Source of the DNA: Rhodobacterales bacterium HKCCSP123
GTDB lineage: Bacteria; Pseudomonadota; Alphaproteobacteria; Rhodobacterales; Rhodobacteraceae
Assembly (NCBI GenBank): GCA_015689745.1
Contig: WVSO01000011.1
Span: 1 to 64,000 of the forward strand
Direction of reading: 5' to 3'
Length of the DNA stretch: 64,000 nt
Below the pieces are notes generated by a model. The model was not told the DNA's origin, searched no databases, and was given only the letters and a program-made list of their open reading frames with translations. Below are positions 1 through 64,000 of this stretch, piece by piece. A program made the position numbers and the translations under genes. Position 1 is the first letter of the stretch. Each line of letters begins with the position of its first letter.

Positions 1-2
1 CG

Positions 3-434
3 CGCGCGAAGATCCGGGCCTGGGTGATCGAGCGGATGCGGAAGGACGCCCGGGAGAAGGCGGCAGAGGTCGCCGCAGCAGCTCCCGCCCCGACCGCCGC
101 TTCCGGCGCGAGCTACTGGGCCCGCTTCGACCTCACGAAGGCGGAAGCTGCCGCCGACGAGAGCATCGACGAGGAGGCCGTCGAGCAGGAGGTCGAACGC
201 ATCCTCGACATCGTCATGGCGATCCGGGACCCCGATGCCCTTGAGGACGCGTATCTCGAGCTGCAGGACGCAGGCCTCAATCCGCTCCGGCTGCTTGGCG
301 AGGTCCAGCGCGAGGGATCGGAGGCTCTGCGCTACCATGAACAGGCGATCCTTGATCTGGAAGCGCGGCGCAGCAGCCTGTTGCGGGACTGGAGACTGCT
401 CCGGCGCGGGATGGCGCCCCCCAGGAAACGCTGA
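3..434 (+). CDS. hypothetical protein, 5' end outside the window
   Basis: The frame is open from the left window edge, so the gene probably begins before the window. Internal starts exist (GTG at 24, ATG at 36) but neither has a clear ribosome binding site. The visible part is about 140 residues: an Ala-rich stretch, then a strongly charged, probably helical segment from about residue 50 to the Arg/Lys-rich C-terminus (ending PPRKR). There is no signal peptide or membrane segment. I do not recognise the family. It points the same way as the small operon at 653-2017 but is separated from it by a regulatory-looking gap, so it is probably a separate transcript. Confidence 0.5.
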   Translation, partial: RAKIRAWVIERMRKDAREKAAEVAAAAPAPTAASGASYWARFDLTKAEAAADESIDEEAVEQEVERILDIVMAIRDPDALEDAYLELQDAGLNPLRLLGEVQREGSEALRYHEQAILDLEARRSSLLRDWRLLRRGMAPPRKR

Positions 435-501
435 GCGTGGCCCAGGTGCCATGTGGGGCGGGCGCCGAAGCGACCCCGCCAGATTCGAGGCGCTCCAGAA
501 G

Positions 502-518
502 GTGGATAATTATCCACA
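502..518. promoter_or_regulatory. 16-bp perfect palindrome containing a DnaA-box match
   Basis: Positions 502-517 read GTGGATAATTATCCAC, a perfect palindrome. The right half plus the next base gives TTATCCACA (510-518), an exact match to the classical DnaA box TTATNCACA. The left half is the inverse box with one mismatch at its outer base. This could be a DnaA-responsive site or an operator for an unrelated dimeric regulator. A replication origin is unlikely because no further boxes were noticed nearby. Confidence 0.5.
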
Positions 519-556
519 AAAACAAATAGATAGACGCAATATGTCGTGTCTGCTAT

Positions 557-571
557 CCGTTTGGCAAACGG
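557..571. promoter_or_regulatory. 15-bp inverted repeat, operator-like
   Basis: CCGTTTG and CAAACGG are perfect inverted 7-base arms separated by one G. The dyad lies about 80 bases before the leader ORF at 653 and just after an AT-rich patch, a usual place for a dimeric regulator site. No regulator gene was recognised next to it. Confidence 0.4.
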
Positions 572-652
572 GGTCGAGCATCGCGTCGGACGTTGGGTCT
601 GTGCTCTGAAGCGTGACAGTCGCGCCCCATTCTCAGATACGGAGGCCATGCC

Positions 653-748
653 ATGACGACCCGAGTGACGATCCCGCTGGCTACGCGATTGAGGCGCGCT
701 CCGCGCCGCGTCACCGCGGCCCTGCGCCGTGTGGAGCTGCGCCGATGA
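653..748 (+). CDS. 31-residue Arg-rich leader ORF, coupled to the next gene
   Basis: An ATG at 653 follows a good ribosome binding site (GGAGG at 641-645). It opens a 31-codon frame whose product begins MTTRVTIPLATRLRR and ends VELRR, with about ten arginines. Its TGA (746-748) overlaps the ATG of the next gene (745-747) as ATGA. That next ATG has no good binding site of its own, so ribosomes finishing this small ORF may start the next gene. It may be a translational leader or a small basic protein; nothing else about its function can be seen. Confidence 0.45.
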   Translation: MTTRVTIPLATRLRRAPRRVTAALRRVELRR

Positions 749-1437
749 CCCTGCCAAAGATGCCTGACCCGCAGGACTTCGATCTCGCCAGTTTCGGCGC
801 GATGCTCTGGCGCCGCATCGCCCTGCCGAACGAAGACCCCGGCTCCTTCGAGCTCTTTCGCGACGCCATGTTCCAGGACCTGCAGCCGATGACGCCCTAC
901 GAAGCCGTGATCGTCGACAACCTGATCCGGGTTGAATGGGCCATTCTCGAGCACCGCCGAATGCAGGACGCAATCCTGCGGAAAGGCATGCTGGACGCGG
1001 CCCGCGACCGGCTTTTCGCCGTTCGGACGGCGGAACACGGCCGCGCCTTGACGGCGTTCGAGGCTCAGTTCGAGGAGGATGACGAGGGCGTAGACGAGGA
1101 CGTGGACGAAGACGAAGACGAAATCGAGGATCAAGACGGAGAGGTCTGGGAGGAGCCACCCTGCTTCGATGCCGACGCGGTGGAGGCCGAGGCCAGGGTG
1201 CTGCTGGATCAACTGGGCTCCGGTGACCCCGCTGAGGTTGCCAAGGCCGATCGTCTCCTCTTGAAGCTCGGGACGTCGCGCATGGACCTCATGGTCGAGG
1301 TCTGGGGCAAGGTCTCCGGGTCGATCGCCCGGCACGAAGGAATCATCCGCGACAACGAAGGCCGTCGCCGTGAGATCCAGAGGGACCTCGAGGCCTTGCA
1401 ACGCCGCCGACCCATCGAAGGGTCACTTGCCTCATGA
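745..1437 (+). CDS. acidic hypothetical protein (230 aa)
   Basis: I chose the ATG at 745, which overlaps the stop of the upstream leader ORF. An in-frame start at 613 would add 44 unnatural-looking residues. The product has a helical N-terminal region (about residues 30-110, including PYEAVIVDNLIRVEWAILEH), a very acidic Asp/Glu-rich linker (about 113-140) and a charged, probably coiled-coil C-terminus. There is no signal peptide. I recall similar uncharacterised proteins in Rhodobacterales, often followed by a partner with the motif KSTGPRSAAGKAR, as here. The stop overlaps the next start (ATGA at 1434-1437), so the two proteins are probably made together. Function unknown. Confidence 0.7.
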   Translation: MTLPKMPDPQDFDLASFGAMLWRRIALPNEDPGSFELFRDAMFQDLQPMTPYEAVIVDNLIRVEWAILEHRRMQDAILRKGMLDAARDRLFAVRTAEHGRALTAFEAQFEEDDEGVDEDVDEDEDEIEDQDGEVWEEPPCFDADAVEAEARVLLDQLGSGDPAEVAKADRLLLKLGTSRMDLMVEVWGKVSGSIARHEGIIRDNEGRRREIQRDLEALQRRRPIEGSLAS

Positions 1438-2017
1438 CCCCGCTCCCCTCCATCGCCGCGCGCAACCTGGCCAATGCCAAAAAGAGCACCGGGCCAAGGA
1501 GCGCGGCGGGCAAGGCCCGGGCGTCGGGCAATGCGATCCGTCATGGGGCGATGGCCGCGCCACCTGAGAGGGTGGTCGGGTGGTCTTGCGCTGGCTGTCC
1601 ATCATTCTGAACAGGCCCGTGCTCACCATGGCGGAGCTGGACATGGTGCGGCCCGCGGTCCGCCGTGCGCTCGCTCTCGCCGAGGCCGAGGCACGCCATG
1701 TGCAGGCCGTCGCGGCCTTGCAGGCGTTCGAGGCGGGCGAGGCGGAGCCCTCGCCAGCGCTTCTGTCGGATCTCGAGTTCAGCAGGACGCTCGCGCAGCT
1801 CTCGCAACACGGGCAGGGCGACCGCGGCCTGACGCGCCTTGCCAATGATCTTTTTTCCAAGGTGTCCCAACGGATCGAAGATGAGATCGCTCCGGGCGGA
1901 AAGCGCCACCGGCTCCTCCAGCGCTACGCCGCAGAGACGAAATCCGCGCGCAAAGCGGCCTTCAGAGCCTGGCTCGAGGCGGAGGAAGAAGAGAGGGGGA
2001 TCTTGGAAAATGCCTGA
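1434..2017 (+). pseudogene. STGPRSAAGKAR-motif hypothetical gene split by a frameshift
   Basis: Translation from the ATG at 1434 gives an N-terminus with the recognisable motif NAKKSTGPRSAAGKARASGN, then hits TGA at 1608-1610. A second frame, open from about 1580 to the TGA at 2015-2017, continues with plausible protein (LSIILNRPVLTMAELD and onward, about 145 residues of charged helix). Joining the frames near 1575-1590 restores one protein of about 190 residues. The gene overlaps the stop of its upstream partner by ATGA. The family, known from the GPR-x-x-x-GKAR motif, is widespread but to my knowledge uncharacterised. The break may be a true mutation, a sequencing error in the GGTGGTCGGGTGGTC repeat, or a recoding site. 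Confidence 0.6.
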
Positions 2018-2408
2018 TTTCCCGAAACGAACCCAGATGCAACCTTGGGTTGTCTTTCCTGATGGGTCTTCCGGGACAGGGCCGCGCGGGGCCTCGATCT
2101 GTCCTCTGCCGCCGCCAAGCCGGGGAGAGACGGCGTTCCCGGTCTCCGGTGCCAGGTCCCAAGCCGGTCGTCAGGACAAGGGGGGGCGAATGCCCGATAA
2201 CGCGTCTTCTCCACACGAAAGATGTGATCTCTTGCCACCGGTGTCGGGCAGCCCGACCGTCAAAGGCCCGGGTCACCGGCCCATCGAGGCGTGACCTGAC
2301 GGGCACACATCTGCCAAACGTCGCTCGACAGCAGCGAATCGCTTTCAGGCCGTAAGCGCATTCTGTAAATATCAGGCGAAATCCGAAGTCTTATTGGAGC
2401 TTATGGAC
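2018..2408. other. intergenic region, no gene seen
   Basis: No convincing gene is present. A weak 6-bp hairpin (AACCCA at 2030-2035 with TGGGTT at 2046-2051, followed by GTCTTTCC) may end the upstream operon. The last 60 bases before the barrel gene are more AT-rich and probably carry its promoter. Confidence 0.4.
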
Positions 2409-3161
2409 ATGATCTCTCGTCACATTTTGGCCGCTCTCGCCGGCTTCACTGTCACCGCCAGCGCCGCCCTTGCCGGTGGTGTCGTCGAAACACCCGAGCC
2501 TCCCGTCGTCATCGCACCCGTGGCACCGGTCCTCGCTTTTGAGGGGCTCTACGCAGGTTTGTCCCTCGGTATGGCCTCCGCAGAACTCGACTATTCACCT
2601 CTCGAGGACGACGAGGAGTGCGATGGGTATGAATGCGACCTGATGGAAGCACTGGTGGAGTTTCTCGAGTTTGACGAAGACGGTCATGCATATGGCGGCT
2701 TCGTCGGCTACAACGTACAGCGTGGAAACGTCGTGTTCGGCGGTGAAGTACGTGGTCTGATGTTCAACGACGTGAGTCGCACCTATGACTTTGACCGCGA
2801 ATTTTTTTCGACCAACCAACTTTATATCAATGGTTATGATGGCGACTTTCCATCCGCGAGCCTTGAAGTCGACTATGTCGTCGATCTGCGCGCTCGCGCT
2901 GGTTTTGCCGCAGGTGACGCTCTGATCTACGGGGCAGCTGGTTGGTCCCGTGCCGGCTTGAGCGGCGAAATGTGCGCCTATGGCTCCTGTGAGAGCATGG
3001 ATGACACGGCGTCGGGTCCAAATGCAGGTGTCGGTGTCGAGTACAATGTCACTGAGAGCCTTTTCGTCGGCGCGGATTACACGATGCGCTGGCTCGAAAT
3101 TGATGGTGGACCAGATCTCGACCTGAATACGCTCACCCTGCGCGGGGGCTTCCGCTTCTGA
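2409..3161 (+). CDS. outer-membrane beta-barrel protein, Omp25/31-like porin family
   Basis: This 250-residue protein has a signal peptide (MISRHILAALAGFTVTASAALA) followed by a mature start GGVVETPEPPVVI. It then shows alternating aromatic and polar strands (FEGLYAGLSLG, GGFVGYNVQRGNVVFGGEV, ARAGFAAGDALIYGAAGWS, VGVEYNVTESLFVGADYTM) and ends in FRF, the terminal aromatic signature of outer-membrane barrels. Acidic runs near residues 55-80 probably form surface loops. I chose the ATG at 2409 because GGAG lies 9 bases upstream; ATG 2403 and TTG 2394 are in frame but badly spaced. It is expected in the outer membrane as a small porin-like or structural barrel. A strong terminator follows at once, so it is probably a single-gene transcript. 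Confidence 0.85.
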   Translation: MISRHILAALAGFTVTASAALAGGVVETPEPPVVIAPVAPVLAFEGLYAGLSLGMASAELDYSPLEDDEECDGYECDLMEALVEFLEFDEDGHAYGGFVGYNVQRGNVVFGGEVRGLMFNDVSRTYDFDREFFSTNQLYINGYDGDFPSASLEVDYVVDLRARAGFAAGDALIYGAAGWSRAGLSGEMCAYGSCESMDDTASGPNAGVGVEYNVTESLFVGADYTMRWLEIDGGPDLDLNTLTLRGGFRF

Positions 3162-3180
3162 GTGGGTCAATCTAAGCATG

Positions 3181-3208
3181 AAGGGCCACGCCGAGGCGTG
3201 GCCCTTTT
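3181..3208 (+). terminator. strong rho-independent terminator after the barrel gene
   Basis: AAGGGCCACGCC (3181-3192) pairs perfectly with GGCGTGGCCCTT (3195-3206) and is followed by TT. The usable stem is about 11 bp with a four-base loop. The hairpin ends 15 bases before the next ATG at 3223. Confidence 0.85.
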
Positions 3209-3222
3209 CCTTTTGAGGCTCC

Positions 3223-4263
3223 ATGAAGACGATCAAGCTCCCCAGAAATACAGGTTTGATCTTCGAGGCCCTGCCAGCAGATCGACGGGTGCTCGTCCGT
3301 GTCGAGGACAATGGCCGCCCCAATTATGTTTGGCCCAACCGGCTTGCGCTCCCGCCGAAGGTCCTGAAAAGCGCCACCGCAAAAGCCATGCGGTTCCTTT
3401 ACCCGCCCAAGGAGCCGATCTCGTTCGAACATGTGCCTTGGATGATCAACTTGTGCGCAGACGCAGACGATTACGGCTATGCGATGGCTGCACTGTCAAA
3501 AACCTTCACGGACACGCCAATCTTCAATCACCCCGACGGCATCCTGCGGACGCGCCGCGATCGCGCGGCGGCCCTTCTCGAGGGCATAGAGGCATTGGAA
3601 ATCCCGACTTGCGTACGCTTCAGGCCAAAGACGCTGTCCGACTTCGAGGAGACGTTCCAGAAGAACTCCTTCACGTACCCGGTTCTCGTTCGACCAGAGC
3701 GCTCGCAGACCGGAAAGGACCTCGTGAAAATCAATACCCCGATTGAGTGGCGCCAGCTTGAGGGAATGCGCTGGTCAGATCGGGCCTTTTACATGACGCA
3801 GTACGTCGAGTTCTCCGACGTGACCTCTGAGGGAACGCGCGCGTATTTCAAGCTCCGAATCCTTGTCTGCGGTGACACGTTCTTCGTTCGACAGGCCTTA
3901 ATGTCTGACAAATGGATGGTGCATGTCAGCACATCAAGCCGGGACAGATCTGCCTCAGAGGATGAGTGGGCACGCATGCAGATGTTGCGTAACCATCCGA
4001 AGGTCGAGGAGATCGCTCGCGTCGCAAGAGAACAGTTTTCGTTGGATGTTTTTGGGATCGATCTCGGGTATCTGCCAAACGAAGACAGGTTCGTGTTCTT
4101 CGAGGCAACGGCTGCGATCTCGATCTATGAAACGACGAAGGCGACGCAAGGGCACTTGTATCCTGCCCTTTTCGACTACCGTGTGAAGGGCGAACAGGAG
4201 ATCGCCAAACTCCTGCGCACACCGGAGAAATGGCGCGCTGCGAGGACACAGGCCGTAGGCTGA
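3223..4263 (+). CDS. ATP-grasp-like protein of unknown substrate
   Basis: This is a soluble protein of 346 residues with a GAGG ribosome site before ATG 3223. The layout recalls uncharacterised ATP-grasp proteins: an N-terminal domain, then HPDGILRTRRDRAAALL (about residue 103), FTYPVLVRPERSQTGKDLVKI (a lysine-containing beta region, about 149), and near the C-terminus FGIDLGYLPNEDRFVFFEATAA, which resembles the metal-binding strand with a late Glu. ATP-grasp enzymes ligate a carboxylate to an amine or thiol using ATP, but nothing here shows the substrate. The gene starts 15 bases after a terminator, so its promoter must overlap the hairpin or it depends on read-through. Confidence 0.55.
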   Translation: MKTIKLPRNTGLIFEALPADRRVLVRVEDNGRPNYVWPNRLALPPKVLKSATAKAMRFLYPPKEPISFEHVPWMINLCADADDYGYAMAALSKTFTDTPIFNHPDGILRTRRDRAAALLEGIEALEIPTCVRFRPKTLSDFEETFQKNSFTYPVLVRPERSQTGKDLVKINTPIEWRQLEGMRWSDRAFYMTQYVEFSDVTSEGTRAYFKLRILVCGDTFFVRQALMSDKWMVHVSTSSRDRSASEDEWARMQMLRNHPKVEEIARVAREQFSLDVFGIDLGYLPNEDRFVFFEATAAISIYETTKATQGHLYPALFDYRVKGEQEIAKLLRTPEKWRAARTQAVG

Positions 4264-4684
4264 CGAAGTCTGGTTCAACGGTTAGAACTCGATCACAGCG
4301 CGAGATTTCGTCTACCGGACAAGATCAGGGGGACACATGCCCGATCTTTGCGTTGCCTGAGCGCATGTGCCTTTTCGTGATCCTGTCGGGCCTGGTCGTC
4401 GGCCCCACAAAGACCGGATAGTCATCTTCCGGTTCTACAGTAGACCGCTCAGCTCAGGTCGGCTTCGACAGCCGTAGCAAGGTCTCGGGGATCAGTCATA
4501 CTGGACACGTCGGCCCCGCGTTTCTGTAGGAGCGCATACCTGGCGACGTAGGTGTCCGCTTCCTGACGCCGCGTCTCGGGGCTTTGTGTTGCGTCCGTGG
4601 CAATCGACACGGCGAGTGCGCCCCAGGAATACCTGCTAAATGGGATAACCGCTTCCGACAGAGGAGGCTGCCCGCCGGACGCCC
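4264..4684. other. intergenic region with a possible gene remnant
   Basis: No complete gene is visible. The minus strand of 4449-4690 keeps one open, natural-looking frame (listed separately). The rest shows nothing recognisable. A GGAGG at 4663-4667 sits too far from the ATG at 4685 to be its usual ribosome site. Confidence 0.4.
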
Positions 4685-4690
4685 ATGATG
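4449..4690 (-). pseudogene. possible C-terminal fragment of an unidentified protein
   Basis: On the minus strand a frame without stops runs into a TGA at 4449-4451. Its last part reads naturally (ETRRQEADTYVARYALLQK, then SSMTDPRDLATAVEADLS). The frame has no good start; a GTG near 4613 would give about 53 residues and an ATG inside only 16. It may be a decayed C-terminus, a small real gene, or chance in GC-rich DNA. I cannot name a family. Confidence 0.25.
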
Positions 4691-5413
4691 AACCTCGACA
4701 GCTTCGCCGCCGCCTTGATCGATGCTCACGGCACGAATTCCCGGTTCGTGCCCGACCTGCCGCAGCTGTCGCAGGCCGATATCCGCGCCGTGCAGGCGCG
4801 AGTCAGTGCAGCGCTAGGCCCGGTCGCGGGGTTCAAGATCGGACGGGCCATCGACGGCACCCCGTCCCTCGCCCCGATCGCCGCGCGTTACGTCGTCGCC
4901 GACGGTGGCACCCGCACCGTAAGGGACAGGCTCGGCATCGAGCTTGAACTCGGGTTCGAGATCATCGCTCCGATCCCGCGGGGCGGCCTGCCGGCGCGCC
5001 CGGAGCGCCACGTAAGACCCTGCGTCGTTCTGGAACTCGTCGATCCCCGTCTCAAGGGCGCCGAGGCCGAGCGACCGGACCTGAAGCTCGCGGATTTCCA
5101 GATCAATGCCGGGCTCGTCGTCGGCGCTCGGCTCGAGGACTGGGACGGGAGCGACTTCCGGCTCCTCCGGGCCCACCTGCGCAGCGCGGACCGGGTCGTC
5201 ATGGACGGTCCTGTGACCGTTCCCGGAGGGTCTGCGCTGGCGAGCCTGGAGCTCCTGCTTGTCTCCCTCGGTGACCATTGCGGCGGGCTGCAGGTGGGGC
5301 AGACGGTCATCACTGGGTCGGTCTGCGGATTGCCGTGGTTCACGCCCGATGCGGACATCACGGGCCGGATCGGCGGGTTGGGCGACGTGTCGGTCAGGCT
5401 GCGAGGGACGTAG
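4685..5413 (+). CDS. 2-keto-4-pentenoate hydratase-like protein (FAH fold)
   Basis: A 242-residue protein with the layout of the MhpD/DmpE hydratase branch: an N-terminal helical part (AAALIDAHGTNSRF), VAGFKIGRA (about 47-55, the usual GyKig/FKig motif), IELELGFEIIAPIPR (about 83-97, carrying acidic metal ligands) and FQINAGLVVGARLEDW (about 139). These enzymes hydrate 2-hydroxypentadienoate-type acids late in meta-cleavage pathways. No partner genes of such a pathway are adjacent, so the true substrate is uncertain. ATG 4685 and ATG 4688 are both possible starts. Confidence 0.75.
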   Translation: MMNLDSFAAALIDAHGTNSRFVPDLPQLSQADIRAVQARVSAALGPVAGFKIGRAIDGTPSLAPIAARYVVADGGTRTVRDRLGIELELGFEIIAPIPRGGLPARPERHVRPCVVLELVDPRLKGAEAERPDLKLADFQINAGLVVGARLEDWDGSDFRLLRAHLRSADRVVMDGPVTVPGGSALASLELLLVSLGDHCGGLQVGQTVITGSVCGLPWFTPDADITGRIGGLGDVSVRLRGT

Positions 5414-5488
5414 GCCTCCGGGAGGCGCATCTGACCCACATCGGCTGACGTGCCATGCAAAATTGGCAGAGGGGCCACCGGCATTCCA

Positions 5489-5564
5489 CCAGGCAATGAC
5501 CAGACCTCCGGCCCAGCACGTGCTCCAACGAGTCATGCCGTCCGGATGAAAGGTCATTGCCTGG
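5489..5564. repeat. 13-bp perfect inverted repeat between convergent genes
   Basis: CCAGGCAATGACC (5489-5501) is repeated in perfect inverse orientation (5552-5564) with 50 bases between. It lies between the ends of two convergent genes (4685-5413 and 5616-6194). It may act as a two-way terminator stem despite the long loop, or be the remnant of a small mobile or repeat element. Confidence 0.5.
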
Positions 5565-5615
5565 CATGCAGGGCCTGTCTCGCCGGGCGGCAGGCCTGCA
5601 GGTGAACGCCGGGGC

Positions 5616-6194
5616 TCAGCTCTCCGCGTGCTCGCAGGTCACGTTGGGATTGAACGGCATCAGGACACCCATCGGGTTCTCCCTGAACAGCCAGACGTGC
5701 TGGTCGTAGTGCGGCATGAACCCATGGGCTTCGTCTCCTGCGGTTTCCGGGTCGTCCGCCATGTGATCCCACGTGCGACCGTTGAGCGTGGGCGCTTCTC
5801 CCATCCCTGCGGCTTCCCACGCCGCCTCGAACACGAGGTTCTCGACCGCAACGAGTTCCAGCGAACCGTCTGCCTGCGGTTCGTAGATGAGGATCGCAGG
5901 CTGTGCCCAGTCCGTGTGTGTCGATTGCCCGTCGACGCGAGGCTCGGTCGCCGTAATCTGCAGCATTCGCGGGTGGATGTAGTGGATGCCCATCGCTCCA
6001 AGTTCGGCAGGCAACCCCTCGCCTTCAGCCGAGACACAGTGGTTGTCCGGCGTGATATAGCCATCCGCCAGAGCCACGTTGATGTCCGTGTACTTCTCCA
6101 CGCTTGCCCGCAACGCGTCGAGATCCACTTCGTCAGCTACGGCCGACATGGGTGCCATGGCAGCGAGCAGCGCAAGGATTGCCGTCGTTCTCAT
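5616..6194 (-). CDS. exported hypothetical protein (192 aa)
   Basis: A signal peptide (MRTTAILALLAAMAPMSAVA, cleavage probably before DEVD) sends the product to the periplasm. The mature part is acidic and rich in His, Trp and Met: MGIHYIHPRMLQ near 87, then a C-terminal segment GFMPHYDQHVWLFRENPMG (about 157-175) followed by NPNVTCEH. The clustered histidines suggest metal binding, which is inference. A GGAGG-type site lies before ATG 6194. I recall similar unnamed proteins in many Proteobacteria but no proven function. It is divergent from the cytochrome gene at 6355. Confidence 0.75.
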   Translation of the reverse strand: MRTTAILALLAAMAPMSAVADEVDLDALRASVEKYTDINVALADGYITPDNHCVSAEGEGLPAELGAMGIHYIHPRMLQITATEPRVDGQSTHTDWAQPAILIYEPQADGSLELVAVENLVFEAAWEAAGMGEAPTLNGRTWDHMADDPETAGDEAHGFMPHYDQHVWLFRENPMGVLMPFNPNVTCEHAES

Positions 6195-6354
6195 TTTCTT
6201 CCTCCCCTGAGCCGACTTGAGCGAAGATCACGTCTCAATCGGCTCTCTCTCCCTACCACAAAAAGGAACGAGTCGCCTTATGTCCGTCTTGGTCTGCCGG
6301 TTCTGCTATGCTCGGCATGCTGTCACGAGTCGGCACGGAGGCAGAGAAGACCCG

Positions 6355-6741
6355 ATGTGGAGGAGAACCATCCCGGCCTGTTGCCCCGTGCTGATCGTTG
6401 CGCTCCTTGCGCCGCTCGCTGCCTATGGCGAGGAACGACCCTCTCCCGATTGGTCCGATGTGAGCGCGATTTTCGAGGAACGGTGCGTCATGTGCCATTC
6501 GGTCGACGCGGGTGCGTCGAGGGGGCTGCGACTGGACGACTATGACGCCGCGCTGGCAGGAAGCGACCGGGGCCCCGTCCTGTTGTCCGGAGACGCCGCG
6601 CGCAGTGAACTGATGCGCCGCTTGCTCGGCGAAAGCACCCCACGCATGCCATTCCTCAGCCGCGCACTGCCGGACGACCAGATCGCGGTGATCGAAGCCT
6701 GGATCATCGCCGGCATGCCGGACGAGCGTGGATCTCGCTAG
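6355..6741 (+). CDS. small c-type cytochrome domain protein
   Basis: A signal peptide (MWRRTIPACCPVLIVALLAPLAAYG) is followed by a compact domain with one haem-binding motif CVMCH (Cys44, Cys47, His48). A likely distal Met occurs in TPRMPFLSRALPDDQ. The context around CVMCHS...GLRLDDYDAALAG resembles the Planctomycete-type cytochrome C domain often fused to larger proteins, here free-standing at 128 residues. It should be a periplasmic electron carrier; its partner is not evident. I chose ATG 6355, since an upstream in-frame start at 6217 would add 46 non-natural residues. A 247-base gap separates it from the next operon. Confidence 0.8.
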   Translation: MWRRTIPACCPVLIVALLAPLAAYGEERPSPDWSDVSAIFEERCVMCHSVDAGASRGLRLDDYDAALAGSDRGPVLLSGDAARSELMRRLLGESTPRMPFLSRALPDDQIAVIEAWIIAGMPDERGSR

Positions 6742-6988
6742 GCAACGTCATGGAGCGACGTTCCGCCCCGTGACCTTCCAACTGCCAGCGCGGAGACAGG
6801 TGGCGTGCTCGGCCAGTCCTCGGGGCGGGCAGGGGAAGGATCCTGGTCGCCGGTACGTGAGACCGCGGGGCGAGCATGTCTCTTCCCCGATCCTCGGAAG
6901 TGAACTGACGAGGGTTCACGGGAGTCCAGACGCTCGCTAAGCTCGGTACGGCAAGCCCTTGTTTCGTCCATGCCGGAAGGAGCGTCTC

Positions 6989-9742
6989 ATGTCTCTGCAA
7001 ACGCTCTCTGAACTGCTCACGAAGCTGAGCGAGACGGATCGCAAGAAACGCGGCTGGCATCCGGTCGATCTTCCGAAGGGCGCGGTCCTGTTCGAACAGG
7101 GCGATCCCGCGGACAGCCTTTTCCTCGTCACCGAGGGCTGTCTCAGCCTCGCGGTCGACGGGAAGGAACTCAGTCGGGTCGGCCCGGGTGGTTCGCTCGG
7201 CGAATCCTCCGCATTCTACGCGCGGGAACGGCGGGCCGGGCGGATTACCGCCATCGAGGACAGCAAGCTGTTCGAACTCGGACGTTCTCGTCTCATCGAG
7301 ATGCGCGACACCGATCCGGACGACTATGCCGTGATCCTCGACGCCGCGCTCACGGATGCGGCCGCGCGGCTCGACCAGATGGACCGACGCGCCTGGACAC
7401 GTTCGGTCGATACGGCCTACGCCGAGGCCTGGCCGCGGGCTCCGCAGGCCACTGCATCGCCGCCTGCCGATCTCGTGCAGGCCCTTCGCCGCATGCCTGT
7501 CCTGCTCTGGTCCAGCGGCCAGGTCCTGTCGGAGATCATGGAAGCCACGACGCCCGTGTTCGTTCCGGCGGGACATGCCCTGTTTCGCGCCGGCGATCCG
7601 GGCGCAAGCATGTTCCTTCTCGCCCGGGGCGAGATGGAACTGTACCGAGGCCCCGGCACACCAGGCGCCGTCCTTGGTCGCGGCGGCTTGATCGGGGGCT
7701 CGGGCCTCGTATCCCGCACGCAACGGACCGCGACGGTCGTCGCCCGACAGGACAGCTGGCTTCTGGAGATCGGCCCCGAGGCCTGGCGGATGACGGGTCT
7801 TGCCGGGCTGGCCCTGCGCGAGGCCACCCTGACGGCGCTTGGATTGCACCTGCGCGCCGCAAACCGCGAATACTCGAAATCGGCGTCCCGGCAGGACGAC
7901 TTCGCGTCCATCCTGGACACCGGCTCGCACCTGGACGGCTGGCAGGCTGGCGATCCACTGGCCGGGATCGGGCTCGAAGACCTGATTTCCCCTCCTGATC
8001 TGCCGAGGCGCGACCCGGAGTTCGACCGTCTGTGTCGCATGATCCGGGGTGCGATCATCGGCCGGGAAGCAGCCATCGAAACGCCGTTCGGCCAGCGACG
8101 CCTGGTCTATGCAGACTACACGGCTTCCGGTCGGTCGCTGACCTTCATCGAGGATTTCCTGCGGGATCGGGTGATGCCGCTCTACGCCAACACCCATACC
8201 GAGGCCTCGGCCAGCGGCCTGCAGACCACAAAGCTTCGGGAAGAGGCGCGCGCGTCGGTCGCAAGTTCCGTGAATGCAAGCGACGCCGACGAGGTGATCT
8301 TCGTCGGGTCCGGCGCAACGGCGGCCATCAACCGCATCATAGACATCCTCGGCCTGCGCAAGGCAGCCAGGGGAGCGGTCCCCCTGCCCGAGGAAGAACG
8401 GCCGGTCGTCTTCATCGGGCCCTACGAACACCACAGCAACATCCTGCCCTGGCGACACAGCATTGCCGACGTGGTCGAGATACCGGTGGACAACCACGGC
8501 GAGCTGGATCTCGACCGCCTTCGGACCGAGCTAGAACGCCATGCCGATCGGCCGCTGCGCATCGGGTCCTTCTCGGCGGCCTCGAATGTCACCGGCCTTG
8601 CGACCCCGGTCGACGAGGTCGCCCGATTGCTGCACGCGCATGGCGCGCTGTCCTTCTGGGACTATGCCGCCGCCGGCCCCTATGTTCCCATCGACATGAA
8701 CCCGCCGGCAGAGGGTGCCCACAAGGACGCGATCTTCATGTCGCCGCACAAGTTCGTCGGCGGCCCGGGCACGCCGGGGTTGCTTGTGCTCAAGAAGGCG
8801 CTGGTGACCAGCGCGGTACCGACCAATCCAGGTGGCGGGACCGTCGATTTCGTGACGGCGACCGACTCCCTTTACTCGGCTTCGATCGCCCATCGGGAAG
8901 AGTCGGGGACGCCCGCGATCCTGGAGTCCATCCGCTGCGGGCTGGCGTTTCGCCTGAAGGACCAGGCTGACCCGCATCGGATTCACGAGATGGAAAGACG
9001 CTTCGTTCGCGCCGCGATCGACAGCTGGACGCAGAACTTCAAGATCCGCATCCTTGGCCCGCTGGACGCCGAGCGCATTTCGATCGTGTCGTTTCTCATC
9101 CGGCACGGGCGCGGATACCTCCATTACAATTTCGTGGTCGCGCTTCTGAACGACCTGTTCGGGCTGCAGTCGCGCGGGGGCTGCTCCTGTGCAGGCCCCT
9201 ATGGCAGCAGGCTGTTCGGGTTGGACGAGACGGCAGGCAATGCCTTTCTCGACCTCGCCCGCGACGGGCTCACCTGCTACAAGCCAGGATGGGTGCGCGT
9301 GAACTTCAACTACTTCATCAGCGAGGAGGAATTCCGCTACATCCTCGATGCCGTTCACCTCGTGGCGATCCACGGATACGCGATGCTGCCGCAGTATGAA
9401 ATCGACCCCGCAACGGGGATCTGGTCGCACCGTGGCGGCGAGAGGTTCCGCCCCGCGAGCCTTGGCGATCTCGATCTCTCGGGAGAGGCGCCCACCTGGT
9501 CGCGCGGCGTCGATCTGCTGGGCGACGACGTGCTCTCCGCCCAACTGGCCGAAGGAAGGCGCATCCTCGAGGCGGCTGCCCAGGGCGTCCCCGATCCCGT
9601 GGCGATGCCGGCCCTCTCGGAAAAGGAGGCCAAGTGGCGCTGGTTCCCGCTTCCCGGCGAGCAAGCCGCCTGGCTGCGACACATGAACGGACATGCAGAC
9701 CGACCGGACGCTTCGGTCGGGCCCTTCAGGGAGCCTGCCTGA
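6989..9742 (+). CDS. tandem CNB domains fused to a cysteine-desulfurase-like PLP enzyme
   Basis: A 917-residue fusion. Residues ~25-115 and ~185-280 are two cyclic-nucleotide-binding-type (CNB) beta-roll domains (FEQGDPADSLFLV at 35; FRAGDPGASMFLLARGE at 199). From about residue 365 a class-V aminotransferase domain follows: YADYTASGRS, YEHHSN, the PLP lysine Lys588 in SPHKFVGG, and the cysteine loop GGCSCAGPYG (Cys732, Cys734), which fits sulfur removal from cysteine or C-S lyase chemistry. About 110 further residues follow. ATG 6989 has a GGAAGGAG site; an in-frame TTG at 6959 is less likely. The next gene starts directly after the stop (TGAATG). It is presumably cytoplasmic, with activity perhaps gated by ligand binding to the N-terminal domains. 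Confidence 0.85.
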   Translation: MSLQTLSELLTKLSETDRKKRGWHPVDLPKGAVLFEQGDPADSLFLVTEGCLSLAVDGKELSRVGPGGSLGESSAFYARERRAGRITAIEDSKLFELGRSRLIEMRDTDPDDYAVILDAALTDAAARLDQMDRRAWTRSVDTAYAEAWPRAPQATASPPADLVQALRRMPVLLWSSGQVLSEIMEATTPVFVPAGHALFRAGDPGASMFLLARGEMELYRGPGTPGAVLGRGGLIGGSGLVSRTQRTATVVARQDSWLLEIGPEAWRMTGLAGLALREATLTALGLHLRAANREYSKSASRQDDFASILDTGSHLDGWQAGDPLAGIGLEDLISPPDLPRRDPEFDRLCRMIRGAIIGREAAIETPFGQRRLVYADYTASGRSLTFIEDFLRDRVMPLYANTHTEASASGLQTTKLREEARASVASSVNASDADEVIFVGSGATAAINRIIDILGLRKAARGAVPLPEEERPVVFIGPYEHHSNILPWRHSIADVVEIPVDNHGELDLDRLRTELERHADRPLRIGSFSAASNVTGLATPVDEVARLLHAHGALSFWDYAAAGPYVPIDMNPPAEGAHKDAIFMSPHKFVGGPGTPGLLVLKKALVTSAVPTNPGGGTVDFVTATDSLYSASIAHREESGTPAILESIRCGLAFRLKDQADPHRIHEMERRFVRAAIDSWTQNFKIRILGPLDAERISIVSFLIRHGRGYLHYNFVVALLNDLFGLQSRGGCSCAGPYGSRLFGLDETAGNAFLDLARDGLTCYKPGWVRVNFNYFISEEEFRYILDAVHLVAIHGYAMLPQYEIDPATGIWSHRGGERFRPASLGDLDLSGEAPTWSRGVDLLGDDVLSAQLAEGRRILEAAAQGVPDPVAMPALSEKEAKWRWFPLPGEQAAWLRHMNGHADRPDASVGPFREPA

Positions 9743-10660
9743 ATGTGTCGCGTCACGGCGTATATCGGCCCCGAGATCCGATTGAACAAACTGCTCTCCG
9801 AGCCCGACAACGGCCTGATCCGCCAGTTCATGCCCCAGCAGCATGCGATGCTGAACCTGGCCGGTTTCGGAATGCTGGCCTGGAACGACGACGCCGAGAC
9901 CGACGAACCGCTCGCCTACCGGTCGACGACCGTCCCGATCTACGACGCGAACCTCGACAGCCTGAGCAGAAAGGTCTCGGCAACGACCGTCCTGGCGCAT
10001 GTGCGCGGCATACCCTACCTGCCCGGGTCGGGCTACGGCCCCCAGAACCTTCACCCCTTCCAGTTTGCCGGCGCCCGTCTGGCACTGGCCCACAACGGGG
10101 ATGTCAGCGATTTCGGAAAGATCCGCGTTCCGCTTCTCGCTCACATCGATCCCCGCCTGGCCGCCCAGATCCGGGGCACCACCGACAGTGAATACGTCTA
10201 TGCGCTGTTCCTGTCCCAACTGCCCGACTGGACCCAGGACGCGGAGGCCGAGGAGATCGTGCGCGCCCTCTCCGCCACGCTGAAGGTGCTGCGACAGGTT
10301 CGATCCGAAGTCGGCGCCGAGACCCGGAGCTCGCTCAATCTCGTCATCTGCGACCGCGACGTGCTTGTCGGCGCGCGCCTGACGCTCGATTACGGGGTCT
10401 ACCCCCTCCCGTCCGACAGCGCCGAGGACATCTACTCCCCCTACCTGGGCCTGTGGTTTACCAGCGGACATGTCTTCGAATGCGGCGAACGTGGATGGCG
10501 CATGGTCAACGGTGACCAGGAACACCGCGCCATTCTCTTGTCGTCGGAGCCTTTGACCCGTGACACGACCGGCTGGGTCGAAGTCCCGGAATACAGTGCG
10601 GTGATCGCCACGCGCTCCGGCAGCAGGGTCGAGACAACCGTTCACGAGGTGGAATTCTGA
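9743..10660 (+). CDS. class-II glutamine amidotransferase, EgtC-like
   Basis: A 305-residue N-terminal-nucleophile amidohydrolase: Cys2 directly after the initiator Met (MCRVTAYIG), LAHVR (His86-Arg88), the glutamine-site motif AHNGD (117-119 = HNG) and TTDSEYVYALFL. These are marks of class-II amidotransferases such as EgtC, which removes glutamate from a gamma-glutamyl thiol intermediate in ergothioneine synthesis. No EgtB or EgtD homologue is in the window, so ergothioneine itself is not implied. The gene begins one base after the stop of the PLP fusion and is followed after one base by a third CNB gene, so the three are surely co-transcribed. It may hydrolyse a gamma-glutamyl bond or supply ammonia for the partner enzyme. 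Confidence 0.85.
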   Translation: MCRVTAYIGPEIRLNKLLSEPDNGLIRQFMPQQHAMLNLAGFGMLAWNDDAETDEPLAYRSTTVPIYDANLDSLSRKVSATTVLAHVRGIPYLPGSGYGPQNLHPFQFAGARLALAHNGDVSDFGKIRVPLLAHIDPRLAAQIRGTTDSEYVYALFLSQLPDWTQDAEAEEIVRALSATLKVLRQVRSEVGAETRSSLNLVICDRDVLVGARLTLDYGVYPLPSDSAEDIYSPYLGLWFTSGHVFECGERGWRMVNGDQEHRAILLSSEPLTRDTTGWVEVPEYSAVIATRSGSRVETTVHEVEF

Positions 10661-10661
10661 C

Positions 10662-11597
10662 GTGACGTCCTTCTACGATGCCCTGCGGCCCGAAGACCGC
10701 GCTGAGCTGGATGACTATCTCGACCCGATCGCCTTCGAGCCGGGCGAGGCCCTTTTTCACCAGGGCGACGTGACCGAAGGGGCGTTTCTAGTCGAGGAAG
10801 GCACCATCGAACTGACCATGACCTTGCCCGGCGCGGAGACCGTCCCGATCGCGCGCGTTGGCCCCGGGTCCTTCGTCGGCGAGGTCGCATTGCTCCAGGA
10901 TGCGCACAGGACTCTGACGGCGGTCGCGGTGGGAAAGGTGCGCGCGAAATATCTCGATGCCGTCGATTTCCGGTCGCTTCTCAATGGAAACAGACCCTCT
11001 GCCTTCATGCTGCTGAAGGAGGTTGCCTCCCTCGTTGCGAGGAGGGTCTACGAAACGGAGCGCGCGATCCTCGATCTTCTGGACCAGCGCCCTGCCGGCC
11101 GCGCCGTTCGGCCCTGTGACGCGGGTGCGCCGCCCCGCAGGTCCGATTTCGACCCGCTGCCCTACCTCGGTGCGTTCCCGCTGTTCTCCTCCTGCGCGCG
11201 GCGCGACAGGGAGGAGTTCGTCAAGCTCGCACGGGTCTTCGAGGCTCCGGACACCTCGACGCTGCTGCGCGCGGGCGAGACGGGCACATCTTGCTGGATC
11301 GTCGTGAGAGGCGCGCTCGAGGCGATCTGTCCGGCAAGCAGGATCCGGCTCGCCGTGCTTGGCCCGGGCGCGCAAGCCGGTCTTCTGGAAGGGCTGATCG
11401 GCGTCCCCCAACAGACGACGGTCCGCGTGCGTGAACGTGCGACCCTGCTCGAGTTGCGCCGGGACGACTTCGAGACCCTTCTCAGTCCGACGTCCCGATT
11501 GTCCTACCGGATGCTTCAGGGGATCAGTGCCGCGGCCATTCACGAAATGGAACGCAAGAACCTCGTCCTCGCGCGGGAACGCAGGCTCCTGTCCTGA
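10662..11597 (+). CDS. tandem CNB-domain protein (311 aa)
   Basis: GTG 10662 lies one base after the preceding stop, with GAGGTGGA as ribosome site. The first CNB domain (about residues 15-120) has FEPGEALFHQGDVTEGAFLVEEG and the phosphate-cassette-like PGSFVGEVALLQDAHRT. The second (about 175-300) is weaker (LLRAGETGTSCWIVVRGALE). There is no DNA-binding helix-turn-helix, kinase or channel segment, so this is a stand-alone sensor or scaffold rather than a Crp-type regulator. It ends the operon with the CNB-PLP fusion and the amidotransferase, and its domains resemble those at the N-terminus of the fusion, which hints at a complex. Ligand identity is unknown. Confidence 0.8.
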   Translation: MTSFYDALRPEDRAELDDYLDPIAFEPGEALFHQGDVTEGAFLVEEGTIELTMTLPGAETVPIARVGPGSFVGEVALLQDAHRTLTAVAVGKVRAKYLDAVDFRSLLNGNRPSAFMLLKEVASLVARRVYETERAILDLLDQRPAGRAVRPCDAGAPPRRSDFDPLPYLGAFPLFSSCARRDREEFVKLARVFEAPDTSTLLRAGETGTSCWIVVRGALEAICPASRIRLAVLGPGAQAGLLEGLIGVPQQTTVRVRERATLLELRRDDFETLLSPTSRLSYRMLQGISAAAIHEMERKNLVLARERRLLS

Positions 11598-11777
11598 CGC
11601 CAACGGGGCGGTCCGATAACGCGTCACCTGACCTGCCGGAGGCGCAATTCAAACACGAGCCCTCCTGAACATCAGACGACGGTCGCGAGGCCCCGGGACA
11701 GAACGGCGGCAGAGTGTACCCGGCTGGGTCCGGAATCCGTGCTATCCTCTCCATGCACGGTCAGGTTGGAGGGCAGC

Positions 11778-12488
11778 ATGCTTGATCAAACCTCGAACGG
11801 GTCGGCGGAAAGACGGGTATGGACACTGTCCTTGCTGCACTGGCCGAGAACCCCGATCGAAAAGTGACCCTCATTAACGGGCGAGGGACGAACTTCCTGA
11901 ACAGGACCAGGTATCTTCCCACCGGGCTCCAGCGATGGACGTCCGGGGAACTCCCGTCGCGCATCTTTCGTGACCTGGCCCTGGATTTCGATGGCGACAA
12001 CGAGGATCACACCATCGCGCATTTTCGTGAACTGCACGGGGAGCTTCTTTCGGACCCCCGACATGGCGGAAGACTTGCCCTGCATTGCACCTCAACGGAC
12101 CCTGATCAGTATCAATGCAAGGGACGGGTTTCACTTCCTGACCAGCGTCTCGGCGTTCTTCCTGACGCATCTGTTCTATCGGGATGATCTATTCGGAAAC
12201 GGGTTCCATTGCCTCGATCACGAGGCGCTGTTCCGGCAGAACCGAAATGCATGGGTCGGCGCATCTGCGGCACAGGCTTACATGAACCAGGCCATCGCGG
12301 TGCAGACATTGCCCCTGAGCCTCCTGGACCGCTGCGGACCCGATCTTGACCGCTGGTCCCCTTTGCCGCGCCGAATGGCCGGCCTGTTCCGGATGAAGGC
12401 ATCGGCCGCCCAAGATATCGCACATTGTCGCTGGGTCCTGGACCGTGTCGCCGATCGGTTCGGCATCCGGTGCGGGCCTCTCGTCTGA
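11778..12488 (+). pseudogene. unrecognised gene interrupted by frameshift(s)
   Basis: One frame (11819 to about 12055) encodes natural-looking protein including NPDRKVTLINGRGTNFLNRT. Another (about 12060-12488) continues with DMAEDLPCIAPQRTLISIN and ends FGIRCGPLV. They meet at a five-C run (12055-12059); dropping one C fuses them into about 220 residues. A better ribosome site (GGAGG) and ATG occur at 11778 in the second frame, which would need another shift before 11819. There is no signal peptide or known motif. It is either a decaying gene or a gene with indel errors in the sequence. Function unknown. Confidence 0.5.
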
Positions 12489-12504
12489 GGGTCGCCGCTC
12501 GAAC

Positions 12505-12765
12505 GTGGAGGTCGGGCGCGAGGCGCAGACATCGCGGGACGTCGCGCTACGGGTCGAGATCGCTGTCCTGTTTCATCCAGACCGAGGAGACCGCTGGATC
12601 GACCCGAACGAGGCAACCCTCGCGCTGATCGAGCGCGGTCCCGATCTCGCCAGGGTTCGCAATGGCGCAAACGATGTCGACGTCAATGCCGGGATCGTCA
12701 GGGCCGGCCGCACAAGTGGCACGCCGCTTGCGAACCTATACCGGCACGTCGTCATATCCCCGTGA
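12505..12765 (+). CDS. doubtful short ORF (86 aa)
   Basis: A GTG at 12505 opens a frame with GC-rich third positions and plausible composition (ALRVEIAVLFHPDRGDRW, then IDPNEATLALIERGPDL). It has no clear ribosome site and overlaps the end of the convergent phasin gene by 30 bases. It directly follows the frameshifted gene and could be a further displaced piece of it. I do not recognise it. Confidence 0.25.
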   Translation: MEVGREAQTSRDVALRVEIAVLFHPDRGDRWIDPNEATLALIERGPDLARVRNGANDVDVNAGIVRAGRTSGTPLANLYRHVVISP

Positions 12766-13089
12766 ATGACCGGATTTGAGATCGTTGGCGATGTCCCGCG
12801 ACGCTCTCACGGTCATGTTCATCAAGCGCGCCACCTCGTCTGCATATTGCTGCATGGCGGTGTTCAGGAACTCTGCCTGCACCTTCATGAGGTCCATGGG
12901 TGTCTTGCAGGCCATGAGCGCCTTCTGGGTTTCGAGATCGGAGTGCAGGCGCTCGGTCAGGAAACGTGCGCTCTCGGACATCAGGTCAAGCCACGCCTTT
13001 GCGAAAACGGGATTTGCAGACATCAGGGCCGCGAAGGCAGGGGAAGCCTCGAGACCCGTCTCGGCCATTGTTGGTTGCGTCTCTGTCAT
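12736..13089 (-). CDS. phasin family protein
   Basis: A 117-residue, mostly helical protein. The central part (ANPVFAKAWLDLMSESARF, then MDLMKVQAEFLNTAMQQYADEVARLM) has the amphipathic pattern of the phasin family, proteins that coat polyhydroxyalkanoate granules and control their size. ATG 13089 has a good AGGAGAGG site; an upstream in-frame start would add unnatural residues. No PHA synthase or depolymerase gene is adjacent. Some phasin-like proteins in Rhodobacterales serve other granule or membrane roles, so PHA binding is family knowledge rather than shown here. Confidence 0.85.
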   Translation of the reverse strand: MTETQPTMAETGLEASPAFAALMSANPVFAKAWLDLMSESARFLTERLHSDLETQKALMACKTPMDLMKVQAEFLNTAMQQYADEVARLMNMTVRASRDIANDLKSGHSRGYDDVPV

Positions 13090-13200
13090 GGTTCCTCTCC
13101 TTGGTACGTTTTCGAGGGGGGGGCATTCGAGCGGGCGGCCCTCTCCGGTCCGTGAAGGCGGCCAGGGCAAGTCAATCGCGGACGGCTGGTCTCAAGCGCG

Positions 13201-15159
13201 CTAGAGAGAAATGCGATACCTCGCGAAGCCGTCCGGGCCTTCACCGGCCGGCTCGATCTCGACGCCTTCCACGGCGTCGATGAAATCCGCCGCCGCCGGT
13301 CCGGTGTCGAACAGCACGGTGGTCCCGTCCATTGGCGCGAAGGTCCAGTTCGCATCAGCCGACGGGCTCACGGTGCCCTGGTCCACGATGTAGCGCACGA
13401 TCACGTCGCGGTTGGTATCAGGTCCCTCGAAGATGACCGTGGAGGGATTGGCGCCAGGGAAGTTGCCGCCGCTGCTCGCACGGTAATTGTTCGTTGCAAC
13501 AATGAAGTGCTGCGCTTCGTCGATCGGGGCGCCGTCATACATCAGGTTGACGATGCGATGCGCGTCGGGGGCCACCACGTCGCCATCGTTGTTGTAGCGG
13601 GAGGGCTGCGAGAGGTCGATCTGGTAGGTCACCCCGTCAATCACGTCGAAATTGTAGGACGGGAAATCGGGGTTGAGCAGGACCTGGTCCGCCTCGCCTG
13701 GCGTGATCTGGTTGAACATGCCTGCCGAGCGTTCCAGCCATTCGCGCACCTGAGCCCCGGTGATGCGCACGGCGCGTACCGTGTTGGGGTAAAGGTAGAG
13801 GTCGGCCACGTTCTTGATCGCGATCGGGCCTGCGGCCACATCGGTGTAGTATTCCGGGCCGCCCCGGCCGCCGGCCTTGAACGGCGCAGCCGCCGAGAGG
13901 ATCGGCAACCCCTCGTGCTCGGTGCCGACCATCATCTGCGCGATGTACCAGGTTTGGGCGTTGGACACGATCTGGACAGAGGGGTCGTCCGCGACAAGCG
14001 CGAAATAGGAATGCAGCGGCGCATCGGTCTGCCCGACTTCGGCGCGGACATAGGCCAAGGTCGCCTCGTGTTCCTCTTCGACGGACGCCAGCACCGCTTC
14101 GTTACTGCCAACCAGTGCCGTGATCGAACGATCCTCCTCGCGCCGGTAGATGGGCCGAGCCTCCACGTCATGCGAGGCAATGCGCCACGTGTTGCCATCG
14201 CGCTCGAGCAACAGGTCGACCAGGCCCATATGGCTTCCCCAGAAGCCCGCCATGACACCCGGCTTGCCCATGATCGTGCCCGCCTCGACATCAACGCCCG
14301 GTGTCTCGGCATAATCGGGGCCGGGGAACACGCGATGGTGGTGGCCGGTGAGGACGACATCAATCCCGTCCACGGCAGCGAGCGGGATCGACGCGTTCTC
14401 CATCATGTCGCTGTGATCGGCCGCGCCGAGTCCGGAATGGCTGAGCGCGACGATGATCTCGGCGCCTTCTTCACGCATCTGCGGCACATAAGCCCGTGCC
14501 GCCGCCACGATATCGCGAACCTGGACATTCCCCTCCAGGTGGCGTCGGTCCCAGGTCATGATCTGGGGCGGTACGAATCCGATGACACCGATGCGGATCG
14601 GATGTGTCTGGCCCGCCCCATCGGTCAGGGTCCTGTCGAGCATCACGTAAGCCTGGACCAGCGTCCTGTCTCCGGTCGCGCTTCCGGCCATCTCGGTTGC
14701 CACATTCGCGCAAACGACGGGGAAGGTGGCACCCGCGACGGAATTCATGAGGAACGGAAGGCCATAGTTGAACTCGTGATTGCCGAGCGTCGAGGCGTCG
14801 AAACCCAGCGTGTTCATGGCCGCGATCATGGGGTGAACGTCACCTTCCGACATCCCGCGCTCGTAGGCCATGTAGTCGCCCATCGGGTTGCCCTGCAGGA
14901 AGTCGCCATTGTCCAAGAGGATTGAATTGGTGGATTCCGCCCTGATGTCGTCGATCAATGCGGCGGTGCGGGCAAGCCCGACCGTATCGACCGGACGGTC
15001 CCCGTAGTAGTCATACGGGTAGACATGGACGTGGATGTCGGTGGTTTCCATGATCCGTAGATGCGCCTGGCCGACCTGAGCCCTTGCAGAGAAGGGGTGC
15101 AGCGCGATGAAACCCGCGCCCGCGGCAAGAAATCCACGGCGATTCAGAAGAAATGGCAT
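13201..15159 (-). CDS. cpdB: 2',3'-cyclic-nucleotide 2'-phosphodiesterase / 3'-nucleotidase
   Basis: A 652-residue periplasmic enzyme. The N-terminus RRGFLAAGAGF is a twin-arginine signal, fitting export of a folded metalloprotein. The metallophosphatase domain (about 30-310) shows METTDIHVHV, LLDNGDFLQGNP, LGNHEFNYG, ALSHSGLG and LTGHHHRVFPG, all standard two-metal ligand motifs. The 5'-nucleotidase C-terminal substrate domain follows (about 360-560). Family enzymes hydrolyse 2',3'-cyclic nucleotides and 3'-nucleotides to feed salvage of nucleoside and phosphate. ATG 15159 has a GGAGG site four bases upstream. It sits between CNB-domain genes and a class III cyclase, but it acts in another compartment. 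Confidence 0.9.
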   Translation of the reverse strand: MPFLLNRRGFLAAGAGFIALHPFSARAQVGQAHLRIMETTDIHVHVYPYDYYGDRPVDTVGLARTAALIDDIRAESTNSILLDNGDFLQGNPMGDYMAYERGMSEGDVHPMIAAMNTLGFDASTLGNHEFNYGLPFLMNSVAGATFPVVCANVATEMAGSATGDRTLVQAYVMLDRTLTDGAGQTHPIRIGVIGFVPPQIMTWDRRHLEGNVQVRDIVAAARAYVPQMREEGAEIIVALSHSGLGAADHSDMMENASIPLAAVDGIDVVLTGHHHRVFPGPDYAETPGVDVEAGTIMGKPGVMAGFWGSHMGLVDLLLERDGNTWRIASHDVEARPIYRREEDRSITALVGSNEAVLASVEEEHEATLAYVRAEVGQTDAPLHSYFALVADDPSVQIVSNAQTWYIAQMMVGTEHEGLPILSAAAPFKAGGRGGPEYYTDVAAGPIAIKNVADLYLYPNTVRAVRITGAQVREWLERSAGMFNQITPGEADQVLLNPDFPSYNFDVIDGVTYQIDLSQPSRYNNDGDVVAPDAHRIVNLMYDGAPIDEAQHFIVATNNYRASSGGNFPGANPSTVIFEGPDTNRDVIVRYIVDQGTVSPSADANWTFAPMDGTTVLFDTGPAAADFIDAVEGVEIEPAGEGPDGFARYRISL

Positions 15160-15583
15160 CGAAGGCCTCCCCGTCCATTCAGTGACCACTGCACATCAAC
15201 CTACAGGACTCGAAGGCTTCACCAAAGAAGAAAGCCATGTTTGAGCGGCCGCCGGGCCACTCCTGATCCATCAGACAAAGATACCGCCGTCATGGGACAA
15301 TTGGTGACCTTTCCCGCAGACCAGCAACCCACAAGAAGGCCATGGGCAATAGGCATCGGACGATGAGATTCGTGGGCGAGTGAAACCTTCGGCGTCGACT
15401 GGCCGGTGCAGGAGAACTTCGCCTGGGGCTGCTTCGCGCCGCACAGTCCCCCTTGCGGCTGGGCGCCATTCACCGCTTCGGAAACCTCGGCAAGGGCGAC
15501 GCTGTGCTCGTCTAGTCTTCGACATCCCGGCAGGAGGGTCCGACCGATCTCTGTCAGCGGGGCCGGCAACGGACCGCCATGGT
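15160..15583. other. intergenic region with a LysR remnant
   Basis: No intact gene is seen. The minus strand of 15466-15596 reads like a broken LysR-type regulator (listed separately). The promoter of the cpdB-like gene should lie in about 15160-15260. Confidence 0.45.
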
Positions 15584-15596
15584 TCAGAAATCGAGT
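15466..15596 (-). pseudogene. LysR-type regulator fragment
   Basis: On the minus strand the frame reads FLNHGGPLPAPLTEIGRTLLP, then GCRRLDEHSVALAEVSEAVNG. This matches the junction between the helix-turn-helix and linker helix of LysR regulators (pattern F-x3-G-x-PL-x-LT-x-x-G-x-x-LLP). There is no HTH start before it and no effector domain after it, so only about 45 residues survive. It overlaps the last codons of the cyclase gene by a few bases. Confidence 0.4.
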
Positions 15597-18500
15597 TCGA
15601 GCGCCCGTCGCGCCGAGACAAAAGCGGGGTGCCCGGCATCCTGCGCCTCATGAAGCGCCCCCAGGGATGCATCCAGCCGGGCTTGCGCCGCCTCGGGCCC
15701 GATCTGCGCCGCTTCGATGCGCGCGCGTGACCCGGCAATCAGCGCCGACCAGGCGCGCGCGCCCATCTTGCGCGCTTTGGAGTCAGCAGCGTCAAGGCAG
15801 TCGAGTATCTCCCTGCTGGCGGCGGCGGCGCGTCTTGGCTGGCCGTTGAGGTTCATGATCTCCGCCTTCAGGCGAAGAACCTCCGGGCCATAGAGAAGGT
15901 CACGCCCGGCGGTGATCCCGTCCTCGGCCTCGGCAAGTGTCGCCTCGGCTTCGGCCATGCGGCCCACCCGGGCATAGCACCGCGCGAGCGTGGCGAGGTG
16001 ATAGACCCGTCCGAGGCTGAGACCGATCGACCGCATCTGCTCGACAGCCGCTTCCATCGCTTCGGTTGCCTCTTCGATCGGGCCATTGCGCACATGCTCG
16101 TGGGCGAGCCAGACATGCCCCGCGACGACCCAGAACGGCTGCCCCGTTGCGCCCGCCAACTCTACGGCCTCTTCCAGTTCATGCCGGTAGGCGACGTCAC
16201 TGTGGGCGTACGTGTAGGGCGCCGTGGAATAGACGTGGATGTATGGCCGCAGGAAGGGAAGCGCTAAGGCGTCTTCATGTTCGCGCGAGAAGTCGAAGGC
16301 GGCACGCCATCCTTCGAGATCTCCAGCAATGTAGCGCCCATGCACCCGAAACAGCGTCGCCATCTCCAGGCTGTCCATCGAATACGTTACCGCCTGCAGG
16401 CGATGCAATTCAGGAACATAAAGACGCCGTGTCTCGGCATAGGCCGCTTCCTGTCCCTCCAAGTCTCCCCTGTTGCAGCAGACGAGGCATCGGACAGAGG
16501 CTGCCAGAACGGCAAGAGCGGGGTCCGCCCTGGCGATCTCGTCCATTCTCCGCGACATGGCAGTCATTTGCTCAATGTCGCCCGTCACCATGTAGTGAGC
16601 CCAAATCCCCCATGCGATCTGGAATTCCGTTTCGCCGCTCCGTTTGCCCTTCAGGCAGAGCTCGAGCGCGCGTTCATAGGCCTCTGCCACGGCGGCATCT
16701 GAAAAACCGCGATGTTGGACGAGCGACAGACCAAGGGTGAAGTGCAACGAGAGCTCGAGATCTTCGCGCAGGGAGTTGTCTGCCGGCACGTCTACAAGTC
16801 GATTTTCTGCCCAGCGCAGAAGCCGGACGGATTCGGCGATTTCACCGATGGCAAGCGCGGCCTGCGCGGCCTCTATGAGCCGTGGGATTGCCTCGGCAAC
16901 ACGATCCGCCCCCATGAGATGCGTTGCACGGGTCACGGGCGACGATGCCAGGCGCTCGGGGGCGACGGTTTCGTAGGCGCGCAGGGCTTCCCCGTGCAGT
17001 TTCCGGACGCGAGCAGCGAGCAGCGTTTCAAGCACCGCATCCCGGACGAGGGCATGATCGAACCGCACCGACCCGTCTGCGGCCGGCCGAAACAGGCTTC
17101 GGCGGACGAGGTTGGCGACCTGCTGGGCCACCTGCTCCTGATCGATGCCCAGCATCTGGGCCAGAATGTCGATCCGGACCTCGGTTCCAAGGATCGCGGC
17201 CGCTTCCACCAGGGGCCGGGCGTCCACCAGATTGCCGATCCGCTCCAGAAGGGCTTCGACCATGGTTGGTGGTATGTTCTCGCCAAGCGCGCGATCGCTT
17301 CGTTCGAGCACCGCCCTTGTAATCTGCTGAATAAAGAGGGGCACGCCCTCGGCCCGCTCCGCGATCTGGGCGCGCGCGGCAGCATCGAGGCTTCCATCCG
17401 TGTCCAAGGCGTCTATCACCCGGTCGACCTCGTCCGTCTGCATCGAACCCAGATGGATGGTTTCGGCATCCGGCAAGGCCAACGCCGTTCCCTCGGGGCG
17501 CCGTGCGGCGAGCACCATCAGTTTGTGCTCCGTGAGAGCGTCAGGCAGCGCCGCGATGAGGCTCGCGCTGTCTGCGTCTAGCCAATGCGCGTCATCGACC
17601 AGCAAGATGGACGGCGTCCGGGGCAGGCGCGCCGCGAGCGTCATGCGGAGGGCAGCCTGGATCATCTCGGTGCGTAGGACGGGGGGCACGGGTGTGTCAT
17701 TCAACGCGCAGAGCACTTCCAGCCCCGGCAGTGCGTCTTCCGGCGCCCAGGCGGCGAGCGTTGCACGCCGGGTCTCGGCGTCATGGGTGCCCGCGACCCC
17801 TGCTAGACTTTCAACGAAGGGGCGGAATGCCCGAAAGCTTTGATCACGTCGGTGGATCTCGCCACGGATGATGAACACGTCGCTCTCGTCGAGAACCCGC
17901 TGCAGGAAGTGCTCGGCGAGAGACGTTTTGCCGAAACCGCCTGGAGCGGAAAGGACGGCGCAGGCCGTCTCGCCGGCTTGGGCGCGGCCCCAGACGGCGT
18001 CAAGTTTTTCCAACATCGCTGCACGACCGATAAAGAGCGATGAGCTGCGACCCTGCACGGAGGGTTGCGCCACCCAGACGTCCATCGGCGCCGCGAAGCC
18101 GCGCAGGTTCCGAGTTCCCAAGGGCGACAACGAAAATTGGTTGGGGTCCAGTCTTTGGCTGGTCTCCATCGATACCGCGATGCGGCCACGGCCCGCTTCG
18201 GGTTGCAGGCGTGCAGCAAGGTTGACCGTCCCTCCAATCGCCATGGTCTCGGCCGAGGCGGCACCCATATTGGCATCTGCCACCACCATCCACCCGGTGG
18301 CGACACCGGCGCTGGCTGACATCGTCTCACCCGAAACGGTGATCTCCTGGGTTCGACTGATGATGTCCTGGGCCGCGCGCACGGCAGGCGCGGCCGAATT
18401 CTTCAACGTTTCCGGGTAGCCGAAATAGGCCAGCATCCCGTCGCCCATGAACTTCGCAACGTAGCCGCCATGTTCACTGACGGCCGTGTTGCAGATGTCC

Positions 18501-18700
18501 TGGTAGCGGGTCACGATGTCGAACATGACCTCGTCACCGAGTTTGTTTGCAAGCTCGGTCGACCTGGCAAGGTCGCAGAACAGCACTGTCATGTAGAGCG
18601 AATGGGCCGGCCGTTCCTGCGTCACCCTTGCTCCGCAGGCATGGCAGAAGCGCGCTCCCTCGGCGAGGTCCGCAGAGCAACGGCCGCAGGTCCGGTTCAC
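15584..18700 (-). CDS. zinc-ribbon, class III cyclase, AAA-type ATPase and TPR fusion
   Basis: A 1038-residue fusion. Cys5, Cys8, Cys19 and Cys22 form a zinc ribbon. Residues ~35-210 are a class III nucleotide cyclase (TVLFCDLARSTELA and KFMGDGMLAYFG carry metal-binding aspartates; TVNLAARLQ). A P-loop ATPase follows with Walker A GGFGKTS (about 255) and Walker B SILLVDDAHWLD (about 375), then a long helical, TPR-like C-terminus. This architecture is common in alphaproteobacteria, where the cyclase is thought to be gated by the ATPase/TPR sensor. The GTG start at 18700 overlaps the stop of the FAD gene (GTGA), so it is translated after it. It should make cAMP (or cGMP) in the cytoplasm; its signal is unknown. 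Confidence 0.9.
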   Translation of the reverse strand: MNRTCGRCSADLAEGARFCHACGARVTQERPAHSLYMTVLFCDLARSTELANKLGDEVMFDIVTRYQDICNTAVSEHGGYVAKFMGDGMLAYFGYPETLKNSAAPAVRAAQDIISRTQEITVSGETMSASAGVATGWMVVADANMGAASAETMAIGGTVNLAARLQPEAGRGRIAVSMETSQRLDPNQFSLSPLGTRNLRGFAAPMDVWVAQPSVQGRSSSLFIGRAAMLEKLDAVWGRAQAGETACAVLSAPGGFGKTSLAEHFLQRVLDESDVFIIRGEIHRRDQSFRAFRPFVESLAGVAGTHDAETRRATLAAWAPEDALPGLEVLCALNDTPVPPVLRTEMIQAALRMTLAARLPRTPSILLVDDAHWLDADSASLIAALPDALTEHKLMVLAARRPEGTALALPDAETIHLGSMQTDEVDRVIDALDTDGSLDAAARAQIAERAEGVPLFIQQITRAVLERSDRALGENIPPTMVEALLERIGNLVDARPLVEAAAILGTEVRIDILAQMLGIDQEQVAQQVANLVRRSLFRPAADGSVRFDHALVRDAVLETLLAARVRKLHGEALRAYETVAPERLASSPVTRATHLMGADRVAEAIPRLIEAAQAALAIGEIAESVRLLRWAENRLVDVPADNSLREDLELSLHFTLGLSLVQHRGFSDAAVAEAYERALELCLKGKRSGETEFQIAWGIWAHYMVTGDIEQMTAMSRRMDEIARADPALAVLAASVRCLVCCNRGDLEGQEAAYAETRRLYVPELHRLQAVTYSMDSLEMATLFRVHGRYIAGDLEGWRAAFDFSREHEDALALPFLRPYIHVYSTAPYTYAHSDVAYRHELEEAVELAGATGQPFWVVAGHVWLAHEHVRNGPIEEATEAMEAAVEQMRSIGLSLGRVYHLATLARCYARVGRMAEAEATLAEAEDGITAGRDLLYGPEVLRLKAEIMNLNGQPRRAAAASREILDCLDAADSKARKMGARAWSALIAGSRARIEAAQIGPEAAQARLDASLGALHEAQDAGHPAFVSARRALELDF

Positions 18701-21630
18701 CGGTTCATCTCACGCAGAATCCGGCGCAGTTCGAAGGATTGCAGCGGATTGTTGATCGTGGCGTCGGCGGTCAGGAAGAAGGCGCCGAAGGGCGATTGGT
18801 CGAGGCTTGGCGCCTGCGTGACGCCCTGCGGCAGGCTCAGTGCATCCGAGGCGATCCGGACCTCCATCTCGAGGGGCTCGAGTTCGGCCTGACCGAGCGA
18901 AAAGTCGTAGACGGAGTATTGCCACTGTCCCAAGCGGTTCCGGGTGACCATCGCCATCTCGTAGGCGGGACGGATCGCATCGAAATTGGCGAGTTGCCAT
19001 GCCCGGACCTTGGGACCGGTGCGATGGAAGCTGGCGGAAATGATCTCGGCATCGCCCTGTGCCTCGCGTATGATGTAGGTGTCCATATCCACCTGCATCG
19101 ACGCGCGTTCCTTGGGGAAGCCGTAGCCGTAGATGCCCAGCAGGATTGGCGGCAGGCTGTCGAGATAGAGCTTCGTCGGTGTAATCATGGGCGGCAGATC
19201 GGAGAGGCCCGGATCCGCGTGCTTGACCCAGGGCACCGCGCAGATGAACTCGCTGTAATTCATCCCGACAGGCGCGAGGTTGGGTCGCACATCCCTTTGG
19301 CGGGCAAACAGCAGGATGACAGGGTGCATGTCGGTCGGCGTCAGGTCCTGCTCGGCAAGCACGAGGCCCTTCGGCAGCATGCCCTCCACGGTTTGCCGCG
19401 CGAAGGGAAGGACGACGGTTGCCCCCGTTGTCTGCGCCATGCCGTAGACTGACGACCAGGGCCAGGACGCATTCTGTGACCGGATCGAACGCAGCACCGG
19501 TGCCTTTGGCACATCAGCGTTAATGATGTCGTCGACGCCACCGGGGATGGGGTCGGCCTCTTCGCCCACGATCTCCGGCGTGACACCCATCAACCCCGCC
19601 GCCGCACGCAGTCCCGACATGGCCGCGGCCTCGACACAGCCGGCGTTGATGCCGGTATAGGTCCAGTCACCTGCCAGCCAGAGGTTGTCGAAGCCGGACC
19701 GATCGGCGCGAAGCCGCGCGGTCGTGGAACCGGGGACTGAGAGCACATAGCGTTCACTTGGTTCATAGTTCGCGCGGAAATATTGCCCCTCCCAAGGGTC
19801 CGCATCCTTGGCCGTATCGGCGACGACGAGCAGGCTGTCGTCAAAGCCCCCCTTGACCGAGAAGGCCTTGGGCCAGAGCCGGGGACCGTTGGATTCCAGC
19901 CATTTCCGGCTTCTCTCGCGGACCTCTGCGCGCGCGCGGGCCGGAAAACCGGTGTCAGAAAATGGCGGGATCCTCTCGGGGTCGGGCAGCGGGCCACAGA
20001 AATACGCGATGCTGCCCGGGTCGGCGTTTTCCGGCCAGGCCTCGGAGGCCTTCAGGTGGCTCATGTCCGCCCAGGTATTCATCTCATCGGCGTAGGCGGT
20101 GAGGATCGTATCCCCGTCTGGCCAGCCCAACTCGCTGACGGTCGGCTTCAGCCAGAGCTGCATTGCCTGCGTCGCAGCGGTCTCGACCTTGTCCACCATC
20201 CGCCGCCATGCGGGATCCGCCGCAATTAGGTCCCCGGCGATCAGCGGCAGCGCGCCGAGGGAGATCCCGAGCACGACATCGTCGAATTCGACGCCGCGGC
20301 GGAGCGTGCGGTGCTCGACCGGCGCCCAGTCGGTCCAGGAGCTTTCCAGGTCGATCTTGCGATCCTTGAGGGTGTCGCCCTCCTCGAGCTGATCGTAATC
20401 CGGCTCTGCGGGCCAACAGTCGATATCGCCCACGCGGACGAGGGGATCGTACTCGCCTCGGGGCGTCGCCTGTCGGTCTATCTCGATACGGTCGATGTGA
20501 CGACCGGAGGGGTCGAGCTTGAGGTCGCTCACCTTGTGGAAGAATTCGAATTTGACTCCTCTGCGTTTCAGGGCCTTGTAATAGGGCGTGAAGATCGTGT
20601 CGCCCATGCCCGCGCGCATCTTGAAGAAGATCGCACCCTTGTAGGTGAAGAACAGCCTTATGCTGCCCTTCACGAATGTTCCGGCACCGATGGCACGGTG
20701 GTTGTGATCGCAGATTCCGTGGCTGAAGCCGAACGCATAATCATAGACCGCGCGCACAAGCGCCCCATCGACAGTCGTCGGTTTCGCACCATGCCGCGTG
20801 AGCCAGTGAGAGATCTCGTAGGCGTCGATCCGGTCAAACCCGTGGCGGTAGACACCGTCTGCAACCATGCCGCGCATGACGGCCCCACCCAGATCAAGCG
20901 CCTCGTATGCCAGCTGCATGTCGGCCGACAGCGGGCTCGCGCCGCCAACGGCCTCCGAGTATGCCGCCTTGATCTCGGCATGAGCGCGCCGCGACGTGTC
21001 GGTCAAGGACGCGTGCGCATCGGGCCCGTGCAAGGAAGGCGCATCGGGCAGGGATCGAACAAGATCGTGCAACTCATGCGCCGCACTCTGCGAGCCCTTG
21101 CCCGGAAGCGCGGCGGGCGCAGGCGTTTCCCCGACCTTGCCACCTGCAAGCCCTTCGATGAGATCGCGAACAGAGCGCGACAGGATGAGGAGATAGTCCC
21201 ACGGACTCAGGAACTCGCCGCCGTCGCCGGGCGTGGCTTCATCGTCGAAGGGTGGGCGGATGGGGATGAGCGTCCAATCAGGAAGGGCCTTCTCGCCGAG
21301 AGCGATGTTGTTGTGAGGAATGAAGGCGTCTTCGAATGACGGATAGACGCCGTCGACCCCGGAAACGTTCAGCTCGTTCAGGCAGGCCTTCATCTGGTGG
21401 ATGGCGTTGTCGTAAAAGCCGGACCACACGTGCAGGCCGTGCTCCTCGATGCGCTGTCCCGCAGAAGCGCGGCGCCCGCTCGCCCCTTTTCCTCCAAGCC
21501 GCCAGCCCATCTGGTAGACCGTGAGGTCGAGCTTCTCTCGCCATTTCGGATCGGCCGTCAGCGCGAAGGCGGCCACCATCGCGCCAACGCCCCCACCCAA
21601 AACCGCAACTTTTCGACGCTCTTCTGCCAC
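18697..21630 (-). CDS. FAD-dependent desaturase/oxidase-like protein with acetoacetate-decarboxylase-like C-terminus
   Basis: A 977-residue protein. The N-terminus VAVLGGGVGAMVAAFAL is a dinucleotide-binding Rossmann motif, followed by GWRLGGKGASGRR and EEHGLHVWSGFYDNA, the pattern of phytoene-desaturase/amine-oxidase-type flavoenzymes. LWLAGDWTYTGINAGCVEAA (about 650) is their late FAD motif. From about residue 720 a second domain resembles the acetoacetate decarboxylase fold (VGMNYSEFICAVPWV; YLDSLPPILLGIYGYGFPKERA near 838). I see no catalytic-lysine motif I can assign with certainty. GTG 21630 is the likely start. The stop overlaps the cyclase start, so the two proteins are made together. 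Substrate unknown; a lipid or isoprenoid oxidation is possible. Confidence 0.75.
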   Translation of the reverse strand: MAEERRKVAVLGGGVGAMVAAFALTADPKWREKLDLTVYQMGWRLGGKGASGRRASAGQRIEEHGLHVWSGFYDNAIHQMKACLNELNVSGVDGVYPSFEDAFIPHNNIALGEKALPDWTLIPIRPPFDDEATPGDGGEFLSPWDYLLILSRSVRDLIEGLAGGKVGETPAPAALPGKGSQSAAHELHDLVRSLPDAPSLHGPDAHASLTDTSRRAHAEIKAAYSEAVGGASPLSADMQLAYEALDLGGAVMRGMVADGVYRHGFDRIDAYEISHWLTRHGAKPTTVDGALVRAVYDYAFGFSHGICDHNHRAIGAGTFVKGSIRLFFTYKGAIFFKMRAGMGDTIFTPYYKALKRRGVKFEFFHKVSDLKLDPSGRHIDRIEIDRQATPRGEYDPLVRVGDIDCWPAEPDYDQLEEGDTLKDRKIDLESSWTDWAPVEHRTLRRGVEFDDVVLGISLGALPLIAGDLIAADPAWRRMVDKVETAATQAMQLWLKPTVSELGWPDGDTILTAYADEMNTWADMSHLKASEAWPENADPGSIAYFCGPLPDPERIPPFSDTGFPARARAEVRERSRKWLESNGPRLWPKAFSVKGGFDDSLLVVADTAKDADPWEGQYFRANYEPSERYVLSVPGSTTARLRADRSGFDNLWLAGDWTYTGINAGCVEAAAMSGLRAAAGLMGVTPEIVGEEADPIPGGVDDIINADVPKAPVLRSIRSQNASWPWSSVYGMAQTTGATVVLPFARQTVEGMLPKGLVLAEQDLTPTDMHPVILLFARQRDVRPNLAPVGMNYSEFICAVPWVKHADPGLSDLPPMITPTKLYLDSLPPILLGIYGYGFPKERASMQVDMDTYIIREAQGDAEIISASFHRTGPKVRAWQLANFDAIRPAYEMAMVTRNRLGQWQYSVYDFSLGQAELEPLEMEVRIASDALSLPQGVTQAPSLDQSPFGAFFLTADATINNPLQSFELRRILREMNR

Positions 21631-22160
21631 ATCGAACTCCCGTCTTCTCGGGCCAGCCGGAAATTATGACGTGACGGTTCAGAGACTTGGCCCATGCTCA
21701 CGCTGTTTTACCCTAAGGCACGCGCTACGCAGTGCAAGCTTTGTGTTGAAGCGGTGCATCTGTCGCGCTCCTCGACTGAATGGAGGGGTGAAAGTTCAGG
21801 AGCACCATGACGCGGGAATACGCCCATCTCGTCGCGACGCTCGTCCTCCGACAGCAGCCGATCTTCCACGAGGAGGCGTCGTTCAGCGTTCACGGGCCGA
21901 AGTCCCTCGATTTCTAGTTAGAGATGGTAAGGAAAGGGGCCTCCGAATGTGGTTGGAGGTCTGCACTTCTCGGCGCAGGCCGGCATCTCAAGATACGATA
22001 TAAGCTTCCGACTAGTGGGGATTGGGGTCAGAATGTCGGGGCGCGGCAATCGCGGGAAGGAGATTGCTGTTGCGCCTCGTCGCTCGGCTGTGAGCGGGTC
22101 CGGTACGCCGTAGCAGTGTCCGGAAGACCAATGATGGAAATGCTCGTTCGACCGCGAGCC
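21631..22160. other. intergenic region with one small ORF candidate
   Basis: The first part must contain the promoter of the minus-strand FAD/cyclase operon. A 36-codon ORF lies at 21807-21917 (listed separately). The remainder up to the cupin gene end shows nothing I can identify. Confidence 0.4.
21807..21917 (+). CDS. possible small protein (36 aa)
   Basis: ATG 21807 follows AGGAG with five bases of spacing. The 36 codons have strongly GC-rich third positions, as in real genes of this genome, and read MTREYAHLVATLVLRQQPIF, ending GPKSLDF. It could be a real small protein or the tail of a lost gene. No family recognised. Confidence 0.3.
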   Translation: MTREYAHLVATLVLRQQPIFHEEASFSVHGPKSLDF

Positions 22161-22505
22161 CTATTCAAGGTCTTCTTGGATGAACTCGGGGGACACGTGG
22201 ATGTCGGTGCTCTCTAGCCGTCCGGGTCCAATGTTCTCGAACTTGTGAGGCGTGCCCGCTGGGGCGAGCAGGATGTCGCCGGCTTTTGCCTCAACGATCT
22301 CGTCGCCGATGGTGAAACGGGCGTGCCCCTGCCGGATGATGAAGACCTCGTCGTAGGGATGCCTGTGCAGGACCGGGCCCGAGCCGATACGCTCGTTCGA
22401 GAAGAAGAGAACCGTGATCCCCGTGCCGATCCGTCTTCCTTCAAAACGCCCCTTCCAGTCGGTCGGGTCGCGGGCCCAGTCTTCCCACTCCAGTTTGATC
22501 GCCAT
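22161..22505 (-). CDS. cupin-domain protein
   Basis: A 114-residue single-domain cupin. Motif 1 is GPVLHRHPYDEVFIIRQGHARF (about 44-65, supplying His, His and Glu metal ligands) and motif 2 is AGDILLAPAGTPHKFENIG (about 75-93, supplying the last His). Such small cupins bind a metal and act as isomerases, dioxygenases or sensors; the substrate cannot be told. ATG 22505 follows a GGGAGACGGAGC site. It appears to be a single-gene unit. Confidence 0.85.
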   Translation of the reverse strand: MAIKLEWEDWARDPTDWKGRFEGRRIGTGITVLFFSNERIGSGPVLHRHPYDEVFIIRQGHARFTIGDEIVEAKAGDILLAPAGTPHKFENIGPGRLESTDIHVSPEFIQEDLE

Positions 22506-22955
22506 GCTCCGTCTCCCTTGGGTTCTCTGATTTCGAGTTCCGGGCCGCCGTGTGGCCGGCGGCCATCTTTTCGATGCCTCTCGGGGTCATCATGCCTGCA
22601 CTCCGAAGCGTGACCTTGCCGTGCAGGATGCACGTCACCGGCGCGCAGGTCGATGGTAATCCCGTCAGCCACTCTCGACGCCCGAGCGATGCGGACGGCC
22701 GCATGGAGAGGCGCGCCCCGGAAGGGATGGGGCCTTCGCGGGACGGACTGGCGTGTGTCAGATCGCACGTGGCGAGGTGACATGGACGATACCTCGGTCC
22801 TTGTCCGGGTCCCCGGTGACGAGCGTGGCTTTTGAGTGACTCGTCATCCCAAGAGTGCGCCGAGGGCTTGTCAGCTTGGCGTGATTCCACCGATTGCCGT
22901 TCGTTGACGTCAGCCATAGTTGGCGTTCGTTCCTTAGCTGCCAAGGAGAACAGAA
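22506..22955. other. intergenic region, no gene seen
   Basis: Several overlapping frames are open but none has natural composition and a start site together. The last 60 bases hold the promoter and ribosome site (AAGGAGAA) of the small exported protein at 22956. The sequence GTTCGTTGACGTCAG at about 22899-22913 includes a TTGACG that could be a -35 element. Confidence 0.4.
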
Positions 22956-23138
22956 ATGAAGAAGCTCGTCGCATCTGCTGCCGTCGTCATCGCTCTCGCA
23001 ACGGGAGCAAGCCACGCCGGAGGCATTGTGGAGCCGGTCACGCCGCCCGCGGTCATCATCGAGGATACCTCGTCCAACAGCGGTCATCTTTTGGTTCCGG
23101 CGCTCTTCGTGATCTTCGTCCTCGCCGCGACCCACTGA
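22956..23138 (+). CDS. small exported/membrane protein (60 aa)
   Basis: A signal peptide (MKKLVASAAVVIALATGASHA) is followed by GGIVEPVTPPAVIIED, a short Ser/Asn linker, and a hydrophobic C-terminal segment HLLVPALFVIFVLAATH that probably spans the inner membrane. The start is clear (AAGGAGAA, nine bases before ATG). Similar tiny proteins with an AGG-x-VEP start are, to my memory, common in Rhodobacterales but unstudied. The mature start resembles that of the barrel protein at 2409-3161. Confidence 0.75.
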   Translation: MKKLVASAAVVIALATGASHAGGIVEPVTPPAVIIEDTSSNSGHLLVPALFVIFVLAATH

Positions 23139-23298
23139 CCGTTCCGCCACACCGTCGGACGTTCCTCCCGTTGCATGGTTCCCTCCTTGCGCGCGGGCAG
23201 GCCGTGCCTGTCCCGTGGCGCATCGGGCCCCGCGCGGGACCATTGCTTCCCGGTCTGCAATGCCCGTGAAGCCGGCGTTTCTTCTGGTGTTCATCAAA

Positions 23299-23342
23299 CG
23301 GGCCATCCGGCCGCCTGGCCCCACAGGTGGCCGGATGGCCCG
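23299..23342. repeat. very stable 44-base hairpin
   Basis: CGGGCCATCCGGCC (23299-23312) pairs perfectly with 23329-23342. The inner bases CCTG and CAGG extend it after one G-T pair, giving a stem near 19 bp with a six-base loop. No T-run follows in either direction, so it is not a classical terminator. It could be an mRNA-stability element, part of a small RNA, or a transcript end using Rho. Confidence 0.6.
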
Positions 23343-23503
23343 TGCCTTGCGGGTGCGCGCCTTGCTGGCCTCGGTCAAGCGCCGAGATCTGTCGTTGACT
23401 CCCTGACCAGATTTGTGCGGTCAGGCTGGTCCTGCCCCTGAATATGGGATTGATTTGCCAACTATTGTGCATTGCAGCTGTTCTCTTCCTCACTGCTCGG
23501 GGT

Positions 23504-23521
23504 GAACGGAAATTTCCGTTC
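23504..23521. promoter_or_regulatory. 18-bp perfect palindrome just before the FecR-domain gene
   Basis: GAACGGAAATTTCCGTTC is a perfect palindrome ending 14 bases before the ATG at 23536 and directly preceding the GAGGGA ribosome site. An AT-centred dyad of this size suits a dimeric repressor or autoregulator acting on the FecR-domain gene. No regulator gene is adjacent. Confidence 0.55.
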
Positions 23522-23535
23522 TTGAGGGATTGCCT

Positions 23536-24513
23536 ATGGTTGCACGACCCAGCGTTCGATCGTCCTGGAGGATCGGGGCGAAACCGGTTTTTTCATTTAT
23601 CGCAGGACTGGTCGCGCTGGTCATGGCGACGTCATCGGCGATGGCACAGCCGATCGCGACGGCGGTTCAAGTCGATGGAGCCGCCACCATCACATTGAAC
23701 GGCAGAAGCGGGGCGCTGCGCAGTGGTGTCCGGGTCGAACAAGGCAGCACGATCGCCACGGGTGGCAGCGGTGTCGTCCAGCTTACCTTCGACGATGCCA
23801 CCAACATGGTGATCGGTCCCAATTCACAGCTCGAGATCACCGCCGTCCTGATGGGCGGAGGCAACAGGGCCAGCCGCTTCGCGGTGAACGCCGTCGCTGG
23901 GGGCTTCCGGTTCATCTCGGGCAACAGCGCCCGGGACGCCTACGAGATCACGACACCGACGGCCACGATGGGTATACGCGGGACCGAGTTCGACATAGCG
24001 GTCGCGCGCCGATCGACGGCCCTTGCCCTTTTCAGCGGGGGCGTCCAGATGTGCCGCTCCCGGGGAAATTGCGCGTTGGTCCAGGGATCCTGCGCCATAG
24101 CCCGCACGGAAGGGTCGCGCATTTCCGGCGTAGGCGGCGCTGAGGCCGCGGAATTGCTGGAAGCGGCCTTCCCGCTCGTCCGCGGACAGCGTGCCCTCAG
24201 ACCAAACTTCCGTGTCTCGTCAGGTGGTTGCGACCAGTACACCAGGCAGATCCGCTCGGAGGCTCCCGCCCCGACTCCACAAGGAGCGCCGCAGCCGCAA
24301 CCACAGCCGCAGCCGCAACAACAACCGCAGCCGCAACCCGAACCGCAGCCGGAGGAGGCAAGCTTTGGCCATGGCGATGCCTCTGACGGGTATGCCGAAA
24401 ACAATCCCGGGAACGGTGTAGGCGGGCCAGGACAAGGTGGACCAGGCCGTGATCAAGGCGGAAACAATGGAAATGGCAACGGGAACGGAAACGGCAACCG
24501 AAACGGCAATTGA
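23536..24513 (+). CDS. FecR-domain exported protein with low-complexity tail
   Basis: A 325-residue protein with an N-terminal signal or anchor (FSFIAGLVALVMATSSAMA), then a FecR domain at about 42-170: GAATITLNGRSGALRSG, GSGVVQLTFDDATNMVIGPN and ITTPTATMGIRGTEFDI. This iron-dicitrate-sensor-type fold is often found in exported proteins that do not deal with iron. The C-terminus is low complexity: a Pro-Gln run at about 250-275 and a Gly-Asn run to the end. ATG 23536 is preferred over TTG 23530 because of the GAGGGA spacing. It has no FecI-type sigma factor or TonB receptor nearby, so ferric citrate signalling is unlikely. Expected in the periplasm or at the cell surface. Confidence 0.8.
   Translation: MVARPSVRSSWRIGAKPVFSFIAGLVALVMATSSAMAQPIATAVQVDGAATITLNGRSGALRSGVRVEQGSTIATGGSGVVQLTFDDATNMVIGPNSQLEITAVLMGGGNRASRFAVNAVAGGFRFISGNSARDAYEITTPTATMGIRGTEFDIAVARRSTALALFSGGVQMCRSRGNCALVQGSCAIARTEGSRISGVGGAEAAELLEAAFPLVRGQRALRPNFRVSSGGCDQYTRQIRSEAPAPTPQGAPQPQPQPQPQQQPQPQPEPQPEEASFGHGDASDGYAENNPGNGVGGPGQGGPGRDQGGNNGNGNGNGNGNRNGN
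24280..24513 (+). repeat. low-complexity Pro-Gln and Gly-Asn coding repeats
   Basis: Within the FecR-domain gene, short CCGCAG/CCGCAA-type hexamers (about 24291-24355) encode alternating Pro-Gln. GGAAACGGC-type units (about 24459-24510) encode alternating Gly-Asn up to the stop. Such tracts easily change length by slippage. Confidence 0.75.
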
Positions 24514-24815
24514 TGCGTAGCGGTGGGCACAAGAGTGAAGTTCTCGTTGCCGCCCACTTGCACCGATCAAGCTGTGCTGTGACCTTTCTCGTCTGCCGCT
24601 AGCAAACGGCAAAGCGTCGGTCCGCCCCTCGCAATTCTCGCTGATGATCTCCCTTTTGTGATGGATCAGCCCGGACCGAGTTGGCGTGTCGAGGGCGCCT
24701 TGGCCGCGCGAAGGCTATGCTTCAACGCGGTCAATGAGTCGGCGGGAATGCCTTCAAGAATGGTGAAACGATCGGAAAGGGTCTTGAAGGAAGGCCCAAG
24801 CCGATCAACCGCCGT
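24514..24815. other. intergenic region between convergent genes
   Basis: No gene is seen. A GTGGGC/GCCCAC pair (about 24524-24563, loop over 20 bases) is the only dyad noticed and may help end transcription from either side. Confidence 0.4.
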
Positions 24816-25673
24816 TCAGCCGGGGCTCATGCCGCGCAAACGTTCCGATCGGCGCCGTAGCAACTCGACCACGGTCAGGAGCCCGATCGAGATCACCACC
24901 AGGATCGTCGCCACGGCAAGGATCGTCGGGCTGATCTGCTCGCGCAGGCCGGTGAACATCTGCCACGGAAGCGTCTGCTGTGCCGCCGAGCCGACGAAGA
25001 TCACCACGACGACCTCATCGAAAGAGGTGATGAAGGCAAAGAGCCCCCCCGAGATCACGCCGGGCAGGATCAGCGGCATCTGGATGCGGAAGAAGGTCGT
25101 GACCGGGTTCGCCCCGAGCGAGGCCGCCGCCCGCGTCAGCGACCGGTCGAAGCCGACCAGCGTCGCCGTCACGGTGATGATGACGAAGGGAATACCCAGC
25201 GCGGCATGGGCCAGCACGACGCCCCAGTACGTCCCCTGCAGGCCGATCCTGCTGTAGAAGAAGTACATGCCCGCCGCCGAGATGATGAGCGGCACGATCA
25301 TCGGAGAGATCAGGATCGCCATGATCGCGCCCTTGAAGGGCACGTGGCTCTGGCTGAGGCCGATGGCGGCCAGCGTGCCCAGCGACACCGACAGGATCGT
25401 CGCCACGGGCGCGATCATGACCGAGTTGCGCAGGGCCTGCTGCCAGTCGGGATTGGTGAAGAAATCGACATAGTGGCGCAGGCTGTAGGCCTCGGGGTCC
25501 AGCGCCAGCATGCCGGGCGTGAAGGTGAAGAAGGACTCGGCGTTGAAGCTGAGCGGGATGATCGTGAGGATCGGCGCGATCAGGAAGAAGAAGATCAGCC
25601 CGCAGATCACGCGAAAGGCGTAGAACCAGATCCGCTGGCCGAGCGTGGCATAGGGGGGAAGCTTGTGATCCAT
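24816..25673 (-). CDS. ABC transporter permease, PotC type
   Basis: A 285-residue inner-membrane permease with about six membrane segments (FYAFRVICGLIFFFLIAPIL first). The EAA-type cytoplasmic loop is RAAASLGANPVTTFFRIQMPLILPG, the site that contacts the ATPase. It is most like the second permease of spermidine/putrescine-type importers. ATG 25673 begins five bases after the stop of the other permease; a longer in-frame extension inside that gene is a shadow. It is the last gene of the operon ATPase, binding protein, permease, permease. Confidence 0.9.
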   Translation of the reverse strand: MDHKLPPYATLGQRIWFYAFRVICGLIFFFLIAPILTIIPLSFNAESFFTFTPGMLALDPEAYSLRHYVDFFTNPDWQQALRNSVMIAPVATILSVSLGTLAAIGLSQSHVPFKGAIMAILISPMIVPLIISAAGMYFFYSRIGLQGTYWGVVLAHAALGIPFVIITVTATLVGFDRSLTRAAASLGANPVTTFFRIQMPLILPGVISGGLFAFITSFDEVVVVIFVGSAAQQTLPWQMFTGLREQISPTILAVATILVVISIGLLTVVELLRRRSERLRGMSPG

Positions 25674-25678
25674 GTGTC

Positions 25679-27385
25679 TTACCCCAGTTTCACGTTGTCG
25701 ATGCCGACCATGCGGTCGTAGATCCAGTAGAGCACCAGAACCAGCGCCAGCAGGATCGACCCGAGCGCCGCGGCGAGGCCCCAGTTGAGGCTTTCCGAGA
25801 TGTGGAAGGCGATCCGGTTGGAGATGAAGGTGCCCGTGCGGCCGCCCACCAGTTCGGGGGTGATGTAGTAGCCGATGGACAGGATGAAGACGAGGATGCA
25901 CCCCGCCCCGATGCCGGGGATGGATTGCGGGAAGTAGACCCGCCAGAAGGCCGTCCAGTTCGTCGCGCCAAGCGATTTCGCGGCACGGACGTAATAGGGC
26001 GGGATCGTCTTCATCACCGAGAAGAGCGGCAGGATCATGAACGGCAGCAGGATATGCGTCATCGCGATGATGGTGCCGGTCTGGTTGTTGATCAGCTGCA
26101 GCCTGGCGTCATCCGCGATGAAGCCAACCCAGACGAGGATATCGTTGATCACCCCCTCCTGCTGAAGAAGCACCTTCCACGCGCTCGTGCGCACAAGAAG
26201 CGAGGTCCAGAAGGGCAGCAGAACGAGGATCAGCAACAGGTTCGACGTCCGCGCCGGCAGGTTCGACAGCAGGTAGGCAATCGGATATCCCAGCAGGACG
26301 CAGCTGATCGTGATGACCAGCGACATGAAGATCGTACGCTGGAACAGCAGGATGTAGATCCGCTGGTCCTCGGGCTGCGCCTCGATGCCGTCGGGCGTCA
26401 GCTGCAGGTCGATGGCCGCAAGGAAATACCCCGCGGTGTAGGGGTCGGAGAAGGCGTCGATGGTTTCCCACATCGGCATCTCGGCCCAGGCATCGTCCAT
26501 CTCGCCGAAGACTTCGCGCAGGCTGACGGTCTCGAACCCGTCGACAGCGGCATCGGCAGCGGCGAGCTCGGCCGCGATCGGCCCGAAATACGCGGCGACG
26601 GCACTCGCGGGTTGGGCGGCCAGGTCGCGGTAGAGGGCGAGGTAGACCGTGTTCCACGGCTCCTCCTCGGTCGGGCTGTCCTCGTCCTCCTGCTGGATCG
26701 TGCGCGCGAAGGAGCGATAGGCGTCGGCTGTTTCGGGCAGGACGTCGGCGATCCCCGGGGCAAGCCGAAAGGCCGGTTCGGGTTCATCGAAGTCGCGCCC
26801 GGCCGCTTCGGCTTCGGCAGCCCACTCCGCCTGTGCGGAAAGCCAGTCGGGGTGCGCCATGAGGGCAGTCCAGGTCTCGGGCTCTTCCCAGGCTTCGTCC
26901 AGATCGATGAACTGCTCGGCATAGGTCTCGCCGACATCCTCGATGCCGCGACCGGACCGGCGGAAGGTCGAGGACAGGCCCGTCGTCTCGTAGTTCAGGC
27001 GCGAGCCGAGGCGGGTGTGGCGGCGACGTTCGGCCGCCTCGTTGAAATCATAGGCGAGCGCTGCGTAGACGTCCTCGGACGGCAGGTCCTGCGCATCCCA
27101 GTCATCGAGCGCAACGACCGTGCGCGGCAGCGTCTCCGACACGATCTGGTTCTCGACCGAGCGGAACAGCATGTCGATGATCGGGGCGACGAAGGTGACC
27201 AGGATGAAGATCAGCAGCGGCGCGATCAGAAGCAGTGCGCGCATCTTCTGGCGTCGCAGCGCCCGGTTCAGGCTGGCCTTCAGGGGGCGTCCGTCGGCGG
27301 CCAGCATCGGCCCGGTTCGGGCAGCGTCCTCGCGGCGCGCGGTGGCGGCGTTCTGGCTGGCGTTTCCGGCGGAGGCGTCGGTCAT
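25679..27385 (-). CDS. ABC transporter permease, PotB type, with large acidic insertion
   Basis: A 568-residue permease, about twice the usual length. The first membrane segment (ALLLIAPLLIFILVTFVAPI, about 50-70) is followed by roughly 260 acidic residues (about 75-335) predicted to lie in the periplasm, then five further segments with the EAA loop RAAKSLGATNWTAFWRVYFP. I recall the same enlarged loop in permeases of Rhodobacterales, so it is not a random insertion. It may help dock the binding protein. The gene lies about 100 bases after the binding-protein gene, with a hairpin between them. Confidence 0.88.
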   Translation of the reverse strand: MTDASAGNASQNAATARREDAARTGPMLAADGRPLKASLNRALRRQKMRALLLIAPLLIFILVTFVAPIIDMLFRSVENQIVSETLPRTVVALDDWDAQDLPSEDVYAALAYDFNEAAERRRHTRLGSRLNYETTGLSSTFRRSGRGIEDVGETYAEQFIDLDEAWEEPETWTALMAHPDWLSAQAEWAAEAEAAGRDFDEPEPAFRLAPGIADVLPETADAYRSFARTIQQEDEDSPTEEEPWNTVYLALYRDLAAQPASAVAAYFGPIAAELAAADAAVDGFETVSLREVFGEMDDAWAEMPMWETIDAFSDPYTAGYFLAAIDLQLTPDGIEAQPEDQRIYILLFQRTIFMSLVITISCVLLGYPIAYLLSNLPARTSNLLLILVLLPFWTSLLVRTSAWKVLLQQEGVINDILVWVGFIADDARLQLINNQTGTIIAMTHILLPFMILPLFSVMKTIPPYYVRAAKSLGATNWTAFWRVYFPQSIPGIGAGCILVFILSIGYYITPELVGGRTGTFISNRIAFHISESLNWGLAAALGSILLALVLVLYWIYDRMVGIDNVKLG

Positions 27386-27431
27386 GTCGTGGCTCCAGCT
27401 GCGATGCCGAGGGCCGTGGCCTTCGGGAGGC

Positions 27432-27461
27432 GCCGGGGCGGCTGGGATGTACCGCCCCGGC
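27432..27461 (-). promoter_or_regulatory. intercistronic hairpin after the binding-protein gene
   Basis: GCCGGGGCGG (27432-27441) and CCGCCCCGGC (27452-27461) form a perfect 10-bp stem with a ten-base loop. It lies between the binding-protein gene and the first permease of the same operon. Such hairpins commonly protect the upstream message from 3' decay and let the binding protein be made in excess over the permease. Confidence 0.6.
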
Positions 27462-27488
27462 AGGGTTCAGGTGGTCAGCGGCGCGCGT

Positions 27489-28610
27489 TTACTGCGCCAG
27501 CCACGCCTGGAAGCGGGCGTCCAGGTCGTCGCGGTAGTCGGCCCACCACAGGTAGTTGTTGACGAAGGTGTTCTCGCCATTGGCCGGATCGGTCGGCATG
27601 TGCGGCGCCATCTCGATCCCCAGCTCGGCATGAGTGCCGACCAGCGGTGCCGAGGACGCGCGCGCCGGACCGTAGGAGATGTAGGCGGCCTGGTCCGCCA
27701 GGCGCTGCGTGTCGGTCGCGAAGTAGACGAAGTCGAGCACGCGGGCGAGACGGTCCTCGGGCAGGCCCTCGGGGATGATCCAGCCGTCGAGATCGAGCAT
27801 CTGCCAGTCCCACGCCATGCCGATGGGCTGGTTCTGCTCGGCGATCGCCGAGAACCAGCGGCCGTTGTAGGAGGTGGCCATGAAGACCTCGCCGTCGGCC
27901 AGAAGCTGAACCGCTTCTGCGGCCGAGGACCACCAGATCGTCTGGTCCTTGATCGTGTCGAGCATCGCGAAGGCCTGGGCGATGCCCTCTTCGGTCTCGA
28001 GCGCGTCGTAGACATCCTCGTAGGCCACGCCGTCGCAGAGCAGCGCCCATTCCATGTTGGCGATGGGGTTGCGGTTCAGGGCGCGCTGACCCGGGTAGGT
28101 CTCGAGGTCGAAGAGGTCGCAGGCGCCACTCGGCGGCTCGACACCGGCCGGTACCTGGTCGGTGCGGTACGCGGCAACCGTCGAGAAGACGATTTGCGGG
28201 ATGAAGCAGTCGTTCACCAGCATTTCGCCGAAATCGTCCTCGGCTTCGGTGCCGTCCGGCGCCGGGGCGAGAACCTCGTTGGCGTCGATTTCCATCGCCA
28301 GACCCTCATCGCAGAGGCGGATGGCGTCGGCGGCCTCGACATCGACGAGGTCCCAGGTGATGTTGCCGGCCTCTTCCATGGCGCGCAGGCGGGCCACGGC
28401 CTCGGGCGAGCTTTCATCCCAGATCATCTCCACGTCAGGATGCATCTCCTGGTAGGGGTTCGAGTAGGCCGCGATCTGGCTCGCCTGATAGGCGCCGCCC
28501 CAGCTGACCAGGGTCATGCTGTTGGCCATGTTGCCGTGTGCATCGCCAAACGCCATCGGCGCCGCCATGAGGCTGCCGGTGGTCGCGAGCAGGATGGTCC
28601 TGAGTTTCAT
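27489..28610 (-). CDS. ABC transporter substrate-binding protein, PotD/PotF type
   Basis: A 373-residue periplasmic protein with signal peptide MKLRTILLATTGSLMAAPMAFG. The mature part follows the PotD/PotF pattern: MTLVSWGGAYQASQIAAYSNPYQ near the start, SPEAVARLRAMEEAGNITWDLVDVEAADA, and WWSSAAEAVQLLADGEVFMATSYNGRW in the middle. The ligand may be a polyamine, a guanidino compound or an opine-like amine; the enzymes next door favour a guanidino or cyclic amidine compound. ATG 28610 has a GGAGAC site. It is the second gene of the transporter operon. Confidence 0.88.
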   Translation of the reverse strand: MKLRTILLATTGSLMAAPMAFGDAHGNMANSMTLVSWGGAYQASQIAAYSNPYQEMHPDVEMIWDESSPEAVARLRAMEEAGNITWDLVDVEAADAIRLCDEGLAMEIDANEVLAPAPDGTEAEDDFGEMLVNDCFIPQIVFSTVAAYRTDQVPAGVEPPSGACDLFDLETYPGQRALNRNPIANMEWALLCDGVAYEDVYDALETEEGIAQAFAMLDTIKDQTIWWSSAAEAVQLLADGEVFMATSYNGRWFSAIAEQNQPIGMAWDWQMLDLDGWIIPEGLPEDRLARVLDFVYFATDTQRLADQAAYISYGPARASSAPLVGTHAELGIEMAPHMPTDPANGENTFVNNYLWWADYRDDLDARFQAWLAQ

Positions 28611-28743
28611 TCCACTTGTCTCCTTCAATGGAAAAGAAAGGGTCACTTTCATTCGATGAGGTTTCTTGGTCTTGTTCTTGTTATCGCTGTCGTTTCCTCC
28701 CGGCGCATCGCGCTCGGGATTCGGGATCCCGGTGACCACCCGG

Positions 28744-29862
28744 TCAGGCATCGAGCGCCCGACAGTCCTGGGGCCGCCAGCCGATCTCGATCTTCTCGCC
28801 GGGAGTGAGCCGGCGCTGGTCGGGGGCATTCCGGGTCTTCATCACGAAGGTGTCGTGCCCGGCCACCCGCAGCCGCGTGCGGTAGATGTCGCCCATGTAG
28901 ATGAACTCCAGCACCTCGGCATGGATCGTATGGGCGCCTTCGGTCAGTCGCTCGGGGTTGTACTCGACACGTTCCGGCCGGATCGAGACCTGCGTCCGTT
29001 CGCCGACCTGGGACACGTTCACGGGCACCGCGTCGATGATCTCGCCATCGTCGAGGCGCACTTCGCAGGTGGCCCCCTTCATCTTCGAGACCACGCCGGT
29101 CAGCGTGTTGTTCTCACCGATGAACTGGGCGACGAAGCTGTTCTTGGGTTCTTCGTAAAGCGTATCGGGCGCGTCGAGCTGCTGGATCCGCCCGTCGTCG
29201 AAGACCGCGACGCGGTCCGACATGGTCAGCGCCTCGGTCTGGTCGTGGGTGACGTAGACCACGGTGATCCCGAGCTCATGGGCAAGGTTCGTGATCTCGA
29301 ACTGCAGCGTCTCGCGCAGCTGCTTGTCGAGCGCGCCGAGGGGTTCGTCCATCAGCACGAGCTCAGGCTCGAACACCAGCGCACGGGCCAGCGCGATCCG
29401 CTGCTGCTGGCCACCCGACAGCTGCGAGGGCCGCCGACCGGCGAAGCTGCCCATCTGGACCATGTCCAGCGCCCGCTTGATCTTGGCCTCGCGGTCGGAC
29501 TTGCCGATCTTGCGCACCTCGAGCGGGAACGAGAGATTCTCGGCCACCGTCATGTGCGGGAACAGGGCGTAGTTCTGGAACACCATGCCGATCCCGCGCT
29601 TGTGCGGGGGGATGTTGTTGATCGGGCGCCCGTCAAGCGTGATCTCGCCATGCGTCGCCGTCTCGAAGCCGGCCAGCATCATCAGGCAGGTGGTCTTGCC
29701 CGACCCGGAAGGGCCGAGCATGGTCAGGAACTCGCCCTTTCCGATCTGAAGGTTCAGGTCTTTGACGACCAGCGTTTCGCCGTCATAGCTTTTCTGGACG
29801 CGATCAAACGTCACGAATGCGTCTTGCGCGTTCGAGGTCAAACCCATCTCCCCGTTATCCAT
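28744..29862 (-). CDS. ABC transporter ATP-binding protein, PotA type
   Basis: A 372-residue ATPase with Walker A GPSGSGKTT (about 50), Q-loop VFQNYALFPHMTV, signature LSGGQQQRIALARAL, Walker B LVLMDEPLGALD and H-loop VTHDQTEAL. The last 120 residues form a TOBE-type regulatory domain (VSIRPERVEYNPERL). It powers the importer encoded downstream on the minus strand. ATG 29862 is used; an in-frame ATG at 29847 is possible. It follows the DUF1989 gene by 177 bases in the same direction, so the two may be co-regulated. Confidence 0.9.
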   Translation of the reverse strand: MDNGEMGLTSNAQDAFVTFDRVQKSYDGETLVVKDLNLQIGKGEFLTMLGPSGSGKTTCLMMLAGFETATHGEITLDGRPINNIPPHKRGIGMVFQNYALFPHMTVAENLSFPLEVRKIGKSDREAKIKRALDMVQMGSFAGRRPSQLSGGQQQRIALARALVFEPELVLMDEPLGALDKQLRETLQFEITNLAHELGITVVYVTHDQTEALTMSDRVAVFDDGRIQQLDAPDTLYEEPKNSFVAQFIGENNTLTGVVSKMKGATCEVRLDDGEIIDAVPVNVSQVGERTQVSIRPERVEYNPERLTEGAHTIHAEVLEFIYMGDIYRTRLRVAGHDTFVMKTRNAPDQRRLTPGEKIEIGWRPQDCRALDA

Positions 29863-30039
29863 TTTCGGTGCCGCTTGTCGAACGCGACTTGATGTTCAGT
29901 AAATCAAGCCTCCTGTCAGGTTTCAATTCGAATAAATCCATGAAATCCAGAGGCTTGGATTCTTCTTGCCTGATCGGTGCCGCTCGCGCCGGGGTTGAAC
30001 CTCACCTTGCCGCCCTGCGTCCCGCTCCGGATGGGCGCG

Positions 30040-30885
30040 TCATCGGCCATGGCTGCGGTCGTATCCGTTCGGGCTGGGCGGGTGCCATCCGTCGAGCGAT
30101 CCGGACGCAGGAACCAGCACGTCGATCCGCAAGGGATGGCAAGGGGCCGCATCGCTCGAATGCTCGCTCGAGCAGTCGCCGCCGGGACAGGCCGAGAGCG
30201 CCCCGAGGAGATCGATCTCGGCGAAGAAGGTGATCCGGTCGCCCGGCCGAACGGGGCTTGCCTTCATGAAATATTGCCCGGTGTCGCGGGTGAAGCCGGT
30301 GCACATGAACACGTTCAGCACATCGTGCACCTGCGCCTCGGCCTCGGGCAACGGCAGCCCGGTCGCATCAGCCAGCGCCCGGGTCAGGTTCGAATGGCAG
30401 CAATGGTGGTACTGGCTGCCCGACAGAAGGTTGCCCGTGTAGGGATCGCAGCGGGTGCCGATCACGTCATGCACCGATCCGCCGAAAGCGTCGATGCCGT
30501 ACCAGTCGAGACTGTCCTCGACGATCGTCGCCATCGGCCGCAGGGCGGGGAAGGACGACCAGAGCCTGTCGCCCGTCGAGACATGCGTGCCGTGCAGCGC
30601 GCGCGTCTTGCCCGAGTAGAACCGTTCCGACAGGTCGGCGGCGTTCCAGACGTTCAGGTCGCCCACCTGTGGCCCTTCCACGCTGACGATCCGGAAGAAC
30701 GCTCCCGCAGGCACCCGGAACGTCGCCGCGTCGCGCGGCGCGACGGTCACGCTCTCCACCACGCTCGCCGACCGGAGCGCGTGGAGATAGAGCGGCAGGT
30801 CGGGCTTCGGCAGCGTCTCGGTCGGGTAGCAGATCACCGGCGTGATCGCGCGGCGGGCCTCGGCGTCGGGTGGCGTGGTGGTCAT
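30040..30885 (-). CDS. DUF1989 / urea carboxylase-associated family protein
   Basis: A 281-residue protein with the conserved core QVGDLNVWNAADLSERF, GKTRALHGTHVSTGDRLWSS, HDVIGTRCDPYT, YHHCCHSNLTRAL and LLGALSACPGGDCS. Cys and His residues suggest a metal site. DUF1989 proteins accompany urea carboxylase, and a two-subunit DUF1989 enzyme deiminates carboxyguanidine in guanidine breakdown. Only one subunit and no carboxylase are present here, so a related amidine or guanidino hydrolysis is more likely. ATG 30885 faces the DoeA-like gene at 31081 across a shared 195-base promoter region, and the transporter operon lies downstream. Confidence 0.82.
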   Translation of the reverse strand: MTTTPPDAEARRAITPVICYPTETLPKPDLPLYLHALRSASVVESVTVAPRDAATFRVPAGAFFRIVSVEGPQVGDLNVWNAADLSERFYSGKTRALHGTHVSTGDRLWSSFPALRPMATIVEDSLDWYGIDAFGGSVHDVIGTRCDPYTGNLLSGSQYHHCCHSNLTRALADATGLPLPEAEAQVHDVLNVFMCTGFTRDTGQYFMKASPVRPGDRITFFAEIDLLGALSACPGGDCSSEHSSDAAPCHPLRIDVLVPASGSLDGWHPPSPNGYDRSHGR

Positions 30886-31080
30886 GTCGGGTTCCCCATT
30901 GGCGCTGCGGCGCAGCCCAAAGGTGTCGCGAGGACGTGCCGCGTTCAAGGTGAATTGCTCGGCGCGGCGGTGCGCGCCCGACCCGGTACGGGACCTACAA
31001 TTCGCTTGACCTCTGGAAGGGCCGGGCTGTCTTCTCGGCAAGGTCCGCGCGATGCTGCCGCGACGAGAAGGAGGTCCGCC

Positions 31081-32265
31081 ATGCCACGTCCGCCCCCGGT
31101 CTTCTCGGTGACCGAATACGACAGGCGCATCTCGCTGACGCGCGCGGCCATGGCCGAGCGGGGGATCGACCTGCTCTTCGTCGAAGACCCGTCCAACATG
31201 GCGTGGCTCACCGGCTATGACGGCTGGAGTTTCTACGTTCACCAGGGCGTTCTGCTGGGCGCCAGCGGCGATCCCGTCTGGTGGGGCCGTCGGCAGGATG
31301 CCAACGGCGCTCGCCGCACGGTCTGGATGGACGACGACCGCATCCGCTTCTACACGGACGAATTCGTGCAATCGACCGTGCGCCACCCGATGCAGAACCT
31401 CGCCGGGCTGATCCGCGACCTCGGGCACGGCAAGGCCCGGATCGGGGTCGAGCTCGACAACTATTACTTCTCCGCAAAGGCCTACCTGACCCTGCGCGAG
31501 GCCCTGCCCGAGGCCGAGCTGGTCGATGCGACCGCGCTGGTCAACTGGCAGCGGATGGTGAAATCGGACGAGGAAATCGCCCTCATGCGCCGCGCCGCCC
31601 GCATCTCGGAGGCGGTGATCGACGGCGTCGTCGAGCGGATCGAACCAGGACTGCGCAAGAACGAGCTGGTGGCCGAGATCTACGGCGACCTGATCCGCGG
31701 CGTGGGCGAGGAATGGGGCGACTACCCGGCCATCGTGCCGCTTCTGCCCAGCGGGCCGGATGCCGCGGCCCCGCACCTGACATGGGACGGCGCCCCCTTC
31801 CGCCTAGGCGAGGCGACCTTCTTCGAACTCGCGGGCTGCGTCCACCGCTACCACGTGCCCTTCTGCCGGACCGTCTTCCTGGGCGAGCCACCCGCCGAGA
31901 TGCGCCGTGCCGAGGCGGCGCTGGTCGAGGGGCTGGAGGCCGGGCTTGACGCCGCGCGGGCGGGCAACCTTGCCGGCGACGTGGCCCGCGCGCTAGCCGC
32001 GCCGCTCGAGCGGGCCGGCATCGACCGCGGCGCGCGCTGCGGCTACCCGATCGGCCTCTCCTACCCGCCCGACTGGGGCGAGCGCACCGCCTCGTTCCGC
32101 GAGAAGGACGAGACCGTTCTCCGTCCCGGCATGACCTTCCATTTCATGCCCGGCCTCTGGATGGACGACTGGGGGCTCGAGATCACGGAAAGCATCCTGA
32201 TCACCGGGGACGGCCCGGCCGAATGCTTCTGCGACCGGCCCCGCGCGCTGGTGGTCAAGCCGTGA
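31081..32265 (+). CDS. DoeA-like (ectoine hydrolase family) M24 protein
   Basis: A 394-residue pita-bread-fold protein with near-signature DoeA/EutD motifs: PSNMAWLTGYDGWSFYVHQ, RHPMQNLAGLIRDLG, GVELDNYYFSAKAYLTL, PSGPDAAAPHLTWDG and GYPIGLSYPPDWGERTASF, ending ALVVKP. The usual M24 metal aspartates are absent (FFELAGCVHRYHVPFCRTV), as in metal-free creatinase and EutD. Family members hydrolyse the ring of ectoine or hydroxyectoine. Other standard ectoine genes (transporter EhuABCD, EutC, DoeC/D) are missing, so the substrate may be a related cyclic amidine. AAGGAGG precedes ATG 31081. The stop overlaps the next GTG start. Confidence 0.78.
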   Translation: MPRPPPVFSVTEYDRRISLTRAAMAERGIDLLFVEDPSNMAWLTGYDGWSFYVHQGVLLGASGDPVWWGRRQDANGARRTVWMDDDRIRFYTDEFVQSTVRHPMQNLAGLIRDLGHGKARIGVELDNYYFSAKAYLTLREALPEAELVDATALVNWQRMVKSDEEIALMRRAARISEAVIDGVVERIEPGLRKNELVAEIYGDLIRGVGEEWGDYPAIVPLLPSGPDAAAPHLTWDGAPFRLGEATFFELAGCVHRYHVPFCRTVFLGEPPAEMRRAEAALVEGLEAGLDAARAGNLAGDVARALAAPLERAGIDRGARCGYPIGLSYPPDWGERTASFREKDETVLRPGMTFHFMPGLWMDDWGLEITESILITGDGPAECFCDRPRALVVKP

Positions 32266-33434
32266 CTGCCCCGGCCCTCTCCGCGATCGAGGCGACCCTC
32301 GCGCGGCTCGTGGCCTACCCGACGGTCTCGTCCGGGCCCACGGCGGAGATGGCCGCCCATCTGGCCGAGCGGCTGGAGGACGCGGGCGCGCGCGTCCGCC
32401 TGAGCGGCGATGCCGCAACCGGCAAGCTGAACCTCGTGGCCAGTCTCGGGCCGGACCTGCCGCGCGGTGGCATCCTTTTGTCGGGGCACATGGACGTGGT
32501 GCCGGTCGAGGGTCAGGCCTGGAGCCGCGATCCCTTCGTGCTGGCCGAGGCCGGGGGGCGGCTTCACGGGCGCGGCAGTTGCGACATGAAGGGCTTCATC
32601 GCCGCCTGCATCGAACTGGCCGCGACGTTGCGCGGGGCAGAGCTTGCCCGGCCCCTGCATTTCGCCTTCACCCATGACGAAGAGGTCGGGTGCCTCGGCG
32701 CGCAGGCGCTGCTGCCCGAGCTCGTGGCGACCGGCCCGCGCCCCGATCTCGTCATCGTGGGAGAGCCGACCGGAATGGCGGTGATCGAGGGGCACAAGGG
32801 CTGCCATGAATACACCGTTCACCTCGGTGGCCGGGCCGGGCACGGATCGCGGCCCGAGATCGGTGTGAACGCCGCGGAATATGCCGCCCGCTACGTGGTC
32901 GAACTCTTGCGCCTGCGCGATGCGCTGCGCGCCCGTGCGCCCGATGACTCGCGCTTCGAGCCGCCGTGGAGCACGATCAACGTCGGGCGCATCGCCGGTG
33001 GCATCGCCCATAACGTCATCGTCGAGCAGGCCGAAATCGACTGGGAGATGCGCCCCGTCAACGCCGGGGACGCGCGTTTCGTGCTCGACCATATCGACAG
33101 GTTCGCGCGCGACGTGCTCTTGCCCGAGATGCAGGCGATCGAGCCGGACGCGCTGATCGAGCGGCTGACCCTCGGCGAGGTCGCCGGGCTGCGCCCCATG
33201 CCCGAGAACGCGGCGCGGGACCTGGTGTTCCGGCTGACCGGGCAGACCACGGCGGGCCTCGTGCCCTTCGGGACCGAGGCGGGGCTGTTCCAGTCGCTCG
33301 GCGCCGACGTGGTGGTCTGCGGGCCCGGCTCCCTCGCGCAGGCCCACACGCCGGACGAGTTCATCGAGCGAGCGCAGCTGGCCCAATGCGCCGGGATGCT
33401 GGGGCGCCTTGGCGCAACGCTTCGCGCCTCTTGA
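32262..33434 (+). CDS. ArgE/DapE-like M20 deacetylase
   Basis: A 390-residue zinc amidohydrolase with ILLSGHMDVVPVEGQ (metal His and Asp), GRGSCDMKGFIA, THDEEVGCLGA (catalytic Glu-Glu), VGEPTGM, and a dimerisation insert (GGRAGHGSRPEIGVNA). It is most like N-acetylornithine deacetylase. Being coupled by GTGA to the DoeA-like gene, it probably removes the acyl group exposed when the ring is opened, the job done by DoeB/EutE in ectoine breakdown. Confidence 0.85.
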   Translation: MTAPALSAIEATLARLVAYPTVSSGPTAEMAAHLAERLEDAGARVRLSGDAATGKLNLVASLGPDLPRGGILLSGHMDVVPVEGQAWSRDPFVLAEAGGRLHGRGSCDMKGFIAACIELAATLRGAELARPLHFAFTHDEEVGCLGAQALLPELVATGPRPDLVIVGEPTGMAVIEGHKGCHEYTVHLGGRAGHGSRPEIGVNAAEYAARYVVELLRLRDALRARAPDDSRFEPPWSTINVGRIAGGIAHNVIVEQAEIDWEMRPVNAGDARFVLDHIDRFARDVLLPEMQAIEPDALIERLTLGEVAGLRPMPENAARDLVFRLTGQTTAGLVPFGTEAGLFQSLGADVVVCGPGSLAQAHTPDEFIERAQLAQCAGMLGRLGATLRAS

Positions 33435-33497
33435 TTTCCGCGCGCCGGTTTGCTCCTCTCCGCGCAGTGCAGGGTCGGCGATGGCGTCCTCGACACA

Positions 33498-33513
33498 TGC
33501 GCCCGCGGGCGCA
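33498..33513. promoter_or_regulatory. 16-bp perfect palindrome upstream of creatinase
   Basis: TGCGCCCGCGGGCGCA is perfectly self-complementary. It lies in the 182-base gap between the deacetylase and creatinase genes. It may be an operator or a short hairpin. High GC content raises the chance of coincidence. Confidence 0.3.
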
Positions 33514-33616
33514 AGCCTGCCCCCCTCCTGAACGCCGGGAACCGTGATCCCCGCCGATGCGCCGGCCCCGGAGCCAAGGCCGCGCTCGGCGCGGATCCTT
33601 GCAAGGAGGAGGTCAC

Positions 33617-34819
33617 ATGGACCGTCCCGAATTCTACCGCTTCCACCAGGGTGAAAAGACCCTTCCCTTCGCGCCCGAGGAATACGAGGCCCGCCTTGCG
33701 CGCCTGCGTAAGGACATGCAGGCCGAGGGCATCGGCGCAGCCGTGCTGACCTCGATGCACAACATCGCCTATCACTCGGGGTTCCTTTACTGCGCCTTCG
33801 GGCGGCCCTACGCGCTTGTTGTGACCGCGACCGACAGCGTCGTGATCTCGGCGGGCATCGACGCGGCGCAGCCGTGGCGGCGAGCGCATGGCGACGCGAT
33901 CACCTACACCGACTGGCAGCGCGACAACTATTGGCGCGCGGTGCGCTCGGTCACCGGCAATGGCGCCGTGATCGGGTTCGAGGCCGACCACCTGACGTTG
34001 GCGCAGAAGGCCCGGCTCGACAGCTTCCTCGAACCCGCCGAGACGCGCGACATCGCACCGGCCACCATGCTGCGCCGGATGCACAAATCCCCCGCCGAGA
34101 TCGCCCTGATCCGCGCCGGGGCCGAGACCGCCGATATCGGCGGTCATGCCATCCGCGAGGCCATCGCGCTCGGCGCGCGCGAGATCGACGTGGCCATGGC
34201 CGGGCGCGACGCGATGGAGCTGGAGATCGCGCGCCGCTTCCCCGAGGCCGAGTATCGCGACACCTGGGTCTGGTTCCAGTCGGGCATCAACACCGACGGC
34301 GCGCATAACCCCGTCACCGCGCGGCAGATCGAGCGCGGCGATATCCTGAGCCTCAACACCTTCCCGATGATCTCGGGCTATTACACCGCGCTCGAACGCA
34401 CGCTCTTCGCGGCCGAGGTCGATGCCGCGAGCCTCGCGATCTGGGAGGCCAATGTCGCCACCCACGAGTACGGCATGAGCCTGCTGAAACCCGGTGCCAG
34501 CTGCTCGGGCGTGACGCAGGCGATCAACGCTTTCCTGGCCGAGCGCGACCTGTTGCAATACCGCACCTTCGGCTACGGCCATTCCTTCGGCGTGCTGTCG
34601 CATTACTACGGGCGCGAGGCGGGGCTGGAGCTGCGCGAGGATATCGACACGGTCCTTGAGCCGGGCATGGTGATCTCGATGGAGCCGATGCTGACCATCC
34701 CCGAGGGGCAGCCCGGCGCGGGGGGTTACCGCGAGCATGACATTCTGGTCATCACCGAGGACGGGGCCGAGACCATCACCGGCTATCCCTACGGCCCCGA
34801 GTTCAACGTGGTCGGCTGA
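33617..34819 (+). CDS. creatinase (creatine amidinohydrolase)
   Basis: A 400-residue protein that matches the bacterial creatinase pattern along its whole length: SMHNIAYHSGFLYCAFGRPYA, GIDAAQPWRRAHGD, YTDWQRDNY, WFQSGINTDGAHNPVT (His230, the position of the catalytic histidine), FPMISGYYTALERTLF, GYGHSFGVLSHYYGREAG and GAGGYREHDILV. Creatinase hydrolyses creatine to sarcosine and urea without a metal. AAGGAGGAGG precedes ATG 33617. Its last 31 bases overlap the end of the convergent racemase-family gene. No creatininase, sarcosine oxidase or urease gene is in the window, so the products must be handled elsewhere. Confidence 0.88.
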   Translation: MDRPEFYRFHQGEKTLPFAPEEYEARLARLRKDMQAEGIGAAVLTSMHNIAYHSGFLYCAFGRPYALVVTATDSVVISAGIDAAQPWRRAHGDAITYTDWQRDNYWRAVRSVTGNGAVIGFEADHLTLAQKARLDSFLEPAETRDIAPATMLRRMHKSPAEIALIRAGAETADIGGHAIREAIALGAREIDVAMAGRDAMELEIARRFPEAEYRDTWVWFQSGINTDGAHNPVTARQIERGDILSLNTFPMISGYYTALERTLFAAEVDAASLAIWEANVATHEYGMSLLKPGASCSGVTQAINAFLAERDLLQYRTFGYGHSFGVLSHYYGREAGLELREDIDTVLEPGMVISMEPMLTIPEGQPGAGGYREHDILVITEDGAETITGYPYGPEFNVVG

Positions 34820-35556
34820 ACGCGCCCCAGCGCGCCGGGGATGCGGGCCTGCCCCGCGACCCCGCCCAGTGCCGCAAGGTGCCAGGCCAGCACCTGGTTG
34901 CTGGCCAGCACCGGCTTGCCGATGGCGGCCTCGATCGGTGTGATCTCGTCGAGCGTGCGCAGGTTGGTGCAGGACAGGAAGACCGCGTCGCAGTCCTGCG
35001 CCGCGCCGATCCGGATCCCCGCTTCGCGGATCGAAGGCCCGGAGATGCGGACCACCCGCGCCTCCTCGGACACGTTGAAACTGCCGAAGGCGGCGACGTT
35101 GATGCCACCGGCGGCAAAGACCGCGCTGAGCCGGTCCGAGACGCTGGCGACATAGGGGCTGACCAGCCCGATGCGCGAGATGCCCAGTGCGCGCGCCGCC
35201 GCAAGGCAGGCGGTCACCGGGTCGCTGACGGGCAGTCCGGGGGCCTTCAGGCCGGCGCGGATGCGGTCGTGCACGCGCTCGGCCCCGATCTGGGCCGTGG
35301 CCGAGGTGCAGCCGTAGCCCACCGCGGCGAAGCGCGCCCCGGCGGGCAGCCGTCCGGCCGCCTCGGAGAGCGTCCCCTCCATCGCGGCAAGCGTCTCGGG
35401 CAGGACATGCTCGCCAGAGGGGACGCGGCTTGCCAGCACCTCGATGGGCGCGGGCAAGAGGCGGCGGAAATCGGGCTCGAGGGTTTCGTCGGCCTGCAGG
35501 ACGATGACGCCGATCTGCGGCGGGCGGGCGGGCTCGGGGGCGTGGTCGAGATCCAT
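34789..35556 (-). CDS. Asp/Glu racemase-family protein (maleate isomerase / EutA-like)
   Basis: A 255-residue protein with two catalytic-type cysteines, Cys83 in GYGCTSATA and Cys196 in FLSCTNLRT, plus LVSPYVASVSDRL. This is the arrangement of maleate isomerase, arylmalonate decarboxylase and EutA of hydroxyectoine clusters. Its ATG (35556) overlaps the stop of the M24 gene (ATGA). It could isomerise or racemise an intermediate of the island's pathway. Its 3' end runs 31 bases into the creatinase gene on the other strand. Confidence 0.82.
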   Translation of the reverse strand: MDLDHAPEPARPPQIGVIVLQADETLEPDFRRLLPAPIEVLASRVPSGEHVLPETLAAMEGTLSEAAGRLPAGARFAAVGYGCTSATAQIGAERVHDRIRAGLKAPGLPVSDPVTACLAAARALGISRIGLVSPYVASVSDRLSAVFAAGGINVAAFGSFNVSEEARVVRISGPSIREAGIRIGAAQDCDAVFLSCTNLRTLDEITPIEAAIGKPVLASNQVLAWHLAALGGVAGQARIPGALGRVQPTTLNSGP

Positions 35557-36710
35557 CAGATCACCTGCAACTCCGGCCCCGCCGGGCGCGTCAGGAACCG
35601 CGCGCCACCCGGCTCGATCACGATGTCCTCTTCATGGACCATCAGTCGCCCGCCCTCGACCCGGACCGAAGGTTCGAGCGTCAGGACCATTCCCGGCACC
35701 AGCACCGTGCGGTCGGCGGGGATGATCGACGGCCCCTCGGTCAGCTCCATTCCCAGCCCGTGCCCAAGCCGCCCCGACCCCGGCCCGAGCCGCACCACCG
35801 CCTCCATCGCGGCGTGCAGATCGCAGAAGCGCGCGCCGGGTCGCGCGGCCTCGAGGCCCGCCGCGACCGCCTCGATCAGCCGCGCATGGGCGGCGGCGAC
35901 CGCGGGCGAGGGCGGCCCGACCGCGACGTTGCGGTCGAAGTCGCAGAAATAGCCGTCGCGCACCGCGCCCGTGTCCAGCATCAGCACATCGCCCCGCGCC
36001 AGCGGCGCATCGGTGGCGGGCGAGATCACGTCGTCATAGCCGCCGGGCCCAGCCGCCCCGGCGAGATAGGGCACCCAGTCGGCGCCTTCCTCGAGGCAGA
36101 GCGCCTGGAAGCGGCGGAACACGGTCGAGAGGGGCACGCCCTCGGCCGCGATCTCGGGCAGCCGGTCGAAGGCGCGCCCGGCGATGGCCACGATGGCCTC
36201 GATCCGGGCGATCTCGCGCGGGGATTTGACCTGCCGCAGGGTGGCCGTGATCGCCCCGTCGCCGGTGATCCGGCGGTCCCCGAGGGCCTCGGCCAGTCGC
36301 TCGAACCCCTCCAGCGGCATGCGCAGGTGGCTTTCGAGATGCCGGGCGACGCCGATCCGCCCGCCCGCCGGGGTCAGCTCGCGCAGGGTCGCGGCCAGAA
36401 GGCCGATGCCGTCATCACCGTAATCCGGCGCATCCCAGCTGCGGATGTCCGCAACCCAGGTCCGGCCCATCAGCGATGCGCCGATGGCCGGGATGACCGC
36501 GACCGGCGCGCCGGTGGCGGGCAGGACCAGGAACCAGGGCCGCGTCGGGCTTTCCCAGAAGCGGGTCAGGAAGCCCGAGTAATACCGCACCTCGGGCTCG
36601 CGCGTCAGCAAGAGCGCCGACAGCCCCTCGGCCGCCATCATCGCCTGCGCCCGCGCGCAGCGCGCTGCGAATTCGGCAGGCGGGAAGAGGGGCGCGCCGG
36701 GGGCGCTCAT
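35556..36710 (-). CDS. M24 aminopeptidase P-like enzyme
   Basis: A 384-residue pita-bread enzyme that, unlike the two M24-fold proteins on the plus strand, keeps the five metal ligands: MLDTGAVRDGYFCDFDRN (two Asp), GHGLGMELTEGPS (His), LTLEPSV (Glu) and VHEEDIVI (Glu). It should cleave an X-Pro-like or other amide bond with two Mn or Co ions. The start at 36710 overlaps the stop of the PLP-lyase gene, and its stop overlaps the racemase start, so all three are coupled. Confidence 0.83.
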   Translation of the reverse strand: MSAPGAPLFPPAEFAARCARAQAMMAAEGLSALLLTREPEVRYYSGFLTRFWESPTRPWFLVLPATGAPVAVIPAIGASLMGRTWVADIRSWDAPDYGDDGIGLLAATLRELTPAGGRIGVARHLESHLRMPLEGFERLAEALGDRRITGDGAITATLRQVKSPREIARIEAIVAIAGRAFDRLPEIAAEGVPLSTVFRRFQALCLEEGADWVPYLAGAAGPGGYDDVISPATDAPLARGDVLMLDTGAVRDGYFCDFDRNVAVGPPSPAVAAAHARLIEAVAAGLEAARPGARFCDLHAAMEAVVRLGPGSGRLGHGLGMELTEGPSIIPADRTVLVPGMVLTLEPSVRVEGGRLMVHEEDIVIEPGGARFLTRPAGPELQVI

Positions 36711-37744
36711 GCGGCTTCCGCCCCTTCGGAGAGGATCACCAGCGGCGCCGTGGGCGGCTTCGCAAGTGTGGCGTCGTCTGCAAGGAGCGCCGCAAGCCCC
36801 GCCGCGCCCGAGGGCGTGGTCGCGCCCAGCCCCGCGGCGCCGGCGATCCGTGCGGCCTCTCCGGCCTCGGCATCGGTGACGGTCACGAAGCGGTCGGCCG
36901 CGTCGCGAAGGATCTCGAAGGCCAGCATCGAGGGTGCCTTGCAATCCAGCCGCCCCATGGTCGAGACCGGCCCGTCGACCTTCACCATCTCGCCCGCCCG
37001 CGCGCTGTCGCGCAGGCAGGGGGCGGCCTCGGGCTCGACCACGACGATCTCGGGTTGGATCGCCCAGGTGCGGCGGATCATGGCGGCGACGGCGGCGGCC
37101 ATGCCGCCCACGCCGGCCTGCAGGTAGACATGGCTGGGCCAATGGCCCGAGGCGGCCAGGTCGGCGCGCATCTCCTCGGCCATGACGGTGTAGCCTTCCA
37201 TCACCAGCCGCGGCGGCTCGGTGTAGCCGGGCCATGACCCGTCGGCGAGGTGGATCGCGCCGGTCGCCTCGGCGTCCGCGATGGCGGCGGCGATGCTCTC
37301 CTCGTAGGTCGCGCCCGAGCGGACGACCTCGGCCCCGAGCGCCTCAAGCCGCCCGACGAAGGCCTGCGGCACCGTGTCGGACAGGTGGATGCGGCAGCGC
37401 GCGCCGAAATGCTGCGCGCCGAAGGCCACCGCCATGCCGTGATTGCCCGCGCTGGCGCAGACGAAGGTCGGAGGCGCCTCGCCTCGCGCCGACATGGCCG
37501 TACGCAGCGAGGAGGCCTCCGTCGTCTCCAGCCCCAGTGCGCGGGCCAGCAAAACGGCCACCGCGTAGGTTCCGCCGATCGCCTTGAAGGCGCCAAGGCC
37601 CATGCGCCCGGTCTCGTCCTTGACAAGGACGTCACGGTCGCCCAGTCGCCGCTTCAGAAGCGGTGTCGACCGGTAGCGGGGAAAGCCACCGTGAAACAGC
37701 AGCGCGCGGTCGGCATCGAGATGTGGCGGCGTCGGCTGAGGCAT
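36707..37744 (-). CDS. diaminopropionate ammonia-lyase-like PLP enzyme
   Basis: A 345-residue fold-type II PLP enzyme. The lysine motif is GLGAFKAIGG (Lys54), ASAGNHGMAVA binds the substrate carboxylate, and GVGGMAAAVAA holds the phosphate. The opening (STPLL, then VKDETGRMGLGAFK) is typical of diaminopropionate ammonia-lyase and EutB-type dehydratases. It would eliminate ammonia from a diamino or hydroxyamino acid to give a keto acid. ATG 37744 has a GGGTCGGGGG ribosome site and starts the coupled trio PLP lyase, M24, racemase. Confidence 0.82.
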   Translation of the reverse strand: MPQPTPPHLDADRALLFHGGFPRYRSTPLLKRRLGDRDVLVKDETGRMGLGAFKAIGGTYAVAVLLARALGLETTEASSLRTAMSARGEAPPTFVCASAGNHGMAVAFGAQHFGARCRIHLSDTVPQAFVGRLEALGAEVVRSGATYEESIAAAIADAEATGAIHLADGSWPGYTEPPRLVMEGYTVMAEEMRADLAASGHWPSHVYLQAGVGGMAAAVAAMIRRTWAIQPEIVVVEPEAAPCLRDSARAGEMVKVDGPVSTMGRLDCKAPSMLAFEILRDAADRFVTVTDAEAGEAARIAGAAGLGATTPSGAAGLAALLADDATLAKPPTAPLVILSEGAEAA

Positions 37745-37806
37745 GCCCCCGACCCTAAGCCGCCGCGCCCCCGATTGGCGAGGTGTTTTCCGCGCGGCCC
37801 GGTGGA

Positions 37807-38490
37807 TCACACGACCTTGACGCTCAAATCCCCCACGCCCTCGATTGTGGCTTCCATGACGTCGCCCCGTTCCACCGCGTTCACACCGGCCGGGGTTCCC
37901 GCCATGATCACGTCGCCCGCCTGCAGTTCGAAGTACTCCGACAGGTAGGAGATCATCTCGGGCACCTTCCAGATCATCTGGTTGAGGTCACCCTCCTGGC
38001 GCGTCTCGCCGTTCACAACCAGCGCGATCCGGCCTTGATCGGGATGCCCGACATCCGACACGGGCCGCAGCGGACCAACCGGGCCCGAGCGTTCGAAGGC
38101 CTTCCCGATTTCCCAGGGACGGCCCATCTTCTTCGCCTCACCCTGCAGGTCCCGCCGGGTCATGTCGAGGCACACCCCGTACCCCCAGACGTGGTCGAGC
38201 GCCGAAGAGAGCGGGATGTTCGTGCCGCCCGACTTGAGCGCGACAAGCAGTTCAACCTCGTGATGCACGTCGGAGGAATGCGGCGGGTAGGGAAACTCGC
38301 CCGAGGCGTCCAGATTGTCGGGATTCTTCTGAAAGAAGAACGGCGGCTCCCGGTCGGGATCATGTCCCATCTCGACCGCATGGGCCGCGAAGTTGCGTCC
38401 GATGCAGTAGACACGGCGGACGGGAAATGCACCGCCATCGGCGGTCGGGATTGTCGGCACCTGGGGCGCGGGGATCACATGATCTGGCAT
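37807..38490 (-). CDS. FAH-family hydrolase (fumarylpyruvate/acylpyruvate hydrolase-like)
   Basis: A 227-residue protein with the FAH core: YCIGRNFAAHAVEMG, SDVHHEVELLVAL (acidic metal ligands) and GDVIMAGTPAGV. It is close in length and order to acylpyruvate or fumarylpyruvate hydrolases, which cleave beta-diketo acids. ATG 38490 has an AGGAGA site. It could finish breakdown of the keto acid from the neighbouring PLP-lyase cluster (62 bases away, same strand) or belong with the FAH/GntR pair downstream. Confidence 0.85.
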   Translation of the reverse strand: MPDHVIPAPQVPTIPTADGGAFPVRRVYCIGRNFAAHAVEMGHDPDREPPFFFQKNPDNLDASGEFPYPPHSSDVHHEVELLVALKSGGTNIPLSSALDHVWGYGVCLDMTRRDLQGEAKKMGRPWEIGKAFERSGPVGPLRPVSDVGHPDQGRIALVVNGETRQEGDLNQMIWKVPEMISYLSEYFELQAGDVIMAGTPAGVNAVERGDVMEATIEGVGDLSVKVV

Positions 38491-38657
38491 TCTGTTTCTC
38501 CTGAGCCTTCTTGGACGCAAGCCGGGAAAAGCGGGCGAAGCGCGGCCACCCTTTTCGTCACGTCCGTGTCGATTGATCAAGACGGACAGGGGCGAAATGC
38601 AAGGGCATCCGGTGCAATCGCCAAGAACCAATTCCCGAATTGGTTCGGTGAACCCAA

Positions 38658-39338
38658 TCATGCGTCCGGCGGGATGCTCGCGGGAAGAACTCGGGAGTAG
38701 ACGGACTTGAGATGTGCGACCATCCCCTGCGCAGCGCCTTCGGCATCGGCCTGAACGATCGATGCGACGATCGCATCGTGCTCGATGAAACTGGAATAGT
38801 TGGCGGCCGGTTTCTTCGTCGCTCGGGGCTGCCCCCAGACCACGGCGCGCCGAACCGAGTTCAGGGTTTCGAAGAAGTAGAGGAAAAGCTTGTTGTGGGT
38901 CGCCCGCGCAATGGCATGGTGCAGGTTGTAGTCCCAAGCCTCATACGTACGCCAGTCTTCGGCGTTACGGCAACGGGCGGCGCACAAGCGCATCTGGTCG
39001 TGGTCGGATTTCGTCGCGTGCTGCGCAGCCAGCCAGCACAGTTCAGGCTCGATCGTGAACCGTACCGTCACCACCTGGACCGGCTTGATCTGGTCGCGCA
39101 GGAAGGTGAGGTCCTTCAGGTTCAGTACCGGTCGTGACCCGACAAAGGTGCCGCGTCCCACGTGCCGCCAGATCAGGCCCTGCGCCTCGAGTTCGGCAAG
39201 GGCCCTGCGAAGTTTGCTGCGCGTAGTCCCGAGCGCCTCGCATAACTCGCGCTCCGGTGGCAGCCGGTCATTGTGGCTATACCCTGCGCTGTCGATCAGG
39301 TCGCGCAGCCGATGCGAGAGGTCGTTCATTTCCGTCAT
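38658..39338 (-). CDS. GntR-family transcriptional regulator, FCD type
   Basis: A 226-residue regulator. The N-terminal winged helix is PPERELCEALGTTRSKLRRAL, then GLIWRHVGRGTFVGSRP (about 26-70). The C-terminal helical FCD domain (about 90-220) has YEAWDYNLHHAIARATHNKLF, with His residues that usually bind a metal and sense a carboxylic acid. It is divergent from the FAH gene at 39476 with a 137-base gap that contains a CGATAA/TTATCG dyad, so it most likely represses that catabolic operon and itself. Confidence 0.88.
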   Translation of the reverse strand: MTEMNDLSHRLRDLIDSAGYSHNDRLPPERELCEALGTTRSKLRRALAELEAQGLIWRHVGRGTFVGSRPVLNLKDLTFLRDQIKPVQVVTVRFTIEPELCWLAAQHATKSDHDQMRLCAARCRNAEDWRTYEAWDYNLHHAIARATHNKLFLYFFETLNSVRRAVVWGQPRATKKPAANYSSFIEHDAIVASIVQADAEGAAQGMVAHLKSVYSRVLPASIPPDA

Positions 39339-39375
39339 TCTTCGCCCAATTCAGCGATTGGTAGATTGATCGAAA

Positions 39376-39399
39376 CGATAACTCGACGAAAAATTATCG
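39376..39399. promoter_or_regulatory. probable GntR operator
   Basis: CGATAA (39376-39381) and TTATCG (39394-39399) are perfect inverted half-sites 12 bases apart, in the most AT-rich part of the divergent promoter region between the GntR gene and the FAH gene. Many FCD-type regulators prefer closer half-sites, so the assignment is tentative. Confidence 0.4.
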
Positions 39400-39475
39400 C
39401 AACGAGAGAAGTCGCGGCGAGTCGAGGAACAAGTCTCGGTCCGTGCCGCGATCAGGTCGAGGGGAGGAGCACCTG

Positions 39476-40402
39476 GTGCGGCTGGCAACGATTTCGTTGA
39501 ATGGGAGGGCGTGTTGCGTCGCCGTTCTCGGCTCCGGCGAGATGCTGGACGTGGCGAAGGCAGCGCGCGCGGTGGCGGGGCCTGCAGGCGATACCCTCCG
39601 GGCAGGATCGATGCAGGCCCTGATCGAGGGCGGTCCCGAGGCGCTTGCGGCACTTTCTACCCTTGTCGCCGAGGCCGAAGATGGCGCGCATGCCGAGGCG
39701 AAGCGGCCCTCGGGCGGTCCCCTCATGGCCCCCATCCCGGCCCCCAGAAAGAACATCTTCTGCGTCGGTCGGAACTACGCCGAGCATATCGCGGAAGGCA
39801 ACCGTGCCCAGAATCAGAATATCGGCGTCACCGAACATCCGGTCTTCTTCACCAAGCCGCCCACGGCCCTGGTCGCGCCGGATGGTGATGTGCTGGTCTT
39901 CCCGACGGTCTCCACAGCGATCGACTACGAGGTCGAGCTTGCGCTGGTGATCGGAAAGGCGGGTCGCAACATTCCCAAGGCCAAGGCCTATGACCATGTC
40001 TTCGGCTACACGATCCTGAACGACATCACGGCCCGCGACATCCAGCGTCGGCATGGGGGCCAGTATTTCAAGGGCAAGGGGCTGGACGGATCCTGCCCGA
40101 TCGGCCCCTGGATCGTGACAGCCGACGAGATCGCGAACCCCCACGCCCTGTCGATCGGCCTGACCGTGAATGGAGAGCAGCGCCAGGACGGCAACACGGG
40201 CGACATGATCTTCGACATCCCGACCCTCATCGCGTCGCTTTCGGAAGGGCTAACCCTGGAGCCGGGAGATATCCTCGCGACCGGGACGCCGTCCGGCGTC
40301 GGCTACGCGATGGAGCCGCCCCGCTTCCTCAAGGATGGCGATGAGGTGGTCTGTGAGATTTCCGGCATCGGCACGCTCAGGAACCCCGTGCGTGCCGTCT
40401 GA
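39476..40402 (+). CDS. FAH-family hydrolase/isomerase (308 aa)
   Basis: A 308-residue protein with an N-terminal lead (about 1-80) and the FAH catalytic domain: FCVGRNYAEHIAEG, TEHPVFFTKPPTAL, DYEVELALVIGKAGRNIP, YTILNDITARDIQRRH, KGLDGSCPIGPWI and GDILATGTPSGVGYAM. Relatives cleave or isomerise 2-oxo-diacids in aromatic and sugar-acid breakdown. GTG 39476 has a GGGGAGGAG site and is preferred to an upstream start that has none. It leads the operon with the ABC transporter and dehydrogenase genes. Confidence 0.85.
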   Translation: MRLATISLNGRACCVAVLGSGEMLDVAKAARAVAGPAGDTLRAGSMQALIEGGPEALAALSTLVAEAEDGAHAEAKRPSGGPLMAPIPAPRKNIFCVGRNYAEHIAEGNRAQNQNIGVTEHPVFFTKPPTALVAPDGDVLVFPTVSTAIDYEVELALVIGKAGRNIPKAKAYDHVFGYTILNDITARDIQRRHGGQYFKGKGLDGSCPIGPWIVTADEIANPHALSIGLTVNGEQRQDGNTGDMIFDIPTLIASLSEGLTLEPGDILATGTPSGVGYAMEPPRFLKDGDEVVCEISGIGTLRNPVRAV

Positions 40403-40465
40403 GGCCCTCCACGCCGCGCCAAGGCGTGACCGACGGGCCGCACATCCAGGGAGGAGAGACCAGAG

Positions 40466-41494
40466 ATGATTACCAGAAGAACATTCACCGCCTCGGCGCT
40501 GGCGTCGGTGCCGGCGTTCGGGTTGTTGGGGGGCGTGGGCCGGGCCCAGGGACTGCGCGACATCACCTTCGTGCAGCCGAGCCCCTCCGCGATCAACTCC
40601 TTCCCCGTCTTCATCGCGATCGGGGAAGGCTACTTCGAGGAAGAGGGCCTGAACGTTCGCGTCGAAGCCATCAACGGGTCCGGAGCGGTGCTGCAGGCCC
40701 TGTCGGCGGGACAGGCGCAGTTCGGCCGCCCGGGCCCCGGCCCCCTCATCGCGGCGCGGTCGCGCGGCGTGGACGCAGTGCACATCTACAACGTCGCGGC
40801 GCGGTCGAACTTCGGCATCGTCGTGCAGGACGGATCCGACTTCCAGGACATCGAAAGCCTGCGCGGCACGGTGATCGGAACCGGCACGGCGGACGGCGCG
40901 GAGGTCGGCTTCGCGCGCAACGTCCTGACCGGCGCCGGCATGGTGGAGGGCACCGATTACACCTTCCTCACAGTCGGGGACGGCGGCCCGGCCACGGCGG
41001 CCTTCCTGAACGGCGAGATCAGCGCATACTCGGCCTCCACGGCCGACGCGGCGATCCTGAACCAGCGCGGGATGGCGGTGCGCGACATCACCCCGGCGGA
41101 ATTCGCGCGCTTCTTCGGCAACGGCATCGCCACCATGGGCGATCTCATCCGGGATGACCGTGAACTGGTCGAGGCCTGGGTACGGGCGCACATGCGCGGG
41201 CACGCCTTCGCGCTCGATGACGCCAACCGCGAGGCATCGCTCGCTCACCTCGCTGCGGGCAACCCGCAGGAAGGCGAGGACCGCGAGTTCCAGGCGGCGC
41301 TCTTCGACGCCGTGCGGTCCAAGACCCTGCCGGTCGAGGAAGGCGGGCCGCTCGGCCTTTATCCCGCCGAGGTCTGGGAAGAGTGGCAGGACGCACTGGT
41401 TGCAGGCGGCGAGATCCCGGGTCCGCTCGACGATCTCAGCGCGGCCTGGACGAACGACTTCGTGATCGCGGCCAACGCGGCGCTCGGTAGATGA
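40466..41494 (+). CDS. NMT1/THI5-type ABC substrate-binding protein
   Basis: A 342-residue periplasmic protein with a TRRTFTASALASVPAFGLLGG signal (twin-arginine-like). The mature part has the nitrate/sulfonate/taurine binding-protein layout (PVFIAIGEGYFEEEGLNV, LQALSAGQAQFG, LRGTVIGTG). These proteins bind small anions or pyrimidine-like molecules; here the neighbours suggest an aromatic or hydroxy acid. GGGAGGAG precedes ATG 40466. Its stop overlaps the ATPase start (ATGA). Confidence 0.85.
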   Translation: MITRRTFTASALASVPAFGLLGGVGRAQGLRDITFVQPSPSAINSFPVFIAIGEGYFEEEGLNVRVEAINGSGAVLQALSAGQAQFGRPGPGPLIAARSRGVDAVHIYNVAARSNFGIVVQDGSDFQDIESLRGTVIGTGTADGAEVGFARNVLTGAGMVEGTDYTFLTVGDGGPATAAFLNGEISAYSASTADAAILNQRGMAVRDITPAEFARFFGNGIATMGDLIRDDRELVEAWVRAHMRGHAFALDDANREASLAHLAAGNPQEGEDREFQAALFDAVRSKTLPVEEGGPLGLYPAEVWEEWQDALVAGGEIPGPLDDLSAAWTNDFVIAANAALGR

Positions 41495-42300
41495 GCGCGA
41501 CCCTTGCACAAGAAGTTTCCGGCACGCCTTCTGGCGTGCCGGTCTACGAACTGACCCGCGTCAGCAAGACCTACGCGCGCAATCTCGTCGTTGCTCTGGA
41601 TGACGTGAGCCTCACGCTGCGCAAGGGCAGCTTCACCTCGGTCATCGGGTCGAGCGGCTGCGGGAAGTCGACGCTTCTGAAGATCATGGCCGGCCTGATC
41701 CCGCCGACCAAGGGGCGCGTGATTCTGCAGGGCCGCCCGGTCACCGGGCCGCGCCGCGACATCGGCATGATGTTCCAGCAGGCGACGCTTTTCCCGTGGA
41801 AGACGGCGGTACAGAACATCGTGCTTCCGATCGAGATCCGCGACGGCAAGGCGGCCGCGAAGGCAGCGCTCGAAAAGGCGCACGAGCTGATGGACATCGT
41901 GGGCCTGAAGGGCTTCGAGAACGTCTATCCCAACGAATTGTCGGGTGGCATGGCGCAGCGGACGTCGATCTGCCGTATGCTGATCACCGAGCCCGCCGTC
42001 CTTCTTCTGGACGAGCCCTTCAGCGCGCTCGACGAGCTGTCGCGGGACATGATGAACATGGAGTTGCAGCGGATCTGCCGGGAACAGGACGCGACGGCCT
42101 TTCTCGTGACCCACTCGATCCAGGAGGCGGTGATCCTTTCGGACGAGGTCGTCGTGATGAAGCCCCGGCCGGGCCGCATCGCCGAGATCGTCAAGGTCGA
42201 CCTGCCGCGCCCGCGCACCCTGCACATGATGACGACGCCGGAGTTCGGCGACATCGTCGACTACATCCGCAGCCTGCTGGACAAGGGAGAGGACATGTGA
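41491..42300 (+). CDS. ABC transporter ATP-binding protein, SsuB/TauB type
   Basis: A 269-residue ATPase: Walker A GSSGCGKSTLL (about 51), Q-loop MFQQATLFPWKTA, signature ELSGGMAQRTSICRML (the Arg-Thr-Ser variation is mild), Walker B VLLLDEPFSALDELS and H-loop VTHSIQEAVIL. There is no long regulatory tail, as is usual for nitrate/taurine-type systems. Both ends overlap their neighbours (ATGA before, GTGA after). Confidence 0.92.
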   Translation: MSATLAQEVSGTPSGVPVYELTRVSKTYARNLVVALDDVSLTLRKGSFTSVIGSSGCGKSTLLKIMAGLIPPTKGRVILQGRPVTGPRRDIGMMFQQATLFPWKTAVQNIVLPIEIRDGKAAAKAALEKAHELMDIVGLKGFENVYPNELSGGMAQRTSICRMLITEPAVLLLDEPFSALDELSRDMMNMELQRICREQDATAFLVTHSIQEAVILSDEVVVMKPRPGRIAEIVKVDLPRPRTLHMMTTPEFGDIVDYIRSLLDKGEDM

Positions 42301-43160
42301 GCGACGTTCAGATGAACCGGTCCGACGACAACGACGGGCAGGACACCGTCTGGGTCCAGGAAGTCGCCTTCATCGACTCGGTCCCGCGCTGGGCCGCAAT
42401 GAGTTTCGTGTTCCTGGTTTTCATCGGCACCTGGCAACTGGTCACCGGCCTCGGCCTCGTGTCGCCGATCATCCTTCCGACACCGTGGGAAACGCTTGAG
42501 GACATGATCTTCGTCGGCCAGAATCTTCTGACCGGCGGCTACATGCTGGGTGCGCTCTGGATCACCATTAAGGAGGTGATCTACGGCTTCGCGCTGGCCA
42601 TCGCGATCGGCTTCTCGCTCGGCGTGCTGGTGGGAGAGACGGCCTTCGGCGAGAAGGCGGTAATGCCCTATCTCGTAGCGATAGACACGATGCCAAAGGT
42701 CGCCTTTGCCCCGCTCTTCGTGGCATGGCTGGGCTTCGACATCGACAGCAAGGTGGCGCTGGCCGCTTTCATCGCGACCTTTCCGATCGTGGTGGGCACG
42801 GCGGCGGGACTGCACTCGGCCGACGAGAACGCACGGATGCTGTTCAAGACGATGGGCGCGAGCCGCTGGCAGACGCTCATCAAGATGAAGCTGCCGACCG
42901 GCCTGCCGCAGATCTTCACGGGGCTGAAGATCGGGGCCGTGGGCGTGATGGCCGGTGCCATCACCGGCGAGTTCCTCGGCGGGGGGCGCGGCTTCGGCGA
43001 ACTGATCCGGGTCGCGGCCTCGCAGCTGAACACGCCCCGGGTCTTTTCGCTGATCCTCTATCTCAGCCTCGTCGGCCTCGCGCTTTACGCGCTGGTGACA
43101 TGGACGCAGCGAAAGGTGGTGTTCTGGCACAAGGAACGCGTGGGCGCCCACGATGCCTGA
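42297..43160 (+). CDS. ABC transporter permease, SsuC/TauC type
   Basis: A 287-residue inner-membrane protein starting at GTG 42297, inside the ATPase stop. About 25 polar residues are followed by six membrane segments (AAMSFVFLVFIGTWQLVTGL first). The EAA loop is MLFKTMGASRWQTLIKMKLPTGLPQ. It forms the channel with the preceding ATPase and binding protein. The last 8 bases overlap the dehydrogenase gene. Confidence 0.9.
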   Translation: MSDVQMNRSDDNDGQDTVWVQEVAFIDSVPRWAAMSFVFLVFIGTWQLVTGLGLVSPIILPTPWETLEDMIFVGQNLLTGGYMLGALWITIKEVIYGFALAIAIGFSLGVLVGETAFGEKAVMPYLVAIDTMPKVAFAPLFVAWLGFDIDSKVALAAFIATFPIVVGTAAGLHSADENARMLFKTMGASRWQTLIKMKLPTGLPQIFTGLKIGAVGVMAGAITGEFLGGGRGFGELIRVAASQLNTPRVFSLILYLSLVGLALYALVTWTQRKVVFWHKERVGAHDA

Positions 43161-44223
43161 CGCTGGTCCGATCCCGTCCCAGCGCCTCGCGTCCTTCGTG
43201 GCCGGGGCGCTGGAAAGCAGGGGTGTGCCTCTCGCCGATGCCCGGACGGTCGCGGACCTGATGGTCGAGGCTGATATCCAGGGCTACGGCACGCACGGTG
43301 TGTTCCGCCTGCGCCAGTATCTCGCAAGACTGGCGGGGGGCGGCTGCAACCCGGCGCCTCGCATCGGGGTGGATCGCGAAACCGTGGCCACCGCGCTGAT
43401 CGATGGCGACAACGGGCTTGGCCACCTCGCGATGGCTGCGGCGCGCGACCTTGCCATCGAAAAGGCGCGGGCGGTCGGGATCGGCTGGGTCGGCGTGCGC
43501 CGCGGCAATCACGCGGGGCCGCTTGCGCTCTACGTCCGGCCGCAGGCCGAGGCGGGGCTTCTCGGCATGGCCGCTGCCGTCGGCAGCGCGAACCACCTTC
43601 CTCCCTGGGGCGGTTCCGACCTGCTTCTCGGAACCAATCCGATCGCCTTTTCCGCGCCTGTAGAAGGACCCGATCCCTTCGTCTTCGACATGGCCACGAC
43701 CGTGGCCGCGATGGGCAAGATCAAGACGCTCGCCCAGCAGGGTCTGCTGATGCCCGAGGGCTGGATGATCGGGCGCGACGGGCAGCCGCTGACCGATCCC
43801 GCGCGCCGGGGCGACGGGTTCCTTCTTCCGATCGGGGGGGCCAAGGGCTACGGCCTGTCGGTCGCCATCGGCCTTCTCGCGGGCCTGCTGAACGGTGCCG
43901 CCTTCGGTTCGGACGTCGTCGATTTTACGACCGACACGACATCCGAAACGAACACCGGCCAGTTCGTCGCGGCCCTGGATCCCGCGGCCTTCGGGCTCGG
44001 CGACGATTTCGCCGAGGCTGCCGCGCGGGTCTTCGCCGAGTTCCGCGCATCGCCTCCGCTTCCCGGGCATGATCCGGTGCGCCTGCCGGGCGACGGCAGG
44101 ACGGCGAGGGCCGAGGCACGGCGGCGAGATGGCCTCATGCTCAACCCTGCGTTGCGGCGCGACCTGAACGTCCTGGCGGGTGATTGCGGGATCGATCCGC
44201 CGTTTCCCGGCGAAGGCGGCTAG
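43153..44223 (+). CDS. Ldh-family (malate/L-lactate/ureidoglycolate-type) dehydrogenase
   Basis: A 356-residue NAD(P)-dependent enzyme of the non-Rossmann Ldh family: ADLMVEADIQGYGTHGVFRL (substrate site, about 36-55), VGVRRGNHAGPLALY (about 114-128) and FDMATTVAAMGKIKTL (about 178). Family members oxidise 2-hydroxy acids or reduce 2-keto acids and imino acids. ATG 43153 lies inside the end of the permease gene, so it is translated with the transporter. Its TAG stop overlaps the TAG of the gene on the other strand. Confidence 0.88.
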   Translation: MPDAGPIPSQRLASFVAGALESRGVPLADARTVADLMVEADIQGYGTHGVFRLRQYLARLAGGGCNPAPRIGVDRETVATALIDGDNGLGHLAMAAARDLAIEKARAVGIGWVGVRRGNHAGPLALYVRPQAEAGLLGMAAAVGSANHLPPWGGSDLLLGTNPIAFSAPVEGPDPFVFDMATTVAAMGKIKTLAQQGLLMPEGWMIGRDGQPLTDPARRGDGFLLPIGGAKGYGLSVAIGLLAGLLNGAAFGSDVVDFTTDTTSETNTGQFVAALDPAAFGLGDDFAEAAARVFAEFRASPPLPGHDPVRLPGDGRTARAEARRRDGLMLNPALRRDLNVLAGDCGIDPPFPGEGG

Positions 44224-47111
44224 GCCAGCGCGCGTTCGAGCACCCTTGCCACGTGCAGCGCCGGCCTGTCGGCCAGGTCGTCGATCTGATGGCGGCAGGA
44301 TGTGCCGTCGGCCAGGATGAGCGTGTCGGCGTCCTCGGCGCGGATCGCGGGCAGCAGGTCCAGCTCGGCCATGCGATGCGAGACCTGGTGGGTTTCGACG
44401 CCGTAGCCAAAAGCCCCGGCCATGCCGCAACAGCTGCTTTCGACCACCTGCACTTCGGTGTCGGGCAGCAGCGCCAGCACCCGCTGGATCGCCGGCATCA
44501 CGCCCATTGCCTTCTGGTGGCAGTGACCGTGCAGAAGCACCCGGCGCGCCGGGGACTTGAGTGGCAGGTTCAGGTCGCCCGCCTCGGCGCGCGCGGCGAT
44601 GAATTCCTCGAGCAGCATCGCCTGCCGCGCCAGCAGGTCGGCCTCGGGCCCCGGCAGAAGCGCCGGGATCTCGTCGCGCAGCGTCAGAAGGCAGCTGGGT
44701 TCCAATCCGATGATCGGCAGCCCCGCCTCCGCGCTGGGCAGGAGCGTGGCGAGAAGGCGCTTCGCCTCGGCTCTCGCTTCCTCCACAAGCCCGGCCGAAA
44801 GGAACGTCCGCCCGCAACAGAGCGGGCGATCCCCTGCGGCGGCCGTGGCGGTCGCCACCGGTACGCCAGCGGCGCGCAGCACCTTGAGCGCGGCGCGAAG
44901 GTTCTCGGGCTCGAGATACCGGTCGAAGCAATCGGCGAACAGGATCGCGCGCGGCTCCCCGTCCATCCCCTCGGCATCGCGAAAGGGTCTGCGGCTCCAT
45001 TCGGGCAGGGGGCGGCTCGCCGTGAAGCCGGTTGCCGCCTCGGCCAGGCGTGCAAGGCCCGGAAGACGGTTGCGCAGGGCGATCAGCCAGGGCGCGCGCG
45101 ACAGGACCGGCGCGTAGCGCGGCAGGTAGGCCACCAGACGGTCGTGGAGGCTCAGCCCATGCGCGGCGACCCGCGCGGCCTGCACCTCGATCTTCATCCG
45201 CGCCATGTCCACACCGGTCGGGCAGTCCCGCTTGCACCCCTTGCAGGAAACGCAGAGCTTCATCGACTCGGCCATCGACTCCGAGCCCAGCGCGTCCGGT
45301 CCCAGCTGGCCCGAGAGCGCAAGGCGCAGCGTGTTCGCCCGTCCGCGCGTCAGGTCGCGTTCGTTCCGCGTCACACGGAAGGAGGGGCACATCACGCCCC
45401 CCTTCAAGGCGCGGCAGGCCCCGTTGTTGTTGCACATCTCGACCGCGCCCTGGAACCCGCCCGCACCGCCCGGCCAGTCCGACCAGTCGAGCGCGGGCCG
45501 GTGGCCGGAGGTGGCGTAGTCCGGCGGGTAGCGGAACAGGCTGCGATCATCCATGCGCGGCGCGTCGACGATCCGACCGGGGTTGAACAGCCCGCCCGGA
45601 TCGAAACGGCGCTTCACCTCTCCAAAGGTCCGCACCATGCGCGGGCCGAACATGCGCTCGTGAAACTCCGAGCGCAGGATGCCGTCGCCGTGCTCGCCCG
45701 AATGCGAGCCCTTGTAGCGCGCGACCAGATCGAAGCATTCCTCGGCGATGGCGCGCATCGCGGCCACGTCCTTGTCCTGCCTGAGGTTCAGGACGGGACG
45801 AACATGCAGACACCCGACCGAGGCATGGGCGTACCAGGTTCCACGGGTGCCGTGACGCGCGAAGATCTCGGTCAGCCCGGCGGTGTAGTCGGCGAGGTCC
45901 GGCAGGGCCACGGCGCAATCCTCGACGAAGGAGACGGGCTTTCCCGCCTCCTTCATGGACATCATGATGTTGAGGCCGGCGCTTCTGAGATGGGCGATGC
46001 GACCCTGGAGCCCTGCATCGGTCACCTCGGTCACGCCGCCCCAGCGCGGCCCCTTCCCAGACCAGGCATAGCCGAGGTCGCCCATCATCTCGCCGAGTTG
46101 GCGCAGCTTCTCGGCGTTCGCCGCCGCCCCGCCTTCGGCGAATTCCACAAGGAGAAGCGCGTCGGGATCGCCGGTCACGACCTCCTCGACGGTCGCCTGG
46201 AACATGGGGATGTCGCGGGCCAGCGCGATCATCGTGGCGTCCACCAGCTCCACCGCCTGCGGGCCCAGCGTGACGAGGTGCTGGGCGGCCTGCATCGCCT
46301 GGTGGAAGGTCGGGAAATGGCAGACGCCAAGGCCGACCACGCCCGGCAGCGGCGAGAGTTTCAGCTCGATGGCGGTGGAATAGGCGAGCGTCCCTTCGGA
46401 GCCCACGAGCAGCTCGGCAAGGTTCAGCCGTCCGCGACCGGGCACGAGCGCGTCGATGTTGTAGCCGCCCACCCGACGCATGAGCTTCGGAAAGCGCGCG
46501 TCGATCTCGGCCGCATCACGCGCGCCGAGCGCCATCAGGTCCGCCTCCAGCGGATCGCCTGAATGGCCGATCGGCCCGAAGCGCCGCCGCGAACCGTCCG
46601 CGAGGATGGCATCGATCGACAGCACGTTGTCGCGCATGATGCCGTAACGCAGCGACCGCCCGCCGCAGGAATTGTTGCCCGCCATTCCGCCGATGGTCGC
46701 GCGCGACGCTGTCGAGACATCGACCGGAAACCAGAGCCCATGCGGCCTGAGCAGGCGGTTCAGGTCGTCAAGCACGATGCCCGGACGCACGACGCAGCGT
46801 CGCCCCTCGACGTCAAGCTCCAGAAGCTCGTTGAAGTGCACCGTGTTGTCGATCACGAGGGCGTCGTTGACCGTCTGCCCGCATTGCGATGTCCCGGCCC
46901 CACGGGGCAGGATCGGCACACCCGCAGCGCGTGCAAGATCGACCGCCGCGAGGATATCGTCCTCGCTGCGCGGAACCAGGATGGCCCGGGGCATCACCTG
47001 GTAGAAGGAGGCATCGGTTGCATAGCGACCGCGCGAAAACGGGTCGGTCAGCACCTCACCCGCGACGCGTCGCGCAAGGGTTCTTGCAAGGTCGGCATTT
47101 TCCTGGGGCAT
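44220..47111 (-). CDS. FAD and Fe-S dehydrogenase (GlcD/D-lactate dehydrogenase type fusion)
   Basis: A 963-residue fusion. Residues ~30-260 are a FAD-binding PCMH domain (PILPRGAGTSQCGQTVND, SRATIGGMAGNNSCGGRSLRYG). A FAD-oxidase C-terminal domain follows (~290-540). Then come ferredoxin-like clusters (CNNNGACRALKGGVMCP; CVSCKGCKRDCPTGVDM, about 590-680) and finally two Cys-Cys-Gly domains (CCGRTF, CCGMAGAFGYG). Such enzymes oxidise 2-hydroxy acids (D-lactate, glycolate or larger) and pass electrons to quinone or an electron-transfer protein. ATG 47111 has a CGGAG site. It is convergent with the Ldh gene, sharing the bases CTAG at the stops. Confidence 0.9.
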   Translation of the reverse strand: MPQENADLARTLARRVAGEVLTDPFSRGRYATDASFYQVMPRAILVPRSEDDILAAVDLARAAGVPILPRGAGTSQCGQTVNDALVIDNTVHFNELLELDVEGRRCVVRPGIVLDDLNRLLRPHGLWFPVDVSTASRATIGGMAGNNSCGGRSLRYGIMRDNVLSIDAILADGSRRRFGPIGHSGDPLEADLMALGARDAAEIDARFPKLMRRVGGYNIDALVPGRGRLNLAELLVGSEGTLAYSTAIELKLSPLPGVVGLGVCHFPTFHQAMQAAQHLVTLGPQAVELVDATMIALARDIPMFQATVEEVVTGDPDALLLVEFAEGGAAANAEKLRQLGEMMGDLGYAWSGKGPRWGGVTEVTDAGLQGRIAHLRSAGLNIMMSMKEAGKPVSFVEDCAVALPDLADYTAGLTEIFARHGTRGTWYAHASVGCLHVRPVLNLRQDKDVAAMRAIAEECFDLVARYKGSHSGEHGDGILRSEFHERMFGPRMVRTFGEVKRRFDPGGLFNPGRIVDAPRMDDRSLFRYPPDYATSGHRPALDWSDWPGGAGGFQGAVEMCNNNGACRALKGGVMCPSFRVTRNERDLTRGRANTLRLALSGQLGPDALGSESMAESMKLCVSCKGCKRDCPTGVDMARMKIEVQAARVAAHGLSLHDRLVAYLPRYAPVLSRAPWLIALRNRLPGLARLAEAATGFTASRPLPEWSRRPFRDAEGMDGEPRAILFADCFDRYLEPENLRAALKVLRAAGVPVATATAAAGDRPLCCGRTFLSAGLVEEARAEAKRLLATLLPSAEAGLPIIGLEPSCLLTLRDEIPALLPGPEADLLARQAMLLEEFIAARAEAGDLNLPLKSPARRVLLHGHCHQKAMGVMPAIQRVLALLPDTEVQVVESSCCGMAGAFGYGVETHQVSHRMAELDLLPAIRAEDADTLILADGTSCRHQIDDLADRPALHVARVLERALA

Positions 47112-47234
47112 GCAGGCTCCGCGCCCTTTTTTTCGAGCGTAGGTCCCCATCCTCGAATTCACAATGCGAATGAAGGGTCGGCACTGTTGAATATCGCCAC
47201 CGCCCTCGGGTTCACCAGGGGCCTGCCGGCGGCC

Positions 47235-47759
47235 TCATTCCCTTTGCATCTCGAACCGCACCCGACCGACCGGAATGCCGAACCGTGTCACGATCGCATC
47301 GTTGATCACTCGGCCTGCCGGGTCGAAGTAGATGACATCTTCGAAACCCAGCCTCGTGACGTCGGTCCCCGACCGGAAGTCCGCCAGGTAGGACAGCCGG
47401 ATTTCATTTCCTGTTTCGATGGCGGTCGCCACACCGACGGTGTCTTCCCGTCGGCCCGTCCATCTGCCGGGGCCGGCCCTGTCGAAAACCCATGTGAGGC
47501 GGTTCTGTTCGCCATCATCGTAGTAGAAATCCTCCACGATGGTGAGGCGATCTCCGACAAGACGGCTGTCGAGACGGGCCGTGAAGCGCCGCTCGGTGCC
47601 TGTCAGGTCAACTCGAAACACACCCGCGCCGGTCGATCTCCCGGAGAAGGCCTGGTCCAGCGTGATCGGTTCGCGTGGCCCGACGGGCGAGGCGGGCACG
47701 CGCGCGCAGGCGGCGAGGGCAAGGGAACCAAGGAGAAGAGAGCGGCGCTTGATCGACAT
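47235..47759 (-). CDS. DUF3833-family lipoprotein-like protein
   Basis: A 174-residue protein whose start RRSLLLGSLALAACARVPASP resembles a lipoprotein signal with the lipobox cysteine at about 18. The body (REPITLDQAFSGRSTGAGVF, DGEQNRLTWVFDRAG, WTGRREDTVGVA, VIYFDPAGRVINDAIVTRFG) is the DUF3833 pattern, a small beta-barrel-like fold of unknown role on the periplasmic side. AAAGGTG precedes ATG 47759. No functional link to neighbours is visible. Confidence 0.82.
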   Translation of the reverse strand: MSIKRRSLLLGSLALAACARVPASPVGPREPITLDQAFSGRSTGAGVFRVDLTGTERRFTARLDSRLVGDRLTIVEDFYYDDGEQNRLTWVFDRAGPGRWTGRREDTVGVATAIETGNEIRLSYLADFRSGTDVTRLGFEDVIYFDPAGRVINDAIVTRFGIPVGRVRFEMQRE

Positions 47760-48146
47760 GGGTCACCTTTGGAGCTGGGTACGGCATACGGGCTGCCGAG
47801 GCGGTGAAGGTATTCCGACAGGTCGCCCTGTCGAGAAGGGCGGGACGAACGGGCCCGGCGCCGTCTTTCCCGACCTCGGAAATGGCGGGTTCCGGGCCAC
47901 ATGCCGGCATTGGACGCCAGGTGTGCGGCGCTCTCTCGTCCGGCGGCGCGCGCTCTATCCCGGCGCCGACTGCGATGACCTGCTGCCACGGCAACCCCCG
48001 GCGGGCTTCGGGGACCCGGTGCCGCGACTCGCCTCTTACCCTGACGCCTCAGCTGATGCGAGCCTGTGACGACGAGGGGGGCATTCCTGGCCGCCGGGTC
48101 CCTGGACAGCGATCGGCGCGTCGACCTCCCCGGGGGAGGACATGTC
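47760..48146. other. intergenic region, no gene seen
   Basis: This gap lies between two divergent genes. Several GC-driven frames are open but none has a start with a ribosome site. GGGGGAGGA (48132-48140) serves the next gene. Nothing else was recognised. Confidence 0.4.
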
Positions 48147-48965
48147 ATGACACCCACGGTCGAAGGTTCGACACCACCGGAAGAGCCCACCCCACGGGGC
48201 CACGCGAGGCTCACCGTCAACACGGTGACTGCGGATGATATTGCCCAATCCCTGAAAGAAGGGCTTTCCGACTTCCTGGCGCGCCCCGTCATGAGTGGCT
48301 TCTTCGGGCTCTTCTACGCGGCCTTCGGCATCCTGCTCGTCTGGAGCCTCGTCTGGCTGGAAAAGATCTGGATGATCATACCCGCCATCGTGGGCTTCCC
48401 GCTGGTTGCGCCCTTCGCCGCCGCGGGGCTCTACGAGATGTCCCGCCGCCTGCAGCGGCAAGAGCCGTTCGGCTGGCCCGAGATTCTCACCGTCATGGCC
48501 GACCAGAGGAAGCGCGAACTTGGCTGGATGGCCTTCGTCACGCTGTTCATCCTCTGGGTGTGGTTCTACCAGGTCCGGCTGTGGCTGGCGATCATCCTGC
48601 AGGATGCGTCCTTCTCGGATTTCGACGGGTTCCTGAACGCCGTGTTCTTCACGCCCGAGGGTTGGACGTTCCTCGCGATCGGTACGCTCGTCGGGGCGCT
48701 TCTGTCGGCCGTGCTCTTCACGGTCACGGTCGTCTCGATGCCCATGCTGCTCGACCGGGAGGCCGATGTCGTGACCGCGATGCTCACGTCGATCCGTGTC
48801 GTCGCGGAAAACCCGGTGGTCATGCTGGTCTGGGCGGCCATCATCTCGGCGGTCATGCTGGTGTCGCTTGTTCCGGCGTTCCTGGGCCTGATCTTCACCC
48901 TGCCTATTCTTGGCCATACCACATGGCATCTCTACAGAAGGGCGCTTCCTCGGGCCGAGGAGTGA
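48147..48965 (+). CDS. DUF2189-family integral membrane protein
   Basis: A 272-residue inner-membrane protein. About 45 polar residues precede ITADDIAQSL-type helix TVTADDIAQSLKEGLSDFLA, then roughly six membrane segments (FFGLFYAAFGILLVWSLVWL; IIPAIVGFPLVAPFAAAGLY; LGWMAFVTLFILWVWFY; AIGTLVGALLSAVLFTVTVV; MLVWAAIISAVMLVSLVPAF). PMLLDREADVVTAMLTS between segments is typical of DUF2189. Relatives are often near cytochrome c oxidase genes, but none is here. ATG 48147 has GGGGGAGGA six bases upstream. Function unknown. Confidence 0.82.
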   Translation: MTPTVEGSTPPEEPTPRGHARLTVNTVTADDIAQSLKEGLSDFLARPVMSGFFGLFYAAFGILLVWSLVWLEKIWMIIPAIVGFPLVAPFAAAGLYEMSRRLQRQEPFGWPEILTVMADQRKRELGWMAFVTLFILWVWFYQVRLWLAIILQDASFSDFDGFLNAVFFTPEGWTFLAIGTLVGALLSAVLFTVTVVSMPMLLDREADVVTAMLTSIRVVAENPVVMLVWAAIISAVMLVSLVPAFLGLIFTLPILGHTTWHLYRRALPRAEE

Positions 48966-49117
48966 CCTGCGGGCCCTCGACGATGTGCGGCCCCGCTATC
49001 CGGAAGCCCGACCGTGCGCGGTCAGCCCTGCGACGCGCTGGCTTTCCGGCCGTCTGGCGTTGATCACTCCGCAGGATGCTCAGATAGTCACACAGTGACC
49101 TGCGACGGAGGGCCCCA

Positions 49118-49960
49118 ATGCCTGCCAATGCCGAGATACGAGCCATGGACCGCTCGGAGCTGGAGACCGTCCTGTCCTGGGCCGCCGACGAGGGGTGGAA
49201 CCCCGGTCTGGCGGACGCAGGCGCCTTCCATGCCGCTGATCCAGGCGGGTTCTTCCTGACCAGCATCGACGGTGCTCCGGTCGCTGCCGTGTCCGTGGTG
49301 AACCACGATGCGGAGAACACCTTTCTCGGCCTCTATCTCTGCCGCCCGGAGTGGCGGGGCAAGGGCCTGGGCCTGTCGACCTGGCATGTCGGGATCGAGC
49401 ATGCCGGAGCGCGTTCGATCGGCCTGGACGGCGTCCCGGCGCAAGAGGGCAACTACTGCGCCTCGGGTTTTGTGAAGACGGGCTCGAGTCTCAGGCACGA
49501 GGGCCGGGTCGAAGCACGGAGGTCGCCCAGGGTGCGACCTGCGGCGCCAGACGAGACGGCACGGCTTGTCGCGCTCGACGGAGGCGCGAACGGCTTCGTG
49601 AGACCCGCGTTCATGACCGCCTGGCTGGAGACCGATTCCGGGACGCGGGAGACCCACGTTCTGCTGGGCGACGGGGCGATCAGCGGTTTCGCCACCTGGC
49701 GCGCCTGCCGGACGGGCACCAAGATCGGTCCGATCGTCGCCCCGGACCTGTCCGGCGCGCTCGAACTGCTGTCGGACATCGCGCGGCAACGGCCGGAGGG
49801 CCCGCTTGTCGTGGACGTTCCCGAGGGCAACCTGGACCTGCGCCGTGAGCTGGAAGACGCGGGCTTCACCGTGCCCTTCGTGACGGCCCGAATGTATCGC
49901 GGACGGGTTCCGGAGGCCGGTCAATCGCTTCAGGCCATCGCGACGATGGAGTTGGGCTGA
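49118..49960 (+). CDS. GNAT-family acetyltransferase (two-domain)
   Basis: A 280-residue protein. The first GNAT domain (about 5-130) has CRPEWRGKGLGLSTWHVGIEHA, the acetyl-CoA-binding R/Q-x-x-G-x-G/A motif. A second GNAT-like domain (about 140-275) has GFATWRACRTGTKIGPIVAPD and PLVVDVPEGNLDLRRELEDAGF. This pairing is the YitH-type arrangement. The acetyl acceptor (amine or small metabolite) is unknown. CGGAGG precedes ATG 49118. Confidence 0.85.
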   Translation: MPANAEIRAMDRSELETVLSWAADEGWNPGLADAGAFHAADPGGFFLTSIDGAPVAAVSVVNHDAENTFLGLYLCRPEWRGKGLGLSTWHVGIEHAGARSIGLDGVPAQEGNYCASGFVKTGSSLRHEGRVEARRSPRVRPAAPDETARLVALDGGANGFVRPAFMTAWLETDSGTRETHVLLGDGAISGFATWRACRTGTKIGPIVAPDLSGALELLSDIARQRPEGPLVVDVPEGNLDLRRELEDAGFTVPFVTARMYRGRVPEAGQSLQAIATMELG

Positions 49961-50098
49961 CGGGACATTCGCCGTCTCGGTACTGCCGCCGCGCGAGGAT
50001 CGGAGACGCTTGCCCGGGTGCGTCCGGCACGACATCCTCGCCGACAATGCGCCGCATCGGGACCGGCGCCGCCCGCAACCCGCACAAGGACCCCGCAG

Positions 50099-50515
50099 AT
50101 GAAGCTCGAGTTTCACCACATCAACTTCGTGTCCGAAGACGTCGAGCGGCTGCACCGTTTCTACACCGAGGTCCTGGGCCTCGACGACATTCCCGTCCAG
50201 TCCTTCCCCCGGCCCGAGGCCACGCGGCAGAGCGGCTATGCCGGCAGGATCAGGTTCGCGACGGACGGCCGGATGCAGATGCACCTCGCCGAAAGGGACC
50301 TCGGGGTCGCCTTTCGGAACGGGGCGGTGATCAACCCGGTGGAGCGTGGCCACATCGCGTTTCGGACCGATGACATCGACGCCTTCAAGGCGCTTCTGGA
50401 CGCGCGGGGAATCCCCTACTCGGATTACGGTACGGCCTTCGCGAAAGAGTGGCACCAGGTCTTCTTTCACGACCCCGAAGGCAACGTGATCGAGGTCCAC
50501 CAGGCCGTCGGCTGA
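50099..50515 (+). CDS. VOC-family (glyoxalase/bleomycin-resistance fold) protein
   Basis: A 138-residue metal-binding VOC fold: KLEFHHINFVSEDVERLHRFYTEVLGL (first module with the metal His), RMQMHLAERD, GHIAFRTDDIDAF and VFFHDPEGNVIEVHQAVG (second module with the metal Glu). Members include glyoxalase I, extradiol dioxygenases and antibiotic-binding proteins; the substrate is unknown. ATG 50099 is favoured over a longer in-frame frame starting at 50018 because AAGGA lies just upstream. It appears to be a single gene. Confidence 0.85.
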   Translation: MKLEFHHINFVSEDVERLHRFYTEVLGLDDIPVQSFPRPEATRQSGYAGRIRFATDGRMQMHLAERDLGVAFRNGAVINPVERGHIAFRTDDIDAFKALLDARGIPYSDYGTAFAKEWHQVFFHDPEGNVIEVHQAVG

Positions 50516-50621
50516 GAGACCCTTTTCCCAACAAAACAATGACTTCGCGCGCCGGGGCCTTGCCGGCGGCGCCATCTTCCGTCCACCGGCGGTAGACCCG
50601 GGGCGCCGACCGGGCGGACAG

Positions 50622-50743
50622 TTGTTGTCTGTGCGCAACAATAACACCGGGCATCATTAATCCGCGAATATAGTGTTGCATGTATCGGGTCACCGGTTAA
50701 CCGTTAACCCTGACAAGGTGTGCGCACGGCAATCGTGTGCGCA
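50622..50743 (+). promoter_or_regulatory. autotransporter upstream control region with repeats
   Basis: The region before the autotransporter gene is AT-rich and holds three small repeats: a TTGTTG/CAACAA dyad (50622-50641), a tandem GTTAACC pair (50696-50709), and a direct repeat of GTGTGCGCA (50719-50727 and 50735-50743). TTAACC resembles the CtrA half-site known in alphaproteobacteria, although the spacing does not match a full CtrA box. The clustering suggests tight transcriptional control. Confidence 0.45.
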
Positions 50744-50771
50744 ATCATTCTTCACGACGGGGATTTTTTAG

Positions 50772-53700
50772 ATGGCCGAGCATGATCTTGCGAAGAAGAG
50801 GGTTTCGAAGCGGGCGCTGAACCGACTGGCGCTGAGTACGGCGCTGGGTGGTCTTGCGGTGATCGGCTACGGCCGCAGCGCTTACGCGCAGTGTGCGCCG
50901 CTGCTCGGAACGTATCTCTGCGTGGGAACCGGGAACACGACCACCGAGTCCCTTTCCGACAGTCCCTTGGATGTGATCGTGGTGCCGGGCTTCGGTATTG
51001 ACACGACATCAAGTGGTGGCAATGCCTTCACCCTCGACGGTGAGGAAGGCATCAATTTCTTCATGGATGGGAACGGCTCGTCGCAAGTTCTTGGCTACGA
51101 AGACGGCATCAATGCCGACAACCAGGAAGGCAACGTCGTGATCATCACGACGGGAGGCTACGTATACGGTGGCGAAGACGGCATTCGGGTTGACAACGAT
51201 CCTAAGTATGGCATTTTGGGGCCGGAGTTCGACCTTCAGGCCGACACGACTATCCGGACGGGAGATGTTACGGGCTTCGGTGATGACGCTATCGACGTCA
51301 ATCACAACGGTCACGGCAAGTATAGCAGCAACCTCACGATCGACACGACGGGCGGAACAGCTACGGCCGGTGACAACGGTATCCAGATCGACCACGACGG
51401 GGTGGCACTGTTTGGCAATGCCAATCTTGTGATAACGACAGCTGATGTCGATGCAGGTGGGCATGGCATCCAAGCCTACAACAACGCATTCAGCGCACTT
51501 GGCGACGCGACCACCGAGATCGACACCACGGCAGGAACGATCGTAAGCGGCGAATCCGGGATCGTAGTCCAGAGCCGAACGCTGGCTGTGAACGGCGATA
51601 CAAACCTGACCGTGACAACGGCGGATGTCACTGCCGGGTATGGTGGGCAGACTGCCATCGACGCTAGGAACTATGGGATCAGCGGCTACGATTTCCTTCA
51701 GATCAACCCGTACGCCGCGTACGGCACGCCCGGAAACTCGAACCTGACGATCAATACGACCGCTGGTACGGTATCCGGCTACGCGGGCGATGGCATCTTC
51801 GGTCTGAACGACTCCTTTGCGCTCTATGGGAACACCAATCTTACCATCACGACGGGCGATGTGGATACCTATGGCGTCGGTGTGACCGGTGTTAACCTGT
51901 CGACAAGCGGTTCCTATGTTCTCGGCTTGCCCGGGACCGGAAACTCCAACTTGACCATCGATACGACAGCCGGGTCTGTCACGACCTACTACTCCGGCGT
52001 TTACGCCTACAACCTCGGCACATCCTACGGCGGTACGTCGAACCTGACGGTGACGACGGCGGATGTCTCGTCCGTCATCGGTGACGGCGTGGTCGCGCGG
52101 AACGGGTATTTTGACGGCTTCAACACCTACCGTCCCTACGGATACCTCGGCAGCAACCTGACCATCGACACCAGTGCGGGTACGGTCACGGCGAACAACG
52201 GCATGTACGGTGTCGCGGGCGCCAACTATGGCTATGCCGTCCTTGGCGACAGCTCGGTCAGCATCACCACGGCCGATGTGTCGAGCGGCTATCTCGGCGT
52301 GGGCGGTCGGAACTGGGGCCGTTCGAGCTATGGAAGCTCCGATCTGACCATCAATACGACGGCCGGATCGGTCTACGGTTACGATACCGGCATCGGTGCC
52401 GAGAATTTCGGCTACGGCTATGGCGGCACGTCGCATTTGACGATCACCACGGCCGGCGTGACTGCCAACGCGACGGACGCCGTGTATGCCAGGAATTTCG
52501 GCTACGGCTATGTTGGAAGCAACCTGACCATCAACACGGTCCTGGGCAGCGTGGTGAGCACCAATGGCACCGGCATCTACGCCCGGAGCGGCGCTTATGC
52601 CTACTACGAAGATACCAACCTCGCGATCACGACCAGCAACGTGACGGCCGGTGGCGCGGGCATCTTTGCCTATAACTCCTCGTTTGCGCGCGACGGAAAC
52701 GCAAATCTCGACGTGACTACGACCGGTGCCACGGTGGTTGCGTTCGGAGGTACGGGGATCGAGGCGCGGAACTACTCGTTCGCTGGCAACGGCTACACGG
52801 ACACCACCGTCACCACGGGCATCGTCACCGGCAGCACGAATGGCGTCTATGTCTACAACCGCGCGAGCGGGTACCAGGGCGCATCGGTCATGGTGGATAC
52901 CCGCGGCGGGGCGATCACGGGCCAAGGGGGCTTCGGGGTCGGCATTCGCAACTACTATGCCTCCAGCGGGGCGGGGTCCGTGGATATCGACCTCTATACC
53001 GGCAACGTCACCGGATCGACCTATGGTATCGGCGTCCGAAACGGTCCCGGGAACTTTGCATACGGGTCCAGCGACATCAACGTGAACACGACCGCCGGCA
53101 CCGTGGTCGGGCAATCCGCGCGTGGCATCCAGGTCTGGAATTACGGGTATTCGGTTGGCGGCTCCTCGAATGTCGAGATAACGACCGGCATCGTGACCGG
53201 CGCAACGGGCGGCATCTTCGCCTTCAATGGCGGGGTCTCCGCAACCGGAAGCAGCCTCACCATCAATTCCACCGGCGGCGCCGTGACCGGACAAGGCGGC
53301 ACCGGCATCTATGCCTGGAATGACAGTTTTGGCTATGACTCCAATCTGACCGTGCAAACGGCCAATGTGACCGGGTCCTACGAGGGTATCCGCGCGCTGA
53401 ATTACGGATATGCGTATGGAGGAACGTCGGACCTCGTGATCACGACGACCGGTGCGACCGTTGTCGGTCAAGGTGGCGCCGGCATCCTGGCGGTGCACGA
53501 TTCCCTTGCAGATGGCTCTGCCCTCCTCACGATCAACTCGGGGATCGTGACGGGCCAGACCAACGGGATCGTGGCCTACAACAAGTCGTACTCCAAATAT
53601 GGCAACACCGGCATCGACATCAACGCCGTTGGTGCCGTCAATGGCTTGGGAAGCTACGGCATCTATGCTCAGAACTCGGGTGTCTCCGGCAATGTGGCGG

Positions 53701-56132
53701 CCCCGCCGATCAACGGGAACTCGAACATCGAGATCACGACAGGCGACGTGACCGGCGCCGGTGTCGGCATCTCGGCCTACAACGCCGGTGACGCGTTTGG
53801 TGTGAACTCGAGCATCATCATCAACACCACCGGCGGCACCGTGGTCGGTCAAGGCGGCACCGGTATCCTCGCCGAAAACCGGGCAGGCACAACGACCGGT
53901 TACGGCTACAACGGCAATTCGGTGGTGAGCATCACCACCGGGAACGTCACAGGTGCTGCATCCGGCATCCGGGCCTACAACTATGCCCTCGCCTTCGGAG
54001 CGGCTGACCTGACCATCAACACGACTGCCGGTGCGGTCGTCGGTCAGGCAGGAGACGGCGTTTTCGCGGTCAGCAATGTCACCGGCACCCCCACCGACAC
54101 GGATATCGATATCGACGTGGCGGACGTGACGGCCTCGGGGTCCGGCATTGTGGCGGTGAACTTCTCGGGACCCGATGGTACGATCGACATCAACAGCACC
54201 GCGGGCAACGTGGTCGCGAATGGCGGTGATGGCATCCGTGCGCGGAACTACTCCGGTGGGGCGGTTCAGATCGCCGTTGCGGACGTCGGTGGATCCGTGA
54301 ACGGCGTGAATGCCTATCTCTACGGCGGATCGGTTTCAGACAGCCTGACCGTGACAACCTCCGATGATGGGGGTGCCCGGACCTTCGTTTCCGGTGTGTC
54401 GGGCTCCGGTATCACGGCGACCAACCGCGGCAGCGGGGCGACGAACATCGATGTCGAGAGCCGCACAACCGTTACTGGTGGCACCCAGGGCATCTACGCG
54501 TCGCACAGTTCGGGGTCTGCCTTCACGATCGACGTCAACGGCTACGGGGTCGTGGGCAACCGCTCCGGCTATGCCTCCGATCTCGCGGTCAATGCCGAGA
54601 GCACGGGAACGGGTCTGACCCTGACGACCGGGGCGACCGGTACGATCATCGGCACCGTCGACCTCACCGACCAGAGCGACACCTTCAACAACGGCGGCCT
54701 CTGGGACACATCGGGTGGCACCAACGACTTCGGTGGCGGCACGGACGTTCTGAGGAACACCAGTTCCAACACGGTGGTCGTCGGGAACGGCGCTCCCAAC
54801 CAGATGACGGTCTTCAACAGCCTCGAGAGCTTCGAAAACTCGGGCCGGATCGACTTCTCCGACGGGTTCGCCTCGGACAGGCTGACCACCTCGGGCGGCT
54901 TCGCCGCCTCCGGGGCGTCCGAACTCGAGATGGACTTCTTCGCCGGTGGCGACGGGGCCCCTGCGGACCTGTTCGTCATCAACGGGAACGTCACGGGCAC
55001 GCCGACGACGATCGAGCTCTTCCAGGCCGGCGGCATCGGCGACATCACGGGCTTCGGCCAGAATGACGGTATCGCCGTGGTCGACGTCTCCAACACCGGT
55101 GGCACAGATCCGGCGGACTTCGTGCTGGCCCAGACGGTGCAGGTGAACGTCTACCTCTACGACGATCTGGTGCTCGGCTCGGACGACATCTGGCGCGTCC
55201 AGTCGCAGTTCCTGCCGACGATCCCGGAGTACGAGGCCTATCCGCTGGCGCTGCTGTCGATGAGCGACATCGGCACCTATCGCGAACGTCGGGGCGACCG
55301 CTCGGTCGCGATGACCAGCGCGACGGGGGGCAGCGAGCTTTGGCTGCAGATCGGTGGCACGCGGCTCGAGCGTGGCGAGGAGGGTTCGATCTCCGAGACC
55401 ACGGTCGACCAGGACTTCTACAGCGTGACCGCCGGTCTCGACATGATGCTTCAGAACGGCCTGACGGCCGGCGTGAACCTGAGTTTCTCGAACGGGACCA
55501 CCCATGTGGCGTCGCCGCACGGAAATGGATCGATCGATACCGACGGATGGAGCCTCGGCGGGACGCTGACCTACGAGGCCCAGTCCGGTCTCTATATCGA
55601 TGCGCAGGGCCGCATCACCTGGTTCGACTCCGACCTCATGGGCGCGACCGGGAATTCCGGCCAAAGCTTCGCGATCTCTGTCGAGGTCGGCCAGGAGATC
55701 GCGCTTCAGGATGGCTGGTCGGTCGTGCCGCAGGCACAGTTGACCTACACCAACGTCGATTTCGACAGCTTCGTCGGCCCGTTCGGAGAAACGGTCACCA
55801 TCGAAGACGGTGACAGCCTCATCGCGCGCCTGGGCATCTCGGTCGATCGCGAGTGGTCCGGTTCGAACGGGAGCCAGAACAGCGTCTACGGTCTGCTGAA
55901 CCTGACTCACGAGATGGGCGACGGCACCCGCGTGGATGTGGGCGCCCAGGGCTACGATCCGATTAGCTTCATGCGCACGCCCGACGAGACGCGCGCCGAG
56001 ATCGGCCTGGGCGGCAGCTTCGGGCTCGGCAATGGCTCCTACATCTACGGCGACGTGACGGCTTCGCAGGGTCTTGCGAACTCGAACAGCCAGGAAGTCA
56101 GCGGCCGGATCGGCTTCAACTTCACCTGGTAA
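50772..56132 (+). CDS. giant autotransporter adhesin with repetitive passenger
   Basis: A 1786-residue surface protein. An extended signal peptide (to about residue 40, ending GYGRSAYA) leads into a passenger of about 1470 residues. The passenger is built from alternating units of the type SNLTINTTAGTV followed by GIxAxN, and SNLxITTADV followed by GVxAxN. This pattern is expected to fold as a right-handed beta-helix. Residues ~1519-1786 form the autotransporter barrel (GSELWLQIGGTRLERGEEG; VTAGLDMMLQNGLTAGVNLS), ending RIGFNFTW with a terminal aromatic. The passenger has very few cysteines and is rich in Thr, Asn and Gly. It probably mediates adhesion or biofilm formation. A strong terminator follows. 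Confidence 0.9.
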   Translation: MAEHDLAKKRVSKRALNRLALSTALGGLAVIGYGRSAYAQCAPLLGTYLCVGTGNTTTESLSDSPLDVIVVPGFGIDTTSSGGNAFTLDGEEGINFFMDGNGSSQVLGYEDGINADNQEGNVVIITTGGYVYGGEDGIRVDNDPKYGILGPEFDLQADTTIRTGDVTGFGDDAIDVNHNGHGKYSSNLTIDTTGGTATAGDNGIQIDHDGVALFGNANLVITTADVDAGGHGIQAYNNAFSALGDATTEIDTTAGTIVSGESGIVVQSRTLAVNGDTNLTVTTADVTAGYGGQTAIDARNYGISGYDFLQINPYAAYGTPGNSNLTINTTAGTVSGYAGDGIFGLNDSFALYGNTNLTITTGDVDTYGVGVTGVNLSTSGSYVLGLPGTGNSNLTIDTTAGSVTTYYSGVYAYNLGTSYGGTSNLTVTTADVSSVIGDGVVARNGYFDGFNTYRPYGYLGSNLTIDTSAGTVTANNGMYGVAGANYGYAVLGDSSVSITTADVSSGYLGVGGRNWGRSSYGSSDLTINTTAGSVYGYDTGIGAENFGYGYGGTSHLTITTAGVTANATDAVYARNFGYGYVGSNLTINTVLGSVVSTNGTGIYARSGAYAYYEDTNLAITTSNVTAGGAGIFAYNSSFARDGNANLDVTTTGATVVAFGGTGIEARNYSFAGNGYTDTTVTTGIVTGSTNGVYVYNRASGYQGASVMVDTRGGAITGQGGFGVGIRNYYASSGAGSVDIDLYTGNVTGSTYGIGVRNGPGNFAYGSSDINVNTTAGTVVGQSARGIQVWNYGYSVGGSSNVEITTGIVTGATGGIFAFNGGVSATGSSLTINSTGGAVTGQGGTGIYAWNDSFGYDSNLTVQTANVTGSYEGIRALNYGYAYGGTSDLVITTTGATVVGQGGAGILAVHDSLADGSALLTINSGIVTGQTNGIVAYNKSYSKYGNTGIDINAVGAVNGLGSYGIYAQNSGVSGNVAAPPINGNSNIEITTGDVTGAGVGISAYNAGDAFGVNSSIIINTTGGTVVGQGGTGILAENRAGTTTGYGYNGNSVVSITTGNVTGAASGIRAYNYALAFGAADLTINTTAGAVVGQAGDGVFAVSNVTGTPTDTDIDIDVADVTASGSGIVAVNFSGPDGTIDINSTAGNVVANGGDGIRARNYSGGAVQIAVADVGGSVNGVNAYLYGGSVSDSLTVTTSDDGGARTFVSGVSGSGITATNRGSGATNIDVESRTTVTGGTQGIYASHSSGSAFTIDVNGYGVVGNRSGYASDLAVNAESTGTGLTLTTGATGTIIGTVDLTDQSDTFNNGGLWDTSGGTNDFGGGTDVLRNTSSNTVVVGNGAPNQMTVFNSLESFENSGRIDFSDGFASDRLTTSGGFAASGASELEMDFFAGGDGAPADLFVINGNVTGTPTTIELFQAGGIGDITGFGQNDGIAVVDVSNTGGTDPADFVLAQTVQVNVYLYDDLVLGSDDIWRVQSQFLPTIPEYEAYPLALLSMSDIGTYRERRGDRSVAMTSATGGSELWLQIGGTRLERGEEGSISETTVDQDFYSVTAGLDMMLQNGLTAGVNLSFSNGTTHVASPHGNGSIDTDGWSLGGTLTYEAQSGLYIDAQGRITWFDSDLMGATGNSGQSFAISVEVGQEIALQDGWSVVPQAQLTYTNVDFDSFVGPFGETVTIEDGDSLIARLGISVDREWSGSNGSQNSVYGLLNLTHEMGDGTRVDVGAQGYDPISFMRTPDETRAEIGLGGSFGLGNGSYIYGDVTASQGLANSNSQEVSGRIGFNFTW
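51290..54550 (+). repeat. array of degenerate coding repeats in the autotransporter passenger
   Basis: Two unit types alternate along about 3.2 kb. One encodes a core like LTINTTAGTVxGxGxxGIxAxN, the other TSNLTITTADVxxxxxGVxAxN, each about 32-40 residues long. Neighbouring units share short identical DNA stretches (ATCAACACGAC- and GGCGGCACCGG-like) but have diverged overall. Such arrays change length by recombination. Confidence 0.8.
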
Positions 56133-56153
56133 GCCGTCAGGCCCCGGAACGAG

Positions 56154-56185
56154 CGCCCCCGCCACACGGCGGGGGCGTCCTTTTT
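56154..56185 (+). terminator. rho-independent terminator after the autotransporter
   Basis: CGCCCCCGCC (56154-56163) pairs perfectly with GGCGGGGGCG (56168-56177) around an ACAC loop, followed by TCCTTTTT. It lies 21 bases after the autotransporter stop. Confidence 0.85.
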
Positions 56186-56220
56186 CAAGGGTCGGATTTC
56201 TCAAGGGAAGGGCAGACGAC

Positions 56221-56760
56221 ATGTACCGCACAAGCAGGATTGGCGCCTTGGGCCTCGGCCTTGCGTCCTGTCTCGGCTTCGCCGCCTCGCCGGGCTCGGC
56301 GCAGGATACCGGACCCGACGCGCTCATGGAGACCTACGGCGACTGGACCGTCCGATGCGCAACGGACCAGTCTCTGGAAGAGCCGCAGCGCGTGTGCTTC
56401 ATGCAGCAGCAATTGGCGGCGCGCGGCAACGATGGTCAGCAGCGCAGCGTCCTGACGGTGTTCCTCGCCCTCGACCAGCAGACGGGAACCCCCTTGATGA
56501 CGGCGGTCACGCCCTTCGGCGTCGATCTTGCGGCAGGCGTCGACATCGCCATCGACGAGACCATCATCGAGCTCGGCTACGAGACATGCCGTCCGCGCGG
56601 GTGTTTCATTCGCGAAGAACTGCCGGACGACGTGATCGCGGCCATGCGTGCCGGGGATGAGGCGACCTTCGTGATCCAGTTCGTCGGGGGGCAAACCGTC
56701 AATGCCGCTGTGTCACTGGCCGGGTTTTCGGCCGGCTGGCAACGCCTTGGCGAATTCTGA
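56221..56760 (+). CDS. invasion-associated locus B (IalB) family protein
   Basis: A 179-residue exported protein with signal peptide MYRTSRIGALGLGLASCLGFAASPGSA. The mature part has YGDWTVRCATD, VCFMQQQLA, LTVFLALDQQTGTPLMTAVTPFGVDLAAG and ETCRPRGCFIREEL, the IalB pattern with paired cysteines. IalB was named in Bartonella; most alphaproteobacterial members are envelope proteins of unknown exact role. It follows the autotransporter terminator by about 35 bases, so it needs its own promoter. Confidence 0.88.
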   Translation: MYRTSRIGALGLGLASCLGFAASPGSAQDTGPDALMETYGDWTVRCATDQSLEEPQRVCFMQQQLAARGNDGQQRSVLTVFLALDQQTGTPLMTAVTPFGVDLAAGVDIAIDETIIELGYETCRPRGCFIREELPDDVIAAMRAGDEATFVIQFVGGQTVNAAVSLAGFSAGWQRLGEF

Positions 56761-56793
56761 AGGCATCCTGAGCGAGCCCGCCATGCATGTGGG

Positions 56794-57357
56794 CTAGAAC
56801 GCCTTGACGATCAGGAGCTTGCCGCCCGGCAGCCGCATCTTCGGTATGTAGCCGTACCGCTGGAAAAGCTTCAGCATACCAGGTCGCGTCAGACCCAGGT
56901 TGTCCGTGATGATGGCGAAGACATCCGGACCGTCGTCCGGTCTTTGAGCGTCCAACACATCATAGGCCGATGTCGTCATGATACGCATCAAGTGTGGTGT
57001 GCGGCTCTCGGCCTGGATGAACATACGGTAGAAATAGCAGGATACGGGCGCATCGTCCGGTTTCAGACGTGGCAACTCGCCCGTATAGGCCGTGTTGACG
57101 CCGATCGCCTCGCCTTCCGCATTCAGTGCAACAAGGACGACCTGCTTCACGCGGTCCCTGGCATCCGCGCCCGGCGGGAGGATCCCGTTCCGTTCCCACA
57201 ACGCGATGACCTTTTCCCCGAGTTCTTTCGAGGGGTTGCTCCATTGGTCGATCAGGGAAATTCCATGAAAGTTAGCGACTTCCTGCATCAGCGGCATCAC
57301 CCGATTTTGGTCAGCGCCGAGAATACCGATGTGGTCAACAATGCCAAGCGCCTCCAA
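56794..57357 (-). CDS. GNAT-like hypothetical protein with uncertain start
   Basis: The frame runs from a TTG at 57357 to the stop at 56794 (187 residues). The central part (VVLVALNAEGEAIGVNTAYTG) and VSCYFYRMFIQAESRTPHLMRIM, then GPDVFAIITDNLGLTRPGMLKLFQRYGYI, resemble the beta-strand and helix order of acetyltransferase-fold proteins, without a clear acetyl-CoA motif. Upstream the frame stays open to 57510 but has no ATG. A GGAGG plus ATG at about 57474 is in another frame, separated by a six-G run. The gene may therefore be frameshifted near its start. It is divergent from the TIGR03032 gene. Confidence 0.55.
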   Translation of the reverse strand: MEALGIVDHIGILGADQNRVMPLMQEVANFHGISLIDQWSNPSKELGEKVIALWERNGILPPGADARDRVKQVVLVALNAEGEAIGVNTAYTGELPRLKPDDAPVSCYFYRMFIQAESRTPHLMRIMTTSAYDVLDAQRPDDGPDVFAIITDNLGLTRPGMLKLFQRYGYIPKMRLPGGKLLIVKAF

Positions 57358-57647
57358 TTGCAGCCGGACAGCAAGGTTGGGGTGCCGGGGATGAGCAGGT
57401 CGGCCGCAGCCATCGCCGGGAAAGCGGTCTCGCCCCGTTGCCTGCAGGACCCGTCCCAGCCCCCCTGTTCCATGACGCCTCCAAGCCGCACACCATCCCT
57501 GCTCGGCTCAATATTGGGAAGCATGGTTGTTATGTCGGAAGATATCTGTTGATTTGCGTAAATAGCTGACAATTGCACTGACCTTCGGGGCAGCCCGCAG
57601 ACGTTCGGCGCCAGCAAACGTTTACGCATCAATGTGAAGAGAAGAGC

Positions 57648-58862
57648 ATGTCCAAGCCATCGAAGCGCGTTTCCGGGGATGGTGTCGCACCCACCCCCCA
57701 GTCCCAGGCGGCAGCCCAACCCGCCGCTGGCAACACTGGTGGCCCCGCGAAGCCGAAGGTCGAGTTTTCCATGTCGGGCGGTCTTGTCCCACGCCTTGCA
57801 AGGCTTGGCATCTCGGTTGCCTTCACCTCCTACCAGTCGGGCATTCTCTACATGCTGGGACGCAGCCCGAAGGGCGGGGCCCATGTGCACCAGGCCGCGA
57901 TGCCGAAGCCGATGGGCTTGAGCTACGACGGCAAGGGCGGACTGCTCGTCGCCGGCGGCTTCCAGATCATGGACATGTCCAACGTCCTCGCCCCGCATGA
58001 GCGGGTGAACAACACCTTCGACCATTGCTACGTGCCACGCAGGGTTCACATGACCGGGCACCTCGACGCCCACGATGTCGCGCGTGGGCCCGACGGGCTG
58101 CCGATCTTCGTGAACACGCGCTTCAACTGCATCGCGCAGGTCGACCCGAAACACAGCTTCAAGGAGGTCTGGCGCCCCTCCTTCGTGACGGATCTGGTCG
58201 ATGAGGATCGGTGCCACCTCAACGGGATGGCAACCGACGACGACGGCGTGCCGGTCTACGCGACCGCGGTGAGCCGCTCGAACACGATCGATGGCTGGCG
58301 GGATCGTCGGGCCGATGGCGGTGTCGTGATCGACGTCAAGACCAATGAAATCGTCCTCGACGGGCTGTCGATGCCGCACTCGCCCCGGATGTACAAGGGT
58401 GAGCTGTGGCTGATGAATTCCGGAACGGGAGAGCTTGGCGTCGTCAAGGGTCTTGACGGAAAGGGAAAGGGCGCGAAGAAGGCCACGTTCGAGCCACGCG
58501 CCTTCTGCCCCGGTTTCCTGCGCGGCCTGAGCTTCCACAACGGTTTCGCTTTCGTCGGCCTGTCAAAGCCCCGCTACAAGCGGTTCGAAGGGCTCGCCCT
58601 GGACGGCAAGCTGACGGAGATGGACAGCGAGCCCTGGTGCGGCATCCAGATCATCGACCTGTCGAACGGCAGTTGCGTCGACTGGTTCCGCATCGACGGG
58701 GCTGTGGCCGAACTTTACGACGTCGAGGTCCTGCCGGGTGTTGTCTGCCCGATGACCGTCAGCGTCATGTCGGGAGACATCGCGCAACTCATCACCTACG
58801 AGGGAAGAACGGCCCCGCCGCAAGCGGCCGAACAGGGCGCGGCTGGCGGTCAGGAAATGTGA
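57648..58862 (+). CDS. TIGR03032-family protein (DUF4915-like)
   Basis: A 404-residue protein. An Ala/Pro-rich N-terminus (about 1-45) precedes a beta-propeller-like body with conserved parts LGISVAFTSYQSGILYMLG, MGLSYDGKGGLLVAGGFQI, HDVARGPDGLPIFVNTRFNCIA, RCHLNGMATDDDGVPVYATAV, GVVIDVKTNEIVLDGLSMPHSPRMY and SGTGELGVV. These match the TIGR03032 uncharacterised family. I recall members near surface-glycan or repeat-protein genes; here an autotransporter and an IalB protein lie 1.5-7 kb upstream. There is no signal peptide. The Ala/Gly-rich end (QAAEQGAAGGQEM) looks unstructured. Confidence 0.82.
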   Translation: MSKPSKRVSGDGVAPTPQSQAAAQPAAGNTGGPAKPKVEFSMSGGLVPRLARLGISVAFTSYQSGILYMLGRSPKGGAHVHQAAMPKPMGLSYDGKGGLLVAGGFQIMDMSNVLAPHERVNNTFDHCYVPRRVHMTGHLDAHDVARGPDGLPIFVNTRFNCIAQVDPKHSFKEVWRPSFVTDLVDEDRCHLNGMATDDDGVPVYATAVSRSNTIDGWRDRRADGGVVIDVKTNEIVLDGLSMPHSPRMYKGELWLMNSGTGELGVVKGLDGKGKGAKKATFEPRAFCPGFLRGLSFHNGFAFVGLSKPRYKRFEGLALDGKLTEMDSEPWCGIQIIDLSNGSCVDWFRIDGAVAELYDVEVLPGVVCPMTVSVMSGDIAQLITYEGRTAPPQAAEQGAAGGQEM

Positions 58863-58872
58863 CCGTCGCCGG

Positions 58873-58908
58873 TCGAGCGGGCGGGAGGTCTGCCTTCTGC
58901 CCGTTCGA
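58873..58908 (+). terminator. hairpin after the TIGR03032 gene
   Basis: TCGAGCGGGC (58873-58882) pairs with GCCCGTTCGA (58899-58908) with one G-T pair, and inner AGG/CCT bases extend the stem. No T-run follows, so it may be a Rho-assisted end or an mRNA 3' stabiliser. Confidence 0.4.
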
Positions 58909-59063
58909 TGGGGCGTTTGAGCGCGAACCCGGGGCTTGCTCGTGGTCGACATGTCCGCCCCGCCTTGCCCATCGGTCCGGCGCGTTTGCGCCCGCGGACC
59001 GGCCGAAAGGCAGGCCTCGGGCAGCCGGACCCGTCCCACCGGGCGAACGGTCAAGCCGGGCCC

Positions 59064-60386
59064 TTACCGGGCAAGCCGGAAGTAGCGCCGCCCGATGTCG
59101 GCGGGCATGGCATCCCCCCCGCAGATCGCGGCTTCACCGTTCGCCGTGCCGTAGATCGGACCGTTGCTGAGGATCGACGAACCCTGCACCGCATCCGCAA
59201 GGGCCGTGAATCTGACTTCCTGCTCCGCGATGATTCGGGTGCCGAACATCGACAGGCTCGAGGGGAAACTCACTCCGCCCCGTGTGAAGATCTGAACTCC
59301 GCCACCCGGCGCGCAGTCATCGTCGCGCCCCAGGACGACGCCGGCCGCCCCCGTGATCGAGTCGCGGTGCGTGCTTGTCGTGATGATGACGACATCCTGC
59401 AGGTTCACGCCCTCGCCGAACACGATGCGACAGTTCGTGTACAGAACCCCATTTCGCAGCGTCGTCCCGTTTCTGATGCGCAGCCTGCCGTTCGCACCCA
59501 TGCACTCCGCCTCGTTGACCCGTCCTTCGGTCCATTCGGCTTCATCAAAATTGTTGGATGCTGTCACATGGAGCGAGGTCGACGACGTAAGCAGGTCGGG
59601 GTGATACATCGGCGCATAGAGATTGTTCACGTTCGCAAGCGCGACGGCAATCCGTTCGGACACGCCGATGTCGTAGTACGCGTGGCGCAGGGCTTCCGCC
59701 AGGCCGATGTTGGATGTCATGCCAGCCGTCGGGATGTCGAGATCATCGAGGCTCGGCATCGACACGATCGTGCCCGGTTCGAAGATGCTGTTGTTCTGCA
59801 GCTCCACCGCACCGTTGGAATGGATGCAATAGCCCTCACGGTAGATGTTCACCGAGGTCACATCGACCAGGACGTCCGACATGAAGCCCTCGATCACGCA
59901 TCTCGGGACATATGTCTCGTAGATCGCCTCGCGCATCACGTCGAAATCCCGGATTCCGATTATCCTGAGAAACAGGGTTTGGAGTGCATTCGCGCGCTGC
60001 GCGGCCCTGGCGGTGTCCACGAGGACGGCATCCCTCGATCCGCTGACCGGGGTGAAGGTTCCCGTTTCCCGGTCCCATTGCCCGAAAACGAAATCCGACG
60101 GCTGAATGATCGCACCATGCAGGCTTGCCGGCAGGGTGGCGTGGGCCATCTCGATCCCGGCCAGGATCGCCTCCTCTTCGGAGGCGCTCTGCCGGGCCAC
60201 GAGGGCGGCGTGCGCCGCGCTGTCGGCAGCCGCCTGCAGCTGCGTCTCGGTTCGCAACGCGCTCGAGTAATCGACCGCGATGCCGCCGATCGCGATACAG
60301 ATGACGAAGAGATAGAGCCCGAAGGCGGACATCGCCCCGCCTTCACAGCGGCAAAACTCTCCGATGCGGCCTCGGATCGCGGCCAT
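59064..60386 (-). CDS. TadG-like pilus assembly protein
   Basis: About 440 residues. The N-terminus has RCEGGAMSAFGLYLFVICIAIGGIAVDYSS, the TadG-type hydrophobic segment, followed by RTETQLQAAADSAAHAALVA, the pattern of TadE/TadG minor pilins. The rest is exported, with a beta-rich region (about 190-440) containing YCIHSNGAVELQNNSIFEPG. ATG 60386 is the conservative start; GTG at 60413 overlapping the upstream stop is also possible. It is the third gene of a three-gene minor-pilin operon. TadG proteins sit at the inner membrane and help assemble Flp/Tad pili. Confidence 0.8.
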   Translation of the reverse strand: MAAIRGRIGEFCRCEGGAMSAFGLYLFVICIAIGGIAVDYSSALRTETQLQAAADSAAHAALVARQSASEEEAILAGIEMAHATLPASLHGAIIQPSDFVFGQWDRETGTFTPVSGSRDAVLVDTARAAQRANALQTLFLRIIGIRDFDVMREAIYETYVPRCVIEGFMSDVLVDVTSVNIYREGYCIHSNGAVELQNNSIFEPGTIVSMPSLDDLDIPTAGMTSNIGLAEALRHAYYDIGVSERIAVALANVNNLYAPMYHPDLLTSSTSLHVTASNNFDEAEWTEGRVNEAECMGANGRLRIRNGTTLRNGVLYTNCRIVFGEGVNLQDVVIITTSTHRDSITGAAGVVLGRDDDCAPGGGVQIFTRGGVSFPSSLSMFGTRIIAEQEVRFTALADAVQGSSILSNGPIYGTANGEAAICGGDAMPADIGRRYFRLAR

Positions 60387-60403
60387 GGTCGAAATGCCCA
60401 CTG

Positions 60404-60811
60404 TCAGCTCCACTCGAGTCTGTGGGCCGCGGAAATGATCATTCCCTCCCCTGGGGCCAATCGCAGCCAGCCGGTCAGGTGCAGCGCGGACCAGGGAATG
60501 GTCGCCCTGGTCCAGACGTAATCCTCGGCCTGATCGATCGTCGTGGTCACGGTGGCCCCGGGATAGGTCTCGAGGATGTAGGCCATGGCGAGTTCTTCGG
60601 CCGAGAGCGGGTCCCGGATCGCGCCGATGGACACGAGCCGATTGGTGTCCTGAACGCTGCGCAGCACTCGGTTGTAGGATTGGTAGCCCATCGCCGTGTC
60701 GTAGATCAGCGTCATGATCACGCAGATCGTGACGATCCAGGGGAGCCCCTCGACAGTAAAACTGCCGGTTTCACTTTCCAGGAAACTGGCGACCGCCTCA
60801 CGCCGTTTCAT
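60404..60811 (-). CDS. TadE-like protein
   Basis: A 135-residue protein: a short cytoplasmic start, then ETGSFTVEGLPWIVTICVIMTLIYDTAM (one membrane segment with the Phe-Thr-Val-Glu motif of TadE-type pilins), and a periplasmic part ending AHRLEWS. ATG 60811 lies one base after the stop of the upstream gene. It is the second gene of the operon. Confidence 0.78.
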   Translation of the reverse strand: MKRREAVASFLESETGSFTVEGLPWIVTICVIMTLIYDTAMGYQSYNRVLRSVQDTNRLVSIGAIRDPLSAEELAMAYILETYPGATVTTTIDQAEDYVWTRATIPWSALHLTGWLRLAPGEGMIISAAHRLEWS

Positions 60812-60812
60812 G

Positions 60813-61232
60813 TCAGATCTCCATGAACTCAAGGGCCTGCTGATTGGCGACACGGATCGTGATGTCTCCGACAACCCTTGGAAGAACGCCAAAGACGTCA
60901 AGCCGCGACAATGGAATGTCGACGACCGACGTCACCGAGAGCAAGTTGACAGCCGTCTGGACCGTTCCCGCAACCTCGCCATCGGATTGCAGGAGACGCG
61001 CGCGGATATAGTCCTCGACCCCAAGATTCGACGCGAGGGCTCCCGTGGCCCTCAGACGGTTGGCATCCTGGATGACGCGCTGGACGTCCGCACGGTTGAA
61101 CATGACCACCGAGATATCGGTGATCATCACGATCAGACCGAAGAGGAATGGCATCCAGATCGCGAACGCCACCGATGTCGTGCCTGCTTCCTCATCGACG
61201 TACACACGAAAACTGCGCAACACCCTTTTCAT
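60813..61232 (-). CDS. TadE/TadF-like minor pilin
   Basis: A 139-residue protein. A basic start (MKRVLRSFRVYVDEEAG) is followed by TTSVAFAIWMPFLFGLIVMI, a single membrane segment, and a periplasmic part with NRADVQRVIQDANRLRATGAL and a small beta domain. It starts the minor-pilin operon on the minus strand, facing the acsA-type gene across a 287-base promoter region. No Tad ATPase, secretin, prepilin peptidase or major pilin gene is nearby. Confidence 0.75.
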   Translation of the reverse strand: MKRVLRSFRVYVDEEAGTTSVAFAIWMPFLFGLIVMITDISVVMFNRADVQRVIQDANRLRATGALASNLGVEDYIRARLLQSDGEVAGTVQTAVNLLSVTSVVDIPLSRLDVFGVLPRVVGDITIRVANQQALEFMEI

Positions 61233-61519
61233 AAGCCGCGCCTCCGCAGTCTATTATTGTCTTTTCAAACTGTTTTGATCTCTGAGTTGGGTCGAACTGT
61301 GGCGAAAGTTGGGGGAGTGTCTGGCTTACCGCTCAATCTGTAAGCCGGGCCGGGACGTGGCCTGCGATGCCGTGCACAGGGCCACCGCGCTGCGCTTCCG
61401 CTCGGGTCCCGTGGCGGAAGTGCATCGATCTGCATAGTCATTGCCTTCGACAACAATTTGACCTGTGTCATTTCCCCGGTCTGCAGCCCTGCGCAGACTG
61501 GTCGCAGGAGGAGAGACCG

Positions 61520-63250
61520 ATGACACAGGACATGGACGCGCTGCAGTCCGCGGCCGGTGGCGTGGGGGCGCCGCCGGGTGCCGGGTCGAACGCATGGGCA
61601 GAGGCCCGAAGCCTGATCGACGGCTGGCGGGGAGGGATCAACATCGCGCATGAGGCGCTGGACCGGCACGTGATCTCCGGTCACGGTGGTGATCTCGCTA
61701 TTCGGTGGCTCGGCAAGTCGGGCGAGCGCCGGGACCTGACCTATGCCGACCTGCAGGCAGAAGCGAACCGTTTCGCCAACGTCCTGGCGGATCACGGCCT
61801 GAAACCCGGGGACAGCGTCTTTGCCATGGCGGGCCGGGTGCCCGGCTTGTATGCCGCCGCGCTCGGCACGCTGAAGGCGGGGCTGGTCTTCACGCCGCTC
61901 TTCTCGGCTTTCGGGCCGGAACCGGTGCGCACGCGCATGGAGATCGGCAGCGCGAATGTCCTCGTCACGACCGAAGCCATCTACCGCCGGAAGATCGCGC
62001 CCTGGGCGCAGGAGATCCGCACGCTGAAGCTGATCCTCATCCTCGGGGACGACGCGCCTGAAGGCTGCGTCGCGCTCGGCCCGGCGATGGCCTCGGCCTC
62101 GCCGAAGTTCGAGACGGTGGCGACCAGGCCGGAAGACCCCGCGCTCATCCACTTCACATCGGGCACGACCGGCAAGCCCAAGGGCGCGGTCCATGTCCAC
62201 AACGCCGTGCTCTACCACGCCTTCTCGGGCCGCAAGGCGCTGGGGCTCGGGCCCGGCGTGACATACTGGTGCACCGCCGATCCCGGCTGGGTCACGGGCA
62301 CCTCCTACGGGATCATCTCGCCGCTGGTGAACCGGGCCCGCATGCTGATCGACGAGGCGGAGTTCGACCTCGAGCGCTGGTATTCCACCGTGCAGGACGA
62401 GAAGGTCGAGGTCTGGTATTCCGCCCCCACGGCCATCCGCATGATGATGCGCGAGGGCGCCGAGGTGGCGAGGCCCTATGACTTTTCCTCGCTGAGGTTC
62501 CTTGCCTCGGTGGGTGAGCCCCTGAACCCCGAGGCAGTGACCTGGAGCGCCGGGGTCTTCGGCCAGCCCTTCCATGACAACTGGTGGCAGACCGAGACGG
62601 GCGGCATCATGATCGCCAACTGCCCCGGCATGGAGGTGAAGCCCGGCTCGATGGGAAAGCCGCTGCCGGGCGTCGTCGCGGGCATCGTGGAACGTGAGGA
62701 CGGCACGCTGAGGGAGCTTGGACCGGGCGAGATCGGAGAGCTTGCCCTGCGCCCCGGCTGGCCGTCGATGATGCGCGCCTACCTCAATGAGCAGGCGCGC
62801 TACGACAAGTGCTTTGTCGATGGATGGTACCTCTCGGGCGATCTCGCGATGCGGGACGCCGACGGGTATTTCTGGTTCGTCGGTCGTGCAGACGATCTCA
62901 TCAAGACCTCCGGTCACCTGATCGGCCCCTTCGAGGTGGAAAGCGCCCTGATCGAGCATGACGCCGTCGCCGAGGCCGGCGTGATCGGCGTGCCTGACGA
63001 GACCGCCGGCGAGATCGTGAAGGCCTATGTCACGCTGAACCCCGGCTACACCCCATCCGAGGCGCTGGAACGCGACATTCGTGGCCACGCGAGGAAGAAA
63101 CTCGGCCCCGCCGTCGCGCCGCGCGACGTCGTGTTCCGCAAGACGCTCCCGAAGACCCGCTCGGGCAAGATCATGCGCCGTCTTCTGAAGGCGCGCGAAC
63201 TGGGCCTTCCCGAGGGGGACATTTCCACCCTGGAGACCGACGAGACATGA
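61520..63250 (+). CDS. acsA: acetyl-CoA synthetase-type acyl-CoA ligase
   Basis: A 576-residue ANL-family ligase, close to the length of Bacillus-type AcsA (shorter than the ~650-residue E. coli Acs). Motifs: [18 protein letters not shown] (AMP-binding P-loop, about 213), [11 protein letters not shown] (about 355), [25 protein letters not shown] (hinge region) and [15 protein letters not shown] (C-terminal catalytic and regulatory Lys). It activates acetate or a similar short acid to its CoA thioester using ATP. AGGAGGAGAG precedes ATG 61520. The stop overlaps the next start (ATGA), which ties it to the E1-alpha gene. Confidence 0.88.
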
Positions 63251-64000
63251 GCGCGACCTTCAAGCCCCGCCTCGACCGGACACATGTTCTGGACCTGCTG
63301 CGCCAGATGATCCGCATCCGCCGCTTCGAGGACAAATGCGCCGAGCTCTACACGCAGGAGAAGATCCGCGGCTTCCTGCATCTCTACGATGGGGAAGAGG
63401 CGATCGCGGCGGGCGTGATCCCCGTTCTGGGGCAGGCCGACCGCGTCGTCGCCACCTACCGCGAACACGGTCACGCGCTGGCGCGCGGCGTGCCGATGAC
63501 CACCGTGATGGCCGAGATGTACGGCAAGGCCGAGGGCTGCTCGGGCGGCCGTGGCGGGTCGATGCACATCTTCGACGCCGCCGCGAACTTCTACGGCGGC
63601 AATGCCATCGTCGGGGGCGGGTTGCCGCTTGCCGGCGGCCTTGCCCTGGCCGACCGGATGCGGGGCGAGACGAATGTCACCGCCTGCTTCTTCGGCGAGG
63701 GCGCGGTCGCCGAAGGCGAGTTTCACGAGACGATGAACCTTGCCGAGTTGTGGGACCTTCCCGTTCTCTTCGTGTGCGAGAACAACGGCTATGCGATGGG
63801 CTCGGCCCTTGCGCGGACTGAATCCGAGACGGACATCTTCGAGAAGGCCGCCGCCTACGGCATCGAGGCCGAGCGCGTGGACGGCATGGACGTGGTCGCT
63901 GTCGAGGTCGCGGCGCGCCGCGCGATCGACCGCATCCGCAAGACGGGGCGTCCGCATTTCCTCGAATGCACCACCTACCGGTTCCGCGCGCATTCGATGT
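63247..64000 (+). CDS. 2-oxoacid/acetoin dehydrogenase E1-alpha subunit, 3' end outside the window
   Basis: ATG 63247 overlaps the stop of the ligase gene, and the frame stays open to the window end (251 codons visible of about 330 expected). [49 protein letters not shown], the thiamine-diphosphate motif [20 protein letters not shown] and [11 protein letters not shown] identify an E1-alpha of the pyruvate/acetoin dehydrogenase type. It would decarboxylate a 2-oxo acid (or split acetoin) with a beta subunit and E2 that should lie beyond the window. Coupling to the ligase suggests both feed the acyl-CoA pool. Confidence 0.9.

Follow-up and report, generated by a model that had tools for sequence, protein, structure and literature searches.

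A conserved operon of tandem CNB domains, a SufS-like PLP enzyme and an EgtC-like amidotransferase in distant bacterial genomes

The window, that is, the whole 64,000-nucleotide stretch of DNA analysed here, carries a compact three-gene operon in which two CNB domains fused to a SufS-like PLP enzyme (gene 1) stand together with a class II glutamine amidotransferase (GATase; gene 2) and a second tandem CNB protein (gene 3). The active-site residues of both enzymes are intact, and the complete operon, in the same order and equally tight, is present in two genomes of the phylum Myxococcota (G718 and G1260). The operon is not a product of chance, since all three genes stand in this order in two further genomes, and its occurrence at such a distance points to a sulfur or thiol pathway under signal control, of which no description was found in print. 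The best explanation, held tentatively and with somewhat less than an even chance of being right, is that the operon may serve the second-messenger-controlled breakdown of a gamma-glutamyl thiol.

The three genes lie on the same strand and nearly abut each other, with a gap of 0 base between genes 1 and 2 and of 1 base between genes 2 and 3 (Table 1). A sequence-only reading of this DNA had already proposed this domain picture, the gaps of 0-1 base and the positions of Lys588, Cys732 and Cys734 in gene 1, and the Pfam and NCBIfam profiles, the coordinates and the sequence agree with it on each of these points. No sigma-70-like promoter was found in the promoter search. Terminator-like sites numbered 4 against 2.8 expected, from which no conclusion is drawn. 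A nucleotide-cyclase-like gene is located at 15584-18700, 4 kb from the operon. An atypical base composition of the operon was considered and dropped (GC 0.659 vs 0.652, sd 0.025). Phage origin was likewise dropped, with none of the 12 phage records matching gene 1 reaching 80% coverage; the five phage matches listed for this gene concern the desulfurase part (27-29%).

Table 1. Features of the operon in the window and coordinates of its counterparts in two Myxococcota genomes
Feature	Position	Strand	Remarks
Ribosome-binding-site-like AAGGAG	6977..6982	+	6 bases 5' of gene 1 ATG; read from sequence
Gene 1, CNB-CNB-SufS-like PLP enzyme	6989..9742	+	917 aa, ATG start
Gene 1 CNB1	7064..7312	+	PF00027 60.3 bits; Glu72 and an Arg retained in cassette GPGGSLGESSAFYARERRAG
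Gene 1 CNB2	7556..7786	+	PF00027 52.1 bits; cassette GRGGLIGGSGLVSRTQRTA, glutamate lost, Arg kept
Gene 1 Aminotran_5 (SufS-like) domain	8108..9214	+	residues 374-742; model vs SufS Z 30-33
Gene 1 Lys588 codon	8750..8752	+	aligns with the PLP lysine of solved SufS chains
Gene 1 Cys732, Ser733, Cys734 codons	9182..9190	+	Cys734 aligns with the catalytic cysteine of solved SufS chains
Gene 2, class II GATase, EgtC-like Ntn hydrolase	9743..10660	+	305 aa, nucleophile Cys2
Gene 3, CNB-CNB protein lacking a DNA-binding part	10662..11597	+	311 aa, GTG start
Gene 3 CNB1	10731..10985	+	PF00027 71.5 bits; cassette keeps Glu74 and Arg83
Gene 3 CNB2	11253..11483	+	PF00027 41.8 bits; degenerate cassette GPGAQAGLLEGLIGVPQQ, Glu and Arg gone
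G718 operon (locus L122)	6015-8906, 8909-9832, 9832-10782		gaps 2 and -1 bases
G1260 operon (locus L164)	2185-5004, 1260-2183, 301-1263	-	gaps 1 and -4 bases

The enzyme part of gene 1 matches the Pfam family Aminotran_5 (PF00266) at 4.2e-44 and scores 145.1 bits against the NCBIfam SufS model, short of its cut-off of 475.1. Its score against the EgtE model TIGR04343 is 29.5 bits (cut-off 400), on which the identity of gene 1 as EgtE was dropped and the comparison with an EgtE-type PLP lyase in the sequence-only reading was corrected to a SufS-like enzyme. Lys588 is situated in the string SPHKFVGG, and Cys732 and Cys734 in RGGCSCAGPYG; together with YEHHSN and FWDYAAAG, both strings are intact in all three operons. 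Cys734 belongs to the loop that precedes the AxP motif and is kept in 3/3 operons, and Cys732 is unchanged in 10/10 rows of the alignment (A3). The position that we take to be Gln203 of SufS is Ala in gene 1 (DYAAA), and the chemistry may therefore differ from that of SufS. In the tree, the PLP part forms a separate clade on a long branch relative to SufS, and that of the window is placed with middling support among Myxococcota sequences, in a 19-row fork (85/70) that also includes two rows from the window's own class. The PDB matches listed for the gene 1 model are those of its PLP domain. The placement of the CNB domains relative to it is not fixed by the model, because the linker at residues 292-340 has a pLDDT under 50.

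Gene 2 carries Cys2 and class II GATase motifs, with HNG and TTDSE among them, and matches the Pfam family GATase_4 at 4.5e-8. It reaches 114.5 bits with the NCBIfam EgtC model TIGR03442, short of the cut-off of 218.65, and the best PDB match of its structure model (pLDDT 87.5) is EgtC 4zfl, with an E value of 1.5e-16. The GATase tree joins the window and G718 sequences at 100/94 and holds a 7-row cluster at 92/84; G1260 and an Acidimicrobiia locus are outside this tree and were counted in the gene 2 type by profile score (370.5 bits) and tblastn pieces.

The complete operons found total three, and in the class of G718 they are present in 2 of 71 genomes. Gene 1 is 50-57% identical across them (window vs G718 51%, vs G1260 50%), with 62-68% in the PLP part and 33-41% in the CNB part; for gene 1 of G718 and G1260 the first possible start was taken in each case, and translation in G718 probably begins at residue 42. 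The corresponding values are 46-50% for gene 2, which retains Cys2 and the Asn-Gly pair in all three operons, and 34-37% for gene 3 (window vs G718 36%, vs G1260 34%). A tandem-CNB gene adjoins the GATase in 7 of 9 loci of the gene 2 type, whereas among other GATases none of the 21 fetched loci shows such a neighbour. CNB genes are missing within about 6 kb of the two Polyangium GATases and from the vicinity of five sister GATases. GATase-CNB pairs also exist without the PLP enzyme, which makes the GATase the steadier partner of gene 3. The third partners of the pair elsewhere are a P-type ATPase, a patatin, GCS2 and an IDO-reductase, and in Legionella adelaidensis the GCS2 ligase gene is directly 5' of CNB-GATase, providing a gamma-Glu context. 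Such third partners need not share one substrate. An additional lead is an Actinoplanes region described in PMC7567727, with the GATase ACSP50_3919 and the CNB protein ACSP50_3924.

All four CNB domains exceed the Pfam gathering score, and the PF00027 totals are 103 bits for the gene 1 pair and 108 bits for the gene 3 pair. The Glu and Arg of the phosphate-binding cassette have a ligand role known from CRP and protein kinase A. Among ten tandem pairs in the motif table, which are merely 18-36% identical to gene 3, the CNB1 cassette has the Glu in 10/10 and the Arg in 9/10, the exception being the L. adelaidensis pair. The CNB2 glutamate is absent in 10/10, and judging from these motifs, the four CNB domains are thus probably two ligand sites. 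No Pfam match to an HTH family was obtained in genes 1 and 3, and the identity of gene 3 as a transcription factor (CRP/FNR) was dropped for want of an HTH. In the CNB tree, the gene 1 pairs are separate from all others at 100/100 and gene 3 lies on the opposite side; the subgrouping of gene 3, GATase-neighbour and Polyangium pairs is unsupported (63/48 for the group without Polyangium).

Relatives of the PLP enzyme also occur free-standing, without CNB domains, in 31 fetched loci. In 2/31, both on rhizobial plasmids (Rhizobium etli and Aminobacter), a Blh-like persulfide-dioxygenase gene follows; the R. etli locus additionally has TauE/SafE, and a Sagittula locus has an aminothiazoline-carboxylate hydrolase neighbour. 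Many of the free-standing loci show no sulfur neighbours, and no family is common to at least 3 of the 14 Myxococcota loci when four genes on each side are clustered. Sulfur neighbours stand beside a few free-standing enzymes and not beside the CNB operon itself. In Polyangium, a kinase-globin-CNB-CNB protein carries the same PLP domain type. Its CNB pair falls outside the gene 1 group, on the side of gene 3, and the joining of this different CNB pair with the PLP domain was apparently a separate event. In the Polyangium PLP domains, the PLP Lys is replaced by Glu and Cys734 is gone; since the fusion was kept with this exchange, the domain can have a non-catalytic use as well.

Against this background, the sequence-only reading is partly supported: the three-gene order that it proposed to look for elsewhere was found in two more genomes, and other parts of it stand in modified form. 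The sulfur-type enzyme with CNB domains is supported, with sulfur genes beside some free relatives, although its PLP type is SufS-like. The role of gene 3 as a partner is upheld, with the GATase being more steadily associated with it than the PLP enzyme. The proposed ligand pockets are retained, as far as phosphate-binding residues are concerned, in CNB1 of each pair, whereas CNB2 lost the ligand glutamate.

Under the tentative scheme of gamma-glutamyl-thiol breakdown, gene 2, as an Ntn hydrolase with Cys2, would hydrolyse the gamma-glutamyl amide in a small molecule that contains cysteine. The substrate may be gamma-Glu-Cys, glutathione or a relative, and the product a cysteine compound; this choice of substrate is a guess of rather less than even strength. 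The PLP part of gene 1 would form an aldimine via Lys588, and Cys734 would accept the sulfur as a persulfide in the manner of SufS, such desulfurase chemistry being probable. The first CNB in each tandem pair would bind cyclic nucleotide, which is a better-than-even bet, and the second would have a structural or coupling role. Gene 1 may be gated by its own CNB pair, and gene 3 may gate the amidotransferase or bring both enzymes into a complex; gating and complex formation are about an even call.

A different, rather doubtful possibility is that the GATase and tandem CNB protein form a signalling core whose large partner (PLP domain, kinase-globin, IDO-reductase-cytochrome b5 or P-type ATPase) is exchanged by lineage, with the PLP domain sensing an amino-thiol instead of driving a pathway. 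GATase-CNB pairs indeed adjoin unrelated genes, and the Polyangium PLP domains without PLP Lys and Cys734 sit inside a kinase-globin-CNB-CNB protein. On the other hand, the PLP active-site strings and the GATase Cys2 and Asn-Gly pair are kept in the three operons, as catalysis predicts, and the PLP domain is their best conserved part. It is unlikely that the CNB domains act purely as scaffolds without ligand, dimerising or holding the enzymes together with no cyclic-nucleotide control. The lost CNB2 glutamate, the fast divergence of the CNB parts in gene 1 and the missing Arg in L. adelaidensis would suit such scaffolds, but the CNB1 residues persist in strongly diverged pairs, as would be expected if a ligand site were under selection, and the nucleotide-cyclase-like gene is close by.

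Still less likely is a thiol-tailoring biosynthesis resembling the last two ergothioneine steps, in which Glu would be removed first and the PLP enzyme would then cleave the C-S bond of a cysteine adduct. By NCBIfam and fold, EgtC is the nearest match of gene 2, and both reactions would be consecutive within one operon. However, the EgtB and EgtD homologues called absent in the sequence-only reading went undetected in the whole genome as well: EgtD (PF10017), positive in 2/14 control genomes, has no match, and neither has EgtB (TIGR03440), with a weak control in which 4/14 genomes match and none exceeds the cut-off. Moreover, gene 1 scores far better with SufS than with EgtE and keeps the SufS-type catalytic cysteine, and no thiol-adduct-forming enzyme was seen nearby among the part of the window genes scanned. 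What remains of the ergothioneine comparison is the fold and family of gene 2. That the operon carries cargo of a family 2 encapsulin, i.e. a cysteine desulfurase with a cNMP-binding shell, is hardly credible. According to PMC8346489 and PMC8049743, family 2B encapsulin shells have CNB domains and some occur with cysteine-desulfurase cargo, and the structure list of gene 1 is headed by the encapsulin cargo desulfurase 8kg1, tied with SufS. Nevertheless, gene 1 scores 106.7 bits against the cargo desulfurase model NF041166 (cut-off 800), the operon has no shell gene, and the encap_f2b matches in the genome are partial (model positions 72-206) and below the cut-off, which none of the 14 control genomes exceeds either; the cargo identity was dropped on these scores.

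Cysteine desulfurases are controlled mostly via acceptor proteins and transcription; were a second messenger to switch sulfur release directly, and in distant bacteria alike, this would be a new type of control. It is a speculative idea, more doubtful than not, that this could be the first cyclic-nucleotide-gated sulfur-liberating system, in which cAMP or cGMP would directly switch a desulfurase-type enzyme and a gamma-glutamyl hydrolase held together by tandem CNB proteins and persulfide or thiol supply would be tied to second-messenger signalling, the module moving between phyla and being remade in Polyangium as a kinase-globin-CNB-pseudodesulfurase receptor. The operon also prompts the question of which substrate is used by a separate class II amidotransferase branch, one that has EgtC as its nearest match in family libraries and lacks the EgtC pathway.

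Several known systems share features with the operon. Family 2B encapsulin operons, as described in the two reports cited above, likewise bring CNB domains and a cysteine desulfurase into a single operon, but there the CNB is on the shell protein, for which the present operon has no gene. EgtC and class II GATases of bacteria, for example SPO2029, have the Ntn-hydrolase fold, N-terminal Cys2, HNG and TTDSE in common with gene 2, which differs from EgtC in being longer, about 20% identical over the model and in a separate clade. By analogy, gene 2 may also be likened to fungal Dug3, a class II GATase of glutathione breakdown and thus a GATase-family hydrolase degrading a gamma-glutamyl thiol; Dug3 works with the Dug2 peptidase, and its partners differ from those of gene 2. 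In the cAMP-regulated mycobacterial acetyltransferase Pat (CNB-GNAT), an enzyme domain similarly stands behind a CNB domain, and gene 3 scores 47.4 bits with the Pat model, but the enzyme is a different one and the score is far short of the cut-off of 460. The group II cysteine desulfurases SufS and CsdA share with gene 1 the fold, the PLP lysine and the catalytic cysteine loop, whereas gene 1 is only 22-28% identical to them in structural alignments, forms its own branch, and is distinguished by a CxC motif, a long C-terminal extension and the N-terminal CNB pair.

The three-gene operon is real and conserved, and combines parts from known families in a new way. Its genes are spaced by 0 base (gene 1/gene 2) and 1 base (gene 2/gene 3), and AAGGAG lies six bases 5' of the first ATG. 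The layout with 0-1 base gaps and the domain content claimed in the sequence-only reading were both borne out by open reading frames on one strand and by Pfam. In the genome search (3.97 Mb), which gave 19 matches in total, the Pfam cut-off was exceeded by all four CNB domains of the operon. Moreover, the same gene order elsewhere, then suggested as a check, was found complete in two Myxococcota genomes, G718 and G1260, with intergenic gaps of 2 and -1 bases and of 1 and -4 bases, respectively. Identity to the window proteins is 51% and 50% for gene 1, 50% and 48% for gene 2, and 36% and 34% for gene 3. When the three copies of gene 1 are compared, identity is 62-68% across the PLP part and 33-41% across the CNB part. 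As far as the searches reach, the operon is undescribed. No description was found in passages of the open-licence literature on CNB or cyclic nucleotides with cysteine desulfurase, class II glutamine amidotransferase (GATase) or EgtC, nor in those on GATase with cysteine desulfurase and glutathione or on kinase-globin-CNB proteins; the papers that came up concern encapsulins, Actinoplanes, ergothioneine (a review) and the regulation of gene clusters.

Coordinates of the operon, its counterparts and other genes mentioned in the text
Locus	Feature	Position	Strand
Window	Gene 1: two CNB + Aminotran_5 (Pfam)	6989-9742	+
Window	Gene 2: class II glutamine amidotransferase (Pfam)	9743-10660	+
Window	Gene 3: two CNB domains (Pfam)	10662-11597	+
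G718 (L122)	CNB-CNB-PLP	6015-8906	
G718 (L122)	GATase	8909-9832	
G718 (L122)	CNB-CNB	9832-10782	
G1260 (L164)	CNB-CNB-PLP	2185-5004	-
G1260 (L164)	GATase	1260-2183	-
G1260 (L164)	CNB-CNB	301-1263	-
G1260 (L164)	CNB fused to MGS-like domain	5197-6063	+
Polyangium (L113)	Kinase-globin-CNB-CNB-PLP	6409-10650	-
Polyangium (L114)	Kinase-globin-CNB-CNB-PLP	6594-10805	+
Window	ATP-grasp-like protein	3223-4263	+
Window	Metallophosphoesterase/5'-nucleotidase	13201-15189	-
Window	Nucleotide-cyclase-like protein	15584-18700	-
Window	Amine oxidoreductase/decarboxylase-like protein	18697-21630	-
Window	1786-aa ORF	50772-56132	+
L160	Stand-alone CNB pair	1452-2927	
L161	Stand-alone CNB pair	7112-8389	
G933 (L123)	Dioxygenase-reductase-cytochrome b5-CNB-CNB	1784-6166	-
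Acidimicrobiia (L011)	Broken-frame GATase region	6001-7803	
G535 (L096)	Hydrolase, GATase (8242-9189), peptidase	7630-10701	-
G002 (L041)	PLP enzyme and GATase	5085-7881	
L072	PLP enzyme and Blh-like dioxygenase	5875-8214	
L073	PLP enzyme and Blh-like dioxygenase	5845-8215	

Gene 2 or its profiles matched in 27 of 101 relatives at 1e-3, 34 of 398 genomes of the window's own phylum at 1e-40, 4 of 235 in the phylum of G713 (Polyangium strain 15x6, Myxococcota) and 3 of 296 in that of the Acidimicrobiia genome, both at 1e-50, and 3 of 71 in the class of G718 at 1e-60. Neighbourhoods of 7-20 kb were fetched for 10 of 26 other relatives, 7 of the 34 own-phylum matches and all of the remaining 4, 3 and 3. 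The 13 aligned GATases share invariant Cys2, Asn118-Gly119, Thr147 and Glu150 and an almost invariant Asp148. On a tree of 55 GATases, gene 2 belongs to a clade of 12 rows (98/97) that is separate from most of the other sequences, with an inner cluster of seven (92/84) composed of five CNB-linked and two Polyangium sequences. This cluster, G1260 and the Acidimicrobiia locus make up nine loci of the gene 2 type, partly non-independent as the two Polyangium are close relatives.

A tandem-CNB gene adjoins the GATase at seven of these nine loci, including the three operons. In G624 (L095) it is directly upstream, in Legionella adelaidensis (L039) the order is GCS2 ligase, CNB and GATase, and in Acidimicrobiia it is patatin, GATase (frame broken) and a CNB gene with an apparent frame change; contig coverage there is 2.65. 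In G933, the GATase is convergent with a protein combining indoleamine dioxygenase (IDO), reductase, cytochrome b5 and two CNB domains, and is flanked on its other side by a CNB reading frame truncated by the contig end. That 1461-aa protein has an indoleamine-dioxygenase-like part and an FAD/NAD reductase, and a CBS-domain gene lies upstream on the same strand. No CNB gene occurs near the GATase in the fetched stretches of the two Polyangium loci, nor at any of the 21 fetched loci of other GATases (L040-L050, L096-L101, L124-L127).

Enzymes of the gene 1 type usually occur alone, without CNB domains. The gene 1 profile at 1e-60 matched at least 83 of 235 genomes in the phylum of G718, at least 82 via the PLP part, and only G718 gave a match spanning CNB to PLP among the best three candidates scored per genome. 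The PLP part matched in 8 of 289 own-class genomes at 1e-50, the frame exceeding 600 aa only for the window's copy. Additionally, no CNB gene was present in the fetched stretches of 31 free-standing PLP loci without GATase. In Rhizobium etli and Aminobacter, the plasmid-borne PLP enzyme is directly followed by a protein that matches Blh in its dioxygenase half (scores of 533 and 553.5 bits; cut-off of two-domain Blh, 625), and in R. etli a TauE/SafE exporter comes next. At these two loci (L072 and L073), where an Lrp/AsnC regulator is divergent, the arrangement looks like a cysteine-sulfur catabolic operon. In Sagittula, the enzyme shares a gene run with L-2-amino-thiazoline-4-carboxylic acid hydrolase, and ~1.2 kb downstream of the copy in Rhodococcus sp. 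DK17 there is an MBL-rhodanese protein. The plasmid-borne relatives hint at a sulfur function. Neighbours at several other free-standing loci display no evident sulfur link, and 14 Myxococcota loci share no neighbour. A divergent ~150-aa gene of a single family is present at seven loci; it is Lrp/AsnC by Pfam in one of four of them, and is annotated so in the other three of the seven.

On the PLP-part tree the window and G718 are sisters (98/100), as on the GATase tree (100/94); G1260, found later, is in neither. The clade with the enzyme of genus-mate G002 (99/100) does not include the window PLP part, which belongs to a 19-row group (85/70) together with Myxococcota, Rhodococcus and two rows of its own class. 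This is a sign, not proof, that the operon may have moved by horizontal transfer. The CNB-pair tree is split by a 100/100 branch into one side with the gene 1 pairs of the three operons and two stand-alone Myxococcota proteins, and another with gene 3 proteins, GATase neighbours and Polyangium pairs. Stand-alone pairs of the gene 1 type, in two Myxococcota genomes (L160, L161), are followed by CDP-alcohol phosphatidyltransferase and aldehyde dehydrogenase genes. The CNB-MGS gene of G1260 is divergent from its operon.

A plausible mechanism, drawn from sequence and predicted models, is the breakdown of a gamma-glutamyl thiol under cyclic-nucleotide gating. Gene 2 would take glutamate off the thiol, as suggested by its EgtC fold and one GCS2 neighbour. 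The PLP part would then accept sulfur as a persulfide on Cys734, to which fold, residues and neighbours of some free-standing relatives point. The CNB pairs may switch or couple the two enzymes, given the cassette residues retained in CNB1. As a guess, the ligand could be supplied by a nearby nucleotide-cyclase-like gene, whose 1038-aa product unites zinc-ribbon, cyclase, AAA_16 and TPR parts. The adjoining metallophosphoesterase/5'-nucleotidase could act on nucleotides. Elsewhere, the window holds a 977-aa protein that combines stretches of flavin amine oxidoreductase with a part resembling acetoacetate decarboxylase, a 346-aa protein faintly similar to ATP-grasp ligases (RimK/CofF, E ~0.001), a 1786-aa frame with zero Pfam matches at 0.01, and a gene 80% identical to one on a Loktanella plasmid.

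A rival explanation treats the CNB domains as ligand-free scaffolds. The phosphate-binding cassette of CNB2 is without its glutamate in 10/10 tandem pairs. That of CNB1 keeps the glutamate in 10/10 and the arginine in 9/10 (serine in Legionella adelaidensis), and two further G1260 pairs inspected by eye follow the same pattern. In CRP and protein kinase A, this glutamate and arginine bind cAMP through its ribose and phosphate. A thiol-tailoring pathway is another rival, and the absence of EgtB and EgtD noted earlier agrees with the genome search, where neither matched. Encapsulin cargo is a further, very unlikely rival. The gene 1 model (pLDDT 81.4) aligns with SufS over ~400 residues (VIA Z 30-33), and an encapsulin cargo desulfurase ties. 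Passages of the encapsulin papers PMC8049743 and PMC8346489 and of the Actinoplanes paper PMC7567727 do not describe the operon.

The strongest rival holds that the operon is a signalling module whose PLP domain acts as a sensor instead of a catalyst. A protein of 1403-1413 aa in two Polyangium genomes joins Ser/Thr kinase, globin, two CNB and a PLP domain. Its PLP domain is probably a sensor without catalysis, since glutamate replaces the PLP lysine and Cys734 is lost in the alignment. In gene 1 of the window, Lys588 and Cys734, both named in the sequence-only reading, align with the PLP lysine and the catalytic cysteine of SufS, respectively. The Polyangium CNB pair falls outside the gene 1 group, which suggests that CNB-PLP fusion happened twice, each time with a different pair. 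As fused domains tend to cooperate, this supports a lasting link between tandem CNBs and this enzyme and weakly suggests that gene 3 may contact the PLP part.

Compared with known systems, SufS-type cysteine desulfurases are the closest solved structures to the PLP part in both sequence (phmmer 1.2e-29) and fold, whereas gene 1 scores 145 of 475 bits, under the NCBIfam cut-off for SufS, and its PLP family forms its own clade. Similarly, the best match to the gene 2 model (pLDDT 87.5) is EgtC, at 20% identity and a Foldseek E of 1.5e-16, with SPO2029 also among the closest matches, yet gene 2 reaches 114.5 bits, under the EgtC cut-off of 218.65. Genus-mate G002 shows the two families paired a second time, here in the absence of CNB: its free-standing PLP enzyme, from the other clade, directly precedes an EgtC-like GATase (167 bits), and an Lrp/AsnC gene is divergent. 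In G535, a different GATase lies between poly-gamma-glutamate hydrolase and M20 peptidase, and this GATase and peptidase are reminiscent of the Dug2/Dug3 pair.
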